Shown here: one piece after another, positions 1 to 64,000 of the stretch | Position numbering within the stretch: the first letter of the stretch is position 1 | Layout: each line of letters starts with the position of its first letter | Assembly (NCBI RefSeq): GCF_003965815.1 | Contig: NZ_RXOE01000004.1 | Span: 1-64,000 of the forward strand | Length of the DNA: 64,000 bases | From: Variovorax gossypii | GTDB lineage: Bacteria; Pseudomonadota; Gammaproteobacteria; Burkholderiales; Burkholderiaceae_C | Direction of reading: 5' to 3' | Made by a program: the position numbers and the translations under genes | The notes under the pieces: generated by a model | Databases searched by the model: none | Told to the model about the DNA's origin: nothing | What the model saw: only the letters and a program-made list of their open reading frames with translations

Positions 1-891
1 GCCATCAACCCGACCTCCGGCGCGCTGCCCGCCGCCACCGGCGTGGCACTGAAAGCCCCCGGCTTCTGGCACCGCGCGCTGCGCCACCGCAGCTTCTGCA
101 TCGGCGGCGTGCTCGCCGCGCTGCTGGTGCTGGCCGCGCTGCTGTCCTATCTGTGGACGCCTTACTCGCCCTACGGCATGGACATGGCGAACAAGCTGCA
201 GGCGCCCTCCGGCTCGCACTGGCTCGGCACCGATGCCTTCGGCCGCGACGTGGCCTCGCTGCTGCTCGTCGGTGCACGTGCATCCATCCTGGTCGGCGTG
301 ATCGCGGTCGGCATCGGCCTCGTGGTCGGCACCGCCCTGGGCTTGCTCGCGGCCGCCAAGCGCGGCTGGGTCGAGGAAGCGGTGATGCGGCTGTCCGACT
401 TCACGCTGGCCTTTCCCGCAATCCTGTCGGCCATCATGATGACCGCCGTCTTCGGCGCGGGCATCGTGAATGCCATCGTGGCCATCGGCATCTACAACAT
501 CCCGACCTTCGCGCGCATCACGCGTGCGTCGGCCAATGCGATCTGGTCGCGCGAGTACGTCGCCGCCGCGCGCGCCTGCGGCAAGGGCAGCTTCTCGATC
601 ACCATGCAGCACGTACTGCCGAACATCTCGGCCGTGCTGATCGTGCAGATCACGATTCGCTTCGCCATCGCCATCCTTGCCGAAGCCGCCCTTTCCTACC
701 TGGGCCTGGGCACGCAGCCGCCGCAACCTTCGTGGGGCCGCATGCTCAGTGAAGCGCAGACCCTCATGTTCCAGCAGCCGCTGCTGGCCGTCTTCCCCGG
801 CATGGCCATCGCGCTCGCGGTGCTCGGCCTGAACATGCTCGGCGACGGCCTGCGCGACCTGCTCGATCCGCGCCTCGCACGCGCCCGCTAA
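1..891 (+). CDS. ABC transporter permease, DppC/OppC type (5' end outside window)
   Basis: Inner-membrane permease of a dipeptide/oligopeptide/nickel-type ABC importer. The frame is open from base 1, so the true start is probably upstream; the GTG at 43 is only the first start codon inside the window. A first membrane helix follows a short basic N-terminus (around 100-165), then a proline-rich periplasmic stretch and a block of hydrophobic helices. The EAA loop that contacts the ATPase is visible as EYVAAARACG followed by a conserved HVLPN near 555-625. The stop is 5 bases before the next ATPase gene, so it belongs to the same transcript. The partner DppB-type permease presumably lies upstream. 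Substrate cannot be read from the sequence. Confidence 0.93.
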   Translation, partial: AINPTSGALPAATGVALKAPGFWHRALRHRSFCIGGVLAALLVLAALLSYLWTPYSPYGMDMANKLQAPSGSHWLGTDAFGRDVASLLLVGARASILVGVIAVGIGLVVGTALGLLAAAKRGWVEEAVMRLSDFTLAFPAILSAIMMTAVFGAGIVNAIVAIGIYNIPTFARITRASANAIWSREYVAAARACGKGSFSITMQHVLPNISAVLIVQITIRFAIAILAEAALSYLGLGTQPPQPSWGRMLSEAQTLMFQQPLLAVFPGMAIALAVLGLNMLGDGLRDLLDPRLARAR

Positions 892-896
892 GCGAT

Positions 897-1888
897 ATGC
901 CACTCCTCGAAGTCAACAACCTCCAGATCGGCCTGCAGACCCAGCGCGGGCCGGCGCAGGCCGTGCGCGGCATCTCGTTCTCGCTCGAACGCGGCGAGAC
1001 GCTGGGCATCGTCGGCGAGTCGGGCTGCGGCAAGTCGATCACCGTGATGTCGCTCATGGGCCTGCTGCCCTCCAGCGCCAAAGTCGCGGGCAGCATCAAG
1101 CTCGACGGGCAGGAGCTCGTCGGCCTTCCCGAAAAGAAGATGTGCGAGATCCGCGGCAACCGCATCGGCATGATCTTCCAGGAGCCGATGACGGCGCTGA
1201 ACCCGGTGCACACCATCGCGCGCCAGGTGGGCGAGCCGCTGCGGCTGCATCGCGGCCTGACCAAGGAACAGGCCCGCAAGGAGGCGCTGAACCTGCTCGA
1301 GCGGGTGGGCATTCCCGACGCGGCCTCGCGCCTCGATGCGTACCCGCACCAGTTCTCCGGCGGCCAGCGCCAGCGCATCGGCATCGCGATGGCGCTCGCT
1401 TGCGGTCCCGACCTGCTGATCGCCGACGAGCCGACCACCGCGCTCGACGTGACCATCCAGAAGCAGGTGCTCGACCTGATCCAGGGCCTGGTCAAGGAAA
1501 TGGGCATGGCGCTGATCCTGATCTCGCACGATCTCGGCGTGATCGCCAGCAGCGTGAAGCGCATGCTCGTGATGTACGGCGGCAGCGCAGTGGAAAGCGG
1601 ACCGACCGACGCCGTCTTCGCCAGCCGCGCCCATCCCTACACCCGTGGCCTGTTCGCGGCACGCCCCGCCCTCGGCGCAGTGCGCGCCGGCCGGCTACCC
1701 ACCATCAGGGGCAGCGTGCCGGAGCTGGTCGACATGCCCCGCGGCTGTGCATTCGCCGGCCGCTGCGCTCACACCATCGACCTGTGCCAGAGCACGAAGC
1801 CGCGCGAGACGCTGCTGCCGAACAACCACACGGTGCGCTGCCTGCGGCTGGGCGAGATCGCCGCATCGAACGCCAGGGCCGCCGCCGC

Positions 1889-1892
<4 letters not shown>
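897..1892 (+). CDS. ABC transporter ATP-binding protein, DppD/OppD type
   Basis: First of two cytoplasmic ATPases of the peptide-type importer. It is 331 aa, normal for the family. Walker A GESGCGKS is at residues 40-47; the Q-loop (FQEP), the signature FSGGQRQR, Walker B (LLIADEP) and the H-loop (ISHD) follow in order. The C-terminus carries the oligopeptide-transporter extension with spaced cysteines (GCAFAGRCAH) seen in OppD/DppD proteins, which can hold an Fe-S cluster. The stop overlaps the start of the next ATPase gene (ATGA at 1889-1892), which implies translational coupling. Confidence 0.95.
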
Positions 1893-2704
<812 letters not shown>

Positions 2705-2753
2705 CCGGGGCGGCTTTCCTTCCTTTTCCACACTCACCTCCAGGAACTATCGA

Positions 2754-4247
2754 ATGTTGAAGCGACGCACACTCATGACTTCCGCCATGGCCGCGGCAAT
2801 CCCGGGTGTCTTCCTGCCCCAGGCCCGTGCGCAGGCCGGCAAGAACACGCTGACGATCGGCATGCCGCTCGAACCGCCGGGCCTGGACCCGACGAGCGGC
2901 GCCGCTTCGGCCATCGCGGAAATCACGCAATACAACATCTTCGAGACGCTCACCAAGGTGAACGCCGACGGCTCGGTCACGCCGATGTTGGCGGAGAGTT
3001 GGTCGTCCTCGCCCGACATGAAGACCTTCGTCTTCAAGCTGCGCAAGGGCGTGCGCTTCGAGAACGGGCAGCCCTTCAACGCGAACACGGTGAAGTTCTC
3101 CTTCGACCGCGCGGGCGGCGCCAAGAGCACGAACAAGGACAAGCGCTTCTTCAGCGAGATCGGCACCGTCGTGCTCGACGAGCACACAGTGGGCGTCAAC
3201 AGCACGCTGTCGAACCCCGACCTGCCCTTCATGCTCGGCCAGTCGACCGCCTGCATCGTGGAGCCCAAGAGCGCCGAGACCAACGCCACTGCACCCGTGG
3301 GCACCGGCCCCTACAAGCTGAGCGCCTGGCAGCGCGGCGCCTCGTGCACGCTGGTGAAGTCGCCGACCTACCGCGACCCCAACCTCGCGAAGACCGAGAA
3401 GTTCGTCTTCCGCTTCATGTCGGACACGGCCGCGCAGACCGCCGCGCTGCTGTCGAACGACATCGACATCTTCCCGCGCGCGGGTACGCGCTCGGTGAGC
3501 CAGTTCAAGGGCAACGCGCGCTTCCAGGTGATCGAGGTGGGCACGCGCGGCAAGGTGATCCTGACCATCAACAACCGCAAGAAGCCGCTCGACGACGTGC
3601 GCGTGCGCCGCGCGATCCTGGCGGCCATCGACCGCAACGCGATCATCCAGGGCGCGGCCGACGGCTTCGGCAGGCCCATCGGCAGCCACTACGCGCTGGG
3701 CGCGCCGGGCTTCATCGACACCACCGCGATGAACCCCTTCGACGTGGAGAAGGCGAAGAAGCTGCTGGCCGAAGCCGGCGTGAAGACGCCGCTCGAGCTG
3801 CGCCTGCAACTGCCCCCGCCCTCCTACGCCCGCCAGGGCGGCGAGGTGATCGCCGCGCAGCTCGCGCAGATCGGCATCAACGTGAAGATCCAGAACGTGG
3901 AATGGGCCCAGTGGCTCAGCGGCACCTTCGGCGGTGCGCACGACTTCGACCTGACCATGGTCGCGCACGTGGAGCCCTTCGACCTGGTGAAGTACACCGA
4001 GCCCGACTACTACTGGGGCTACGACTCGAAGAAGTTCCGCGACTTGTTCGTCACCATCCAGAACGAAGAGAACAAGAAGCGCCGCGCCGACCTGCTGGCC
4101 GATGCACAGCGCATGCTTGCGACCGACGCGGTCAACGGCTTCCTCTACCAGGCGGTGTTCCCGACCATCGCGCGCAAGGAAGTGAAGGGCCTGTGGCCGA
4201 GCATGCCGATCGTGGTGAACGACCTGGCCGCGATCTCGTGGGGTTGA
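2754..4247 (+). CDS. ABC transporter substrate-binding protein, SBP family 5
   Basis: Periplasmic ligand-binding protein for the peptide-type importer, 497 aa. The N-terminus is an export signal with two arginines before a hydrophobic stretch and an AQA-like cleavage site near residue 28. The mature part has the family 5 features: PPGLDPTSG, an ETLTK segment, and AESWSSSPD followed by FKLRKGVRFENG. These proteins bind peptides, glutathione, nickel or amide-like compounds. The amidase, dehydrogenase and hydroxyacid-dehydrogenase homologue encoded directly downstream suggest a small amide or carbonyl compound rather than a general peptide. That is inference from context. Confidence 0.93.
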   Translation: MLKRRTLMTSAMAAAIPGVFLPQARAQAGKNTLTIGMPLEPPGLDPTSGAASAIAEITQYNIFETLTKVNADGSVTPMLAESWSSSPDMKTFVFKLRKGVRFENGQPFNANTVKFSFDRAGGAKSTNKDKRFFSEIGTVVLDEHTVGVNSTLSNPDLPFMLGQSTACIVEPKSAETNATAPVGTGPYKLSAWQRGASCTLVKSPTYRDPNLAKTEKFVFRFMSDTAAQTAALLSNDIDIFPRAGTRSVSQFKGNARFQVIEVGTRGKVILTINNRKKPLDDVRVRRAILAAIDRNAIIQGAADGFGRPIGSHYALGAPGFIDTTAMNPFDVEKAKKLLAEAGVKTPLELRLQLPPPSYARQGGEVIAAQLAQIGINVKIQNVEWAQWLSGTFGGAHDFDLTMVAHVEPFDLVKYTEPDYYWGYDSKKFRDLFVTIQNEENKKRRADLLADAQRMLATDAVNGFLYQAVFPTIARKEVKGLWPSMPIVVNDLAAISWG

Positions 4248-4251
4248 TGCG

Positions 4252-5673
4252 ATGAGCACGTCGACATCGAAGCCCCTGTATTCCCTGGGCGTGCAGGAGC
4301 TGCACGCGGCCTATGCCTCCAAGGAACTCTCGCCGGTGGAAGTGGCGCGCTCGGTGAACGAGCGCATCGCGGCCTACGAGCCCGAGCTGCATGCCACCTG
4401 GCTCTTCCGCCCCGAACTGGCGCTGGAACAAGCCCGCGCCTCCGAGGCACGCTGGCTGGCCGGCAAGCCGCTCGGCACGCTCGACGGCGTGCCCGTGACC
4501 ATCAAGGACAACCTCGCGACCAAGGGCGATGCGATGCCGCTGGGCACCGCCGCCTACGACCTCGTGCCGATGAGCTACGACTCGCCGCCCGCCGCGCGCC
4601 TGAAGGAAGACGGCACCGTGCTGGTCGCCAAGACCACCATGCCCGACCTGGGCATGCTGTCGTCGGGGCTGTCGAGCTTTCATGAGCTCTCGCGCAATCC
4701 GTGGGACCTGTCGCGCACGCCCGGCGGTTCCAGCGCTGGCGCCGGTGCTGCTGCCGCCGCCGGCTACGGCCCGCTGCACGTGGGCACCGACATCGGCGGC
4801 TCGCTGCGCCTGCCGGCGAGCTGGTGCGGCATCTACACGCTCAAGCCCAGCTTCGGCCGCATTCCGCTGAGCTCTCCCTACATGGGCCGCTGTGCCGGCC
4901 CGATGACCCGCACCGTGGCCGATTCGGCGCTGATGATGGCTTCGGTCGCGCAGCCCGACGACCGCGACTATTCCGAACTGCCGCCGCCAGTCATCGACTG
5001 GAATGCCTTCGAGGTCGATCCGTCGTTCATCAAGGGCAAGCGCGTGGCGCTGCACATGGACGCGGGCTGCGGCCTGCCGCTGGACCCGCAGATCGCCGAA
5101 GCCGTGCGCCGCGCGGCGAAGCACATCGAGGCCGCTGGTGCGCACGTCGAGGAAATCCCGGCCTTCATGACGCCGAAGATGCTCAAGGGCATGGACCACT
5201 TCTGGCGCATGCGCTCGTGCATCGACATCCAGGCTATGGCGCCGGAGAAGCGCGCGAAGATCCTGCCGTACATCCGCGAATGGGCCGAGAGCGCGGCCGG
5301 CTTTTCGGGCGCGCACATCTTCGAGGCCTACAGCGAGTTCATCGCCACGCGCGCGGCGGCCATCGCCGCGACCAAGGCCTACGACTTCGTGATCTCGCCG
5401 GTGTCGCCCAACATGCCCGCGCCGGCCGACCACGCCTCGCCGACCAACGACCCGATGCTGCCGCTGGAGCACATCGGCTTCACCGTGCCCTACAACATGT
5501 CGGAGCAGCCCGCTGCCTCGATCAACTGCGGCTACTCGGCCGAAGGCTTGCCCATCGGCCTGCAGATTGCCGGTCGTCGCTTCGACGACCTGGGCGTGCT
5601 GCAGTTCAGCCGCGCCTTCGAGCAGATCCGCGAAACGCAGAAACCCTGGCCGGAACCCAACGCGACCCGTTGA
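4252..5673 (+). CDS. Amidase signature family hydrolase
   Basis: Hydrolyses an amide bond; substrate unknown. 473 aa, usual for the family. The Ser-cisSer-Lys triad can be assigned: Lys85 (TIKDN), cis-Ser160 in GGSSAGAG, and nucleophile Ser184 in GTDIGGSLR. It starts 4 bases after the binding-protein stop, so it is co-transcribed and probably translationally coupled with the importer. The likely role is to cleave the imported compound in the cytoplasm, with the carbonyl product passed to the aldehyde dehydrogenase encoded next. There is no signal peptide. The family includes GatA and aryl-acylamidases; GatA is unlikely because gatB and gatC are absent. Confidence 0.93.
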   Translation: MSTSTSKPLYSLGVQELHAAYASKELSPVEVARSVNERIAAYEPELHATWLFRPELALEQARASEARWLAGKPLGTLDGVPVTIKDNLATKGDAMPLGTAAYDLVPMSYDSPPAARLKEDGTVLVAKTTMPDLGMLSSGLSSFHELSRNPWDLSRTPGGSSAGAGAAAAAGYGPLHVGTDIGGSLRLPASWCGIYTLKPSFGRIPLSSPYMGRCAGPMTRTVADSALMMASVAQPDDRDYSELPPPVIDWNAFEVDPSFIKGKRVALHMDAGCGLPLDPQIAEAVRRAAKHIEAAGAHVEEIPAFMTPKMLKGMDHFWRMRSCIDIQAMAPEKRAKILPYIREWAESAAGFSGAHIFEAYSEFIATRAAAIAATKAYDFVISPVSPNMPAPADHASPTNDPMLPLEHIGFTVPYNMSEQPAASINCGYSAEGLPIGLQIAGRRFDDLGVLQFSRAFEQIRETQKPWPEPNATR

Positions 5674-5698
5674 CCCGGCCCCCAGGAGACAAGACACC

Positions 5699-7153
5699 AT
5701 GAACGCAACAGCAGCCCACTACATCGACGGACGCCGCGTGCAGTCCGAAGGCAACGCCACCATCGACGTGATCGACCCGAGCGATGGCAGCAAGTTCGGC
5801 GAGATCGCGCGCGGCACCGCCGCAGACGTGGACACCGCCGTGCGCGCCGCGCGCCAGGCCATGGGCGAGAACTTCGACGGCCCCTGGGGCGGCATGACCG
5901 CGCTGCAGCGCGGCCGCCTGCTCGCCAAGCTCGGGGCAGCCGTCATGGAGCACCACGAGGAGCTGGCCCAGCTCGAGGCGCGCGACACCGGCAAGGCGCT
6001 GCGCGTGGCGCGCAACGACGCCACCGCGCTGGCCCGCTACATGGAGTACTACGCCGGCGCCTGCGACAAGCTGCACGGCGACACCCTGCCCTACGAGCGC
6101 GGCTACACCGTGCTGACGGTGCGCGTGCCGCACGGCGTGACGGGCCACATCATTCCCTGGAACTACCCGATGCAGATCGCGGGCCGCAGCGTGGGCGCCT
6201 CGCTCGCCGCGGGCAACGCCTGCGTGGTGAAGCCGGCGGAAGATGCGAGCCTGTCGCTGCTGCGCCTGGCGGAGATCGCGACCGAAGTGGGCTTTCCGGC
6301 TGGCGCGCTCAACGTGGTGACGGGCTACGGCAAGGAAGCCGGCGCCGCGCTGTGCGCGCACCCGGGCATCGACCATATCTCGTTCACCGGCTCGACCATG
6401 ACCGGCCGCAGCGTGGGCCTGGCCGCGGCCGAACGCCACTGCCCGGTGACGCTCGAACTCGGCGGCAAGTCGCCGCAGATCGTGTTCGCGGATGCCGACC
6501 TCGACGCGGCCGAGCCGGTGCTGCTCAATGCCATCATCCAGAACGCCGGCCAGACCTGCTCCGCGGGCAGCCGCGTGCTGGTGGAACAGTCGGTCTATGA
6601 AGAAGTGGTGCAGCGGCTTGCCAAACGCTTCACCGCCGTGCGCGCGGGCACGCCCGCCGAAGACCTGGACATGGGCCCGCTCATCAACGAAAAGCAGTTC
6701 CGCCAGGTGCGCGACATGGTCGCGACCGCCGAGGCCGCCGGCCTGAAGGTGGCGGCGCGCGGCACGGTGTCGCCCAACGCGTCTTCCACCGGCTACTACC
6801 AGGAGGCCGTGCTGTTCCGCGACGTGCCGCACGAGAGCGACATCGCGCAGCGCGAGGTCTTCGGCCCGGTGCTGGCCCTGACGCCCTTCGCCGACGAGGC
6901 CGAAGCGGTGCGCCTGGCCAACGGCACGGATTTCGGCCTGGTGGCCGGCGTATGGACCCGCGACGGCGCGCGCCAGTTGCGCATGGCGCACAAGCTGCAT
7001 TGCGGCCAGGTCTTCGTCAACAATTACGGTGCGGCGGGTGGTGTAGAACTGCCTTTCGGCGGCGTGAAATCCAGCGGCTTCGGCCGCGAGAAGGGCTTCG
7101 AGGCCCTGCTCGGATTCACGACCCTCAAGACCATCGCCATCAAGCACGGATGA
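5699..7153 (+). CDS. NAD(P)-dependent aldehyde dehydrogenase
   Basis: Oxidises an aldehyde to the acid with NAD(P)+. 484 aa from the ATG at 5699, which follows a CAGGAGA ribosome-binding site; the frame stays open upstream but that stretch does not resemble the family. The catalytic Cys287 (GQTCSAG) and general base Glu253 (LELGG) are present, with the cofactor-binding FTGST motif before them and the C-terminal LPFGGVKSSGFGREKG. It sits between the amidase and a hydroxyacid-dehydrogenase-like gene in the same operon. The substrate cannot be deduced. Confidence 0.95.
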   Translation: MNATAAHYIDGRRVQSEGNATIDVIDPSDGSKFGEIARGTAADVDTAVRAARQAMGENFDGPWGGMTALQRGRLLAKLGAAVMEHHEELAQLEARDTGKALRVARNDATALARYMEYYAGACDKLHGDTLPYERGYTVLTVRVPHGVTGHIIPWNYPMQIAGRSVGASLAAGNACVVKPAEDASLSLLRLAEIATEVGFPAGALNVVTGYGKEAGAALCAHPGIDHISFTGSTMTGRSVGLAAAERHCPVTLELGGKSPQIVFADADLDAAEPVLLNAIIQNAGQTCSAGSRVLVEQSVYEEVVQRLAKRFTAVRAGTPAEDLDMGPLINEKQFRQVRDMVATAEAAGLKVAARGTVSPNASSTGYYQEAVLFRDVPHESDIAQREVFGPVLALTPFADEAEAVRLANGTDFGLVAGVWTRDGARQLRMAHKLHCGQVFVNNYGAAGGVELPFGGVKSSGFGREKGFEALLGFTTLKTIAIKHG

Positions 7154-7162
7154 AGACAACAC

Positions 7163-8056
7163 ATGACTACCACTGAACAGCAGCAAGCGCCGCGCAAGGT
7201 CGGCCTCGTCGGCGTCGGCCTCATGGGCCACGGCATCGCCAGCAACATCGTCAAGCACGGCCACCAGCTCACCGTGCTGGAGCACGCGGGCAACCAGCCC
7301 ATCGACGGCCTGCTGAAGGCCGGCGCCACCTCGGTGAAGGACGTGGCCACGCTGGCCGCGCAGGTCGACGTGCTGATCCTGTGCGTCACCGGCACCCCGC
7401 AGGTCGAGGCCGTGATGCTCGGCGACAGCGGCGCACTGACCACGCTGCGCCCCGGCACCGTGGTCATCGACTGCTCGACGGCAGTGCCCGCCTCCACCGC
7501 CAAGGTCGCGGAAGCAGTGAGCGCCAAGGGCGGCAAGTTCATCGACGCGCCCATGACCCGCACCGCGAAGGAAGCCGCCGAAGGCCGGCTGAACCTGCTG
7601 GTGGGCGGCGACGAGCAAGTGCTGGCCTCGTGCCTGCCGCTGCTGCGCTGCTTCGCCGAGAACATCACGCACGTGGGCGGCATCGGCGCTGGCCATGCGA
7701 TGAAGCTGCTGCACAACTTCGTCTCGCTGGGCACCGTGGCGCTGCTGTGCGAGGCGGCCGCCTGCGCGGAGCGTGCCGGTGTGAAGCCCGACGTGTTCGT
7801 CGACGTACTCGCCAAGGGCGGCGGCAACGGCGTAGCGCTGGAACGCGTCAAGCCCAAGCTGCTGACGGGCAGCACCGATTCGCTGAAGTTCTCGATGGCG
7901 AATGCGAAGAAGGACCTCGGGTACTACAACGACATGGCGGAGCAGTCTTCTTCGAGCCATGGCATTGCGCAGGCTGTGGATGCGCTGCTGACTCACGGGG
8001 TCGAGAAGTTCGGTGGTGACCGGATGGTGCTCGATCTGGTTGAAGCGTTGCGCTGA
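7163..8056 (+). CDS. NAD(P)-dependent oxidoreductase, beta-hydroxyacid dehydrogenase family
   Basis: 297 aa member of the 3-hydroxyisobutyrate/tartronate-semialdehyde reductase family. The Rossmann motif GLVGVGLMGHG is at the N-terminus, and the catalytic lysine lies in GAGHAMKLLHNF. The usual DAPVSGG substrate-binding loop reads DAPMTRT here, so substrate preference probably differs from classical members. It is the last gene of the import-catabolism operon, 9 bases after the dehydrogenase, and a hairpin follows. A shortened, diverged copy of its 3' end lies at 18065-18145, on the far side of the island that begins right after this gene. Confidence 0.93.
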   Translation: MTTTEQQQAPRKVGLVGVGLMGHGIASNIVKHGHQLTVLEHAGNQPIDGLLKAGATSVKDVATLAAQVDVLILCVTGTPQVEAVMLGDSGALTTLRPGTVVIDCSTAVPASTAKVAEAVSAKGGKFIDAPMTRTAKEAAEGRLNLLVGGDEQVLASCLPLLRCFAENITHVGGIGAGHAMKLLHNFVSLGTVALLCEAAACAERAGVKPDVFVDVLAKGGGNGVALERVKPKLLTGSTDSLKFSMANAKKDLGYYNDMAEQSSSSHGIAQAVDALLTHGVEKFGGDRMVLDLVEALR

Positions 8057-8062
8057 TCTCTT

Positions 8063-8085
8063 GCCCGCACTTGCTCTGTGCGGGC
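8063..8085 (+). terminator. Hairpin after the import-catabolism operon
   Basis: Perfect 8-bp stem (GCCCGCAC / GTGCGGGC) with a 7-base loop, starting 7 bases after the oxidoreductase stop. No clear T-run follows, so intrinsic termination is plausible but not certain. Confidence 0.5.
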
Positions 8086-8226
8086 CGCTCGCTGTTCGGG
8101 GCGCGTGCGGCTATGAAGTTCGTGGTTCGACCGCTGCGGCGGAATGCGGATGGATATGCGCGGGCGCAACACTGAACATTTGCCGGACCTCGTCCATCCC
8201 AGCTCGAACCACCCAATCTCGCACCA

Positions 8227-8622
8227 TCACTCAAACCGTATCTCAGCCACGGTAGGCGCATTCGGCTCCCTGGTTTGAGCATTCGCAATGCCACCGTCCT
8301 TTTCGTTCCTGAACCAGTAGCGGCAGCCGGTTCGAGAAATCATCGTCACGCACATCGAGCCGTCGGAGTTGAGAACCCACTTGCCCGACGCCTTGCCGGG
8401 CCCGCTTTGATTGACAAAGTCGACGCGGCCATCCGAATAGAACTGCCAGCGCGACACCATGCCGGTCGAAAGATTGCTTGAAACGATGGGCTTGCCGATC
8501 AAGGTGGTCTCTACCTCGGCTTTGGTCAGAAACACCCGGCCATGGATGGGTGCGGACTCCTCGGAGATGGCCGGCACGGCGGCAATGCAAAGCAGCGTGC
8601 GGACGACGTATCGTGTGAACAT
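8227..8622 (-). CDS. Small exported hypothetical protein
   Basis: 131 aa, first gene of the hypothetical-gene island. The start has a purine-rich AGAGGGG site upstream. The N-terminus (RYVVRTLLCIAAVPAIS) is a short export signal. The mature part has alternating polar and aromatic segments, with the pattern W-Y-DGR then GKWVLNSDG-C and a second cysteine 12 residues later (GCRYW). This resembles small periplasmic beta-rich proteins of the DUF995 kind; the resemblance is by eye. Function unknown. Confidence 0.7.
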   Translation of the reverse strand: MFTRYVVRTLLCIAAVPAISEESAPIHGRVFLTKAEVETTLIGKPIVSSNLSTGMVSRWQFYSDGRVDFVNQSGPGKASGKWVLNSDGSMCVTMISRTGCRYWFRNEKDGGIANAQTREPNAPTVAEIRFE

Positions 8623-9303
8623 GACATGCCCCTCTGACGTCGCGCAGTCGGCGTGCGTTCAGCCCTGCGCGTGCGTCCAAGCGCCTGGTTGGCCTGTCGG
8701 TAACGCCCGATGGCGTTACATGGCATTAACTAAAAAGCGCTACTTCTTTGAGCGCTGGATCCGGCCGGTGCACGCGAACGAGGCCTGCTTCTTCCTGCGC
8801 TCCACAGCCATGCCGGGAGGTGGTGGCCCGAGATCGAGACGAGGAAGGCGGCGTTCTTTTTCGGCGACGACACGACTTGTGCTCCGATGGCCCTCCGGCA
8901 AGGTGGCCGAAGGGCGTTGTGGGGTGGCTTGGGCAAACTCCGTAGCAACGCGCCAGCGACGGCGGAAGAGCACTATGAAGGCCACGGTGCAGTTGCTTGT
9001 ATTGCGCTGTGTCGTGCGTACGGCGCTTGTAAACGGCCCATTGATTTCCGCGCAGACGTAACCCACGTTTCCGCTGAATCTCGGCCCTTCCCACACCTCG
9101 GATCGCAGGCCTGTGGTCCAGAGCATCGGCACGCGGATATCCGATTTCTGCCGGCGAGGTCGTGGCGTCGAACTGCACGGGCACGAACGCCGCTTTGGCT
9201 TGATCCCGCAGCATGTCGACGGTCGCATTGACAGGACTGGCGCTGGGCAACCGTTGATCGCTTTGCTTGATCGGTGGTCCAAATCAGCCTGGCCGCTTCA
9301 GCG
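8623..9303. other. Intergenic region with a possible decayed gene
   Basis: About 680 bases with no gene I can support as intact. Two overlapping minus-strand frames (8726-9250 and 8740-9282) each show a short protein-like stretch: PVNATVDMLRDQAKAAF near 9200-9250 in one, and GNVGYVCAEINGPF near 9045-9085 in the other. Together they would need at least one frameshift to make one protein of about 170 aa. This could be a degenerate gene or chance coding in a G+C-rich spacer. Confidence 0.35.
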
Positions 9304-10008
9304 TCACTGGATGGCGGTAGCCAGTTCAGCGCGCACTGCCGCGAACACGGCAGCGGGATTCAAGGCACGCGATATGGGTCGGCCGATGACCACGTGCGTC
9401 GCGCCAGCCCCGATTGCCTGCGTGGGAGTCGCAGCCCGCACGTGGTCATTTTGTTCATCGCCTGAGAGCTGCGTACCTGGCGTCACGATAAGGGCACCGA
9501 GCGGCAAGACCTCACGAAGCAGCCTCACCTCCAATGGGGACGCTACAACGCCATGGCAACCGGCTACGGCTGCAAGACGACCCAGTCGTGCGACCTGCTC
9601 TGGAACCGTCGAGGCGACACCTACCTCTTTCAAATCCTGGTCACTCATGCTGGTGATGACGGTGACCGCAAGAATCTTTAGTTGAGGGAACTGGCTCGCG
9701 GCTTGAACTGCCGAGCGAAGCACAGCGGAACCGCCTGAGGCGTGCACAGTCACCATCGAAGCACCCAGATGTCCGGCTGCCGTCACCGCGCCAGCCACCG
9801 AGTTTGGAATTTCCAGCAGCTTGAGGTCCAGGAAAACACTTTTCCCTGCATCTACAAGCTCGCGGACGACCGAAGGTCCTGCTGCCGTCAGCAGCTGCAG
9901 GCCTACCTTGTAGAACGTAGTGGCTGCGCCCAACTGCTTCACGAGGTCCGCCGCCAATGCGGCGGTAGGGAAGTCGAGCGAAACGATGATGCGGCTGTCC
10001 GTGCTCAT
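9304..10008 (-). CDS. Orotidine 5'-phosphate decarboxylase-like protein (divergent PyrF)
   Basis: 234 aa, matching the short bacterial type of OMP decarboxylase. The ATG at 10008 is preceded by GAGGACA. The fold markers are clear: SLDF (Asp12), FYKVG (Lys34), FLDLK (Asp61, Lys63) and a C-terminal VIGRPI. In OMP decarboxylases the catalytic array ends in a second Asp (D-x-K-x-x-D-I-P-N-T); here it reads DLKLLEIPNS, so that Asp is Glu66. The phosphate-site segments TPGIRP and DQxR are also altered (TPGTQL, DHVR). It may be a low-activity paralogue or an enzyme with a new substrate. It sits among hypothetical genes with no other pyrimidine gene nearby, so it is unlikely to be the housekeeping pyrF. 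Confidence 0.85.
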   Translation of the reverse strand: MSTDSRIIVSLDFPTAALAADLVKQLGAATTFYKVGLQLLTAAGPSVVRELVDAGKSVFLDLKLLEIPNSVAGAVTAAGHLGASMVTVHASGGSAVLRSAVQAASQFPQLKILAVTVITSMSDQDLKEVGVASTVPEQVARLGRLAAVAGCHGVVASPLEVRLLREVLPLGALIVTPGTQLSGDEQNDHVRAATPTQAIGAGATHVVIGRPISRALNPAAVFAAVRAELATAIQ

Positions 10009-10154
10009 TGACTTGTCCTCAATGTCGATGCCCTGCGCTCCCAGAGAGACCGTGAACTGGGCAAACGTGCGCAGCCTATCAGCTGACAGGCAGAATGCGG
10101 CCAACAGCGGTCGTCCAAGACAAGCCGTCAATTAAGCCAAGAATCGCAACTTCG

Positions 10155-10541
10155 ATGAGTCACCTCACCATTTCGAGCATCAACTGGCTTTCAGATAGCG
10201 GGGACGCCAACGTTACGCTTTCCAGCGATGTGGCCACGGTGGTGGCCTTTTGCTTTCAGTGCTCTTACAAGGTTGGCCAAACAGTTCCCAACCTGCTGCA
10301 TCCGGTCATGGTTGACGAGCTGGAGTCTCCGTACCTGCAAGACTGGCCGGCAGATAAGAAAGCACTTGCTGGTGCAGAGCGGCTGGAGTGTCACGGGAGC
10401 TACGGGTATCGCGGTTGCGGCGAAGTAGTCGATCAGGCTGAGGGACTGGTCCAGGCGCGTGGCTTCGTCTTCAACTTCGGGGATGTCCCGGCTGGTGCAG
10501 AAACTGTTCGATTTCAGTTTGACCGACTGGACCTTTGGTGA
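10155..10541 (+). CDS. Hypothetical protein
   Basis: 128 aa from the ATG at 10155; the frame is open upstream to 10095 but that part looks like spacer. Soluble and acidic, without export signal or membrane segment. It has three cysteines, two in an ECHGSYGYRGCGE segment that could bind a metal or form a disulfide, and a beta-like C-terminus rich in Phe. Not recognised. It is transcribed away from the PyrF-like gene, so the roughly 145-base gap should hold divergent promoters. Confidence 0.55.
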   Translation: MSHLTISSINWLSDSGDANVTLSSDVATVVAFCFQCSYKVGQTVPNLLHPVMVDELESPYLQDWPADKKALAGAERLECHGSYGYRGCGEVVDQAEGLVQARGFVFNFGDVPAGAETVRFQFDRLDLW

Positions 10542-10743
10542 GCACAAGTGTGAGCAGATAAACGACTGCTTTCGAGAACAGCGAACTTCGGCTCAAGGCC
10601 CGGTGGCGTCGACCTCACTTCGACTACAGTCGGCCACAAGCCGTCATCCGGCGTTCGGGGCCAAATCGCGACGTAGCGACGTAGCGACGTTGGGCCGACC
10701 ACGCAGAATTCGACCACCTTCGCACTCTAAGCAATAAAACCGC

Positions 10744-11196
10744 ATGACATTGACTAGTTTGCTCGGCAAGAAGCTGAAAGACGAAGAGATTCTTCAACTC
10801 ATAGAGGACTATCAGGTCGGCGATGTCGTCTATAGCTTCGATCGCCTACGCGAGGGCACAGAGGACGAGTACTGGGCCGAAGCGAAGGCGGCTGGATTTG
10901 CGGTCCGGTTTGACCAGAACCAAGTGCTCAAGACGGTCTTCTGCTATGCGTCCTCAATTGAGGGGTTCACACCCATCTCAGCGAGCGACGTTGGGGTGCC
11001 CTTTTTTAGTTCTTTTGAGGATGCAGAGGTTGCAGCCAAGGCCGCAGGAGTTCGTCATTCCACCGGGCATGTTGACGATGCTCTACTGGGCTTGAAGTCA
11101 TCTTGGGTCCGACATGAGCGCCCTGAAGCCTGGGTGCACTACGAGTTCCGTGATGGTGAACTTGCTCTGGTCACGCTTTCGCGCTCAAGGCCGTAG
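10744..11196 (+). CDS. Hypothetical protein
   Basis: 150 aa, soluble, acidic, without signal peptide. It begins with a short helix (LTSLLGKKLKDEEILQLI) and has alternating strands and helices after it, ending in VHYEFRDGELALVTLSR. The size, acidity and fold pattern are like immunity proteins of polymorphic toxin systems, but no toxin gene is adjacent and this is only a resemblance. Codon use is less G+C-biased than in the flanking operons. Function unknown. Confidence 0.7.
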   Translation: MTLTSLLGKKLKDEEILQLIEDYQVGDVVYSFDRLREGTEDEYWAEAKAAGFAVRFDQNQVLKTVFCYASSIEGFTPISASDVGVPFFSSFEDAEVAAKAAGVRHSTGHVDDALLGLKSSWVRHERPEAWVHYEFRDGELALVTLSRSRP

Positions 11197-11236
11197 TCCG
11201 GCCATCATCGGTCGTTCATTCAAGATACTCGAACTG

Positions 11237-11527
11237 ATGCAGTCGATCCGAAAGTACTATCGAACGTACAACGAGAGTCATGAAGGGATTCCTGGACTCT
11301 TCTATTGCGAAGTCCATGACGGCATGATCACTCGGATGATTAACAGCTTTGAGCATGAGCTGTGGTGGGCAACCCCTAGCGCTCATAACAACGAGCAGTA
11401 TGACTTCACGACCCGTCCCGAATTTCCAGAGGCCGATACAGAAAATCTGAAAAGGGATGCGGCCCTCACCGAACTGTCCCTCGCAGAGTTCGAGGAATTA
11501 TGGCGCCGTGCGACGCGGCAGCCTTAA
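11237..11527 (+). CDS. Hypothetical protein, possibly DUF6881-like
   Basis: 96 aa from the ATG at 11237; an upstream in-frame extension overlaps the previous gene and is unlikely. The layout (GIPGLFYCEV, then ITRMINSF, then a C-terminal LSLAEFEELW) resembles DUF6881-type small proteins often found as isolated accessory genes. The match is by eye and uncertain. It follows the previous hypothetical gene by 40 bases on the same strand. Confidence 0.6.
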   Translation: MQSIRKYYRTYNESHEGIPGLFYCEVHDGMITRMINSFEHELWWATPSAHNNEQYDFTTRPEFPEADTENLKRDAALTELSLAEFEELWRRATRQP

Positions 11528-11683
11528 GGCTCTTTAGAGCCAGCAATCTGCCTCGCACCGCCACTCGATCGACCAGGCGAGAGACCGCTTTGGATTGAAT
11601 CGAACTTCGGCTTCGGGCCCTTTCCGGTCACTCGTCCCGGCAGAAAGCGGCCACTCGAATCGCACGAGCCCGCACCGTTGAGG

Positions 11684-12307
11684 TCAGGACAAAAATTTTA
11701 TTGAAGCAACGAACTCTTCAAATGGCTTCTCCATCTCTTTGAAAAAAACCATGGGGTCCTTTGCCTTGTCCACAGACCCCGCTCCGCATTGAATCATCCA
11801 CGCGAATCCTGGCGTCTGAGTGACGAAGTGCTTGGTAACGACTCTGAACTGATCAGCACCTTGGCCCTCAGTGACCGTCGCAACGGCCCAGTAGGCCAGC
11901 GCACCCCCTATCGTGCTCTGTCCCACCTTTTCGATAGAAAGCGGGCCGCGCACCTGGGTAGCGAGTCTTGCTCGGAATCCTTGCGCATCGAGCGGCTTAC
12001 TGGCATATGCCTCATTAAGTTGCTTCTGGGAATATGACCGAAAGTTTGGCGGCAAATCGTGCCTGTCGATCTGGCAAGTAAAAGCGATGTTGCCTCTCTC
12101 CCTGAGCCCCGCTCGAATCGCAACTATCTTTCGCGTAGGTTCACTTGCCAGCCGGTACTCCCACCGATCAGGCAGGTCAAAGGAGACGGTGGCCTCCGGA
12201 ACGGCCACTTGCCTAGAAAAGGCGCTCATCGGCAAGACCGACAGACAGGCAATTCCGAAAAGGAGTGCCGACTGCGGGATGAAACGAATCTTCGAAGTTG
12301 TGCGCAT
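11684..12307 (-). CDS. Exported hypothetical protein
   Basis: 207 aa from the ATG at 12307 (an ATG at 12346 is also possible). A typical signal peptide is followed by an AFS-like cleavage region. The mature part begins with VPEATVSFDLPDRWEYR, a pattern common in small periplasmic PsbP/DcrB-like proteins, and ends in PFEEFVASIKFLS, also typical of that fold. It carries two widely spaced cysteines (FTCQID, IQCGAG). Function unknown; it probably folds in the periplasm. Confidence 0.65.
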   Translation of the reverse strand: MRTTSKIRFIPQSALLFGIACLSVLPMSAFSRQVAVPEATVSFDLPDRWEYRLASEPTRKIVAIRAGLRERGNIAFTCQIDRHDLPPNFRSYSQKQLNEAYASKPLDAQGFRARLATQVRGPLSIEKVGQSTIGGALAYWAVATVTEGQGADQFRVVTKHFVTQTPGFAWMIQCGAGSVDKAKDPMVFFKEMEKPFEEFVASIKFLS

Positions 12308-12405
12308 TTCTCGTCCAGTTTTTGATGAAAGTTTAGGCTCATCCATGCGCCAGTCTGCTCGAGGAAGAGGCAGGCGGTAAAGGTCGGCTTCTGGCCGCCA
12401 TCGGC

Positions 12406-12864
12406 CTATTTGCTGGACTCCAGCAGCTTCAATGTCTCAGCGGGAAGTACGCCATCGGGAAGAAGCTTGCTCTTAAGCGCTGACGGCCTAAAACCGGTGT
12501 TGTCGTAGCCTCCCACCAAGAGCCATGTTTGCCTCAGCTTCACGTGGAAGTTGCCAATGCCGCTACAACTGATACCACTTGGTTCGCCGACGCCAATAGT
12601 CGTGACAATTGTCGATTGATTCCCTCCGCGCCATGAACGTAGTACCTCAAACTCGACTTTCTGCTCAGAGAGCATCTGCGGGCGAGGCGGTAGATTCTCG
12701 ACCACAACAACTCTGGCAAGGATGACCACTTGCAATGAGTCTCGTTGCTTCAAGAAGGCTTCTAGGTCGTACGCGGACGGCGCAAGGCTGCATGCCGCTG
12801 CACAAACAGGTAGCGCGCCGAACAACGCTCCGCCAGCGGAACTGAGCCAGTTTCTAAATCCCAT
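12406..12864 (-). CDS. Exported hypothetical protein with TIMP/netrin-like pattern
   Basis: 152 aa with a very good ribosome-binding site (GGGAGGAATT) before the ATG. A signal peptide ends around the CAAAC cysteines. The mature protein shows VVILARVVVVE, then VEFEVLRSWRG, then a Cys-Gly pair and WLLVGGYDNTGF. This is the order seen in bacterial OB-fold proteins resembling TIMP/netrin domains, where conserved cysteines join the N-terminus to the barrel. The family call is by eye. It may share ancestry with the protein encoded at 14390-15022. Confidence 0.65.
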   Translation of the reverse strand: MGFRNWLSSAGGALFGALPVCAAACSLAPSAYDLEAFLKQRDSLQVVILARVVVVENLPPRPQMLSEQKVEFEVLRSWRGGNQSTIVTTIGVGEPSGISCSGIGNFHVKLRQTWLLVGGYDNTGFRPSALKSKLLPDGVLPAETLKLLESSK

Positions 12865-13020
12865 AATTCCTCCCGTCGACTGTCGACCTCACCTCGCCCC
12901 ACCCTGGGCCATTGACTGCGGTTTATCGAATTCTGGTTCAGGGCCGATCGTCTGCTATTGGCCGACTGTCGCCGGTCGCGACAGCATCGCGAACGGGCCC
13001 AGAGCGGCCCTTGATCAACG

Positions 13021-13269
13021 TTAGTCATCAACGTCTGTAGTCCATCCTTGCGCTCCACAGAACTCCTTGACGTGGTGGAATTCGGCGTCGGTGACGTGAT
13101 ACAGATAGGCAAATGCGTGTAGAGCCCCGCATCGCTCGTAGACCAACACCGCGTCATTTATTATTTGCGCCGGGAGAACGGTCAAACCGTGCACGGAGTG
13201 CTCCGCCGGCATCGGGTGTCCAAGGGCAGACTCAATGCGTGGGTGCAGATCTGGAAATGCCATATTCAT
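13021..13269 (-). CDS. Small hypothetical protein
   Basis: 82 aa, chosen to start at the ATG at 13269 because an AGGAAG sequence lies about 10 bases upstream. Soluble, His-rich and Asp-rich at the end, with LVYERCGALHAFAYLYHVTD in the middle. No signal peptide. Not recognised. Confidence 0.5.
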   Translation of the reverse strand: MNMAFPDLHPRIESALGHPMPAEHSVHGLTVLPAQIINDAVLVYERCGALHAFAYLYHVTDAEFHHVKEFCGAQGWTTDVDD

Positions 13270-13396
13270 CAAAGTCCGCTTCCTACCGACTGTTATGAGA
13301 TCTGATGCAAGTCAGAACGCGCTCGCCAAGCACTCTCAGACTGGAAGAGCAAAGCTTGAGAGCGCTAGGCACGTCGGGTTGTGGCCGCATGAGGAA

Positions 13397-13753
13397 CTAC
13401 CCAGCGACGTACATCGTGGTTTCTGGCAGCTCGCCGGCCTTCCAATGCGCGAAGACCTTCTGAGCCGCACGGTCGGCGACCCGACGCTGGCTATCACCGG
13501 GCATCGGCTCAAGTAACTCGAACTTTCCAGTTTTCTTGACGAGCTTCAGCCGCCCGGAGACGGCTCTGGCCTGTTCGTTGCGGTTCGGGCCAACCGCACC
13601 GTAGAGATTGCTACTGAACTGGTAGACACACTCGCGGTCGTCGTCGGAGAGGCGACGCAGACTTATGCACATCCAGTCGAGGTACTCACCGGAATCAGAC
13701 GTCGATGGCGATGGCTCTACGGACATGATTTCTGACGACCACAGGGGGTGCAT
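13397..13753 (-). CDS. Hypothetical protein
   Basis: 118 aa from 13753; an internal ATG at 13726 gives 109 aa and neither start has a clear ribosome-binding site. Soluble, mixed charge, with RLKLVKKTGKFELLEPMPGD suggesting beta strands. No recognised domain. It lies 77 bases downstream of the acetyltransferase gene on the same strand. Confidence 0.5.
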   Translation of the reverse strand: MHPLWSSEIMSVEPSPSTSDSGEYLDWMCISLRRLSDDDRECVYQFSSNLYGAVGPNRNEQARAVSGRLKLVKKTGKFELLEPMPGDSQRRVADRAAQKVFAHWKAGELPETTMYVAG

Positions 13754-13830
13754 GGGTTGCTAAAGGTGACTGCTCGGGCTGAATCGAGCCACAGCGACGA
13801 ACGTCCTGTCCTGGCCGATTGCTGCGTTTT

Positions 13831-14295
13831 CTATGCGAAGACTGTTGTTGGTGGCTTTGCCACAAACCCTCGTTCGACATCCCCTTTGAACCCAACAGCC
13901 TCGTACAAGCCGTGAGCCTCTGAACGCTGCATGCCGGAAAGGAGCATCACCTTACAGCAGCCAGCTTGCCAAGCCTCCATCAACGCGAACTCCAGCAATC
14001 TGCGGCTGAGCCCACGGCGCCGGAATCTCGCCGCCGTCACAACGTGTTCGATAACACCGATGGGCCTTCCGCCACTCGCAAGGTTGGCCAACGTGGCCAG
14101 CATGCAGGTGGAGGCGACCTCCTCGTCGCATTCGGCCACCAGCACCATGGATTGCGGGCCTTCCGCGACCTCCCTCCAAAGTAAATCGAGGCGATCATTC
14201 GCAATCGGAGGGTCATGGGGTCTCAACTCGCGATAGAGCGCGAGAATGGCGGGTGCGTCTGCGGCGGCAGCTTTCCTGACTGTGATGCACGTCAT
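13831..14295 (-). CDS. GNAT family N-acetyltransferase
   Basis: 154 aa acetyl-CoA-dependent acyltransferase. It opens with the GNAT strand ITVRKAAAADAPAILAL and has motif A as VIEHVVTAARFRRRGLSRRL, the R-x-x-G-x-G/A-type loop that binds the acetyl-CoA pyrophosphate. The C-terminal SEAHGLYEAVGF is the usual last helix-strand. The acceptor is unknown. Single GNAT genes are common accessory cargo in bacterial islands. Confidence 0.85.
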   Translation of the reverse strand: MTCITVRKAAAADAPAILALYRELRPHDPPIANDRLDLLWREVAEGPQSMVLVAECDEEVASTCMLATLANLASGGRPIGVIEHVVTAARFRRRGLSRRLLEFALMEAWQAGCCKVMLLSGMQRSEAHGLYEAVGFKGDVERGFVAKPPTTVFA

Positions 14296-14389
14296 ATGCG
14301 GTTGTTAGTGCGCCTTCGTCGAAGGTCTGGTTCTGGCCGACTGCGAAGGACGTTAGACACTTCCCGATTCATCCTCGCCAGCAGCAACA

Positions 14390-15022
14390 TCACTTTGTAC
14401 CTGCGTAGATCATGGCAAGGCCCTTGAGGAATTCGTCGAGCAAAATCTCCGTGTTGCCTGTGCAAGTTTCACCGATCATTTTCGAGTCGCAGTGGCTCGG
14501 GAAGTGCGTGGAAGATACATAGTTCAAGGTTCTTATGCTCACTGCTGGCCTGTAGTCGAAGTGCGGGCTCGGTTTGACTTCGATTGTTCCAAGCCCCCAT
14601 CCTGTCTCGCGCAGTGGGGCGTAGCCCGATTCGCATTGGGCACGTGCCGCCTCCTCTTTCCCGGCAGGAGTCCAGCTGGCGATCAAGGGATCCTTGAAGT
14701 ACGAATACGTTGAGTCGCCGGGCGCCCCGGCCTTGACCAGTAGCACCACGTATCGATTGCCGATTCCACGTCCACTGAAAGGACTGAACGAGATCATGCT
14801 GCCCACCGAAGGGCCCTTCACCGTCGACCGCACTACAGCCTCGTAAATGGCGCCGCAGCGCTGCCCAATGCTGGCCATTGCAAGTCGCCCCTCAACGATT
14901 TCCACCTCAGCAACAACGTCTGCTTGCGCCACCGCTTGGTCCAAGTCGATATATATGGACGTGGCTAAGCAAGCTTGTTGTGCAAAGGCAAGGATTGCCG
15001 TGAGTACAAGACTTCGGATCAT
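14390..15022 (-). CDS. Exported hypothetical protein
   Basis: 210 aa from the ATG at 15022, which has AAGGTG upstream; a longer open frame exists but starts in non-coding-like sequence. A signal peptide (LVLTAILAFAQQACLA) is followed by DQAVAQADVVAEVEIVEG, then a YEAVVRSTVKG strand and a glycine-rich RYVVLLVKAG. This order resembles TIMP/netrin-like OB folds, as does the smaller protein at 12406-12864. Cysteines occur in pairs late in the protein (HCDSK, ETCTG). Function unknown. Confidence 0.6.
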   Translation of the reverse strand: MIRSLVLTAILAFAQQACLATSIYIDLDQAVAQADVVAEVEIVEGRLAMASIGQRCGAIYEAVVRSTVKGPSVGSMISFSPFSGRGIGNRYVVLLVKAGAPGDSTYSYFKDPLIASWTPAGKEEAARAQCESGYAPLRETGWGLGTIEVKPSPHFDYRPAVSIRTLNYVSSTHFPSHCDSKMIGETCTGNTEILLDEFLKGLAMIYAGTK

Positions 15023-15269
15023 GCAAAGCACCTTGTTCGTGACTAGGTTCACAAAAGACCTTCGACGCGGCAACCGCTGCGGCTTGGCATCGCAGCCGAA
15101 GAAGAAAACACTTGCATCTCGCAGTCCACTCCTTAAGGGGGCAATGAAGGCTTGATTTGGTTGCAATGTACCTAGCAAAGTAGCAGTTGCGCGCCACAAT
15201 GATGGAATATTGAGCTGCCGTGACGAACGACCGCTTCTAGCCGATTCACGCCGCTGAATGCACCAGCGT

Positions 15270-15701
15270 TCATCGAGCAATACGCGCGGCCAATGCGTCG
15301 AACACCTCGGCAAGACCACGATCCTCTGAGCTGTAGGGGTAGTCGAAGTGTTCAACTTGCAGCCACTGCGCTTCCTGGCCGGGATGAACGTACTTCTCGA
15401 AGTCGTCGACCAGCAATACTTGGTGGGGATCTACGCCCGGGACAAATTGAAGGTCTTTGGTCTCGCCCCGCCAGACGATGTACTCCATATCCGCAAACCA
15501 GGTGGGCGCGACCTTCTCATCCACCAATAGGCGCGCGATCTTTCGGAATCGTTCTTCCTTGACTGTGGTGAACATGACGATGCGGGGGAACAACTCAGCG
15601 CAACGAGTCAGGAACTCAGCCAGGCCTGGCCGCGGTATCTGGCTCATCGCGTTTGAGATCAAGGTGCCTTCGAGATCGAGGGCAAGGACATATTCGTTCA
15701 T
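15270..15701 (-). CDS. HAD superfamily protein, NIF-type phosphatase-like
   Basis: 143 aa. The first HAD motif reads LALDLEGTLIS: the nucleophile Asp (Asp8) is present, but the second acid of the usual D-x-D-x-T is Glu. Motif II is the Thr pair in VMFTTVKEERF and the acid pair of the last motif is LLVDDFEKY. The short size without a cap domain, and RPGLAEFLTRC, are like NLI-interacting-factor-type phosphatases that act on phosphoproteins. The substrate is unknown. Small HAD genes of this kind are frequent in islands. Confidence 0.75.
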   Translation of the reverse strand: MNEYVLALDLEGTLISNAMSQIPRPGLAEFLTRCAELFPRIVMFTTVKEERFRKIARLLVDEKVAPTWFADMEYIVWRGETKDLQFVPGVDPHQVLLVDDFEKYVHPGQEAQWLQVEHFDYPYSSEDRGLAEVFDALAARIAR

Positions 15702-15748
15702 GGACGGACTTGGATCGACTGTAGGAACGTCTGGTCTTGGCGAAAGCG

Positions 15749-16480
15749 CTAGACATCAAGCGCTCGCTGCCTGCGGATCTGGCGCTTCTGCTCTGCACTG
15801 GGCGGCTTGAACGAGCCGGAAAGACGGCGCTGGAGAGACTTTATCGCGGCGGTTTTTGCACGCATAGCACCCGCGTCGACCACCGTCTGAGCCTGCGCCC
15901 ATTCCAGTGCCCCTTCGATAGGTGCCCCTCTTAACGCACACAGGCAAAGTGTCTGTTGAAATGGGGTGTTGGCGCCCGCGAACGTCTCGATAACCAAGTC
16001 CCTCAACTTCTCCCGCTGTTCATGTGTGATGACCAGCCCGTCGTCGAAGCTGGTCAAAGAGTTCAACGCGCTGAGCGCTTGCCAAAACGGATCGCCTGGC
16101 TCGTCCGAAAGGGGAGTGGTCGACAGGCAGTAGTCCAGCAGCACCGCAACACAAGGCTCGGTGCGGACTTCCGTAAGAACCGCGATGGCAAAGGTCGCGA
16201 GTGTCCGATTGGTCAGCAAACGCTGCAGCGAAGCAATGCCACCCCGCCCGTAGGCAATGCAGGCCGCAGCCCAGCGCGCGAGCGGCGCTACTCTTTTGCC
16301 GTTTTCCAGCAAGCCGTCCTCATGCCAGCCGTGTTGCTTGCAGAGTCGTTCAATTTCGTCAGCACCCTCAGCACCATATGCCAGCGAAAACCGAATCATG
16401 TCTTCTGGATTAACTGATCCACCGTAGGACAGTGGTGCGGAGCCTTTCGCGGCTTTGCGGGCAAGATCGTTGAACTTCAT
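15749..16480 (-). CDS. Hypothetical helical protein
   Basis: 243 aa, soluble, predicted mostly helical with Ala/Leu-rich repeats (LARWAAACIAYGRGG, LATFAIAVLTEVRTEPC, FWQALSALNSL), reminiscent of HEAT-like helical repeats. No enzymatic motif seen. The C-terminus is strongly basic (KRQIRRQRALDV). Similar proteins of about 240 aa occur as orphan immunity-like genes, but no toxin is adjacent. Not recognised. Confidence 0.65.
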   Translation of the reverse strand: MKFNDLARKAAKGSAPLSYGGSVNPEDMIRFSLAYGAEGADEIERLCKQHGWHEDGLLENGKRVAPLARWAAACIAYGRGGIASLQRLLTNRTLATFAIAVLTEVRTEPCVAVLLDYCLSTTPLSDEPGDPFWQALSALNSLTSFDDGLVITHEQREKLRDLVIETFAGANTPFQQTLCLCALRGAPIEGALEWAQAQTVVDAGAMRAKTAAIKSLQRRLSGSFKPPSAEQKRQIRRQRALDV

Positions 16481-16522
16481 CTGATGTGCGTTTGATCGAG
16501 GCTAGCCACTTCCAGTGGCCTC

Positions 16523-16981
16523 TTAGCTTGCAGCACGGGCCATGGACTTGCGGATCGATTCCAAGAGTTCTTCCGTAGGCAACTCGACAGACGATCCGTC
16601 GGCACGAAATTCATCAAGACTGCGCAGCAGGCTACCGATTCTTGATGGTGCGAAAGACCACCCTTCAACATTCGACCACCCTCTTTCAACCAGGAATCCC
16701 TCTTGGCGACGGGTGCAGCGCAGCCAACCGGTGTATTGGTCCGAGAAGTCATATGGCAGGAAGGCGATCTCATCAACGTGCAACTCATTCAGAACTTCCA
16801 GCCATTGTTCCAACACTCGCAAGAGCACTGCTCGAACCTTCGCTACATCTTCGACTTTTGGCAGCAGGTAGTCGTCAAGCGCCAGGTAATAGGAATCGCA
16901 AACCCAAGTTTTCCCTTCCCACTCCAGCACGATGTCGTTGTGCTGGGTTCCGTTGTCGACGAAATTCAAGCTCAAACTCAT
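16523..16981 (-). CDS. Hypothetical protein
   Basis: 152 aa. The ATG at 16981 was chosen over an upstream one at 17008 because it has an excellent GGAGGG site 6 bases before it. Acidic and soluble, beginning with strands (LSLNFVDNGT, IVLEWEGKTWVCDSYYLALDD) and ending with a helix (LPTEELLESIRKSM). Looks like a compact alpha/beta protein; not recognised. It is the first gene of the minus-strand run ending at 11684. Confidence 0.7.
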   Translation of the reverse strand: MSLSLNFVDNGTQHNDIVLEWEGKTWVCDSYYLALDDYLLPKVEDVAKVRAVLLRVLEQWLEVLNELHVDEIAFLPYDFSDQYTGWLRCTRRQEGFLVERGWSNVEGWSFAPSRIGSLLRSLDEFRADGSSVELPTEELLESIRKSMARAAS

Positions 16982-17312
16982 CACGCCCTCCTTTCCCATT
17001 CGAATCACAAAGATCGAAAGATCTACTTCGTCGAATCTGCGTGCAGGTGCTGAGCGGCCGTTTCTGACCGCACGCTGCCGCGCCTCCGAACGACAGCTCT
17101 TGGTCGATAGTACCTATTCACTTCGCCAGAGCCAACGACAGCAACCATTGCAAAGCAGATGAGCGCGTTGCCTGTCGCCGCAGCGCACGGCCGACGCCGA
17201 GGCTGGCTCTCTCAACAGAATCGAACTACCGCCATCAGGGAGACCTGAGCCTCTTCGCACAAAAGGGCTTGTTCCCAGGCAGGCGGCGATCTCGCGGCCC
17301 GCAGACAAGCCC
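16982..17312. other. Intergenic region
   Basis: About 330 bases with no supported gene. Part of it should hold the promoter of the minus-strand gene starting at 16981. A copy of the island's short dispersed motif (GCGGCCGTTTCTGACCGCA) lies near 17053-17071. Confidence 0.4.
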
Positions 17313-17582
17313 CTACCCGCCAGCCTCAGGCGCCTCACGCCGCGCCTTCTCACTCATCTGAAACAGCTCACCAGCCTTGCGAGCAAGCTCAGCCGCAAGC
17401 CAAAGCAGGTTGTCCAATCGTCGAGGCCCATCCCCGCTGCACCAGTCGACGTCTTGCCCGTGGCAGACCCACAGGAGAGCTTCGAGTTGAGACAGGGTGT
17501 TTTCAAGAAGATCCGCCGGGTCTTGGGCGTTGTCTTCGGAAGCTACCAGCGTAGTTGGCCGGGCTATAGTCTTGGTAGCCAT
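17313..17582 (-). CDS. Small hypothetical protein
   Basis: 89 aa from the ATG at 17582, with AAAGGA upstream. The core is amphipathic helix (DPADLLENTLSQLEALLWVC, then RLDNLLWLAAELARKAGELF), suggesting a two-helix bundle. The general look resembles DUF3077-type small proteins of Pseudomonas and relatives, but this is not a firm match. No export signal. Confidence 0.6.
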   Translation of the reverse strand: MATKTIARPTTLVASEDNAQDPADLLENTLSQLEALLWVCHGQDVDWCSGDGPRRLDNLLWLAAELARKAGELFQMSEKARREAPEAGG

Positions 17583-17936
17583 TTTTGTGCTGTCCTTTAG
17601 AGGGTAGTGCACGAACTTGGTTAGACGGCTGGGGTGCTCGCTACATCCCGGCCGTCGCCTTTTGATACCTCGCATCTGCATCGCTGCTTTCGCACCGACG
17701 ACCTGCCGCGAGGCAAGCAGCCTTCGAACATCGGGTTGAGTTGGGTGGGTGGCGCCTTTCTGCTCCCCTTGGTAGGGTATCGAGTGACAGGGGCATTCAC
17801 TCTAGAGAAGAAGCCGGCGAAGCAACCGCTGCCACAGCACGAAGTCGCGAAGACCGCGAACTAATGCAGCTTCCGCAACACGCCGCGCGCAGACCTCGCG
17901 AGCCCCGAGCCATATCAGCCCACAGCGGCTCCAAAA

Positions 17937-18032
17937 CGCTCACGCCGATGGGGTGCCTTGCGCAGCGAAATAAAGGGGGAGCCCGAAGGGCGGAGGACAT
18001 TCGCGGAGCAAGGTACCCCGTCGGCCTGAGCG
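17937..18032. repeat. Large imperfect palindrome
   Basis: Two 33-base arms, 17937-17969 and 18000-18032, are inverted copies with a handful of mismatches (GCCGATGGGGTGCCTTGC pairs with GCAAGGTACCCCGTCGGC). They flank a 30-base G+C-rich centre. It sits just inside the right edge of the island. It could be a REP/MITE-like intergenic element; copies elsewhere in the genome would confirm this. Confidence 0.6.
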
Positions 18033-18064
18033 TCGCCCTGAATGACCCCGAACCCCACGCACCG

Positions 18065-18145
18065 ACATGTGCCGAGCGCGCCGGCGTCAAGCCTTACGTG
18101 TTCGCAGAGGTGCTCGCCAAGGGCGGCGTCGAAGCGTTGCGCTGA
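18065..18145 (+). pseudogene. Remnant of a beta-hydroxyacid dehydrogenase gene 3' end
   Basis: Reads TCAERAGVKPYVFAEVLAKGG then VEALR and a stop. The complete oxidoreductase ending at 8056 reads ACAERAGVKPDVFVDVLAKGG in its middle and VEALR at its end. Over 63 aligned bases 50 agree (13 mismatches), and the last 15 bases (GAAGCGTTGCGCTGA) are identical. The fragment therefore looks like an internally deleted, diverged relative of that gene, with everything between AKGG and VEALR missing. It lies at the far edge of the island that begins at the intact gene. Confidence 0.75.
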
Positions 18146-18173
18146 GCAAGCGCACCACGCTAGAAGACTCTCA

Positions 18174-18195
18174 GGGCGCCCGCATTCGGGCGCCC
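18174..18195 (-). terminator. Terminator of the ExeM-like nuclease gene
   Basis: Perfect 9-bp stem (GGGCGCCCG / CGGGCGCCC) with a 4-base CATT loop, 12 bases beyond the minus-strand stop at 18207. The following minus-strand sequence is only moderately T-rich. Confidence 0.6.
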
Positions 18196-18206
18196 ACTGG
18201 CCGGGT

Positions 18207-21005
18207 TCAGTTAACCGTGTGCGAGCCCAGGCCCGCCGAGGTGTCGATGGAGAAGCTGTCCCATTGCGTCGCCGTATCGAAAGCGATGCCCGGGTTGGGA
18301 TCACCCGATTTGATCGTGGGCTTGCGGCGCAGCGTCTGGTTCAGCGTGCTTGCGCCGTTGGCGCTCTTCCACTCGGTTCCGGGGTCGAACCCGACCTGGC
18401 CGATGCGGTCAATGACCGTGCCCGACTTCTCCAGCGTCAGGGCGTCGTCGCCGTTGAAGTTGGCGACGCCGCTGTCCTGAGTGCCGGCCGGTTTGAAGGC
18501 AGCCGTGGCGCTGGCGTGCGCCAACACGATCGTGCCGCCAGGCGGCAGGGAGCCGCTCAGCGCCTGCGTGCTCGTCGGCGCAGTCACTCCGTTCGAGTAC
18601 AGCTTGACGGCATAGAGGCTCAGGTCGATCGCCGAGGCGGTCGGGTTGTAGAGCTCGATCGCCTTGTTGTTCGACGAGCCTTCCACATACTCGCTGAAGA
18701 AAAGGTCCGGCGGGCCGGGCGGCAGCACCACGACCGTGGTGGTGACATTCACATTGCCCGTCTTCGTCGCGGTCTGGCCGGCGGAGTTGGTCAGCGTGAC
18801 CGTCACGCTGAAGGTGCCCGCTGCCGCGTAGGTGTGCGTCACCGCGCCAGTACCGGTTGCCGTGGTGGTAGGACTGCCGTCGCCCCAGTCGACCACGAGC
18901 GAGGTCATCGTGTTGGCCCCGCCAGGAATGGCTTCCGTGATGTCCACGCTGTAGGTCTCGCCGGTCTTCGCCGAGGCCGGAATCGAGGCGCTGACGATGG
19001 GCTCCACCACCACGGTGTCGGCCGCGAGGTTCAGCCCCACGAGCACCGGATCGTGGTCCGACGCGCGGAACGGCGTGGGCGCGTAGCGGTCATCAGTCGT
19101 GAAGTCGGTGTTGTAGTCCAGCGCGGTCGGCTCGTCGGAGTTGATGTGCCACACGCTCACGCCGTTGACCTGCGAAGCCAGGGAGGCCGAGGCATAGGCG
19201 TGATCGAGCGCGCCGGTTTCGCCGCCGAACACGTAGGTGTAGCGGTCGCCGGCGGGCATGCGCTTGAGCAGGCTCTCATTGGCCGCGCCTTCCAGCACCT
19301 TCGTCGGGTCTTCCAGCAGATAGCTGTTGAAGTCGCCCATCATCAGCACGTCGTTCTCGCCAGTCGTGCCCATCGCCTTGAGCTTGCTCACGAAGCTGTT
19401 GAGCGCAGTGGCTTGCTGGGTGCGCGCCAGGTTCCAGCAGCCCTGGCCCTGATCGGTGTCGCCCGTGGTGGGGCAGCTGCCCTTGCTCTTGAAGTGGTTG
19501 ACCACGAACCAGAAGCCACCGTTGTTGCCCACCGCGCTGAAGCGCTGGGCCAGCGGCGGCCGGCCGCTTGCGGCGGTGTAGTCCGTCAGGTCGGTGCCGG
19601 TCGGCAGCACGACGTTGCCGACGCGCTGGACCTTCGCGGGCTTGTAGAGGATGTCGACCTTGATCGCATCCGTGCCGAACACGCCGCTGTTGACTGCCGC
19701 GTAAGTATTCGGCCCGAGCTTGGCGTTGAGGGCGGCCAGCAGGTCGTTCGTTGCCACGTCGGTGTTCTGGATCTCCATCAGGCCGATCACGTCGGCGTCG
19801 AGCCCAGCGATGGCGGCGACGATCTTGGCTTGCTGCCGCTTGAACTCGTTCAGGTTGTTGGCGCCGCGGCAGTCCGTTGCGACTCCTGTGCCGAGCAGGC
19901 AGACCTGGCCGGTCTGCCCTGCGGAGTTCGTGCCGTCCACGAAGGTGGTGAAGTAGTTGAGCACGTTGAGGCTGGCCACCTTGAGCGAGCCACCGACCAC
20001 CGGTGCGGTGGGCTGGCGGGGATTGGCCTGCGCGAACACCGGTGCCACCGTCGGCTGGATGCGATAGGCGCCGAAGTTGTGGCTCAGGATGCCCGTGACC
20101 TTTTGCGTCGTGTCGCCCATGCGCCGAGTGCCGTCGGTGCCGGCTGCGCTCAGGTAGGGAATGGGGTTCGGGTTGGACACCGAAGCGCCGTCGTCCAGCA
20201 CGATGCGCGAGAGCAGGTTCTGCGCATGCGTCGCCGTCGCGTTGCCGTTGGTGGGGTTGAACTGACGCCCGTTGAGCGACAGCACCATCTGGCCGTAGCG
20301 GCCCAGCTCGAAAAGTTCGGTCACGGCCAGGGGCTGTGCGATCTCGACGAGCATGCCTTCGTAGCGCTCCAGCGTGGACTCGTCGGCGACCGGCAGTGTG
20401 ATCTGCGTGGGTTTGACGACCACGCCGCTGCCGCAGACGCTGATGGCGAGCGGGGTCGGGGTCGTGCCGGCAATCTGCGTGATGCTGTCAGGCTTGGCCC
20501 CCACACCGGCAGTCTGGCCGAACTCGGCCACCACGCCAGTGACCTGCACGTAATCGCCGACCGCCACGCGGGTGGCGTTGTTCGGCGCATAGACGAAGAC
20601 ACCTTCCGAGGTCAGCGGGTCGGCATCGGGCACGAGCTGCTGTACGAAGAACCCATTCAGCTTCACCGAGGTGGTGCCGGTGTTCTGGAAGTCGCCGACG
20701 ACCACGCCGCGCACGGTCACGGCCTGCGAGGCCATGGGGCTGATGTTGCCCGTGCCCTGCACGGAAGAGATGGCCGCGAGCGGCGCGCCGGCCGGAATGG
20801 CCGCGGCGCATGTGGGCGGAGGCGTGACTGGCGCGGGGTCTTCAGGCTGCGCCGCTGGCGGCGTGCCGCCCGAGGACGGGGGAGTCAGTGGAAAGAAAGC
20901 GTTGCCGCCACCACCGCCGCCGCAAGCGGTCAGCAAGATGGCCAGTGTCAGCGCCAATGTCTTGAACGGCCACGCGGGCCTCGATCCTCGTCCTCGGTGT
21001 GTCAT
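18207..21005 (-). CDS. ExeM/NucH-type extracellular endonuclease lipoprotein with PKD and lamin-tail domains
   Basis: Secreted nuclease of 932 aa. The N-terminus is a lipoprotein signal: LAILLTAC with Cys28, followed by a glycine run, so it is probably anchored in the outer membrane. Domains in order: a linker rich in Pro, an OB-fold region (about 75-200), an endonuclease/exonuclease/phosphatase domain (about 325-650, starting KVASLNVLNYF and containing DVIGLMEIQN, GDFNSY and SDHDPVLVG), a PKD domain (VVDWGDGSPTT), and a C-terminal lamin-tail domain (FFSEYVEGSSNNKAIEL). ExeM proteins degrade extracellular DNA, for example in biofilm or for phosphate. In the usual architecture the lamin-tail domain is N-terminal; here it is C-terminal. 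Confidence 0.9.
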   Translation of the reverse strand: MTHRGRGSRPAWPFKTLALTLAILLTACGGGGGGNAFFPLTPPSSGGTPPAAQPEDPAPVTPPPTCAAAIPAGAPLAAISSVQGTGNISPMASQAVTVRGVVVGDFQNTGTTSVKLNGFFVQQLVPDADPLTSEGVFVYAPNNATRVAVGDYVQVTGVVAEFGQTAGVGAKPDSITQIAGTTPTPLAISVCGSGVVVKPTQITLPVADESTLERYEGMLVEIAQPLAVTELFELGRYGQMVLSLNGRQFNPTNGNATATHAQNLLSRIVLDDGASVSNPNPIPYLSAAGTDGTRRMGDTTQKVTGILSHNFGAYRIQPTVAPVFAQANPRQPTAPVVGGSLKVASLNVLNYFTTFVDGTNSAGQTGQVCLLGTGVATDCRGANNLNEFKRQQAKIVAAIAGLDADVIGLMEIQNTDVATNDLLAALNAKLGPNTYAAVNSGVFGTDAIKVDILYKPAKVQRVGNVVLPTGTDLTDYTAASGRPPLAQRFSAVGNNGGFWFVVNHFKSKGSCPTTGDTDQGQGCWNLARTQQATALNSFVSKLKAMGTTGENDVLMMGDFNSYLLEDPTKVLEGAANESLLKRMPAGDRYTYVFGGETGALDHAYASASLASQVNGVSVWHINSDEPTALDYNTDFTTDDRYAPTPFRASDHDPVLVGLNLAADTVVVEPIVSASIPASAKTGETYSVDITEAIPGGANTMTSLVVDWGDGSPTTTATGTGAVTHTYAAAGTFSVTVTLTNSAGQTATKTGNVNVTTTVVVLPPGPPDLFFSEYVEGSSNNKAIELYNPTASAIDLSLYAVKLYSNGVTAPTSTQALSGSLPPGGTIVLAHASATAAFKPAGTQDSGVANFNGDDALTLEKSGTVIDRIGQVGFDPGTEWKSANGASTLNQTLRRKPTIKSGDPNPGIAFDTATQWDSFSIDTSAGLGSHTVN

Positions 21006-21114
21006 TTGGGGTCTCTCTTGTTGTGGGGGCCGGCAAGCGAACCGCGGCCGTTTTTATGGTTCTTGTGTGTAACCCCCGAGACACCCCAGGCACGCCTGGG
21101 TGATAGCGCAGCCG

Positions 21115-22002
21115 CTAGCTCATGCCGCGCGCCAGCAGATGGTCGACCAGCCGCCGCTGCGGAAAGCTCAACGCCTCCTGCCGCGTGCACAGGTACATGC
21201 GGCGCGAGGCCCACGCATCGGTGAGGTTGATGAAGCGCAGCTTCATCTCCTTGCGATAGGTCACCGCGGCGCCTTCGGGCAGGATGCCGACGCCCATGCC
21301 CGCTTCGATCATCCGGCACACGGCCTCGAAGCTCTTCACCCGCACGCGCAGGCGCAGCACCTTGCGCGCGCTCATCGCGGCGTCTTCCATGGTGCGGGAG
21401 ATGGCGGAGTCGTCCTCCAGGCCGACGAAGTCGTAGTCGAGCAGTTCCTCGAACGACACCTCGCGGCCGCGCCACGGATGCTTCTGCCGCACGATGGCCA
21501 CCAGCCTGTCGGTGCGGTACGGAATGAAGTGCAGCGCCGGGTCTGCCGCCTCGCTGGTGATGACGCCCACGTCGGCCTGCCGGTCGCGAATGGCCTGCAC
21601 GATGTAGACGCTGCGGTGCTCCTCCACGCTCACGCGGATCTCGGGATAGCGCTGGCGGAAGCTCGCCACGTCGTCGGGCAGGAACTGGCCCATGGCCGAC
21701 GCGTTGGCATGCAGCCGCACACGGCCTGTGGCGCCCTGCGCGTAGTCCGAGAGGTCGGCGCGCATGCGGTCGACGTCGCGCAGTATCTGCCGCGCATGCA
21801 TGGCCAGCGATTCGCCCGCGCCGGTGGGCGTCACGCCCTTCGATGTGCGGTTGAGCAGCGCCACGCCCAGGTGCTCTTCGAGGATGGCCAGCCGGCGGCT
21901 GGCGGCCGACAGCACCATGTGGCTCTCGGCCGCGGCCTTCGACAGGCTGCCGTGCTCAATGGCGCGCAGGAAAAGCGCCAGCGAATCGAGGTCGGGTCTC
22001 AT
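21115..22002 (-). CDS. LysR family transcriptional regulator
   Basis: 295 aa DNA-binding regulator. The ATG at 22002 begins the standard helix-turn-helix region (LDSLALFLRAIEHGSLSKAA); the frame is open further upstream but that part is not LysR-like. The C-terminal effector domain is present (ASAMGQFLPDDVASFRQRYP, GMGVGILPEG). It is transcribed divergently from the indolepyruvate ferredoxin oxidoreductase gene across about 270 bases, so it likely regulates that gene as well as itself. Effector unknown. Confidence 0.92.
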   Translation of the reverse strand: MRPDLDSLALFLRAIEHGSLSKAAAESHMVLSAASRRLAILEEHLGVALLNRTSKGVTPTGAGESLAMHARQILRDVDRMRADLSDYAQGATGRVRLHANASAMGQFLPDDVASFRQRYPEIRVSVEEHRSVYIVQAIRDRQADVGVITSEAADPALHFIPYRTDRLVAIVRQKHPWRGREVSFEELLDYDFVGLEDDSAISRTMEDAAMSARKVLRLRVRVKSFEAVCRMIEAGMGVGILPEGAAVTYRKEMKLRFINLTDAWASRRMYLCTRQEALSFPQRRLVDHLLARGMS

Positions 22003-22270
22003 GGGGTTCGGGGTCGGTCTGCGAGGCCGACATTGTCGGGCCAGCAGGGGCCACGGCCTCCGCCGAAATACTTTCGGCAGATCGCGCCCGCAAGAGACAG
22101 ATCTTCCGGAATGCGCTGCACTTTGCCCAAACGAAGAAGCACTTTCCGCGGGCGAAGCGGAAGAATCGTTGCTGTTCCGGCGTCTACCCCGCCGGGGCGT
22201 CCGGCGAGCCGGCCCTCTACCGGGGCCATGCCCGCATTCCAACGAGTCCTACCCGGAGTCTTTTCCTGTC

Positions 22271-25200
22271 ATGGCATCCCACGAACTGGCCAGCGTTGCG
22301 CTGGACGACAAATACACGGCCACCGAAGGCCGGATCTACCTCAGCGGCATCCAGGCGCTGGTGCGCCTCATGCTCGTGCAGAAGTGGCGCGACCAGAAGG
22401 CCGGGCTGAACACCGCGGGCTTCGTCTCGGGCTACCGCGGCTCGCCGCTCGGCGGCCTCGACGAAGCGCTGTGGAAGGCGCAGCCGCAGCTCGAAGCCAA
22501 CGCCGTGAAGTTCCTGCCCGGCGTGAACGAGGAACTGGCCGCCACCGCCGTCTGGGGCACGCAGCAGGTGCACCTGACGGGCGAGTCCGCCGTCGATGGC
22601 GTCTTCGCCATGTGGTACGGCAAGGCGCCGGGCGTGGACCGCTGCGGCGACGTGTTCAAGCACATGAGCCACGCGGGCACCTCGCCCAACGGCGGCGTTC
22701 TGCTGGTGGCGGGTGACGACCATGGCGCGTCTTCGTCGACGCTGCCCAACCAGAGCGATCACCTGTTCGCCGCGTCGATGATCCCGATGCTCTATCCGCA
22801 GAGCGTGGAGGAGTACATCGAGCTCGGCCTGCACGGCTTCGCGATGTCGCGCTTCGCGGGCCTGCCGGTGGGCTTCAAGGCGCTGGCGGACACGGTGGAG
22901 TCTTCGGGCTCCATCCCGGCCGACGCGCTCGACGTGCACACGCGGCTGCCCTCGGACTTCGTGTTCCCGCCCGGCGGCGTGCACGCGCGCCTGTCGACCG
23001 ACACGCTCGGCGTGCAGGCGCGCAAGCAGGAAGCGCTGATGCAGGACTACAAGATCTACGCGGCCATTGCCTATGCGCGCGAGAACAAGCTGAACCGCGT
23101 GACCATCGATTCGCCAAAAGCGCGCCTTGGCATCGTGGCCTCGGGCAAGTCGTACCGCGACGTGCTGGAGGCGCTGGAAGAACTGGGCATCGACGCCGAC
23201 GAGGCCGCCCGCATCGGCATCCGGCTCTTCAAGGTGTCGATGCCCTGGCCGCTGGAACCCGATTCGATCCGCGAGTTCGCCGACGGGCTCGAAGAGATCC
23301 TGGTCGTGGAAGAGAAGCGCCAGATCGTCGAGTACCAGCTCAAGGAGCATCTCTACAACTGGCGCGAGGACGTGCGCCCGCGCGTGATCGGCAAGTTCGA
23401 CGAACAAGGTGAATGGGGCGCGCATCCGCGCGGAAAGTGGCTGCTGCCGGCCACGGCCGACTTCTCGGTGGCGCAGATCGCGCGCGTCATCGCGGGGCGC
23501 GTGGCGCGCTTTCACACCAGCGACCGCATCCGCATGCGGCTCGCCATCCTCGACGCGAAGGACGTGGTGCTCGGCAAGGCAGTCGCCACGCCCTCGCGCC
23601 CGGCCTGGTACTGCTCGGGCTGCCCGCACAACACATCGACCAAGGTGCCCGAAGGCAGCCTCGCGCTCGCGGGCATCGGCTGCCACGTGATGGCCACCGC
23701 CATCTACCCCGAGCACAACCGCACGACCACGCACATGGGCGGCGAAGGCGCGCCGTGGCTGGGGCAGGCCTGGTTCTCCAAGCGCAGGCACGTGTTCGCG
23801 AACCTGGGCGACGGCACCTACTACCACTCGGGCTCGCTCGCCATCCGCGCCGCAGTGGCGGCGGGCGTGAACATCACCTACAAGATCCTCTACAACGACG
23901 CGGTCGCCATGACCGGCGGGCAGCCGGTGGACGGCCCCATCACCGTGCCGCGCATCGCGCACCAGATGGCCGCCGAGGGTGTGAAGCGCCTCGCGCTGGT
24001 GGCCGAAGACCCGACGCGCTGGGCCGACCGCAGCGTGCTGCCGCCGGAGCGCGAGGGCTTCGTGCTCACCGTGCACCACCGCGACAGCATGGACGCCGTG
24101 CAGCGCGAGCTGCGCGAGTTCGAGGGCGTCTCGGTGCTGATCTACGACCAGGTGTGCGCCGCCGAGAAGCGCCGTCGCCGCAAGAAGGGTGAGTTTCCGC
24201 AGGCCGCGCGGCGCGTGTTCATCAACGACGCGGTGTGCGAGGGCTGCGGCGACTGCGGCGAGCAGTCGAACTGCACCGCGCTGCTGCCGAAGCAGACAGA
24301 ACTCGGCCTGAAGCGCGCCGTGGACCAGAGCGCCTGCAACGCCGACGAGTCGTGCATCAAGGGCTTCTGCCCCAGCTTCGTGACGGTGGAAGGCGTCAAG
24401 CCGCGCAAGCAAGCGCCGGTCGCCGCGAAGGCCGCGGCCGAAGAGGCGCCGCTGCCCGAGCCGAGGCAGCTCGCGCTCGAAGGCATGCACAACATCCTCA
24501 TCACCGGCATCGGCGGCACGGGCGTCATCACCATCGGCGCGCTGATCGGCATGGCGGCGCACCTCGAAGGCAAGGGCGTGAGCGTGCTCGACATGACGGG
24601 CATGTCGCAGAAGAACGGCTCGGTGACCTCGCACGTGCGCATCGCGCGCGATGCAGCCCAGCTGAAGGCGCAGCGCATTCCCACCGGCGAGGCCGACCTG
24701 ATTCTGGGCTGCGACATGCTGACGGCCGGCGCGCCCGACGCCATCGCGCGGATGCGGCCGGGCCGCACCTACGCGCTGGTCAACACCTTCGAGCAGCCCA
24801 CGGGGCATTTCGCGCAGCAGCCCGACTGGCAGTTTCCGGCCGCGCAGGTGCGCGCGCTGATCGAGGAATCGGTGGAAGGCCGCGCCGACTTCGTCGATGC
24901 GACGCAGTTGGCCACCCGGCTCATGGGCGACGCCATCGCGGCCAACCTGTTCCTGCTGGGCTTCGCCTTCCAGAAGGGCTATGTGCCGCTGTCGGCCGAG
25001 GCGCTGGACAAGGCCATCGAGATCAACGGCGTGGCGGTGAAGGCGAACCAGTCGGCCTTCCGCTGGGGCCGCAAGGCGGCGCTCGACCTCGCAGCGGTGA
25101 CGCGCGAAGCCTCGCCGCAGAAGGTGGTCGCTCTGCAGCGGCCGCAGAGCTTCGAGGCGCTGGTGAAGAGCCGCACCGAGTTCCTCGTCTCGTACCAGAA

Positions 25201-25819
25201 CGCCGCTTACGCGCAGCGCTATGCGGAGCTGGTGGAGCGCGTGCGCGAAGTCGAACAGCGCGAGCGCGGCAGCAATGTGCTGGCGAAGGCGGTCGCGTCG
25301 GGCCTCTTCAAGCTCATGGCCTACAAGGACGAGTACGAGGTTGCGCGGCTGTACACCGACAAGCGCTTCATGGAAAAGCTCGGCGAGCAGTTCGAGGGCA
25401 AGCCGGTGTTGCGCTTCCATCTCGCGCCGCCGGTGCTGGGTCGCCGCGACGCCGAGGGGCGTGCGGTGAAGACCAGCTTCGGGCCGTGGATGATGGGCGC
25501 GTTCCGCGTGCTCGCCGGATTGCGCGGCCTGCGCGGCACGGCTTTCGATGTGTTCGGGCGCACCGCCGAGCGGCGCATGGAGCGGCAGCTTGTCGAGGAC
25601 TACCGCGCGATGGTCGAGGGCCTGCTCGCTCGCTTCGACACCATCGACTTCGACACGGCGCTCTCGCTGGCGCGGCTGCCCGAGCAGATCCGCGGCTTCG
25701 GGCACGTGAAGCAGGAAAGCGTGGTGTCGACACGGGTGCGTTGGGAGGCGCTGGCAAGGCAACTGGACGCGACCCCGGCGCAACCTGCGCCGAGGCAGCC
25801 GCAGCCGGTCGCGGCCTGA
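22271..25819 (+). CDS. Indolepyruvate ferredoxin oxidoreductase family protein (fused alpha-beta type)
   Basis: 1182 aa fused 2-oxoacid:acceptor oxidoreductase that decarboxylates aryl-pyruvates (from Trp, Phe or Tyr) to acyl-CoA, passing electrons to an iron-sulfur carrier. The N-terminal pyrimidine-binding domain begins GRIYLSGIQALVRL. The thiamine diphosphate motif LGDGTYYHSG is at about residues 512-521. A cysteine-rich cluster region starts with CEGCGDC at residue 656 and continues with CNADESC and CP. The gamma domain starts near residue 741 (NILITGIGGTGVITIG). The ATG at 22271 has no strong ribosome-binding site. The long fused form is common in Betaproteobacteria. The divergent LysR gene is the probable regulator. 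Confidence 0.93.
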   Translation: MASHELASVALDDKYTATEGRIYLSGIQALVRLMLVQKWRDQKAGLNTAGFVSGYRGSPLGGLDEALWKAQPQLEANAVKFLPGVNEELAATAVWGTQQVHLTGESAVDGVFAMWYGKAPGVDRCGDVFKHMSHAGTSPNGGVLLVAGDDHGASSSTLPNQSDHLFAASMIPMLYPQSVEEYIELGLHGFAMSRFAGLPVGFKALADTVESSGSIPADALDVHTRLPSDFVFPPGGVHARLSTDTLGVQARKQEALMQDYKIYAAIAYARENKLNRVTIDSPKARLGIVASGKSYRDVLEALEELGIDADEAARIGIRLFKVSMPWPLEPDSIREFADGLEEILVVEEKRQIVEYQLKEHLYNWREDVRPRVIGKFDEQGEWGAHPRGKWLLPATADFSVAQIARVIAGRVARFHTSDRIRMRLAILDAKDVVLGKAVATPSRPAWYCSGCPHNTSTKVPEGSLALAGIGCHVMATAIYPEHNRTTTHMGGEGAPWLGQAWFSKRRHVFANLGDGTYYHSGSLAIRAAVAAGVNITYKILYNDAVAMTGGQPVDGPITVPRIAHQMAAEGVKRLALVAEDPTRWADRSVLPPEREGFVLTVHHRDSMDAVQRELREFEGVSVLIYDQVCAAEKRRRRKKGEFPQAARRVFINDAVCEGCGDCGEQSNCTALLPKQTELGLKRAVDQSACNADESCIKGFCPSFVTVEGVKPRKQAPVAAKAAAEEAPLPEPRQLALEGMHNILITGIGGTGVITIGALIGMAAHLEGKGVSVLDMTGMSQKNGSVTSHVRIARDAAQLKAQRIPTGEADLILGCDMLTAGAPDAIARMRPGRTYALVNTFEQPTGHFAQQPDWQFPAAQVRALIEESVEGRADFVDATQLATRLMGDAIAANLFLLGFAFQKGYVPLSAEALDKAIEINGVAVKANQSAFRWGRKAALDLAAVTREASPQKVVALQRPQSFEALVKSRTEFLVSYQNAAYAQRYAELVERVREVEQRERGSNVLAKAVASGLFKLMAYKDEYEVARLYTDKRFMEKLGEQFEGKPVLRFHLAPPVLGRRDAEGRAVKTSFGPWMMGAFRVLAGLRGLRGTAFDVFGRTAERRMERQLVEDYRAMVEGLLARFDTIDFDTALSLARLPEQIRGFGHVKQESVVSTRVRWEALARQLDATPAQPAPRQPQPVAA

Positions 25820-25907
25820 GCGAACCGGGCAGAGGGCGAGCGGCAAGGGCCCTGCCGGGAGGATCAGGGCAAAATCCGTCCGCCGCGCCGGTCGGCCCTG
25901 TTCCCCC

Positions 25908-28088
25908 ATGCCGCCCACCACTCCCGAAACGCCAACGCCCTCCCCGGCCGCCAGCCCGCGCCGCCGGCGCCGCAACGTGGTCGCCTGGACGGCAGCGTGC
26001 TTGCTGGCCCTGCTGCTGATCGGCCTGGCCGGCCAGTGGGCTGCGCGCCGCGAGGCGAACTTCCAGGCCGATTCGATCCGGCGCGCCATGGAAGTGCACG
26101 TGCTCGGCCTGCGCGATGCCGCCGGCAAGTACAACTACCTGCCCTTCACCACCGGCCTGCATCCGCTCGTGCTGGCCGCGCTGGACCATCCGGGCGACCC
26201 GGCCGCGAAGCAGCGCGCCAACCTCTACATCGAAGGGGTGAACCGCCGCGCCGGCTCCGACGCGCTCTACCTGATCGACATGCAGGGCCTCACGCTGGCG
26301 GCCAGCAACTGGGCGACGCCGCAGAGCTTCGTCGGCCAGTCCTACGCCAACCGGCCCTACTTCATCGACGCACGCGCGGGACGCAACGGCCTCTTCTACG
26401 GCGTGGGCCAGACGACGGGCGAGCCCGGGCTCTTCATCTCCTCGCCGGTGCGCGGCACGGACGGCGAGGTGCGCGGCGTGTTGACGGTCAAGGTGAGTCT
26501 GCGCCAGGTGCAGGAGACATGGACCTTCGTGCGCGACCCCATCCTGCTGACCGACGCGCGCGGCGTCGTGTTCCTGAGCTCTGTGCCGTCGTGGATGTAC
26601 CAGTCCACGCGCCCCCTGGCAGCCGCCGAGCTCGAGGGCATGCGGCGCGACCAGCAGTACGGCACGCGCACCAGCTTCCAGGCGGTGCCGTGGAAGGTGG
26701 AACACGAGGAAGGCGCGCACAGCTATCTGGTGCGCGCCAGCGTCGGCGGCCGGCCGCGCCAGTTTCTCGCGGTCGACGAGCGCCTGCCCGACCTCGGCTG
26801 GACGCTGACCGTGATGGCCGACCACGCCGACGTGGACGTCGCGCGCGAGCGCGCCTGGATGCTGGGCCTGCTGCTGGCCGTGGTTCTGCTGCTCGCCGGC
26901 CTGTACTGGCAGCTGCGCGAACGCCGCTTCGCCGAGCAGCGCGACGCGCGGCGCGACCTGGAGCTGCGCGTGCGCGAACGCACCCACGAACTCGACGAGG
27001 CCCATGCCTTCCGCAAGGCGATGGAAGACTCGCTGCTGGTGGGCATGCGCGCGCGCGACCTGGAAGGCCGCATCATCTACGTCAACCCGGCCTTCTGCGA
27101 GATGACCGGCTACGACGCCGACGAGCTGCTGGGCAAGCTGCCGCCCTACCCCTACTGGCACCCGAACGACGTGACCCAGCACTGGCGGCAGTACGACGCC
27201 ATGATGAGCGGTCAGCCCGCGCGCTCGGGCTTCGAATCGCGCCTGCGGCACCGCGACGGGCACGAGGTCATCACCATGGTCTACACCGCCGCGCTGATCG
27301 ATGCCGACGGCAGGCACAGCGGCTGGATGAGCTCGGTGGTGGACATCACCGAGCAGAAGCGCGCCGAGCTGCGGCAGCGCCAGAACGACGAGCAGCTGCA
27401 GCACGCCCAGCGCCTCGCGAGCCTGGGCGAGATGGCATCCACCCTGGCGCACGAACTGAACCAGCCCCTGATGGCGCTGAGCAACTTCGCGAGCGCCGCC
27501 AAGGCCTTTGCCGAGCAGGGCAACCAGCAGCTGCTGGTGAGCAGCCTCGACGAAGCCATGACGCAGGCCCGGCGCAGCGCTGAGATCGTGCGGCGCATCC
27601 GCGGCTTCGTGCGCCAGCGCACCGTCGGCACCGAGGACTGCGCGGTCGCCGCGCTGGCCGGCAACGCGCTCGCGCTGCTGCAGGGCGAGATCCGCATGCG
27701 CCAGGCGCGCGCCGAGCTGCGCATTCCGCAAGGGCTGCCCGACGTGCGCGGCGACCGCGTGCTGCTCGAGCAGGTGCTGCTGAACCTGCTGTCGAACAGC
27801 CTGCACGCCATGCAGGCCGTGCCGCCGGAGCAGCGGGTCGTGGAAGTCGAGGCCGGGCTAGAGGGAGGCCGCATGCACATCCGCGTGGCCGACCGCGGCC
27901 CGGGCATCGACCCGGCCGTGGCCGACCAAGTGTTCTCGCCCTTCTTCACCACCAAGACCGGCGGGCTGGGCCTGGGCCTCAACATCTGCCGCACCATCGT
28001 CGAGGCGCACCGGGGGAGCCTGTACTTTGCCGACCGGCCCGGCGGTGGCACAGTCTTCACACTCGAGCTGGAAATCTCTCCGCCATGA
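25908..28088 (+). CDS. Sensor histidine kinase with Cache-type sensor and PAS domain (DctB-like)
   Basis: 726 aa inner-membrane sensor kinase. The first membrane helix is at about residues 23-45 and the second at 316-336. The periplasmic part between them is of the DctB Cache type (YNYLPFTTGLHPLVLAALD, then ANRPYFIDARAG), which senses small organic acids. A PAS domain (YVNPAFCEMTGYDADELLG) and a short linker lead to the kinase core: phosphoacceptor His515 in LAHELNQPL, N-box LLNLLSNSLHAM, and G-boxes DRGPGID and GLGLGLNIC. The stop overlaps the response-regulator start (ATGA, 28085-28088), so the two are made together. The organic-acid permease gene at 29978 is a candidate target. Confidence 0.93.
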   Translation: MPPTTPETPTPSPAASPRRRRRNVVAWTAACLLALLLIGLAGQWAARREANFQADSIRRAMEVHVLGLRDAAGKYNYLPFTTGLHPLVLAALDHPGDPAAKQRANLYIEGVNRRAGSDALYLIDMQGLTLAASNWATPQSFVGQSYANRPYFIDARAGRNGLFYGVGQTTGEPGLFISSPVRGTDGEVRGVLTVKVSLRQVQETWTFVRDPILLTDARGVVFLSSVPSWMYQSTRPLAAAELEGMRRDQQYGTRTSFQAVPWKVEHEEGAHSYLVRASVGGRPRQFLAVDERLPDLGWTLTVMADHADVDVARERAWMLGLLLAVVLLLAGLYWQLRERRFAEQRDARRDLELRVRERTHELDEAHAFRKAMEDSLLVGMRARDLEGRIIYVNPAFCEMTGYDADELLGKLPPYPYWHPNDVTQHWRQYDAMMSGQPARSGFESRLRHRDGHEVITMVYTAALIDADGRHSGWMSSVVDITEQKRAELRQRQNDEQLQHAQRLASLGEMASTLAHELNQPLMALSNFASAAKAFAEQGNQQLLVSSLDEAMTQARRSAEIVRRIRGFVRQRTVGTEDCAVAALAGNALALLQGEIRMRQARAELRIPQGLPDVRGDRVLLEQVLLNLLSNSLHAMQAVPPEQRVVEVEAGLEGGRMHIRVADRGPGIDPAVADQVFSPFFTTKTGGLGLGLNICRTIVEAHRGSLYFADRPGGGTVFTLELEISPP

Positions 28089-28717
28089 ACGCCATCACCG
28101 CAGCGAGCGCTCCCGCCAACAACCTGTGCATCGTGGACGACGACGAGGCCGTGCGCCGCTCGCTGGGCCTGTTGCTGCTGTCGCGCGGGTACGCGGTGCA
28201 GACCTTCGCATCGGGCGAGGCTTTTCTCGAAGGCACCGACCTGCAGCGCGCCGGCTGCGTGATCCTGGACCTGCGCCTGGGCGGCATGAGCGGCCTGCAG
28301 GTGTTCGACGCGCTGCGCACGCAGGAGAGCCCGCTGGTGGTGATCTTCCTGTCGGGCCACGGAGACATCCCCGTGGCCGTGGAAGCCGTGCAGAACGGCG
28401 CCTTCGGCTGGCTCGAGAAACCCTGCAACGACGAACGCCTGCTCGACACCATCGCCCGCGCCCTGCAGCAGGCCGGCGAAGTCGCCGCCCGCCGCCAGGC
28501 CCGCCAGGCCGCGCAGGCCCTGTGGGACAAGCTCACTCCGCGCGAGATGCAGATCGCCCGCCTCGTGGCCGAGGGCAAGCCCAACAAGCAGATCGCGCAG
28601 GAACTCGCGCCGCTGGAACAGCGCACGGTGGAAACGCACCGGGCGCATGTGTTCGCGAAGCTGGGGCTGGCGAACAGCCATCAGCTGGATCGGTTTCTGC
28701 GGGAGCATGCGCTGTAG
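28085..28717 (+). CDS. Response regulator, FixJ/NarL type
   Basis: 210 aa. The receiver domain has the acidic pair in IVDDDEAVRR, phosphoacceptor Asp62 in ILDLRLGGMSG, Ser/Thr in FLSGHGD and Lys in LEKPC. The C-terminal LuxR/FixJ helix-turn-helix is LTPREMQIARLVAEGKPNKQIA followed by TVETHRAHVFAKLGL. Translationally coupled to the sensor kinase by a four-base overlap. FixJ-type regulators activate transporter or catabolic genes; the target is not shown by the sequence. Confidence 0.94.
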   Translation: MNAITAASAPANNLCIVDDDEAVRRSLGLLLLSRGYAVQTFASGEAFLEGTDLQRAGCVILDLRLGGMSGLQVFDALRTQESPLVVIFLSGHGDIPVAVEAVQNGAFGWLEKPCNDERLLDTIARALQQAGEVAARRQARQAAQALWDKLTPREMQIARLVAEGKPNKQIAQELAPLEQRTVETHRAHVFAKLGLANSHQLDRFLREHAL

Positions 28718-28737
28718 GTAGCGCCGGCGCGAGCGCT

Positions 28738-29493
28738 CTAACGCGGATTCATGGCATCGAAGGTGGCCTCGTAGCGACCGTCGCGCTCGGCCCATCGCCT
28801 GGCTCGATCGCGTTCGACAAGCAGTTCGCCCCTGGGATGGTCCCTGCGCTCCAGCAACTGCATGACCTCCGCGACATAAGCGTCGACAGGCATGGCACGC
28901 GGGTCGGACGCCTGCCCCGCGCCCGTCAGTTCCGTCTGCACGTAAGGCGGCGCAAGCTCGAGGACTTCGACGGGAATCTTGCGCAGCTGATGGCGCAGCG
29001 ACTGGAGCCATGAGTGCAGGAACGCCTTGCTGGCGCAGTAGGCCGGAAAGTCGGCGCGCGGCACGAAGGCGAGGTTGGAGCTGGTCGCGATGATCGTGGC
29101 GCCCGGCTGCCGCTTCAGCACCGGCAGCAGCGCCGCCGTCACGCGCAGCACGCCCAGGACGTTGGTCCGCACTATCGCTTCGGCGCCGGAAGCGTCCCAG
29201 CTGTCGGCGGTCATGTCCTCCGCCTGCGAGATTCCCGCATTGGCGACGAGCACATTGAGCTCGGGAAAGCGCGCGCGAACCTCGTCGGCGAGGCGCGACA
29301 GCGCTGCCGGGTCGTCGATGTCGAGCGGTATCCCGAAGAAGCCGGGACGGTTCGCGGTGATCTGGTCGAGCAGGGCCTGTCGCCGCCCCGTGACGATGAC
29401 GCGGTTGCCGCGCGCCAGCAGGGCTTCGGCAAGCGCGCGGCCGATGCCGCTGGTGCCGCCGGTGACGAGAATGGTGTTGCCTGTCGTGTTCAT
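28738..29493 (-). CDS. Short-chain dehydrogenase/reductase, DltE-like
   Basis: 251 aa NAD(P)-dependent oxidoreductase. The ATG at 29493 starts directly before the cofactor motif TGGTSGIGRALAEALLARG; upstream in-frame sequence does not fit the family. It has the NAG motif (VLVANAGIS), the catalytic Ser in IIATSSNLAF, and Tyr-Lys in YCASKAF. The proportions and LAPPYVQTELTG near the end resemble DltE-type SDRs. It converges with the response-regulator gene, 20 bases apart. The substrate is unknown. Confidence 0.92.
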   Translation of the reverse strand: MNTTGNTILVTGGTSGIGRALAEALLARGNRVIVTGRRQALLDQITANRPGFFGIPLDIDDPAALSRLADEVRARFPELNVLVANAGISQAEDMTADSWDASGAEAIVRTNVLGVLRVTAALLPVLKRQPGATIIATSSNLAFVPRADFPAYCASKAFLHSWLQSLRHQLRKIPVEVLELAPPYVQTELTGAGQASDPRAMPVDAYVAEVMQLLERRDHPRGELLVERDRARRWAERDGRYEATFDAMNPR

Positions 29494-29977
29494 GGTTGCT
29501 GCCTTTCTTTCGTTGAGTCGGATGACTCGAAAGGCGGCGGCAGGCCTGGAACGCCGGACTCGCGAACGGCCACGGCAAGACGGCGCGCATGGGCGTCTCG
29601 ATCGGGCGGTCGCGAGGCAGGAGGATAGGGGCATACCGTGGCGCCTTTCGATGCTTCGAGATTTCCCTGCTGGGACCCTCGCGACGAAGGACGCGTTGGA
29701 TGACGGTAACGCCTACGGAAGCGCCATCTGGTGACGGCGGCTGCGGGCGGATTGTCGGCAAGGCGCCTTGCGACCGTCAAGCCCCCGCTCCCGATGCCAG
29801 GCCCGCCGGCCCCTCCAGGTCTTTCTAGGTATTTACCCTTGCGTACCGATACGTAGACGCCCCGCCCCCAGCTACGGACGACAGCGCGACCCGAGGCGGA
29901 CAGACTCGGCCGAACGGCCTCCGCGTGACTTTTTTCTTAACGCGGCGGGCCCCAGCCAGAGACAAGGACCCCTTTTC
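29494..29977. other. Divergent intergenic region between SDR and MHS permease
   Basis: 484 bases that must contain promoters for the SDR (leftward) and the permease (rightward). I see no gene. A short inverted repeat (CGTACCGATACG, 29839-29850) and an A+T-rich patch just before it (GGTATTTACCC) are the best regulator or promoter candidates for the permease. Confidence 0.4.
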
Positions 29978-31327
29978 ATGACCGCCACCGCAAGCGCGGC
30001 CGCCGGTGCTTCCAGCGCCGACGCGGCACCCGCCACCAGCAGCAACACTCCCTATACCTTCGAGGAAAAGCGCAAGCGCATCTTCGCCATCTTCGCCGCC
30101 TCGTCCGGCAACCTCGTGGAGTGGTTCGACTTCTACGTCTACGCCTTCTGCGCCATCTATTTCGCGCCGGCGTTCTTCCCCAAGTCCGACCCCACCGTCC
30201 AGCTGCTGAACACCGCCGGGGTGTTCGCCGCCGGCTTCCTGATGCGCCCGATCGGCGGCTGGCTGTTCGGCCGCATCGCCGACCGCAAGGGCCGCAAGAC
30301 CTCGATGGTGACCTCGGTCGTCATGATGTGCGTGGGCTCGCTGGTCATCGCCTGCCTGCCCACCTACGCGCAGATCGGCGCGGCCGCTCCGGCGCTGCTG
30401 CTGCTCGCGCGGCTGCTGCAGGGCCTGTCGGTGGGCGGCGAGTACGGCACCACCGCCACCTACATGAGCGAAGTGGCCATGCGCGGCCAGCGCGGCTTCT
30501 TCTCGTCGTTCCAGTACGTCACGCTGATCGGCGGCCAGCTGCTCGCGGTGGTCGTGGTGGTGGTGCTCCAGCAGCTGCTGGACGAGGCCGAACTCAAGGC
30601 CTGGGGCTGGCGCATTCCCTTCGTGCTGGGTGCCGTGGCTGCCGTGGTCGCACTGCTGCTGCGCCGCACGCTGACCGAAACCGCCAGCACCAAGACCCGC
30701 GCCGCCAAGGGCGCTGGCACGATGCGCGAGCTGTTCACCCACCACAAGCGCGCTTTCTTCGTGGTGCTGGGCTACACGGCCGGCGGCTCGCTGATCTTCT
30801 ACACCTTCACCACGTACATGCAGAAGTACCTGGTGAACTCGGCCGGCATGTCGATCAAGACCGCCAGCAACGTGATGACGGCCTGCCTGTTCATCTACAT
30901 GTGCATGCAGCCGGTGTTCGGCGCGCTGTCGGACCGCATCGGCCGCCGCAGCAACATGCTGCTGTTCGGCGCGCTGGGCGCGCTGATGACGGTGCCGGTG
31001 CTGAGCAACCTGCAGAACGTGGGCAGCCCGCTGGCGGCCGGCCTGCTGATCACGCTGGCGCTGGCGGTGGTGAGCTTCTACACCTCGATCAGCGGCATCG
31101 TGAAGGCCGAGATGTTCCCGCCCGAGATCCGCGCGCTGGGCGTCGGCCTCTCCTACGCGGTGGGCAACGCGATCTTCGGCGGCAGCGCCGAGTACGTGGC
31201 GCTGGGGCTGAAGTCGATCGGGCACGAGTCGTACTTCTACTGGTACGTGACGGCCATGATGGTCGTGGCGTTCACCGTGAGCCTGCTGCTGCCGAAGCAG
31301 GCGAGCTATCTGCACCACGACAAGTAG
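29978..31327 (+). CDS. MFS transporter, MHS (metabolite:H+ symporter) family, KgtP-like
   Basis: 449 aa inner-membrane proton symporter. The signature of the MHS branch is present: [17 protein letters not shown] at the first helix, [13 protein letters not shown] between helices 2 and 3, and [17 protein letters not shown] in helix 4. About 12 hydrophobic segments are visible and [10 protein letters not shown] repeats the loop in the second half. Close relatives carry alpha-ketoglutarate, citrate, proline or shikimate. The DctB-like two-component system just upstream would fit a 2-oxoglutarate or dicarboxylate substrate. That is inference. Confidence 0.92.
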
Positions 31328-31446
31328 GACAGGCAGGCAGACAGGGGCGCCATCGCCCCGCCGGGAGGCTTGCCACCTCCCGAAGCGATATCCCGGGAAA
31401 GCTTTTTCGAATCGATCGATCCACCAGAAAGCATGAGGGTAAAGCC

Positions 31447-31827
31447 ATGGCGAGACGGATGGTCCACAACGCAACCATCACCTTGAAGCTGCCGTTCGAC
31501 CTCGACACGGAGGCCAGGGTCAAGGCCCTTCGAGCGGCCGGTGTTCCGGTGGATGCGGAAGGCAACGCACGACAGGGCTTTCTCTTCGTGCGCTCGGGTG
31601 ACGGCTACAGGAGCCGTGTCGACATCTTCCGGTGGTTTCCCGACGAGGTGAGCCCGATCTCGCGCGATGCAACCGCCATGGCGAAGCCCCCGCGCGAACA
31701 GCGCCCCGCACCGCCGCCGGGCAACACGCTCGACCACTGGCTGGCCCAGATCCTGACGCAGCCCATTCCCACCCACGACGCCGTGCTGCGCTACGAGCCG
31801 GAAGCTCCTTCGACCACGTTCGGCTGA
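31447..31827 (+). CDS. Hypothetical protein
   Basis: 126 aa. The ATG at 31447 follows GAGGGTAAAGCC, which holds a good ribosome-binding site. The first half is compact alpha/beta (NATITLKLPFDLDTEARVKAL, then GFLFVRSGDGYRSRVDIFRW). The second half is Pro-rich and probably disordered, with a last helix LDHWLAQILTQP. No signal peptide. It converges with the protease-nuclease gene, with the two stops 22 bases apart, so a shared function is possible but unproven. Not recognised. Confidence 0.75.
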   Translation: MARRMVHNATITLKLPFDLDTEARVKALRAAGVPVDAEGNARQGFLFVRSGDGYRSRVDIFRWFPDEVSPISRDATAMAKPPREQRPAPPPGNTLDHWLAQILTQPIPTHDAVLRYEPEAPSTTFG

Positions 31828-31849
31828 GACTGCTCGCTCAGGGCATCGC

Positions 31850-33985
31850 TCAGAGCCGGATGCTCTCGAAGCTCCTGACGAGCACCAACCCCTCGCCGAC
31901 GCGCGGCTGGCCGTCGTCGGCGATGGTGTCGGCCCGCCGGACCAGTTCGCCGAAATCGAGCCCCGTCCGGGCCTCGATCTTCTCGATGGGCACGCGCCAC
32001 TGGTTCACGTCCACCGAGGCCAGCGCCTGTGGCGAACCCAGGCTGCGCCGAGGTTCGGAAAGCAGCTTCGACTGATCGGCCACCAGCCCCACGGCCCTGG
32101 GGCCGGCCTGCCCCTGCCAGACCACGACCTTGAAGAACGACGAGGGGATCTGCACGTCGTCCGCCCACAGGTCGATCTTGTCGTCGAAGATCGGCCCCTG
32201 AAAGACGGCCAGCCTGCGTCGCACGTCGCCCGCGAGGGTGCCGTTCTCGAGCACGTAGCGCTCCAGCCCCTGCCAGTACCTCGCGCTCTGGTTGAACCTG
32301 AAATGCTGCGGCGAGCAGTTCGTGAAATGGAAGGTGTCGGCATTGGCGCGCGCGGCGTCTTCCGCCGAACCCCAGGTCGGGTCGGTGCGCCGCGTGAGGT
32401 GGCCGCGGTCGAAGTAGGTCGACCATGCCGAGTAGAAGCTCTGGTCGAGCACGAAGCTCGCGCTGACGCGCGGGTCCTTGAACCAGACCTCTCCTTCGGA
32501 CGCGTTGGGCTGGCCGGTCTTCCTGTCGATTTCGAGATAGGTCTCGCCGTCGATGTTGGTTGCCGTGAAGAGCGCGATGCGCTTCGACTTGTTCAGCTTC
32601 AGGCTGAAGTGCTCGTACTTCAGCTCGCCCTCGGCGGCGTCGGGCTCCTCCGCCCGCAGCGGGGCGACCTGCTTCGCCAGAGCCGGCGAGGGCTGCGGCA
32701 GCGGCAGTTCCAGCCCCGGAACGAACGCCGAGTCGTAGCCATTGCGGTTGCCGTAGTCCTGGTCGACCTGCACGGCCTCGGCGCCACGGGCCAGCACCTT
32801 CGGCTGCAGTGAAGTGGAAGCAAGCGAGGACCGGGAGGCGTCGACGACGACAGGCTGCGCCTGCACCGCCTGCCCGATGCTGATCGTCAATTCGATGGGC
32901 ACGGTCAGCCGGATGGAACTGGAAGGCGATGCACTGCTCGGGGTGTCCATGGTGTGAAGCTCCGTGGTTGGGTTCGTGATCTCGACTTCCTTGGCCTCCC
33001 GTGCCGACGGCCGGGGCGGCGATAGCCTGCGGTCGCTTCCCACGGCGGCCGCGCTGCCGGGGTCTCCGAGCGCAAGCGCATCGCGCAGCAGCGACTGCCA
33101 CTGCGCCGGCAGCCCGCTCAGGCGACTGGCGAGGTCGCGATAGATGGCACTGATGCGAACGCCCTCGTTCACGTTCACCGGCGGCTTGTCGCCAAGGGCA
33201 TTCCGGTCGATGAAGGGCTCGCCCCAGTGATGGAGCGCGACCAGTTGCCAGTCGTCGTTGAACACCGGCGAACCCGAGGAGCCCTGCTCGGTATCCGTCT
33301 CGTACAGCAGCGTGCGGTCGGTGCGCGCCGTGAGGATGTTGTTGCGCACCGTGATCATCTTGGGCCAGCCCGAGGGGTGCTGGACGATGTTGGTGTTCAT
33401 CCCGAGCACGTGCTTGTCCGGCTGGTCCGAGAGCGCGCAGAAGCCCAGGTCGCCGGCCTCGGCCTCGCCGGACTGCCTTCGGCCCAGCGCCACGAGGGCG
33501 TAGTCGAGCTGGTCGTCGGGCGAGAACAGCGCGAAGCGGTCGGGGTCGAGCAGGAAGGTGGTCGTGGGCTTCGGCACGCCGCGCTCGTCGAGCTCGCGGA
33601 AGAAGGTCACCTGCGTGCCCCGCGCCGCGGACTCGTGCTGGATGACGTGGCGGTTGGTGATGAAGAGCGCCGGGCTGACCATGAAGCCGGTGCCGATCTC
33701 CGCCCTGGTTCCGTAGTTGACCTCGACGTAGCCCACGGCCCTGGCGCTGCGTGCTCCCTGCGACAGGAAGCTGGCCCGCTGGAAATCCTCGGTGGCGCCG
33801 GTGATGGACTCCGCGCCGCTGGACGACATGAGCGTCCGATGGCGCGTCGCATAGGCGCGCGAGCGTTCGACGTCAGGTTCTGCATCGCGCCAGCGGCCCT
33901 CGGCCACCAGCTTCCTCACCTGTTCACGCTCGGCGGCGGTACTCTGCAGGCTGGCCTTGAAGGCGTCGATCGCTTCCTCGTTCAC
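31850..33985 (-). CDS. Trypsin-like serine protease fused to a DNA/RNA non-specific (NucA-type) endonuclease
   Basis: 711 aa from the GTG at 33985, which has a perfect AAGGAGG site 5 bases upstream; an earlier in-frame GTG at 34030 has none. No signal peptide or membrane segment, so probably cytoplasmic. Domains in order: a helical N-terminal part (1-60); a trypsin-like protease (about 80-300) with His113 (ITNRHV), Asp161 (DYALVAL) and Ser237 (QGSSGSPVF); a variable linker (about 310-450); and a NUC1 nuclease (about 455-690) with the DRGH motif (Asp526-His529), Asn556 (FTNCSPQ) and Asn565 followed by WQGLE. Both active sites look complete. The architecture suggests a protease-regulated nuclease, for example a defence or abortive-infection effector. 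That is inference. Confidence 0.88.
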   Translation of the reverse strand: MNEEAIDAFKASLQSTAAEREQVRKLVAEGRWRDAEPDVERSRAYATRHRTLMSSSGAESITGATEDFQRASFLSQGARSARAVGYVEVNYGTRAEIGTGFMVSPALFITNRHVIQHESAARGTQVTFFRELDERGVPKPTTTFLLDPDRFALFSPDDQLDYALVALGRRQSGEAEAGDLGFCALSDQPDKHVLGMNTNIVQHPSGWPKMITVRNNILTARTDRTLLYETDTEQGSSGSPVFNDDWQLVALHHWGEPFIDRNALGDKPPVNVNEGVRISAIYRDLASRLSGLPAQWQSLLRDALALGDPGSAAAVGSDRRLSPPRPSAREAKEVEITNPTTELHTMDTPSSASPSSSIRLTVPIELTISIGQAVQAQPVVVDASRSSLASTSLQPKVLARGAEAVQVDQDYGNRNGYDSAFVPGLELPLPQPSPALAKQVAPLRAEEPDAAEGELKYEHFSLKLNKSKRIALFTATNIDGETYLEIDRKTGQPNASEGEVWFKDPRVSASFVLDQSFYSAWSTYFDRGHLTRRTDPTWGSAEDAARANADTFHFTNCSPQHFRFNQSARYWQGLERYVLENGTLAGDVRRRLAVFQGPIFDDKIDLWADDVQIPSSFFKVVVWQGQAGPRAVGLVADQSKLLSEPRRSLGSPQALASVDVNQWRVPIEKIEARTGLDFGELVRRADTIADDGQPRVGEGLVLVRSFESIRL

Positions 33986-34061
33986 GGCGTTCCTCCTTGT
34001 GAAGGCGCGGGACTTGGGCGTGAACCGCACGACTGCGGTTCATTGAAGCGGCCGATGGCGT

Positions 34062-34080
34062 CATCCGGATGACAGTCCGG
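34062..34080. promoter_or_regulatory. Operator-like motif CATCCGGATG-N4-TCCGG (copy 1)
   Basis: A perfect palindrome (GTCATCCGGATGAC at 34060-34073) is followed after four bases by TCCGG. The same 15 defined bases with the same 4-base spacing occur at 36429-36447 upstream of the tctB gene. This copy is about 77 bases upstream of the protease-nuclease GTG and could be a regulator site for it. Confidence 0.55.
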
Positions 34081-34320
34081 CCTGGTGCAGGGCCGTGCGA
34101 GGTGCGGGAAGAAAGGCGACAGCGGTCGGCATCGAGGCGGTTCCCTGAGCGGATTTTTTCTCCCTGGCCTCTACCAGCGCCGAACCGCTGTCGGGACGCA
34201 GTGTGCGCGCCGTGGGTGAATTCGCAGTGAAGTTCAGGAGGGAGTTCCGTGAAACGATACCTGCCGTCCCGCTTCGCGCGACTCCCCGGCTGAAGCCCGC
34301 CTGGCAACCCGCCCCGTTCG

Positions 34321-34377
34321 GAAAAGAAAAAGGCGCTGTCGGCGCCGACCCGGTTTCCGGGCGGTGCCGACAGCGCC
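34321..34377 (-). terminator. Intrinsic terminator of the tctBA pair
   Basis: On the minus strand a 12-bp perfect stem (GGCGCTGTCGGC / GCCGACAGCGCC, 34332-34343 with 34366-34377) encloses a G+C-rich loop and is followed by a T-rich run (complement of GAAAAGAAAA at 34321-34330). A textbook Rho-independent terminator, 34 bases after the tctA stop. Confidence 0.85.
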
Positions 34378-34410
34378 GCTGGCTTGGGCGTTCGCCGCCG
34401 TGCTCTCGCG

Positions 34411-35931
34411 CTACTCCTGCGGCTCGAGTGCCACGGGCACCGCCGGAGCGGTCTTCTTCCGCGCCTGGAGGACGAACGATACGACCTGCCACACGACGAA
34501 GACCGCGATCAGGCTCAGCAGCGTGCCGCTGATGGGCCGGGAGACGAAGGTGCCGAAGCTGCCGCGGCTCAGCAGCATCGCGCGGCGGAAGTTCTCCTCC
34601 AGCATCGGCCCGAGGATGAAGCCGAGCATCAGCGGCGCCGCGTCCAGCTCCAGGCGCATGAACATGTAGCCCATGAAGCCGAAGGCGGCCGTGATGAAGA
34701 CGTCTTCCAGGTTGTTGTTCACGCTGTAGGTGCCGATGCAGCAGAAGAACAGGATCGACGGGAACAGCACGCTGTAAGGGATCTTGAACACCGAAAGCCA
34801 GTAGCGCACCAGCGGCACGTTGAGCACCAGCAGGAAGACGTTGCCGATCCACATGCTGGCGACCAGGCCCCAGAACAGCTCGGGGTGGCTGCCGATCATG
34901 TTCGGTCCGGGCTGGATGCCCTTGATGATGAAGGCGGCCAGCATCAGCGCCATCACGGCGTTCTCGGGGATGCCGATGCTCATCAGCGGAATGAAGCTGG
35001 TGCGCGCTGCCGCTTCGTCGGCTGCAGCCTGTCCGGCCACGCCCTCGATGCAGCCGGAGCCGATCTCGTGCTTGTACTTGCTGACCTTCTTGTCGATCGC
35101 GTAGGCCGCGAACTGCGCGATCGTCGGGCCGCCGCCGGGCAGGATGCCCAGGAATGAACCGACCACGCTGCCGCGCAATGCGCTGGGAATGATCCGCTTG
35201 AACTCCGCCCAGGTGGGAATCAGGTTGATCTTGCCGTTGAAGGGCGAGCGCTCTTCGCGCGAGTCGAGATTCTTCGTGATCTCGGCAATGCCGAAGCAGC
35301 CCAGCGCAATGCTCACGATGCCGACGCCGTCCACCAGGAAAGGCAGGTCCAGCGTGAAGCGCTGCATGCCGCTGTTCACGTCGGTGCCGATGGTTCCGAG
35401 CAGCACGCCGATCATGCACATGGCCAGGCCGTTGAGCAGGCTGCCCGTGGTCACGAAGCTCACGCACACGAAGCCCACCAGCATCATCGAGACGTAGTCG
35501 GCGGGACCGAACAGGAAGGCCACCTCGCCGAGCACGGGCGCCAGGAACGACAGCACCAGGATGGCGACCGTGCCGCCGATGAAGCTGGAGAAGCCCGCCG
35601 TGAACAGCGCCAGACCCGTCTGCCCCTTCAATGTCATCGCGTACCCGTCGATACAGGCCACGATGCTGCTGGCATGCGGGATCTTCATCGTGATCGCGCT
35701 CACGCTGTCGCCGTACTGCGCGCCGTAGTAGATGCCGGCCAGCATGATGAGCGCGCCGGTCGTGGGAATCGAATAGGTCAGCGGCAGCAGCAGGCTGATG
35801 GTGGCCAGCGGGCCGAGGCCGGGCAGCAGCCCGACCAGCGTGCCCACGGTGCAGCCGATGGCGCAGAACATCAGGTTCTGCCAGGTCAGGGCGTGAGAAA
35901 AGCCGAACGCCAGGTTGTTAAGGACTTCCAT
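34411..35931 (-). CDS. tctA: Tripartite tricarboxylate transporter permease, TctA family
   Basis: 506 aa large membrane subunit of a TTT-type secondary transporter for tricarboxylates or other organic acids. It shows the family features GTLVGLLPGLGPLATISLLLPLTY near the N-terminus and FLGILPGGGPTIAQFAAYAIDKK in the middle, with about 12 hydrophobic segments. The small subunit TctB is encoded 10 bases upstream. The periplasmic binding protein (TctC/Bug family) that normally completes the system is absent, so it must be encoded elsewhere. A strong terminator follows. Confidence 0.93.
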   Translation of the reverse strand: MEVLNNLAFGFSHALTWQNLMFCAIGCTVGTLVGLLPGLGPLATISLLLPLTYSIPTTGALIMLAGIYYGAQYGDSVSAITMKIPHASSIVACIDGYAMTLKGQTGLALFTAGFSSFIGGTVAILVLSFLAPVLGEVAFLFGPADYVSMMLVGFVCVSFVTTGSLLNGLAMCMIGVLLGTIGTDVNSGMQRFTLDLPFLVDGVGIVSIALGCFGIAEITKNLDSREERSPFNGKINLIPTWAEFKRIIPSALRGSVVGSFLGILPGGGPTIAQFAAYAIDKKVSKYKHEIGSGCIEGVAGQAAADEAAARTSFIPLMSIGIPENAVMALMLAAFIIKGIQPGPNMIGSHPELFWGLVASMWIGNVFLLVLNVPLVRYWLSVFKIPYSVLFPSILFFCCIGTYSVNNNLEDVFITAAFGFMGYMFMRLELDAAPLMLGFILGPMLEENFRRAMLLSRGSFGTFVSRPISGTLLSLIAVFVVWQVVSFVLQARKKTAPAVPVALEPQE

Positions 35932-35941
35932 CGTCGTGACC

Positions 35942-36364
35942 TCAGTAAAGCGGCAGGTTCAGGCCGAGGAGTTTCTGGAGGGCCAGAGCCATCACGATCA
36001 GGCCTGCCGAGATCTTGATGCTGCGCACCCACGAGGGCGAGCTGCCTGCGAACGACGAGCAGAACACCATGAAGACGATGCCCGCGATCATGTTCACGTA
36101 CTGCGAGATCAATGCGAACCCGCAAAGGCTCGCGAGGATGAGACCGATGTTCTTGAAGTTGAAGACCAGCGGCACCTGTGCGACGAAGAAGGCCCGGATC
36201 ACCGTCGCCACGCCGATCACCAGCAGCATGCCGCTCACGAGGGCCGGAAAGAGCCCGGGCCCCGCGCGGCTCAGGTCTCCGATGGGGTAGCGAAGCGCCG
36301 TGAGGCCGAAGGCCAGCGCGATTGCCATGAGGAATAGTCCCCTGACAAGATTTCTGTTTCTCAT
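35942..36364 (-). CDS. tctB: Tripartite tricarboxylate transporter small subunit, TctB family
   Basis: 140 aa membrane protein with about four helices: LFLMAIALAFGLTAL, LFPALVSGMLLVIGVA, LASLCGFALISQYVNMIAGIVFMVF and a last one ending LLGLNLPLY. The ATG at 36364 starts with a short basic MRNRN, usual for TctB. It is co-transcribed with the large subunit downstream. Upstream is a 340-base gap shared with the hcp gene transcribed the other way. Confidence 0.85.
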   Translation of the reverse strand: MRNRNLVRGLFLMAIALAFGLTALRYPIGDLSRAGPGLFPALVSGMLLVIGVATVIRAFFVAQVPLVFNFKNIGLILASLCGFALISQYVNMIAGIVFMVFCSSFAGSSPSWVRSIKISAGLIVMALALQKLLGLNLPLY

Positions 36365-36704
36365 ACGTTCCCGATGTACTGGGTAGTTGAATGCCACCGG
36401 CGCGGGTGAATCCGCCCGGTCCCGTCTCCATCCGGATGGAAATCCGGACGATGCGATGCTCTTGGGGCTAGCTGATCGCTGTCTGACGACGGCGTGAGGG
36501 GAACTACGTACCCAACGCCTGGGCGGGCAGCGCGCGGCGCCGGTACCCGGGGGGGAAGGAACCGGCCGGATCGGCGGTATCCGTCCACGCCGGCCATACG
36601 GCTTCCCATATAGCTCTTTTTTCTCAGTGACCTTCTGCACTGGCAGCCAGGGCCTGATTTGCTTAACTTCCGGGCATACGCAACAACCCAGGGAGCGATC
36701 AATC
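36365..36704. other. Divergent intergenic region between tctB and hcp
   Basis: 340 bases without a gene. It holds the operator-like motif at 36429-36447, a run of eight G at about 36549-36556, and presumably the promoters of the tctBA pair (leftward) and of the type VI cluster (rightward). No convincing sigma-54 promoter was found before hcp. Confidence 0.5.
36429..36447. promoter_or_regulatory. Operator-like motif CATCCGGATG-N4-TCCGG (copy 2)
   Basis: A 14-bp perfect palindrome (TCCATCCGGATGGA, 36427-36440) is followed after four bases by TCCGG, as at 34062-34080. It is about 65 bases upstream of the tctB start, where an operator would be expected. Confidence 0.55.
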
Positions 36705-37187
36705 ATGGCAGTAGACATGTTCATGCGCGTCGAAGGCGCGAACGGTGAATCGAAGGACTCGAACCACAAGGAGTGGACGGACATCAAGTCCTTCGCGTGG
36801 GGCGCGACGCAGCCCGGCAACATGGTCAGCGGTGGTGGCGGCGGTGTCGGCAAGGCCAGCTTCAACGACCTGCAGGTGCTCGCGCGCATCGACAAGGCGG
36901 CACCGTCGGTGCTGAAGAACTGCGCAAGCGGCAAACACCTGAGCAAGGTGGAAGTGTCGGTGTGCAAGGCCGGTGGCTCGCAGATCGAATACACCCGCGT
37001 CACGCTCGAAGAGGTGCTGGTGACCTCGGTGCAGTACACGGCCGAGCAGGGCTCGGACGCGGTGTTCGTTCAGTACGCATTCCAGGCCGCCAAGGTGAAG
37101 CAGCAGTACTGGGAACAGACCGACAAGGGCGGCAAGGGCGCCGAGACGGTGCTGGCCTGGAACATCAAGGAGAACAAGGAGACCTGA
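36705..37187 (+). CDS. hcp: Type VI secretion tube protein Hcp
   Basis: 160 aa protein that stacks as hexameric rings to form the T6SS inner tube. The start MAVDMFMRVEGANGESKD, the glycine-rich loop before KASFNDLQVLARIDKAAPSV, and the C-terminal FVQYAFQAAKVKQQYW are diagnostic. It is the first gene of an effector cluster (hcp, vgrG, immunity, chaperone, rhs, immunity). No sheath or baseplate genes are nearby, so this is an auxiliary cluster that relies on a T6SS encoded elsewhere. vgrG follows after 25 bases. Confidence 0.95.
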   Translation: MAVDMFMRVEGANGESKDSNHKEWTDIKSFAWGATQPGNMVSGGGGGVGKASFNDLQVLARIDKAAPSVLKNCASGKHLSKVEVSVCKAGGSQIEYTRVTLEEVLVTSVQYTAEQGSDAVFVQYAFQAAKVKQQYWEQTDKGGKGAETVLAWNIKENKET

Positions 37188-37212
37188 TTCCCGCCGTCGG
37201 CCGAGCGTCAGG

Positions 37213-40200
37213 ATGACCCGCAGTTTCATCGCCCACAGCTCGCTGGGCGAGCGCCTCAAGTTCCGTTCGATGACGGGACAGGAGCGCATCTCCACCCTGT
37301 TCGAGTCGCGCGTGCGGCTCGTGAGCGACATGCAGGGCATCCCGCCGAAGCAACTGCTCGGCGAGGACATGACCATCGAGATCAATCTCGCCACCGAACT
37401 GGGCGGGCCGGGCCTGCGCTTCCTCAGCGGCCAGGTCGCGCGCTTCGCCTGCGTCGGCAAGGACGACGGCGACATGTGCGTCTACGAGGCCACGCTGCGC
37501 CCGTGGCTCTGGTACGCCACGCGCCGGTCGGACTTCAGGATCTTCCAGTTCAAGACGGCACCGCAGATCCTGCAGGAGGTGCTGGCGCCCTACGGCTTCG
37601 CCATCGACACCAGGCTGGGCGGCAACTACCGCACCTGGGAGTACTGCGTGCAGTACGCCGAGACCGACTTCAACTTCGTCAGCCGGCTGATGGAGCAGGA
37701 AGGCATCTACTACTTCTTCTCGCACGCCAAGGGCAGCCACCAGCTGGTGCTGTGCGACGGCCCCGACTCGCACGCCGACCTGCCCGCCGGACCGGCCAAG
37801 GTGCCCTACCACGCGGGCGTGCTGGCGGCGCAGATCCTGGAGCAGGACTTCATCGACACCTGGCATCACGCCGAGGACATCGCCCCGGGCAACTTCGCGG
37901 CCGACGACTACGACTTCAGGAAGCCCAACGCCGAGATCGACACGCTGCGCCGCCAGCCCGCGGGCCACAGCCACGACAGCTTCGAGATCTACGACTGGCC
38001 CGGCGGCTACACCGAGATGGGCGACGGCGAGAACTACGCGCGGCTGCGGCTGGAGCAGCTTGCCGGGCGGCGCGAACTCGTCAGCGCCGAAGGCAACCTG
38101 CGCCACATGGCGCCCGGCTACCTGTTCGAGCTGGCGCGCCATCCGAGCGCCGAGGACAACCGGCGCTACCTGATCGAGGCCGTCACCTACGACTTCCAGG
38201 AGAACGCCCTGCGCGTGGCGGGCGCCGCCGACGCGGCCTACCGCGAATCGACCAGCAGCACCAGCTACCGCCAGGCCTTCGAGGTGCTGCCCGACAGCGC
38301 GCCCTACCGTACCGCGCGCGTCACGCCGCGCCCGCGCACCACCGGGCCGCAAACGGCCGTGGTGGTGGGCCCCGCCGGCGAGGAGATCCACACCGACGAG
38401 TACGGCCGCATCAAGGTGCAGTTCCACTGGGACCGCTACGGCAGGCGCGACGAGAACTCCTCGTGCTGGATACGCGTGTCGCAGACCTGGGCCGGCAACA
38501 ACTACGGCGCGATGCACATCCCGCGCATCGGCCAGGAAGTGATCGTCGACTTTCTCAACGGCGACCCCGACCACCCCATCGTCACCGGCTGCGTCTACAA
38601 CGCCGCGCAGATGCCGCCGTGGGAGCTGCCGCGCCACAAGACCCAGACCGGCTTCCAGACCAACTGGAGCAAGGGCGGCGGCGGCAAGCACATGCTGCGA
38701 TTCGAGGACAGCCGAGGCACCGAGCACATCGAGCTCTCCACCGACCACGGCAACACCCACCTGCACATGGGCTACCTGATGAACCAGGGCTCTGGCGTGC
38801 AGCGCAGCTACGGCTTCGAGCTGCGCACCAACGAGTGGGGTTCCATCCGCGCGGACAAGGGCCTGCTGCTGACCACCTACACGCAGGACTTCGCGCAGAA
38901 GACCTCGCGCGACAACCCCGACGGCCACGAGCACATGGGTGCCACGCTCGCGCAGAGCAGCGCGCTCATGCAGGCGGCGGGGCAGGCGGTGGCGGCAACC
39001 AAGTCGCTCGTGAGCGCGATGGCGCAGGGCAAGAACCAGCTGCTGTCGGGGCTGGTGCAGGGCGTGCAGTCGGTGGGCGGCATCTCGCAGGCCATCACCG
39101 CGCTGGCCGCCGGCGGATCGCCCGAAGCCGGCGTCTCGGACGACCCCGACCCGGCCATGGCCGATGCGCAGCAGATGCTCGACCTCTCGCGCAGGATCGA
39201 CAAGCCCGTGGTCTCCATCGTGAGCCCCGAGGGCCAGACGATGATCAGCCCCCGGCCCATCGTCATGAGTTCGGGACAGAGCGTGTCGATGCGCTCCACC
39301 TCGGCGATGACCATGACCACCGGCGCCCAGCTCACGCAGCTGGCCGCCAAGGGCATGCTCACGCAGGTGAGCGAGGGCGGGCAGGTCAACGTGGTGTCGG
39401 ACGGCGACATCGTCTCGCACGCCAGCGCCGGTGCGATCAACCTGGTGTCGAAGACCGACGCCTCGGTGACTTCGACCACGGCCAACGCCAACCTCACCGG
39501 CCAGAAGTCGGTGCTCGTCCAGGCGGCCGAGCAGGACGTGTTCGTCACGGCCAAGACCAGCATCTCGTTGATCTGCGGCAAGTCGTCGATCGTGCTGCTG
39601 GCGGATGGGACGGTGAAGATCAACGGGGTGAAGGGGTTGGTGAACTTCACGGACAACTTGGATCAGCGGGGCGGGAAGATTTTTCTGAATTGCGAAGCGC
39701 CCATCGGCAGCCAGGCCGAAGAAGCCGTGGTGGAGGAAGCTGTGCCGGTGGCGCCCGCGGCGGCGGCCACGTCGGCCGGCGCGTCCGAGAGCGCCGTACC
39801 CGCCGCCGCGCCGCCTGGCTACGTGACCACCGGTCTTGGCAAGGGCGTCGATGCCATCTCGGCGCGATCGCCCACGCTGCAGAACCAGATCAAGTTCCTG
39901 CAGGGCCAGGGATGGAAGATCGGCTATGGAGCCGCGGGCGGCGGCACATATGCCAACACCAATTCCGGCGTCAAGCGCATCGTGATCGACGGCAACGAGA
40001 AGAGCGACCCCTACAGGACCACCGCCTCGCTGTCGCACGAGGTCGGGCACGCGGTCTACTCGTACAAGTTCAAGCCCGATGTTTCCTCGAAGAGCGCCTT
40101 CGTCAACAGCATGCTCAGCTCCGAGGGCGAGGCCGCGCTGAACCAGATCCAGGTGCAGCGCGAAGTCTGGCGCGCGGCCAAGGTCGACATCCTCAAGGGA

Positions 40201-40386
40201 GCGAACCCGACGAACGTGGCCGCGTTCAACGATGCCTACAACGTCATGCTCAAGGGCGGTACCCGGGAGGCCGCGCGAGCCGCGGCCGGCAGCTACTACG
40301 GCACGCTCAACACCTCGACCACCGGCGAGCAATACACCCTGTACTACGGCAACTCCTACGACAAGACCCATGGCGGCAAGCACTGA
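37213..40386 (+). CDS. vgrG: Evolved VgrG spike with C-terminal HExxH metallopeptidase domain
   Basis: 1057 aa T6SS spike. The first 600 residues are the gp27/gp5-like VgrG core (VQYAETDFNFVSRLMEQEGIYY, then DEYGRIKVQFHWDRYG, then QTWAGNNYGAMHIPRIGQEV). A DUF2345 beta-helix region follows to about residue 840. After an Ala/Pro-rich linker, a domain of about 200 aa contains LSHEVGHAVY (zinc ligands His942 and His946, base Glu943) and SSEGEAALNQ about 27 residues later, where Glu971 or Glu973 could be the third ligand. This is a zincin-type effector, perhaps attacking peptidoglycan or proteins in target cells. The next gene overlaps its 3' end and is the probable immunity gene. Confidence 0.93.
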   Translation: MTRSFIAHSSLGERLKFRSMTGQERISTLFESRVRLVSDMQGIPPKQLLGEDMTIEINLATELGGPGLRFLSGQVARFACVGKDDGDMCVYEATLRPWLWYATRRSDFRIFQFKTAPQILQEVLAPYGFAIDTRLGGNYRTWEYCVQYAETDFNFVSRLMEQEGIYYFFSHAKGSHQLVLCDGPDSHADLPAGPAKVPYHAGVLAAQILEQDFIDTWHHAEDIAPGNFAADDYDFRKPNAEIDTLRRQPAGHSHDSFEIYDWPGGYTEMGDGENYARLRLEQLAGRRELVSAEGNLRHMAPGYLFELARHPSAEDNRRYLIEAVTYDFQENALRVAGAADAAYRESTSSTSYRQAFEVLPDSAPYRTARVTPRPRTTGPQTAVVVGPAGEEIHTDEYGRIKVQFHWDRYGRRDENSSCWIRVSQTWAGNNYGAMHIPRIGQEVIVDFLNGDPDHPIVTGCVYNAAQMPPWELPRHKTQTGFQTNWSKGGGGKHMLRFEDSRGTEHIELSTDHGNTHLHMGYLMNQGSGVQRSYGFELRTNEWGSIRADKGLLLTTYTQDFAQKTSRDNPDGHEHMGATLAQSSALMQAAGQAVAATKSLVSAMAQGKNQLLSGLVQGVQSVGGISQAITALAAGGSPEAGVSDDPDPAMADAQQMLDLSRRIDKPVVSIVSPEGQTMISPRPIVMSSGQSVSMRSTSAMTMTTGAQLTQLAAKGMLTQVSEGGQVNVVSDGDIVSHASAGAINLVSKTDASVTSTTANANLTGQKSVLVQAAEQDVFVTAKTSISLICGKSSIVLLADGTVKINGVKGLVNFTDNLDQRGGKIFLNCEAPIGSQAEEAVVEEAVPVAPAAAATSAGASESAVPAAAPPGYVTTGLGKGVDAISARSPTLQNQIKFLQGQGWKIGYGAAGGGTYANTNSGVKRIVIDGNEKSDPYRTTASLSHEVGHAVYSYKFKPDVSSKSAFVNSMLSSEGEAALNQIQVQREVWRAAKVDILKGANPTNVAAFNDAYNVMLKGGTREAARAAAGSYYGTLNTSTTGEQYTLYYGNSYDKTHGGKH

Positions 40387-40834
40387 ACCCGTGAATCCGC
40401 AGGCCACGGCCATGACGCTCTGGCAGGCCGTCGAAGCGCTGGCGGCGCAACTGCCGTTCTCCACGCAGAAGGTCGGCCGCACGCTTTCCACCACCCTGAG
40501 CGACACGCACGCGGAGGGCGGCGACGTGTTCCGCTTCTTCGAGGGCACGCCAGTGCGCCTCGGGGATGGCACCGAGCTCGCACGCATCGACCTTCGCATC
40601 AAGCGCGAAGGACCGCACCCGGGCTTCCTGGTTCTCGAACTGGGCGGGCGCTGCGTACCGATGGCCGAGGTTCGCCAGCACTACGCGAACCTGGAGATCA
40701 CCGGAGTGCCGCGCGGCCGGTCGCTCGACGAGGCCACCACCCATACCGCCACGCTCGGCTGGGGCCGGCTGTCGTTCGGTTTCACGGAGCGCAACCCCGA
40801 CTGCCTGGCCCACGTGGCCTTCGACCCCTCATAG
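40370..40834 (+). CDS. Putative immunity protein for the VgrG metallopeptidase
   Basis: 154 aa from the ATG at 40370, which overlaps the last 17 bases of vgrG; starts at 40391 (GTG) or 40412 (ATG) would shorten it. No signal peptide is obvious, which would suit a cytoplasmic inhibitor. The sequence is compact alpha/beta (LWQAVEALAAQLPFSTQKVG, FRFFEGTPVRLGDG, FLVLELGGRCVPM). Not recognised as a family. The call rests on position: effector and immunity genes in T6SS clusters are usually adjacent and coupled. It could instead be an adaptor. Confidence 0.65.
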   Translation: MAASTEPVNPQATAMTLWQAVEALAAQLPFSTQKVGRTLSTTLSDTHAEGGDVFRFFEGTPVRLGDGTELARIDLRIKREGPHPGFLVLELGGRCVPMAEVRQHYANLEITGVPRGRSLDEATTHTATLGWGRLSFGFTERNPDCLAHVAFDPS

Positions 40835-40865
40835 GCGGCACGCCCGAAAGGCTGGGAGAAAAAAA

Positions 40866-41303
40866 ATGAACTATCACATCCAGGAAGGCCAGTTCGATGT
40901 GCCCGACGACGGCCGCATCGACCGCTCGATGAACGTCCTCGCGATGCCCGACGGCTCGGGCACCACGCTCGTCGTGAGCCGCGACGCGCTGCGAACGCAG
41001 GAAACCCTGCCGCAGTTCGTCACGCGCCAGATGAACGACCTCACGCGGCAGGTGAGCCAGCTCAAGGAACTGTCGCGCGGTGAAGTCGCCATCGGCTCGC
41101 CGATGCTGGACCTGCGCGGCATCGAGCTCGCCACGCAGTTCAGGCAGAACGGGCAGGCGCTGCACCAGCGGCAGGCCGTGTTCCTTCCGTCGGCCTCGAG
41201 CCGGAACGTGCTGATCCTCACGGCCAGCAGCCCCCTGCCCTTCGACGCCGAGGGCATCGCGATCTGGCAGCGGGCACTCGCGAGCTTCCAGCCGCGAGGC
41301 TGA
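40866..41303 (+). CDS. EagR-type (DUF1795/DcrB) chaperone of the Rhs effector
   Basis: 145 aa cytoplasmic protein of the DUF1795 family: YHIQEGQFDVPDDGRIDRSMNVL, then RQMNDLTRQVSQLKEL, then ending IWQRALASFQPRG. EagR chaperones bind the hydrophobic N-terminal helices of PAAR-containing T6SS effectors and load them on VgrG. The next gene encodes exactly such an effector, with prePAAR motif and membrane segments, 29 bases downstream. The ATG follows AGGCTGGGAGAAAAA, a good ribosome-binding site. Confidence 0.9.
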   Translation: MNYHIQEGQFDVPDDGRIDRSMNVLAMPDGSGTTLVVSRDALRTQETLPQFVTRQMNDLTRQVSQLKELSRGEVAIGSPMLDLRGIELATQFRQNGQALHQRQAVFLPSASSRNVLILTASSPLPFDAEGIAIWQRALASFQPRG

Positions 41304-41332
41304 CGCCGCCAGGCCACGCACGCAAGCACACC

Positions 41333-44300
41333 ATGGCCGGCCAGCCCGCAGCACGCCTGCACGACCCCATCGCCCACACGAATGCGCACGCGCGGTTCTG
41401 GGCGAAGTTCGCCGGCGGGCTGATCGGCGGCATCGCCGTGGGCTTCGCGGCGGGGCTGGCCGCGGCGGCCATCGTCGGCACCGGCGGGCTGGCGGGACCG
41501 CTCGTGGCCGGACTGGTGGTCGTGGGCGCGCGTGCCGCCGGCGGCTACATCGGCGCGGGGCTCGGCGAGGCTGCAGCCGATGCGCTGGTGCCCGAGACGC
41601 TCACCGTCACCGGCGCGATCACCAGCGGCTCGTCGGACGTGTTCATCGACAGCAAGGCCACGGGTGCGGCGCGCGCCTCGCCCGACGTGCCCATGGACAC
41701 CGTGAGCTGCTCCAGGGACTCGCCGCAGATCCTGCTGGCCGAAGGCTCCGAGACCGTCTTCATCAACATGGGCGTGGCCTGCCGCAAGGACGACCACACC
41801 GAGTGCGGCGCCAAGATCAGCGAGGGCTCGCGCACCGTCTTCATCGGCGGGCCGACCGCGCGCGTGCGCGAGGTGGCCGACGAGGTGCCGCTGATCTCGA
41901 AGGTGCTGGTGACCATCTTCAACGTGGTCATGATCTACAAGGGCCTGCGCTGCCTGCCGAAGCTCGCGCGGCAGGGCCGGAACGCCCTGCCCTGCCTGAT
42001 CGAAGGCGCCGTGGGGCTGGGCATGGGCATCCACGGCATGGTGAGCTCCTTCGGCAACCCGGTGCACGCGGCGACCGGCGGCAAGTTCCTGGGCGGCGAG
42101 AGCGAGCTCGACTTCACCCTGCCGGGGCCGCTGCCCATCGAATGGCAGCGCTTCTACAGCAGCCACGACATGCGCCGCGACGGCGCGCTGGGACAGGGCT
42201 GGAACCTGCCCTACGCGATGGAGCTGCGCCCCGGCACCGGCGCGGCGGGCGAGCCTGTGCTCACGCTCGTCGACGAACAGGGCCGGCTGCTGGAGCTGCC
42301 CGACATCGAACCCGGCACGCGGCAATACAGCCCGCGCGACGGCCTGGACCTGTGCCGCACCGAGAGCGGCCACTACTTCATCCATGTGCCGGGCGGGCTG
42401 TTCTTCATCTTCCAGCCGCCGCGCGAGGACCTGCCGCGCGAACAGACGCTGAAGCTCTCGCGGCTCGAAGACCGCAACGGCAACTTCATCGAACTGCGCC
42501 ACGACGCGCAAGGCCGGCTGGGCGAACTGACCGACAGCACCGGGCGCCTGCTCGCGCTCGACTACGCGGGCGACGGCCGGCAGCTGCGCGCGGTCCGCCT
42601 CGCGGCAGGCGCGCCGGGCGAAACGCCGTGCCTGCTGGTGGCCTACCGGCACGATGCGGAAGGCCGGCTGCTGGAGGTGACCGACCGCAACGGCGAGGTG
42701 GTTCGCCGCTTCGGCTACGAAGCACAGGGCAAGGTGCAGAGCGGCCTCATGAACTTCCACGCCGACGCCGCGGGGCTCGAGTGCCACTACGCGTGGACCG
42801 GAACCGGCAAGGACGCGCGCGTGCGCCGCCACTGGACCAACGACGGCGAGAGCTGGGACGTCGGCTTCTCTCCGCTGCAGGGAGAAGGCCCGGAAGCCTT
42901 CGGCGAAACCCGCGCAGTCGACCAGCTCGGCCGCGTCTTCGTCTGGCGCTGGAACGCGCAGCACCGACTGCTCTCGTACACCGATGCCTCGGGCCGGCAC
43001 TGGCAGGCGCACTACGACGAGCTCGACCAGCTCGTGGCGATGACGGAGCCCGGCGGTGCCGTCACCCGCTGCACCTACGACGCGCAGGGCTTCATGAGCA
43101 GCCGTACCGACGCGCTCGGCCGCACGCACAGCACCGGCTGGACCGAGCTCGGCCTGCCCTGGCGCGAGACCCTGCCCGACGGCAGCGCCTGGACCTATGC
43201 CTACAGCGACGAGGGCAACCTCGTGCGCGAGACCGATCCGCTCGGCCACGTCACCGAATACAGCTACGACAGGCGCGGCCTGCCCATCGCCATCACCGAT
43301 GCCAGGGGGGGCGTCAGCAAGCTGAGCTGGAACGAATGCGCCCAGCTCGTCGCGCAGACCGACTGCTCCGGCAAGACCACGCGCCATGCCTACGACGACC
43401 GTGGATACCTGAAGACGCTGACCGACGCCGCGGGCCAGCAGACGCGGTTCACGCACGACGCCATGGGGCGCCTGCTCGGCGTCTCGCAACCCGACGGCAG
43501 CCACCAGGCGTTCCACCGCGACGCGGCGGGCCGGCTGCTCGCAAGCACCGACGCACTGAGCCGCACCACCCGGTTCGCACTCGGCCGCCGCGGCGAGCCG
43601 CTGTGGCGCCAGGACGCGGAGGGCAGGCACGTCGCCTGGAACTACGACAGCGCCCGCAGGCTGCAGTCGCTGGTCAACGAGAACGGCCTGCGCTTCGAGT
43701 TCGCGTACGACGACGCCGACCGCGTGGTGGAAGAGCGCCGCGTGGGCGGCACGCGCGTGCAGGTGGAGTACGGCGCCGGCGGATGGCCGGTCGCCATCAC
43801 CCACCATCCCGGCATCGGCGACGAAGACCTCGCGCCCGACGCCCCGCAGGCCGGCCCGCGCCGCGCGGCGCAGCCGCTGCGCACCGAGCTCGTCCGCGAC
43901 GCGGTGGGCCGGCTCGTGGAGAAGCGCACGGCCACGCACCATTACCGCTATCGCTACAGCGCGCTCGACCAGCTCATCGACGCCGTCAAGCTGGAAGTGG
44001 TGAGCCCGCTGGCCGAGGGCAAATCGGTGCAGCTGCGCGCGCTGCACCGCAGCTGCTTCGCCTACGACAGGCTCGGCCGGCTGGTGGGCGAGACGGCCAT
44101 CGACGAAGTCACCGGCGAGCGCCACCAGTTGCGCCACGAACACGATGCGCTCGGCAACCGCACGCGGACCCTGCTGCCCGCGCTGGCGGATCAGGCCGAC
44201 GAGCTGCGCGCGCTGAACTACCTGCACTACGGCTCGGGGCACCTGCACCAGGTCAACTTCTCGCTGCAGCGCGGCGACGCGCCGGCCGTGCACCAGCTCA

Positions 44301-45874
44301 TCAGCGACATCGAGCGCGACGACCTGCACAGGGAGATCGCGCGCAGCCAGGGCACGCTCTCCACGCGCTTCGCGCTCGACCCGCTGGGGCGCCGCGCCGC
44401 GGCCTGGAGCCGGCCGGGGTCGCTGGCTTCTCCCTTCACCACCCGGGACAACTCATGGCGCCAGGCCATGGACAGCGCGGGCACCGCCGACGCCCGCCTG
44501 CTCGACGGCCTGATGAAGGAATACAGCTACGACCCCACGGGCGAACTGCGCCAGAGCCGCCACTCGCTGCAAGGCGCGACCGGCCATCGCTACGACGCCA
44601 CCGGCCGCATCGAGGAAACCGTGCGCATGCCGCTGCCCGCAGCGCAGGCCGTGCGCGACGCAGCCAACCAGGAGCGCTTTGCCTACGACCCGGCCGGCAA
44701 TCTGCTCGATGCGTCGCTGGCCACAGCGCCCCGGGGCGAGATGCGCGGCGAGGTACGCGGCTATGTGCGCGACAACCTCGTGCGCGTGTTCGAGGACAAG
44801 CGCTACATCTACGACGGCCACGGCCGGCTCGCGTGCAAGAAGTCGGGCAGGCACACCGAGCAGCGCTTCGAATGGGACGACGAGAACCGCCTCGTTGCCG
44901 TGCACACCACGCGACGCCCGCACACGCCGGAGGCCACCACCCAGGTCGCGCGCTTCGACTACGACGCCATGGGCCGCCGCGTGGCCAGGCACGATGCCTT
45001 CGGCACCACGCGCTTCATCTGGGAAGGGCTGCGGCTGATCGAGGAGCGCCGTGGTTCGCAGGTGGTCAGCTACGTGTACGAGCCCGACAGCCACGTGCCC
45101 ATGGCGCGCGTGGACGCGAGGACATCGCCCGCGGCGGCAGCGGCGGCGGCGGCGTCAGCCTCGTTGCCCTCCGCGCGGGTCCTGCACTTCCACAACGACC
45201 CCGCCGGCATGCCGGAGGAGCTCAGCAGCGACGACGGCAACCTGTGCTGGCGCGCGAGCTACAGGACCTGGGGCGCGACCGTCGCCGAGCAATGGGAAGT
45301 CACCGCGCTCGACGGCCGCCCCGCCCGGCAGGGCGAGGAAGCGCCACGACCGGTGGAGCAGAACCTGCGCTTCCAGGGGCAGTACCTCGACCGCGACACC
45401 GGGCTGCACTACAACACCTTCCGCTTCTACGACCCGGACATCGGGCGCTTCATCAGTCCCGATCCGATCGGGCTCGCCGGGGGCTTCAACCTGCACGGCT
45501 ACGCGCCCAACCCGATCCGGTGGATCGACCCGCTGGGTTGGATCTGCGGCGAGACCCTCGCGCGGCCGGTCGGCTTCAACCGGGGCAGCCGCAACTTCGT
45601 GCTCGAGCAGGGCAATGCGGCTTCGGGCTGGAAGCACATCTACGACCGGCACGTGGACCCGCTGCGATTCCCCAAGAAGTCGAAGTTCAACTCGAGCATG
45701 AGCCAGGACGACATCGCCTCGATGCTCGGCAAGACACTCAAGCACGGCAAGGAGTCGAGCTACGAGGGCAAGCCGGTCTTCGAGTCCAGGCTCAAGTACG
45801 GCGGAGAATACAAACGCTATCGGGCGACCGTGAACGAAGACGGGACCGTCCAAACCTTCCACCCGCTGGACTGA
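41333..45874 (+). CDS. PAAR-domain Rhs effector with C-terminal toxin
   Basis: 1513 aa T6SS cargo. The N-terminus carries the prePAAR motif AARLHDPIAH (pattern AARxxDxxxH), then hydrophobic Gly/Ala-rich helices (about 26-80) and a PAAR-like region (about 85-190). The middle has many YD repeats (for example YDAQGRL-like and RYDATGRI) that form the Rhs cocoon. The conserved end of the cocoon is PDPIGLAGGFNLHGYAPNP then DPLG (Asp1399). The last about 110 residues are variable and carry WKHIYDRH (His1435, Arg1439, His1440), a pattern of EndoU/colicin-D-like RNase toxins. The toxin class is a guess. Chaperone and immunity genes flank it. Confidence 0.93.
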   Translation: MAGQPAARLHDPIAHTNAHARFWAKFAGGLIGGIAVGFAAGLAAAAIVGTGGLAGPLVAGLVVVGARAAGGYIGAGLGEAAADALVPETLTVTGAITSGSSDVFIDSKATGAARASPDVPMDTVSCSRDSPQILLAEGSETVFINMGVACRKDDHTECGAKISEGSRTVFIGGPTARVREVADEVPLISKVLVTIFNVVMIYKGLRCLPKLARQGRNALPCLIEGAVGLGMGIHGMVSSFGNPVHAATGGKFLGGESELDFTLPGPLPIEWQRFYSSHDMRRDGALGQGWNLPYAMELRPGTGAAGEPVLTLVDEQGRLLELPDIEPGTRQYSPRDGLDLCRTESGHYFIHVPGGLFFIFQPPREDLPREQTLKLSRLEDRNGNFIELRHDAQGRLGELTDSTGRLLALDYAGDGRQLRAVRLAAGAPGETPCLLVAYRHDAEGRLLEVTDRNGEVVRRFGYEAQGKVQSGLMNFHADAAGLECHYAWTGTGKDARVRRHWTNDGESWDVGFSPLQGEGPEAFGETRAVDQLGRVFVWRWNAQHRLLSYTDASGRHWQAHYDELDQLVAMTEPGGAVTRCTYDAQGFMSSRTDALGRTHSTGWTELGLPWRETLPDGSAWTYAYSDEGNLVRETDPLGHVTEYSYDRRGLPIAITDARGGVSKLSWNECAQLVAQTDCSGKTTRHAYDDRGYLKTLTDAAGQQTRFTHDAMGRLLGVSQPDGSHQAFHRDAAGRLLASTDALSRTTRFALGRRGEPLWRQDAEGRHVAWNYDSARRLQSLVNENGLRFEFAYDDADRVVEERRVGGTRVQVEYGAGGWPVAITHHPGIGDEDLAPDAPQAGPRRAAQPLRTELVRDAVGRLVEKRTATHHYRYRYSALDQLIDAVKLEVVSPLAEGKSVQLRALHRSCFAYDRLGRLVGETAIDEVTGERHQLRHEHDALGNRTRTLLPALADQADELRALNYLHYGSGHLHQVNFSLQRGDAPAVHQLISDIERDDLHREIARSQGTLSTRFALDPLGRRAAAWSRPGSLASPFTTRDNSWRQAMDSAGTADARLLDGLMKEYSYDPTGELRQSRHSLQGATGHRYDATGRIEETVRMPLPAAQAVRDAANQERFAYDPAGNLLDASLATAPRGEMRGEVRGYVRDNLVRVFEDKRYIYDGHGRLACKKSGRHTEQRFEWDDENRLVAVHTTRRPHTPEATTQVARFDYDAMGRRVARHDAFGTTRFIWEGLRLIEERRGSQVVSYVYEPDSHVPMARVDARTSPAAAAAAAASASLPSARVLHFHNDPAGMPEELSSDDGNLCWRASYRTWGATVAEQWEVTALDGRPARQGEEAPRPVEQNLRFQGQYLDRDTGLHYNTFRFYDPDIGRFISPDPIGLAGGFNLHGYAPNPIRWIDPLGWICGETLARPVGFNRGSRNFVLEQGNAASGWKHIYDRHVDPLRFPKKSKFNSSMSQDDIASMLGKTLKHGKESSYEGKPVFESRLKYGGEYKRYRATVNEDGTVQTFHPLD

Positions 45875-45880
45875 CTGCAT

Positions 45881-46207
45881 ATGCTGGACATCTACTACGC
45901 GCCCTCCTCCACCAAGGCCATGCCGGAAGACCCCGGCAGCCTGGAGTTCGCCGGCTCCATCGATCTCGATGCGCACCGTTCGCTCGCCGCCCTGTTCGAC
46001 AAGGGCAGGCAGGCAGGCGCCGATCTCAGGTACTCCGACGATTCGATGCTCGAGCCCGCGCAGGTGGCGACGCTGCTGAAGGTCTTCACGGTGAATGCAG
46101 GCGAGCTGTCGGGAAACCGGCAGGCGCTCGCGGCATTCGCCGCCATGCGCGAGCTTCTCGAAGCCGCGGTGGGAAAGGGCTGCGGGCTCGTGGCCTTCGG
46201 CGATTGA
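45881..46207 (+). CDS. Putative immunity protein for the Rhs toxin
   Basis: 108 aa, small, acidic and mostly helical (AHRSLAALFDKGRQAGADL, PAQVATLLKVFTVNAGEL). It starts 6 bases after the rhs stop. No signal peptide, consistent with protecting against a cytoplasmic nuclease. No known family recognised; the call depends on position directly after the toxin-coding end. Confidence 0.7.
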   Translation: MLDIYYAPSSTKAMPEDPGSLEFAGSIDLDAHRSLAALFDKGRQAGADLRYSDDSMLEPAQVATLLKVFTVNAGELSGNRQALAAFAAMRELLEAAVGKGCGLVAFGD

Positions 46208-46245
46208 CTTTGCGCAGGCCTCTTTCGTTCGTTACAAGGAACCTC

Positions 46246-47406
46246 TTGATCCACCGCATCCGCTCGGCCCTCCTCGCCTGCGCCCTCTGCACCGCTGCGC
46301 TGGCCGCATCCGCTCAGGTGAAGATCGGTTTCATCGGCACGCTCTCCGGACCTTCGGCGGCACTCGGGCAGGACCAGTACGACGGCTTCATGCTGGCCGT
46401 GGAACAGCGCAACGGAATGCTCGGCGGCGTGCCCGTGGCGGTCGTCAAGGAAGACGACCGGCAGGACCCCGAGCTCGGTGCGCAGCTGGTGGAGAACCTG
46501 GTCCAGAAGGACAAGGTCAGCTTCATCACCGGCGTGACCTCTTCCGACGTGATGATGGCAATGGCCAGGCCGCTCGCCAGATCGGGCGTGCTGTTCGTCG
46601 GCTCGAACGCCGGCCCCGCGCCGCTCGCTGGCAGGCAGTGCAACAACAGGTTCGTCTTCACCTCGTCCCAGGACGAGTACCAGGCCGGAATCGTGGGCAG
46701 GCATGCGGTCGACAAGGGCTGGTGGAAAACGCTGTTCCTGGCGCCAGACAGCCCGTCGGGCCGGGACCAGCTGCGGGGCTTCAGGCACTTCTATTCGGGC
46801 GAGGTGGTGAGCGAACTCCACGCCCGGCCCGGCCAGGCCGACTACTCGGCGGAGCTGGCGAAGATCAGGTCTGTCGCGCCGGACGCGGTGGTCGCCTTTC
46901 TTCCGGGCCAGATGGGCGTCGACTTCATCAGGCAGATGAACCGGTCGGGCCTGCTGGGGAAGGTTCCCCTGCTGACCATCGGCACCGTCGACGGCACGAC
47001 GCTGCCGCTGCTCGGCGATGCCGCGCTCGGCGCGCTGGCGGGCTCGGTCTGGGGCCCCGACCTGCCGAGCCCGACGAACAAGGCTTTCGTTCCGGCCTTC
47101 GAAAGGAAGTACGGGCGCATCCCGTCGCAGTACGCCGCGCAGGGTTTCGATGCGGCACTCCTCATCGACAGCGCGCTGAAGGAAACCGGGGGCTCCGTCG
47201 CCAATCGCAGCGACCTGCGCAACGCACTCAGCAGGGCCGACTTTCCGTCAGTGCGCAGCGGCTTCAAGTTCCTGCGCAACGGCTTCCCTGTCCAGGACGG
47301 CCACGTCTTCGTGGTCGCCAGGGATGCCCAGGGCCGCGCGTCGCTGAAGCGGGTCGCGACGCCGCTGGAGGCGAACGTCGACGCTTACTGGAACGACTGC
47401 AGGTAA
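46246..47406 (+). CDS. ABC transporter substrate-binding protein, branched-chain amino acid type (LivK-like)
   Basis: 386 aa periplasmic protein. No ATG fits; the TTG at 46246 is preceded by CAAGGAAC and leads into a clean signal peptide (IRSALLACALCTAALAASAQ) cleaved before VKIGFIGTLSGPSAALGQD. The two-lobe fold is visible (PVAVVKEDDRQDPELGAQLVE, ITGVTSS, then PDAVVAFLPGQ and SQYAAQGFDAALLIDSAL). No permease or ATPase genes accompany it, so it is an orphan binding protein. It follows the T6SS immunity gene by 38 bases on the same strand, but a shared role is doubtful. Confidence 0.85.
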   Translation: MIHRIRSALLACALCTAALAASAQVKIGFIGTLSGPSAALGQDQYDGFMLAVEQRNGMLGGVPVAVVKEDDRQDPELGAQLVENLVQKDKVSFITGVTSSDVMMAMARPLARSGVLFVGSNAGPAPLAGRQCNNRFVFTSSQDEYQAGIVGRHAVDKGWWKTLFLAPDSPSGRDQLRGFRHFYSGEVVSELHARPGQADYSAELAKIRSVAPDAVVAFLPGQMGVDFIRQMNRSGLLGKVPLLTIGTVDGTTLPLLGDAALGALAGSVWGPDLPSPTNKAFVPAFERKYGRIPSQYAAQGFDAALLIDSALKETGGSVANRSDLRNALSRADFPSVRSGFKFLRNGFPVQDGHVFVVARDAQGRASLKRVATPLEANVDAYWNDCR

Positions 47407-47528
47407 GAAAAGGGAAGCGGCGCGAACCCGAATAGGGGTTTTCACCTATCTCCCGGCATGTCGATTCTCCTCACGCTCGCCCGACGTGCTGCTGAGGGTC
47501 ATCCTCGGTTCTTCAGGAGTAATCAACC

Positions 47529-47981
47529 ATGGCTACCAACACCAATACCGTCCGCCTGCACCGCGTCCTGCGCGCCCCGCCGGAGCGCATCTATCGCGCA
47601 TTCACCCAGCCCGGCGCCTTCGAGCGCTGGCTGCCCCCGTTCGGCTACACCGGCAAGGTCCACGCGATGGAGCCGGTGGTGGGCGGCGTCTGGCGCATGT
47701 CCTTCACCAACTTCGGCACCGGCCACAGCCACTCGTTCGGCGGCAAGTACCTGGAGCTCGTTCCCCACACCCGCATCGCGTACGACGCGAGCTTCGACGA
47801 TCCCAACCTTCCGGGCACCATGAAGACGACCGTGAGCTTGACCGCCGTGTCCTGCGGCACGGACGTCTCCATCGTTCAGGAAGGCATTCCCGCCGTGATT
47901 CCCGCCGAGATGTGCTACCTGGGCTGGCAGGAGTCGCTGGTCTCGCTGGCCCAGCTGGTCGAGCCGAACATCCCGGGCTGA
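47529..47981 (+). CDS. SRPBCC (AHSA1-like) family protein
   Basis: 150 aa START-like protein. The opening VRLHRVLRAPPERIYRAFTQPGAFERWLPP is the family signature, and the closing WQESLVSLAQLVE is typical of the last long helix. Such proteins bind small hydrophobic ligands in a deep pocket and have varied, often unknown roles. It stands alone; a hairpin follows. Confidence 0.88.
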   Translation: MATNTNTVRLHRVLRAPPERIYRAFTQPGAFERWLPPFGYTGKVHAMEPVVGGVWRMSFTNFGTGHSHSFGGKYLELVPHTRIAYDASFDDPNLPGTMKTTVSLTAVSCGTDVSIVQEGIPAVIPAEMCYLGWQESLVSLAQLVEPNIPG

Positions 47982-48016
47982 GCGCCCGCGGGCTTCGCTG
48001 CGGCGAACCCGTGACC

Positions 48017-48044
48017 CTGCTGCCGGAACCCGCTCCGGCAGCAG
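48017..48044. terminator. Hairpin after the SRPBCC gene
   Basis: Perfect 11-bp stem (CTGCTGCCGGA / TCCGGCAGCAG) with a 6-base loop, 35 bases after the SRPBCC stop. No T-run follows, so it may be only an RNA stem. Confidence 0.5.
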
Positions 48045-48136
48045 GCCCCATCTCCCCCAAGCGACCACGCCTTGATTCCCCCGGCCTACGCCCGGGAATA
48101 CCCTCTGACGCCTCTTCGTTTGTCTTGCCTACATTT

Positions 48137-48148
48137 CTTGCATGCAAG
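48137..48148. promoter_or_regulatory. GntR-type operator (site 1)
   Basis: Perfect palindrome CTTGCATGCAAG, extended by one more pair to TCTTGCATGCAAGA. It lies about 60 bases upstream of dctA. Compact TTGCATGCAA-like palindromes are typical of FadR-subfamily GntR regulators, and one is encoded directly downstream of dctA. Confidence 0.65.
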
Positions 48149-48159
48149 AGATGGCATTG

Positions 48160-48171
48160 CTTGCATGCAAA
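48160..48171. promoter_or_regulatory. GntR-type operator (site 2)
   Basis: Second palindrome, TTGCATGCAA at 48161-48170 within CTTGCATGCAAA, centred 23 bases from site 1, so near the same face of the helix. It is the only other copy of this word I saw in the vicinity. Confidence 0.65.
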
Positions 48172-48206
48172 ACCCAGACACGACAGACAGACAGACAGGA
48201 GACTTC

Positions 48207-49553
48207 ATGCCCCGCTTCGCCAAATCGCTATTCGGTCAGGTGGTCATCGCGCTGGTGCTCGGCGTGCTCGCGGGGCTTCTTGCGCCCGAGTACGCCGTCA
48301 AGCTCAAGCCGCTCGGTGACGGTTTCATCAAGCTGATCAAGATGATCATCCCTGTGCTGGTGTTCTGCGTGGTGGTGCACGGCATCGCCGGCGCGGGAGA
48401 CCTCAGGCGCGTGGGCCGGGTGGGCGTGAAGTCGCTCATCTACTTCGAGGTGCTGACCACCATCGCGCTGGCGATGGGCCTGGTGCTGGCCTTCGTGTTC
48501 CAGCCGGGCACGGGCATGAACGTCGATCCGTCGAAGCTCGATCCGGCCGCGATGAGCGCCTATGCCTCGAACGCCGACAAGCTCACGAGCGGCGGCACGG
48601 TCGAGTTCCTGATGAAGCTCATCCCGACCACGGTGGTGAACGCCTTCGCCACCGGCGACGTGCTGCAGGTGCTGCTGTTCGCGGTGCTCTTCGGCTGCGC
48701 GCTCACGCTGCTCGGCGAGCGCGGCAAGCCGGTGGCCGTGGTGGTCGACGCGCTCTCGCTGGTGCTCTTCAAGATCATGGGCATCATCATCAAGCTGGCG
48801 CCGCTGGGCGTGCTGGGCGCCATCGCGTTCACGGTGGGGCAGTACGGCATCGGCTCGCTCAAGCAGCTGGGCATGCTGGTCGCCCTCTTCTACGGCGCGG
48901 TGCTGGTCTTCGTGTTCGTGGTGCTCGGGCTGGTGATGCGCATGTCGGGCTTCAGCCTGATCAAGCTGCTGCGCTACCTGCGCGAAGAGCTCGCCATCGT
49001 GTTCGCCACCACCTCGTCGGACAGCGTGCTGCCGCAGGTCATGGCCAAGCTGCGCCGCATGGGCATCCGCGATTCGACCGTGGGCCTGGTGATTCCCACG
49101 GGCTACTCGTTCAACCTCGACGCCTTCTCGATCTACATCACGCTGGCGGCCGTGTTCATCGCGCAGGCCACCAACACGCCGATCTCGATGGCCGACCTGA
49201 TGACGATCCTGGCGATCGCGCTGGTCACCTCCAAGGGCGCGCACGGCGTGCCGGGCTCGGCCATCGTGGTGCTGGCGGCAACGCTGCATGCCATTCCGGC
49301 GATTCCCGCGATCGGGCTGGTGCTGGTGCTGTCGGTCGACTGGTTCATGGGCATCGCCCGCGCGCTGGGCAACCTGATCGGCAACTGCGTAGCGACGGTG
49401 GCCATCGCCGCCTGGGAAGGCGACATCGACCGCGAACGCGCGCACGCGGTGCTCGACGGCACCTATTCGCCCGACGACGAGCCGCTGGCCGAGGCCGAAG
49501 ACACAGCCGTGGTAAACACCACGGCCACCGCCTCCGCATCGAGCGCCCACTGA
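48207..49553 (+). CDS. dctA: C4-dicarboxylate transporter DctA
   Basis: 448 aa inner-membrane Na+/H+-coupled importer of succinate, fumarate and malate (DAACS family). The ATG at 48207 follows ACAGGAGACTTC. It has the conserved serine-rich hairpin region (FATTSSDSVLPQVMAKL), the TM7 segment PTGYSFNLDAFSIY, and SKGAHGVPGSAIVVLAATL. Two palindromic operator sites precede it and the GntR regulator gene follows after 20 bases, so regulation by that protein is likely. Confidence 0.93.
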   Translation: MPRFAKSLFGQVVIALVLGVLAGLLAPEYAVKLKPLGDGFIKLIKMIIPVLVFCVVVHGIAGAGDLRRVGRVGVKSLIYFEVLTTIALAMGLVLAFVFQPGTGMNVDPSKLDPAAMSAYASNADKLTSGGTVEFLMKLIPTTVVNAFATGDVLQVLLFAVLFGCALTLLGERGKPVAVVVDALSLVLFKIMGIIIKLAPLGVLGAIAFTVGQYGIGSLKQLGMLVALFYGAVLVFVFVVLGLVMRMSGFSLIKLLRYLREELAIVFATTSSDSVLPQVMAKLRRMGIRDSTVGLVIPTGYSFNLDAFSIYITLAAVFIAQATNTPISMADLMTILAIALVTSKGAHGVPGSAIVVLAATLHAIPAIPAIGLVLVLSVDWFMGIARALGNLIGNCVATVAIAAWEGDIDRERAHAVLDGTYSPDDEPLAEAEDTAVVNTTATASASSAH

Positions 49554-49573
49554 ACAGGGAACAGAAGAGAAAC

Positions 49574-50278
49574 ATGCCCGCCGACGTCAGCCCCACCGTC
49601 ATCGCCGAACGCGTCGTCGAGGCCATCCTCGCGCAGAAGCTCGCGCCGGGCGAGCGGCTGGGCGAGCAGGCGCTGGCCGAGAACTTCTCGGTGAGCCGCA
49701 CGATGGTGCGCGAGGCGCTGATGCAGCTGCAGGCGCGCGGTTTCGTCGAGGTGCAGTCGCGCCGCGGCTGGTACGTGGTGGAGCCTTCGGCCGAAGAGGC
49801 GCGCGACGCCTTCTCGGCGCGGCGCATCGTGGAGGCCGGCATCCTCGAGGCCAGCGCGGGCCGGCCGCTCTCGAAGGTGATCCGCAAGCTGCGCGACCAC
49901 ATCGCCGACGAGCAGCGCGCCATCGAAGGCGCCGACGCCGCCACGCGCGCCTTCCTGCTGGCCGACTTCCACGTCTGCCTGGCCGAGCAGATGGGGCACC
50001 AGCTGCTGGTCGACGTGCTGCGCGATCTCACGGCCCGCACCACGCTGGCGGCCACGCTCTACCAGTCGAAGCACGAGGCGGGGCAGTCGTGCGCGGAGCA
50101 CGGGGCGATCGTTGCGGCGCTGGAGGCTGGGGATACGGCCCGGGCGCGGCGGCTGATGCTGGAGCACATCGGCAATGTCGAGCGGGCGCTGGAGGTCGAC
50201 GCGGCCACGGAGCCCGATGCACCGAGCAGGCTCAAGGCCACGCTGGCGCCGGTGGCGCTGCCGCGCGCGCGGCGGTGA
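49574..50278 (+). CDS. GntR family regulator, FadR/FCD type
   Basis: 234 aa. The N-terminal winged helix is clear (AERVVEAILAQKLAPGERLGEQALAENFSVSRTMVREAL). The C-terminal FCD effector domain is helical with metal-binding histidines spread in LADFHVCLAEQMGH and EHGAIVAALEAGD. Placed 20 bases after dctA in the same direction. It most likely binds the paired palindromes upstream of dctA and responds to an organic acid. Confidence 0.92.
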   Translation: MPADVSPTVIAERVVEAILAQKLAPGERLGEQALAENFSVSRTMVREALMQLQARGFVEVQSRRGWYVVEPSAEEARDAFSARRIVEAGILEASAGRPLSKVIRKLRDHIADEQRAIEGADAATRAFLLADFHVCLAEQMGHQLLVDVLRDLTARTTLAATLYQSKHEAGQSCAEHGAIVAALEAGDTARARRLMLEHIGNVERALEVDAATEPDAPSRLKATLAPVALPRARR

Positions 50279-50452
50279 TCGCGCCCGTGCACGTCTGTGC
50301 ACTAATACCGCGCGTGCTATCGAGTTCCTAGCATCCGGCGCAATGCCGCCGGGCTTCCCAGGCGAGCCGATCGCCCGAAACAGCCCTGGCGCACGAGGGC
50401 GCACCCGCTGACACGGTCCTGGGTTCCGGCTCGGCTACAGTCCGAGACACTT

Positions 50453-51565
50453 ATGAACTCACCCCAACTCCAGCGCGGCGTGTTCCTCGCCCTTCTCGCC
50501 GTCGTGACCGTCGCCTTCCTCTGGGTGCTGATGCCGTTCTTCGGCGCGGTGCTGTGGGGCGTGGCGCTGGCGATCCTGTTCACGCCGCTCTACAAGCGGC
50601 TGCTGAAGAAGATGCGCGGCAGGCCCAACGCGGCGGCACTGTCCACGCTGGCCATCTGCCTGTTCATCGTGATCCTGCCGCTGGCCATGGTGGGCGTGTC
50701 GCTGGTGCAGGAGATCGCGCTGGTCACGCAGAGCATCCGTTCCGGGCAGCTCAACTTCGCGGCCTACTTCCAGCAGATCCTGGACGCCTCGCCGCAGTGG
50801 CTGCTGAACCTGGTCGAGCGCTTCAACCTCGGCGACATGGCGGCCTGGCAGGCGCGCATCTCGGCCGCCGCCGGGCAGGCCAGCCAGATCATCGCGAGCC
50901 AGGCGCTGGCCATCGGCCAGAACACCTTCGACTTCATCGTCAGCTTCTTCGTGATGCTGTACCTGCTGTACTTCCTGGTGCGCGACGGCGCAACGCTGTC
51001 GAAGACGATGCGCGACGCGGTGCCGCTGGCCAAGCCGCACACGCACTACCTGCTCAACAAGTTCACCACCGTGATCCGCGCCACCGTGAAAGGCAACGTG
51101 GCGGTGGCCGTCGCGCAGGGCGCGCTCGGCGGGCTGGCGTTCTGGTTCCTCGGCGTGCAGGGCGCGCTGCTGTGGGCGGTGCTGATGGCCTTCCTGTCGC
51201 TGCTGCCCGCCGTGGGCGCGGCGCTGATCTGGGCGCCGGTGGCCATCTACTTCCTGGCCACGGGCCATTTCTGGCAGGGCGGCGTGCTGATCTTCGTGGG
51301 CGTGTTCGTGATCGGCCTGGTCGACAACATCCTGCGCCCCGTGCTGGTGGGCAAGGACACGCAGATGCCCGACTACATCGTGCTGATGTCGACCATCGGC
51401 GGCATGGCGATCTTCGGCATCAACGGCTTCGTGATCGGGCCGGTGATCGCGGCGCTGTTCATGGCCGCGTGGAGCCTGTTCGCCGATTCGGGCCACGTGG
51501 GCAACGGCCACGAGGCAGCCGAAGGCGTGGAAGGCGCCGAGAACAGCGGCAAGAAGAAGGGCTGA
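50453..51565 (+). CDS. AI-2E family transporter
   Basis: 370 aa membrane protein with about eight helices in the AI-2E/UPF0118 arrangement. Markers are the first helix FLALLAVVTVAFLWVLMPFFGAVLWGVALA, the loop FIVSFFVMLYLLYFLVRDG, and the conserved GLVDNILRPVLVGKDTQMPDYIVLMSTIGG. Relatives export autoinducer-2, polyols or ions; the substrate here is unknown. It seems monocistronic. Confidence 0.92.
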   Translation: MNSPQLQRGVFLALLAVVTVAFLWVLMPFFGAVLWGVALAILFTPLYKRLLKKMRGRPNAAALSTLAICLFIVILPLAMVGVSLVQEIALVTQSIRSGQLNFAAYFQQILDASPQWLLNLVERFNLGDMAAWQARISAAAGQASQIIASQALAIGQNTFDFIVSFFVMLYLLYFLVRDGATLSKTMRDAVPLAKPHTHYLLNKFTTVIRATVKGNVAVAVAQGALGGLAFWFLGVQGALLWAVLMAFLSLLPAVGAALIWAPVAIYFLATGHFWQGGVLIFVGVFVIGLVDNILRPVLVGKDTQMPDYIVLMSTIGGMAIFGINGFVIGPVIAALFMAAWSLFADSGHVGNGHEAAEGVEGAENSGKKKG

Positions 51566-51719
51566 GGCGGCTGAGGCAGGAGCAGGCACCCGCCCGCTCC
51601 TCCGTTCCGCCCCCTCCGCGCGCATTTCGCGCGCGCAATCCTGCGTTTCGTCACATGGCGCTGGGCACCGAGCCCGGCCTGCGAGATCGTCGGGCCTCCA
51701 ACTTCCAACGAGGCCCGCC

Positions 51720-52157
51720 ATGCAACTTCCCGCATTCATGTCCCGCCCGGCCGTGCACGCCCTGTGCACCACCGCGATCCTCCTGCCCGCCGGCGCCTTC
51801 GCCGCCGACCTGAGCCTGAGCGTCGCCGACGGCCCCGCCGCCAATGCCACGCTCTACGTCGCGCTGTACAACGACGCCGCCAGCTACGCCGACAGCAAGG
51901 CCGTGGCCTCGCAGACCGCGCCGATGCAGGACGGCAAGGCCCGCCTCGTGTTCGCGGGACTGGCGCCCGGACGCTACGCGCTGCGCGCATTCGCCGACGA
52001 GAACGGCAACGGCAAGCTCGACACCAACCTCATGGGCATGCCGATCGAGCGCTATGGCTTCTCGAACGACGCCAAGGGCAACCGCGCCGCGCCCGACTTC
52101 GAGGCCGCCGCGATCGCCGTCGACGCCGACCTGCAGACCGTCATCCACCTGCGCTGA
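51720..52157 (+). CDS. DUF2141 domain exported protein
   Basis: 145 aa with a signal peptide ending at GAFAAD. The DUF2141 pattern is present: LYVALYNDAASYADSKAV, then LAPGRYALRAFADENGNGKLDTN, then PIERYGFSNDAKG. The DENGNGKLDTN loop is a likely calcium-binding site. The fold is a small beta sandwich in the periplasm. It is next to a carotenoid-oxygenase-family gene 13 bases away, a pairing that may be functional. Confidence 0.88.
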   Translation: MQLPAFMSRPAVHALCTTAILLPAGAFAADLSLSVADGPAANATLYVALYNDAASYADSKAVASQTAPMQDGKARLVFAGLAPGRYALRAFADENGNGKLDTNLMGMPIERYGFSNDAKGNRAAPDFEAAAIAVDADLQTVIHLR

Positions 52158-52170
52158 GGAGCACGACGCC

Positions 52171-53667
52171 ATGGAACGACGCGAACTCCTGCGCCTGCTG
52201 GCTTCGGCCGGCGCCCTGCCCCTGCTGGCACCGCTGGCGCGCGCGGCCGGCACCGACGATTGGCAGACCCAGTTCGAGGCTGCCGACGCCCCCTGGAAGA
52301 CCGGCTTCGCCACGCCTGCCGACGACTTTCCGCTGACCCGTGCCACGGTGCGCGGACGCTTCCCCGACGCCGTGGCGGGCACGCTGTTCCGCATCGGCCC
52401 GGCCGGCCACGACCTGGGCGGCGAGCGCTACCACCACTGGTTCGACGGCGACGGCATGGTGCATCGCTTCGTGATCGAGGGGGCCGAAGTGCGTCACCAG
52501 GGCCGCTATGTAGCCACGCCCAAGCGCGTGGCCGAAGTGAAGGCCGGCCGCCGCCTGTTCGAGGCCTTCGGCACCATGCCGCCGGGCGTGGAGCCGCCGA
52601 CTTCCGCCGACAGCATCAACGTTGCCAACACCAGCGTGCTGCCGATGCGCGGCGAGGTCCTGGCGCTGTGGGAAGGCGGCTCGGCCACGCGCATCGACGC
52701 GCTCACGCTCGACACGCTGGGCGTGAAGACCTGGCGCGCCGATCTCGCGGGCATGCCGTTTTCGGCCCATCCCAAGGTCGATCCGGACGGCACGGTGTGG
52801 AATTTCGGCGTGAGCTCCGGCCAGGGCCTGCTGGCGCTGTACGAGATCGCGCCCGAAGGCGCGCTGCGGCGCGCGGCCGTGGTGCCGGTGGCAGACATGC
52901 CGATGGTCCACGACTTCGCCGTCACCGAGCGGCACCTGGTGTTCCTGCTGCCGCCGCTGGTCTACGACAGCAAGCGCAAGGCCGCCGGCGCGAGCTTTCT
53001 CGACGCGCACGTCTGGCGGCCGGAGCTCGGCATGCGCGCACTGGTCATCGACAAGCGGAACTGGGAAAAGCGCCAAGTGCTCGCGCTGCCGGCCGGCTTC
53101 CTGTTCCACGTCGGCAACGCCTGGGAGGAAGACACGCCGCGCGGCACGCAGATCCACATCGACTACGTGCGCTCGGACAACGCCGACTCGGTGTTCGTCA
53201 CCAGCCGCGAACTGATGCGCGCCCGCCGCGTGAAGACCACCGAGCCGCACCTGACCGTGGCCACGCTGAACCTGTCCACGGAGCGTGCCATGCAGAAGAC
53301 GCTGGCGCAGGAAGCCGAATTCCCGCGCATCGACCCGCGCCGCGTCGGCCTGCGCCATCGCCAGGTGGTGCACGCCACGCAGATCCGGCGCGACCTGCCC
53401 GGCTTCGGCGCGATCGCGCGCACCGACGTCGAGACCGGCCGCAGCCAGCGCTACAGCTACGGCACGCAGGCCATGGTGGAAGAACACGTCTTCGTGCCCG
53501 ACGGCTCGAAAGCGGGCTGGGTGCTGGGCACCGTGCTCGACTTCGGCAGGCGGAAGACGGTGCTGTCGTGCTTCGCGGCGGACAACCTGGCTGCGGGACC
53601 GGTGGCGCAGGCCACGCTGCCTTACGCTCTTCCTCTAGGCCTGCACGGTGCCTTCGTGAGCGCCTGA
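52171..53667 (+). CDS. Carotenoid oxygenase family protein
   Basis: 498 aa non-heme iron dioxygenase that cleaves a polyene or stilbene-like C=C bond. The N-terminus has two arginines before a hydrophobic stretch (ERRELLRLLASAGALPLL), a twin-arginine-type signal. The four iron-binding histidines appear in their usual contexts: AHPKVDPDG, MVHDFAVTERH, VVHATQ or EEHVFVP, and the final GLHGAFV. HWFDGDGMVHRF near residue 90 is the family's N-terminal signature. Start ATG 13 bases after the DUF2141 stop. The substrate may be a lignin-derived stilbene rather than a carotenoid; not proven. Confidence 0.9.
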   Translation: MERRELLRLLASAGALPLLAPLARAAGTDDWQTQFEAADAPWKTGFATPADDFPLTRATVRGRFPDAVAGTLFRIGPAGHDLGGERYHHWFDGDGMVHRFVIEGAEVRHQGRYVATPKRVAEVKAGRRLFEAFGTMPPGVEPPTSADSINVANTSVLPMRGEVLALWEGGSATRIDALTLDTLGVKTWRADLAGMPFSAHPKVDPDGTVWNFGVSSGQGLLALYEIAPEGALRRAAVVPVADMPMVHDFAVTERHLVFLLPPLVYDSKRKAAGASFLDAHVWRPELGMRALVIDKRNWEKRQVLALPAGFLFHVGNAWEEDTPRGTQIHIDYVRSDNADSVFVTSRELMRARRVKTTEPHLTVATLNLSTERAMQKTLAQEAEFPRIDPRRVGLRHRQVVHATQIRRDLPGFGAIARTDVETGRSQRYSYGTQAMVEEHVFVPDGSKAGWVLGTVLDFGRRKTVLSCFAADNLAAGPVAQATLPYALPLGLHGAFVSA

Positions 53668-53692
53668 AGAAGAAGAAGAAGAAGAAGAAGAA
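53666..53692. repeat. (GAA)9 microsatellite at a stop codon
   Basis: Nine perfect GAA units begin inside the TGA stop of the carotenoid-oxygenase gene and fill most of the gap to the convergent LysR gene (stop at 53695). Slippage would change the spacer, not the reading frames, since both stops are outside or at its edge. Confidence 0.9.
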
Positions 53693-53694
53693 AT

Positions 53695-54597
53695 TCAGGC
53701 CTCCCACCAGCCTTCGTCGAAGCGCCCCTGCAGGAAGGCCACGAAGCCCGACACCTTGCCCGGCACCAGCTTGGGCGACGGGAAGACGGCGTGTATCTCC
53801 TGCTCGGGCAGCGCGTGGTCGCCGAGCACCTCGCGCACCTTGCCGGCCGCCAGCGAGTCGCTGGCCACGTAGCGCGGCATCAGCGCGATGCCCAGGCCGT
53901 CGCGCGCCGCCGCCAGCACGGCCGAGAGGTTGTTCGAGCGGAAGCGACCCGACACCGGCACCGTGACCGGCTCGCCCCTGGGCGTGTGCATGCGCCAGAA
54001 CTCGTCGCCCACCACGCTGCTGTAGATGAGCGCCACGTGCGCGCTCAGGTCCTGCGCGCGCTTCGGCGTGCCGTGCTTCTTCAGGTAGGCGGGCGAGGCG
54101 ACCATCACCCACGGATTGGCGCCCAGGTAGCGCGCGCCCAATGACGAGTCGGCCAGCTTGCCCATGCGGATGGCCACGTCGATGCCCTGCGCGATGAGAT
54201 CCACGTAGCGGTCCTCGAAGCTCAGGTCGAGCTGCACCTGCGGATGCCGGCTCATGTACTCGAGCGCCAGCGGCACCACCACGCGCCGCCCGAAGGCCAC
54301 CGAGGTGCCCACGCGCAGCAGCCCCTGCGCCTGGGTCTGCCGCAGCTGCACGATGCTGTCGGCCTCCTCGGCCTCACGCACGATGGTCTTGCACTTCTCG
54401 TAGTAGAGCGCGCCAGGCTCGGTGAGGCTCACGCCGCGCGTGTTGCGGTTGAGCAGGCGCACCTTCAGCCGCTCCTCGGTGGCGGCGATCTGCTTGGTCA
54501 CCGTGGGCTGCGTGGTGTTGAACTCGCGCGCGGCCTTCGAGAAGCTGCCCGTCTCGACCACCCGCACGAACATTTCCATTGCCAGCAATCTGTCCAT
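53695..54597 (-). CDS. LysR family transcriptional regulator of the gcl operon
   Basis: 300 aa from the ATG at 54597; a GTG at 54615 would add six residues but overlaps the spacing expected for the operator. The helix-turn-helix is [38 protein letters not shown]. The effector domain contains [24 protein letters not shown]. It is divergent from the glyoxylate carboligase gene, with an ATTCC-N5-GGAAT operator between, so it is the likely regulator of gcl-hyi-glxR. Confidence 0.92.
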
Positions 54598-54616
54598 GGG
54601 CCGGATGGTAGTCACT

Positions 54617-54633
54617 TATTCCGCCGTGGAATA
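54617..54633. promoter_or_regulatory. LysR-type operator between regulator and gcl
   Basis: Inverted repeat TATTCC-N5-GGAATA, containing the T-N11-A core of LysR sites. It is 20 bases from the regulator ATG and 76 bases upstream of the gcl ATG, where an autoregulatory and activator site is expected. Confidence 0.65.
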
Positions 54634-54708
54634 GGTTTTATGGTCCGCAGCCGTCTTCTTGGAATCCGCCCCGCTTCCTACAGTGAGCCCATCCCAAAGG
54701 AGACTCAG

Positions 54709-56499
<1,791 letters not shown>

Positions 56500-56519
56500 G
56501 ACGAAGGAAGAGAAAAGAC

Positions 56520-57302
56520 ATGCCCAAGTTCGCAGCCAACCTGACGATGCTCTTCACCGAGCTGCCCTTCATGCAGCGCTTCGAGGCCGCCGCCAAGGCC
56601 GGCTTCAAGGGAGTGGAGTACCTCTTCCCCTACCCCTTCGAGAAGAAGGAACTCGCCGCCGCCCTGCGCGACAACGGCCTGCAGCAGGTGCTTCACAACC
56701 TGCCCGCCGGCGACTGGGACAAGGGCGAGCGCGGCATCGCCTGCCATCCCGACCGCACCGGCGAGTTCGCCGAAGGCATCGGCGTGGCGATCGACTACGC
56801 CACCGCGCTGGGCTGCTCGCAGGTCAACTGCCTCGTGGGCAAGGTGCCCGCGGGCGTCGACAGGGAAGCGGCCCACAAGACGGTGGTGGCCAACCTCCGC
56901 CTCGCAGCGCGCGAACTCGAGGCAGCGGGCCTGCGCCTGCTGATCGAGCCCATCAACACCTTCGACATCCCCGGCTTCTTCCTCACGCGCACCGACCAGG
57001 CGCTGGCACTGATCGAGGAAGTCGGCTCTTCCAACCTGCGCGTGCAGTACGACATCTATCACGCGCAGCGCATGGAGGGCGAGCTGGGCAACACGCTCAC
57101 GAAGCACCTCGCGCAGATCGGCCACATCCAGCTGGCCGACAACCCGGGCCGCGGCGAGCCGGGCACGGGCGAGATCAACTACCCGTGGCTCTTCAAGCAC
57201 ATCGACTCGCTGGGCTACGACGGCTGGATCGGCTGCGAATACAAGCCCCGCGCCACCACGGTCGAGGGCCTCGGCTGGCGCCAGGCGCTCACGCAGCAAT
57301 GA
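56520..57302 (+). CDS. hyi: Hydroxypyruvate isomerase
   Basis: 260 aa TIM-barrel enzyme interconverting hydroxypyruvate and tartronate semialdehyde. Opening PKFAANLTMLFTELPFMQRF and NLPAGDWDKGERGIACHPDR are typical of Hyi. Metal-binding acids lie in LLIEPINTFDIPGFFLT, VQYDIYHAQRMEG and GCEYKP. The ATG at 56520 follows GAAGGAAGAGAAAAGAC. It is the second gene of the operon. Confidence 0.94.
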   Translation: MPKFAANLTMLFTELPFMQRFEAAAKAGFKGVEYLFPYPFEKKELAAALRDNGLQQVLHNLPAGDWDKGERGIACHPDRTGEFAEGIGVAIDYATALGCSQVNCLVGKVPAGVDREAAHKTVVANLRLAARELEAAGLRLLIEPINTFDIPGFFLTRTDQALALIEEVGSSNLRVQYDIYHAQRMEGELGNTLTKHLAQIGHIQLADNPGRGEPGTGEINYPWLFKHIDSLGYDGWIGCEYKPRATTVEGLGWRQALTQQ

Positions 57303-57332
57303 ATGAATGAAATCGGACAAGGAAACAGAGAC

Positions 57333-58244
57333 ATGACGACCCAACAACAGAAAATCGGATTCATCGGCCTCGGCATCATGGGTGCGCCCATGGCGGGCCA
57401 CCTGCTCGATGCCGGCTACCAGCTGTTCGTGAACACGCACGGCAACACGCCCGAGCCTTTCGTCTCGAAGGCCACCATCTGCGCCTCGGCGGCCGAAGTG
57501 ACGCGCCAGGCCGACATCGTCTTCATCATGGTGCCGGACACGCCCGACGTCGAGAAGGTGCTCTTCGGCGTGCCCGGCTCCGAAGGCGTGGCCGCAGGCC
57601 TGAAGGGCTCCAGCGGCAAGATCGTGGTCGACTGCAGCTCCATCGACCCGATCGCCACCAAGGACTTCGCGCGCCGCATCACCGCGCTGGGCGCGGGCTA
57701 CATCGACGCGCCGGTCTCCGGCGGCGAAGTGGGCGCCAAGGCCGCCAGCCTCACGATCATGTGCGGCGGCGACGAAGGCACCTTCGAGCGCGTGAAGCCG
57801 CTGCTCGACAAGATGGGCAAGAACGTCACGCTCGTGGGCGGCGCCGGCGACGGCCAGGTCTGCAAGGTGGCCAACCAGATCATCGTGGCGCTGAACATCG
57901 CGGCCGTGAGCGAGGCGCTGGTGTTCGCCTCGAAGGCCGGCGCCGATCCGGCCAAGGTGCGCCAGGCGCTGATGGGCGGCTTCGCGAGCTCGCGCATTCT
58001 CGAAGTGCACGGCGAGCGAATGATCAAGCGCACCTTCGCGCCGGGCTTCCGCATCGCGCTGCACCAGAAGGACCTGAACCTCGCGATGCAGAGCGCACGT
58101 TCGCTGGGCGTGTCGCTGCCGCAGACTGCCGGCGCTGCCCAGTTGATGAACGCGTGCGCGGCGCTGGGCTACGGCCAGCTCGACCACTCGGCGCTGGTGC
58201 GCGCGCTGGAAGCGCTCGCCCAGCACACCGTCACGCCGGACTGA
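57333..58244 (+). CDS. glxR: 2-Hydroxy-3-oxopropionate (tartronate semialdehyde) reductase
   Basis: 303 aa NAD(P)H enzyme reducing tartronate semialdehyde to D-glycerate. Start ATG at 57333 after ACAAGGAAACAGAGAC; an earlier ATG at 57303 is possible but worse. The Rossmann motif is GFIGLGIMGAPMAGHLL, the substrate loop DAPVSGGEVGA and the catalytic Lys in GDGQVCKVANQIIV. It is the last gene of the glyoxylate operon. It is a distant relative of the oxidoreductase at 7163, whose loop differs (DAPMTRT). Confidence 0.94.
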   Translation: MTTQQQKIGFIGLGIMGAPMAGHLLDAGYQLFVNTHGNTPEPFVSKATICASAAEVTRQADIVFIMVPDTPDVEKVLFGVPGSEGVAAGLKGSSGKIVVDCSSIDPIATKDFARRITALGAGYIDAPVSGGEVGAKAASLTIMCGGDEGTFERVKPLLDKMGKNVTLVGGAGDGQVCKVANQIIVALNIAAVSEALVFASKAGADPAKVRQALMGGFASSRILEVHGERMIKRTFAPGFRIALHQKDLNLAMQSARSLGVSLPQTAGAAQLMNACAALGYGQLDHSALVRALEALAQHTVTPD

Positions 58245-58288
58245 CCAGGTACTCCCCAGGCTTCGCGCACTTCGTGTCGCTTCTCCTT

Positions 58289-58341
58289 CCCCCTCGCCGG
58301 GGGCAACACCAGCGGCCCGGCAAAGCCGGTTCCGCGGTGTT
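58289..58341. terminator. Bidirectional hairpin repeat between convergent genes
   Basis: Two stacked palindromes: CCCCCTCGCCGGGGG (58289-58303) and a longer imperfect hairpin (58305-58341, AACACC...GGTGTT with inner CCGGC-AAA-GCCGG). They lie between the convergent glxR and flavoprotein genes and could terminate both. The sequence has the look of a recurrent intergenic element of this bacterial group. Confidence 0.6.
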
Positions 58342-58353
58342 CCTCGAAAAGAA

Positions 58354-59694
58354 TCAGGTTTTTGCAGCGGTCTCCAAGGATTCCTTGAGATTGCGCCGGC
58401 GCCAGGCCCAGGTCTTCACGGCCTGCGGCAGGATGCCCAGGCACGAGGCGTAGTACGTCACCTTGAAACCCCAGAAGCGCGGCCCGATCGGCGTGTTGCG
58501 GAACAGGTCGCCGGCCAGGATGGACAGCAGCGCCTCCTGCATGCGCCAGATGTTGCGCGGGTTCATGAAGAGCCGCCGGATGGCCGGCGAGGTGATGCGG
58601 TAGATGAACCACGAGAACATCTTCGGCCCGTGCTTCATCACCTTCTCGTAGTGGCGGAAGGCCTTTTCGGCTTCCTTCGCCTCGCCCTTGAGCCAGTGGT
58701 CGGCGGCGGTGGCGGCCTCGAAGCCGCTGTTCATCGCCAGGTACACGCCCGAAGAGAACATCGGGTCGACGAAGGCGTAGGCGTCGCCCACCATCATGAA
58801 GCGGTCGCCGCGGCAGAACGCCGAGTCGTAGGCGTAGTTGCCGGTGGAGGTGGCGCCTTCCATCAGCGTGGCGTTCTTCAGGCGAGCGGCCAGCTTGGGC
58901 GCGAGCGCGATGGTTTCCATCAGGAACTCCTCGAGCGAGCCCTTGCGGCGCTTGAAGTAGGCCGGAGAAGCCACCGCGCCGACGCTCACCGTGCCGTCCT
59001 TCAACGGGATGTACCAGAACCAGCCGTGGTCGAACCAGAACAGCGTGATGTTGCCCTCGAAGCGGCCCGGCCGGCGCTCGGCGTTGGCGAAGTGGCCGAA
59101 CAGCGCGGCGCTGGCGTGCTTGCGGTTGCGGCGCTTGGCGTCGAACTGGTTCGACAGCAGGGTGTCGCGCCCGCTGGCGTCGATCACGAAGCGCGGGCGC
59201 CAGGTGGTCTCGGCGCCGTCGTCGCCCTTGACCTTCACCGCCGGCCGGTTGTCGGGCGTGCCCTTGCCGGCGTCCATGTCCACGCCGGTGACGCGCTGTC
59301 CCTCGAAGGTACGCGCGCCGCGCTTGCCGGCATGGCGGAACAGCAGTTCGTCGAACTCGGAGCGGCGCACGTGCACCGCGTAGGGAAAGCTCTTGTCCAT
59401 CGCCTCGGCGAAGTGGAACTGGCTGGAATGGTCGTGCCAGGGCGAGACGAACTCCGCCCCATGCTTGCGGATGCCGATGGCCTCGACCTCGGTGCGCACG
59501 CCCAGGCGGTCGAACAGCGGCATGTTCATCGGCAGCAGCGATTCGCCGATGTGAAAGCGCGGATGCTGCGCCTTCTCGAGCAGCACCACGTCGTGCCCCT
59601 TGTCCGCGAGCAACGCGGCCACCGTGGAGCCCGACGGGCCGCCGCCGATGACGACGACGTCAGGATCGTTGCTGTTGAAAGGTCCGGATGCCAT
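58354..59694 (-). CDS. FAD-dependent oxidoreductase, flavin-halogenase-like
   Basis: 446 aa. FAD-binding motif VVVIGGGPSGSTVAALLADKGHDVVLLEK is at the N-terminus and the second FAD motif GDAYAFVDPMFSSGV is near residue 300. GWFWYIPL in the middle matches the W-x-W-x-I-P signature of flavin-dependent halogenases, and KHGAEFV precedes it as in that group. Relatives also include geranylgeranyl reductases and monooxygenases, so halogenation is possible but unproven. No flavin reductase or biosynthetic cluster is adjacent. It is divergent from the malic enzyme gene. Confidence 0.85.
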   Translation of the reverse strand: MASGPFNSNDPDVVVIGGGPSGSTVAALLADKGHDVVLLEKAQHPRFHIGESLLPMNMPLFDRLGVRTEVEAIGIRKHGAEFVSPWHDHSSQFHFAEAMDKSFPYAVHVRRSEFDELLFRHAGKRGARTFEGQRVTGVDMDAGKGTPDNRPAVKVKGDDGAETTWRPRFVIDASGRDTLLSNQFDAKRRNRKHASAALFGHFANAERRPGRFEGNITLFWFDHGWFWYIPLKDGTVSVGAVASPAYFKRRKGSLEEFLMETIALAPKLAARLKNATLMEGATSTGNYAYDSAFCRGDRFMMVGDAYAFVDPMFSSGVYLAMNSGFEAATAADHWLKGEAKEAEKAFRHYEKVMKHGPKMFSWFIYRITSPAIRRLFMNPRNIWRMQEALLSILAGDLFRNTPIGPRFWGFKVTYYASCLGILPQAVKTWAWRRRNLKESLETAAKT

Positions 59695-59949
59695 GCGTTG
59701 TTGCCCCTCTTGTCGTGGTGTTGTCGTTGTCGGCGATACCCCGGCCCGATTCCCGGCTGGACAGCCGGTCAGTTAACCAATGGGTAACGATCTGCAGTTT
59801 AGCGAACCCGCCAGCCCGTCCGACCGCCTTTTCCGTACCTGCCCTATCGGGCCGAAGATATGGATCCAGGCGTTTTCGGCATTTCCCCAGTAAGAAGAGG
59901 CCCCGCTTTTGCGGTAGCCTCATTGCCCGTCAGAAACAAGGAGACTTTC

Positions 59950-62250
<2,301 letters not shown>

Positions 62251-62267
62251 GCAGCAGCAAGAGCCGC

Positions 62268-63059
62268 TCAGGCATGGAACGGTGACGCGACCGGCACGTC
62301 GTCCGGGTCGAACACCTTCCATGCCAGCAGTTCCTCTTCCTCAGGCGGCGGCTCGCAGCCGCCCACGCGGCTGGGCTTCCAGCCGAAGCGTTGCCGCGTG
62401 TCGGCCAGCGCCTCGGCGCGCTTGAAGGCGGCCAGCGCCGAATCGATGACCGGCACGCCCAGCACGTCCTGCAGCTGGCGATAGAAACCGAACTCCAGCG
62501 TGCAGCCCAGGATCAGCGCCTCGGCGCCGTCCTCCTCGATGGCGCGGCGGCCCTGCTCGATCATGCGGCGCGCGGTTTCCTCGCGGTCGCGCTGGAAGTC
62601 TTCCACCCCGAGCTGCAGCGCGCGGCACGAGGCCAGCAGGTGGCCGTGCCCGTACTCGCGCACGCGCGACTCGATGCGCGGCACCCACTTTCGTCGCCCG
62701 ACGATGACCGACACCTTCTGCGCCAGGTTGGCCGCCACCTCGAACGAGGCCTGGCAGGGCGCGACCACCACCGTCTCGCCCGAGATCTCGCGCGCCTCGA
62801 CCAGCACCGGGTCGTAGAAGCAGCCGAGCACCACCGCGTCGAACTTCTTCACGGCCGCGTCTCGCACCACGCGAACGATGTCGGCGCCCAGCAGCGCCTC
62901 GTAGCTCTGGTACTCGACGTGATGGCGCACCGAGACGTTGCGCAGCGAAACCACCTCGACCTCGGTGTCAGGGTTCTTCACCTCGGCGAATTCACGGGCG
63001 AAGCGCTCGTTGTAGGTGTCGTTGCCGACCGTCCGTATCCATCGCACGCGCAGCGTCAT
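62268..63059 (-). CDS. Asp/Glu/hydantoin racemase family protein
   Basis: 263 aa. The two active-site cysteines of the family are present in VVLGCFYDPVL and LILGCTLEFGF. It begins RVRWIRTVGNDTYNERF, similar to hydantoin racemases that racemise 5-substituted hydantoins. The stop is 18 bases from the convergent maeB. It is 22 bases downstream of a DUF917 gene whose family includes an S-methyl-thiohydantoin desulfurase, so both may serve hydantoin or cyclic-imide catabolism. Confidence 0.88.
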   Translation of the reverse strand: MTLRVRWIRTVGNDTYNERFAREFAEVKNPDTEVEVVSLRNVSVRHHVEYQSYEALLGADIVRVVRDAAVKKFDAVVLGCFYDPVLVEAREISGETVVVAPCQASFEVAANLAQKVSVIVGRRKWVPRIESRVREYGHGHLLASCRALQLGVEDFQRDREETARRMIEQGRRAIEEDGAEALILGCTLEFGFYRQLQDVLGVPVIDSALAAFKRAEALADTRQRFGWKPSRVGGCEPPPEEEELLAWKVFDPDDVPVASPFHA

Positions 63060-63081
63060 GGCGGCTCCTCCTTGCGCGCGC

Positions 63082-64000
63082 TCAGGCCAGCGCTTCCTCG
63101 GCGGGCGCGAAGGCCTCGCCGAGCGACTTCTCGAGCGGCCGGTAGAGCTCGGGCATGAACATCGTGCGTGACAGCAGCAGCCGCGCGCGCGGCGCGACCA
63201 GCACGCGCAGCCGCGCGCCCTGGCGCACGTGGGCCGACACCACCGGCCTGCCGTCGTCCGAGAAGGTCATCACGAGATCGGGGAAGCGGGCGATGCGCTT
63301 TCCTTCCTGCTCCAGCAGCATGTATTCGTTGATGAAGCGCATCGTGGTGCGCGCCGCGTCGTCGAGCTCGACGATGCCCACGTCCACCCCTTCCTGCTGT
63401 TCGCAGCGGTAGGTGCGCACCTCGCCCTCGGCCACGATGCGGCCTTCCAGCGAACGGGCCACCGCATCGACGCCGCCATCGAGGTACGTCTGGCCCAGCG
63501 CGATGGCATGGCTGATGGCGCCCGGCGCCCCGTGCCGGCGCGCATAGCCCACGCTGACCGGGTTACGCGCCACCGCCACGAGGCCGCCTGCCTCGACGGA
63601 GGCGCGGCGCACCACGGCGGAGGTCTGCTCCAGGCGGCCCGACACCACGCCTTCGACATAGCGATGCGGCTCGCCGCCCGCGTAGGCCTGCACCGAGAGG
63701 TAGTCGGGCTCGGTGTGCAGGCCTAGCGCGCCCATCACGCTCGACGGATGCGCGCGGCCGTTGCAGGCCAGGTCGATCACGGGCAGCCCGCTCATCGCGG
63801 CATGGAACCAGCCGTTGACCGTGGTCTCGGCGCCGTTCTCGTTGGCATGCAGGCCGACCAGCTTCTGGCCCGCCGGCAGTTCGCGGCGCAGCAACTCCAG
63901 CGTGCGCAGCAGGTGCGCAGGCTGCACGTGCGGATCGGGCGCGGCCGGGGCGCCGACCAGCGCCATGGTGGCGGTGAGCGCCGAGTCGTCGAATTCGTCG
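63082..64000 (-). CDS. DUF917 family protein (S-methyl-thiohydantoin desulfurase-like), 5' end outside window
   Basis: The frame is open to base 64000, so the start lies beyond the window; at least 305 residues are visible. The sequence has the DUF917 order: NGWFHAAMSGLPVIDLACNGRAHPSSVMGALG, then GGLVAVARNPVSVGYARRHGAPGAIS, then VELDDAARTTMRFINEYMLLE and a C-terminal FPDLVMTFSDDGRPV. DUF917 proteins are linked with hydantoinase/oxoprolinase genes; one characterised member is an S-methyl-thiohydantoin desulfurase. The racemase gene follows it in the same operon. Confidence 0.85.
   Translation of the reverse strand, partial: DEFDDSALTATMALVGAPAAPDPHVQPAHLLRTLELLRRELPAGQKLVGLHANENGAETTVNGWFHAAMSGLPVIDLACNGRAHPSSVMGALGLHTEPDYLSVQAYAGGEPHRYVEGVVSGRLEQTSAVVRRASVEAGGLVAVARNPVSVGYARRHGAPGAISHAIALGQTYLDGGVDAVARSLEGRIVAEGEVRTYRCEQQEGVDVGIVELDDAARTTMRFINEYMLLEQEGKRIARFPDLVMTFSDDGRPVVSAHVRQGARLRVLVAPRARLLLSRTMFMPELYRPLEKSLGEAFAPAEEALA

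Follow-up and report, generated by a model that had tools for sequence, protein, structure and literature searches.

What does a protein do that has the barrel and the family profile of OMP decarboxylase (OMPDC, or PyrF in bacteria) but carries Glu at the position where the D-x-K-x-x-D motif should end in Asp? The question is raised by a gene in 64,000 nucleotides of Variovorax gossypii DNA (contig NZ_RXOE01000004.1, positions 1 to 64,000), the whole of which we call the window; the features discussed below are collected in Table 1. Both the barrel and the family profile of PyrF are found in the window protein. It matches the OMPdecase Pfam profile at 4.9e-47 and NCBIfam PRK00230 at 241.6 bits (cut-off 193), and a PDB sequence search gave 3ldv_A as the top match (1.5e-45). 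Its AlphaFold2 model (pLDDT 93.4, pTM 0.91) is closest among solved folds to Klebsiella PyrF 8cso (Z 34.0, rmsd 1.3, 227 aligned, 37% identity), and it superposes on E. coli 1eix nearly as well (Z 33.9, rmsd 1.5, 230 aligned, 37% identity); none of the structures matched to the protein is nearer than about 40% identity. Three PDB entries whose chains are titled enolase-phosphatase (8dop, 8doq and 8ek7) match OMPDC by sequence and fold and are apparently mislabelled. The codons GAC61, AAG63, GAA66, TCG70, CAG180 and CAC189 give the motif D61-L-K63-L-L-E66, and the segments that are IPNT, PGIRP and DQxR in relatives are read here as IPNS, PGTQL and DHVR. The original prediction, made from the letters alone, had described a PyrF homologue with a DLKLLE motif (Asp61, Lys63, Glu66), altered IPNT, TPGIRP and DQxR segments, and a barrel and GRP phosphate site that are kept; the codons bear out the first two points.

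Table 1. Coordinates of the gene, its surroundings and its active-site codons in the window.
Feature	Position	Strand	Remarks
PyrF/OMPDC homologue, DxKxxE clade	9304..10008	-	234 aa, ATG start, stop codon counted
Low-G+C accessory island with the gene	8057..17700	.	approximate edges
Upstream block common with L053	10009..10113	-	89% over 829 bp including the gene
Asp61 codon, first motif Asp, kept	9826..9828	-	35/35 clade rows
Lys63 codon, catalytic motif Lys, kept	9820..9822	-	35/35 clade rows
Glu66 codon (GAA), replaces last Asp of DxKxxD	9811..9813	-	codon read and clade alignment
Ser70 codon, Thr replaced (IPNT to IPNS)	9799..9801	-	clade Ser 35/35; outside Thr 38/38
Ile118 codon, Leu replaced, precedes conserved Thr-Ser	9655..9657	-	clade Ile 29 and Val 6 of 35; outside Leu 38/38
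Gln180 codon, Arg in ordinary PyrFs (PGIR)	9469..9471	-	clade Gln 29, Thr 3, Arg 3 of 35; outside Arg 38/38
His189 codon, gripper Gln in ordinary PyrFs (DQxR)	9442..9444	-	clade Gln 19, His 14, Asn 1, Ser 1 of 35; outside Gln 38/38
Arg210 codon, GRP phosphate site, kept	9379..9381	-	35/35 clade rows

Homologues were collected from genus relatives, a family sample, species genomes, plasmids and extra regions, and 73 rows were placed in a tree, of which 35 carry Glu66 and the other 38 Asp66. The 38 ordinary PyrF rows were picked by hand (30 from species-genome loci and 8 from genus relatives), and three fragments of clade genes (L049, L079 and L151) were excluded from the tree and from all counts. 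All Glu66 rows fall on one side of a single branch with support 100/99, and in a quick tree computed without columns 66, 70, 118, 180 and 189 the support of the clade is still 99. The homologues with Glu at this site, whose collection had been proposed together with the original prediction, are in this way a supported clade of 35 rows, hereafter the DxKxxE clade. Residue 66 served to label the rows, so the 35-versus-38 split at that column holds by construction, and the informative columns are 70, 118, 180 and 189. Ser70 and Ile/Val118 accompany Glu66 without exception (35/35), where the ordinary PyrFs have Thr and Leu (38/38). Invariant throughout the clade are Asp12, Lys34, Asp61, Lys63, Thr119, Ser120, Pro177, Gly178, Arg191, Gly209 and Arg210 (35/35). 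The taxa represented, among the matches listed, span proteobacteria, Actinomycetota and Bdellovibrionales: Variovorax, Acidovorax, Ramlibacter, Roseateles, Rhodoferax and a Steroidobacter MAG, then Couchioplanes, Symbioplanes, Dactylosporangium and a plasmid of Streptomyces, and finally two MAGs of Bdellovibrionales; this range is a lower bound, because 80 of the 523 confirmed places of the species-genome search were kept, and the Bdellovibrionales and Steroidobacter rows come from MAG contigs that may be mis-binned.

The clade gene is under purifying selection, with dN/dS of 0.079-0.253 across 16 gene pairs. Glu66 is common to the 90%-identical gene of the closest relative (L053) and to 33 further rows and is therefore neither chance nor a sequencing error; taken with the dN/dS values, these 34 rows rule out a reading of the window gene as a pseudogene or as an artefact of sequencing. 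Decaying copies do exist, as in one genome (G004) where the second copy matches as two pieces in different frames (L028/L030). Inactivity had been among the outcomes suggested by the original prediction; if this means a gene in decay, it is unlikely, given those ratios and the retention of Asp12, Lys34, Asp61, Lys63 and Arg210 in every clade row. The ideas of a new substrate and of regulation gain in plausibility, since Glu66 is a fixed feature of a conserved, mobile group and has residues co-varying with it; a part as decoy or regulator is conceivable. In open-licence PMC text we found no work on an Asp-to-Glu change at the last Asp of the OMPDC motif and no account of the DxKxxE clade.

The altered positions can be placed on what is described for characterized enzymes. 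Excerpts of a yeast study (PMC12874384) name D37, D96' and T100' as contacts of the ribosyl hydroxyls, D96' and T100' belonging to the partner subunit and touching the 2'-OH of the substrate; they report undetectable activity for D91A, K93A and D96'A, and they state that the DXKXXD motif occurs in all organisms. For the human enzyme, as excerpted from PMC12631982, the 2'-OH contacts are D317' and T321', 2'-deoxyOMP fails to bind and a T321N variant binds dTMP; 2'-deoxyOMP is also given as a poor substrate for the yeast enzyme in the excerpts of these papers (PMC12874384 / PMC12631982). In Methanothermobacter OMPDC, L123 lies near the substrate and Lys72 according to an excerpt of PMC12395307. 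In the alignment, Glu66 and Ser70 of the clade occupy the places of the Asp/Thr pair that contacts the 2'-OH from the other subunit, so both of these contacts are changed jointly, and from its motif we infer that residue 118 corresponds to Methanothermobacter L123. The correspondence of residues between the OMPDC structures of different species is in part our assumption, and yeast Q215, the phosphate-gripper Gln, we take to be position 189 here, as placed by the DQxR motif. Three features can then be compared with a genuine OMP decarboxylase. The catalytic motif is D-x-K-x-x-E and not D-x-K-x-x-D in the window protein and in every clade row (35/35, by the labelling at this residue); the 2'-OH-reading Thr is Ser in 35/35 clade rows versus Thr in 38/38 others; and the phosphate-gripper position is His189 in the window protein and Gln in 19/35 clade rows, the Arg210 of the GRP site being kept. 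As the first two of these defining active-site features are absent, the window protein is filed with the OMPDC suprafamily and not as an OMP decarboxylase.

The reading to which we tentatively lean, while rating it slightly short of an even call, is that the DxKxxE protein would be an accessory decarboxylase, still catalytic but re-tuned to a nucleotide altered at the ribose or the phosphate. Because the catalytic Lys-Asp-Lys (Lys34-Asp61-Lys63) is intact, decarboxylase-type chemistry through a C6 carbanion would probably be retained. Glu66' and Ser70' of the partner subunit would replace the Asp/Thr pair that grips the 2'-OH, Gln180 and His189 may loosen or re-shape the grip on the phosphate, and the putative substrate would be a nucleotide or sugar phosphate unlike OMP at the ribose (for example with the 2' position lacking or altered) or at the phosphate. 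Such a protein might serve as a single-gene accessory trait, for example by clearing or using an unusual nucleotide, with ordinary OMP decarboxylation left to the housekeeping pyrF. The supported clade, the co-variation of residues, purifying selection, the patchy spread and the further OMPDC-family gene found in 19/19 other carriers all point this way. Weighing on the other side, the inactivity of yeast D96'A (excerpts of PMC12874384) means that Glu could cripple catalysis, and the changes on the phosphate side are not uniform, as Arg180 is present in 3/35 rows and Gln189 in 19/35; 2'-deoxyOMP, moreover, is to our knowledge not a known metabolite. A bolder form of the proposal, which we regard as unlikely, would see here an enzyme in its own right within the OMPDC suprafamily, stand-alone and mobile. 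The extra methylene of the Glu/Ser pair would take up the room left where the 2'-OH is missing or altered, decarboxylation or another route to a C6 carbanion would take place on a 2'-deoxy or otherwise sugar-altered nucleotide, and the reaction would be a sanitation or resistance step that pathway maps do not yet show.

The same residues also speak to whether the protein is an enzyme at all. It could instead be a non-catalytic ligand binder derived from OMPDC, acting as a sensor, a sequestering decoy or a partner, and the Ala scan of yeast OMPDC, in which the last Asp is essential (excerpts of PMC12874384), would agree with this; Lys34, Asp61, Lys63 and Thr119-Ser120 are nevertheless invariant in 35/35 rows, although a pure binder could do without them, and we consider such a role quite improbable. 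At the opposite end, the protein may be a redundant OMPDC of the usual kind: Glu would stand in for Asp, and islands would simply carry a conservative variant. The nearest fold and sequence matches are indeed all OMPDCs and the cut-off of PRK00230 is passed, but the joint and exceptionless change of positions 66, 70 and 118, with 180 mostly changed as well, sits badly with a conservative variant, as does the statement in the excerpted yeast study that the last Asp is conserved in all organisms (PMC12874384). We hold this alternative, too, to be very doubtful, and the remaining evidence on it concerns the rest of the genome.

The window gene is the sole PF00215 match in its own genome, and the pyrF_sub2 profile (TIGR02127, cut-off 110.6 bits) has no match there; the window protein itself is not matched by that profile, the six models matched at E<=1 excluding TIGR02127. 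The assembly therefore contains no other OMPDC, which favors an ordinary enzyme, and the finding that the original prediction had named as counting against it, namely that this is the only pyrF of the genome, is formally what the assembly gives. It is, yet, not decisive, because the assembly is incomplete (86% complete, in 15 contigs) and yields no tsaB match above the cut-off, pyrF_sub2 is present in 34/36 genus relatives including each of the six whose DxKxxE copy is clear, and at least one further OMPDC-family gene occurs in 19/19 other carriers (PF00215; 2 or 3 matches each). In these carriers the motif of the partner was read as DxKxxD in 10/19, and for the other nine the judgement is based on score only (99-105 bits); in one genome (G537) a third member of the family accompanies two DxKxxE copies. 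With another OMPDC-family gene in each of the 19, little would be won by adding a plain duplicate.

The 15-kb region around pyrF_sub2 in one relative (G011), to which tsaB was assigned from a reading of the ORFs, has main blocks that are 85-92% identical between three relatives, and a DNA search with it, in which 40 of 1179 candidates were scored, found only dispersed repeats of about 100 bp in the genome of the window. No match to the tsaB profile exceeded the cut-off in that genome; one partial match (40.3 vs 69.3 bits) is probably the paralogue tsaD. The housekeeping pyrF of the strain was probably lost in an assembly gap, which is the simpler account, since completeness is 86% and tsaB, near pyrF in a relative, is also missing. 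The repeat of about 100 bp (query L052 6773-6885 and 7719-7850) is 88-99% identical at 43 places in the genome of the window, among the matches listed, on several contigs, and it also flanks pyrF_sub2 on both sides in G011.

The distribution of the gene is that of an accessory element. It occurs in 18/101 genus genomes and in 10/399 genomes of the family sample (the window's own counted in both), and three copies are on plasmids, namely two Variovorax megaplasmids and one linear Streptomyces plasmid; the copy on the Streptomyces cynarae plasmid carries the annotation 'pyrF'. One copy, in the MAG KLAP50 (L062), is an integron cassette between attC sites at 1865-1993 and 2710-2838: the array holds 17 attC matches on one strand, the stop codon of the gene lies within an attC core, and an IntI gene (459.8 bits) is found in the genome elsewhere than in the array, so flanking attC sites and an integrase are both present. 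L062 also has five near-identical tandem cassettes of about 461 bp with no evident gene (3827-5739). Near the window gene a motif scan and a covariance model built from the L062 sites only, which diverged attC could escape, found no attC; across 39 sources the best match outside L062 reached 20.3 bits (E 0.036), and none was near the gene. An integron origin of all copies was accordingly rejected, attC being present in L062 only. Among phages, nine records match by sequence similarity alone at identities of up to 44.5%, and ten OMPDC loci on viral contigs all have Asp at the last position of the motif. PADLOC gave no match to the window protein.

A single-gene, mobile and always second copy would also be accounted for by an inhibitor-tolerant OMPDC isozyme, which would convert OMP to UMP despite a natural inhibitor such as pyrazofurin 5'-phosphate, much as dfr and sul genes provide a bypass around their drugs. 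A further OMPDC-family gene in 19/19 other carriers, the occurrence on plasmids and in one integron, and the change of the base-side residue before Thr-Ser in 35/35 rows (Ile/Val118) would fit, and pyrazofurin, a natural antibiotic, targets OMP decarboxylase according to an excerpt of PMC8724604. The main changes, however, are at the 2'-OH and phosphate contacts, which are common to the substrate and the known inhibitors, and so offer no obvious discrimination between them; no nucleoside antibiotic cluster was recognized beside three actinomycete chromosomal loci, as judged by eye from ORF starts; and the excerpt of the pyrazofurin literature (PMC8724604) has no mention of a resistance copy of OMPDC. 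We see this explanation, the chief rival to a re-tuned decarboxylase, as possible, though distinctly less than probable.

The surroundings of the window gene agree with an accessory setting. The island has a G+C content of 57.6% vs 68.1% in the remaining window, and Pfam searches of ten neighboring island ORFs returned a single match and no pyrimidine gene, which upholds the original prediction of a gene apart from pyrimidine genes in an accessory island; what has stood of that prediction is an accessory PyrF paralogue with its last Asp replaced, and what has fallen is the decaying gene. The single match is a small NIF-like (NLI interacting factor) phosphatase at 15270-15701 on the minus strand (1.3e-10). 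The oxidoreductase gene to the left of the island contains a 78-bp stretch (7763-7840) that is found again, at 79% identity, at the island's right edge (18068-18144), possibly as the remnant of another copy. An Rfam scan of 8000-18300 found nothing, and no tRNA was found within the 64-kb window. Homology to the closest relative (L053) is confined to the gene and its short flanks, about 105 bp on the upstream side and about 20 bp on the downstream side. The upstream block, TGATAGGCTGCG, is common to several Variovorax copies and would presumably supply the gene with a promoter and a ribosome site of its own; a sigma-70 promoter scan found no consensus site.

When 34 clade loci were clustered by their neighbors, no common partner or conserved operon emerged, so the preferred reading of a re-tuned decarboxylase receives no operon that would name a substrate. 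The most frequent flanking cluster (C2) occurs at 8/34 loci, and the best-linked neighbor, a protein with a MerR-type HTH and a C-terminal P-loop ATPase-like part, at 6/34 (for example L047 6900-7928 and L048 7070-8128, both on the minus strand, and L044 6916-7977 on the plus strand). Among the 18 genus carriers this MerR-P-loop gene lies within 300 bp in 7, at 4.4 kb in 1, unlinked in 3 and is absent in 7; its nearness in those 7/18 would suit a non-catalytic sensor or partner. Against this, it is present in 36/101 genus genomes, including 25/83 without the DxKxxE gene, and it also stands beside other genes; the co-occurrence of the two gives a Fisher p of 0.027 with relatedness ignored. A guess at function from an operon was dropped, as there is no common partner and the MerR-P-loop gene is found beside unrelated genes too. 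At one locus only (L045), a carbamoyltransferase-like gene (OTCace_N and OTCace; 694-1566, minus strand) lies immediately downstream of the DxKxxE gene.

These alignments and profiles suggest a little-noticed group of extra, mobile OMPDC copies whose function probably differs from that of the normal enzyme. OMPDC serves as a standard model for enzyme proficiency. A clade that occurs in nature, is under selection and departs from DxKxxD in step with the other residue reading the 2'-OH offers natural variants with which to probe the role of the Asp. If the substrate is new, the suprafamily gains a reaction, and a mobile trait labelled simply 'pyrF' is explained. We know of no other member of the OMPDC suprafamily with Glu at the last Asp of the motif. 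Compared with known systems, the L062 copy is like other integron gene cassettes in being flanked by attC with IntI in the genome, whereas the window and 37 other sources are without an attC match near the gene. With the branch of 3-hexulose-6-phosphate synthase and KGPDC the window protein has its Pfam family in common (OMPdecase / HUMPS), but it scores 19.9 bits against RuMP_HxlA (TIGR03128), where the cut-off is 200. The pyrF_sub2 group (TIGR02127) belongs to the OMPDC family and has a DxKxxD core (LDAKRGD) in the twelve loci read, and is a subfamily other than that of the window protein. The closest likeness is to the bacterial PyrF of the PRK00230/TIGR01740 type (E. coli, Klebsiella, Vibrio and B. 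subtilis), with which it shares the fold (1eix, Z 33.9, 37% identity) as well as Asp12, Lys34, Asp61, Lys63, Thr119-Ser120, Pro177-Gly178, Arg191 and Gly209-Arg210; unlike these, the clade has Glu66, Ser70, Ile/Val118, mostly Gln180 and often His189, and it is accessory and mobile.
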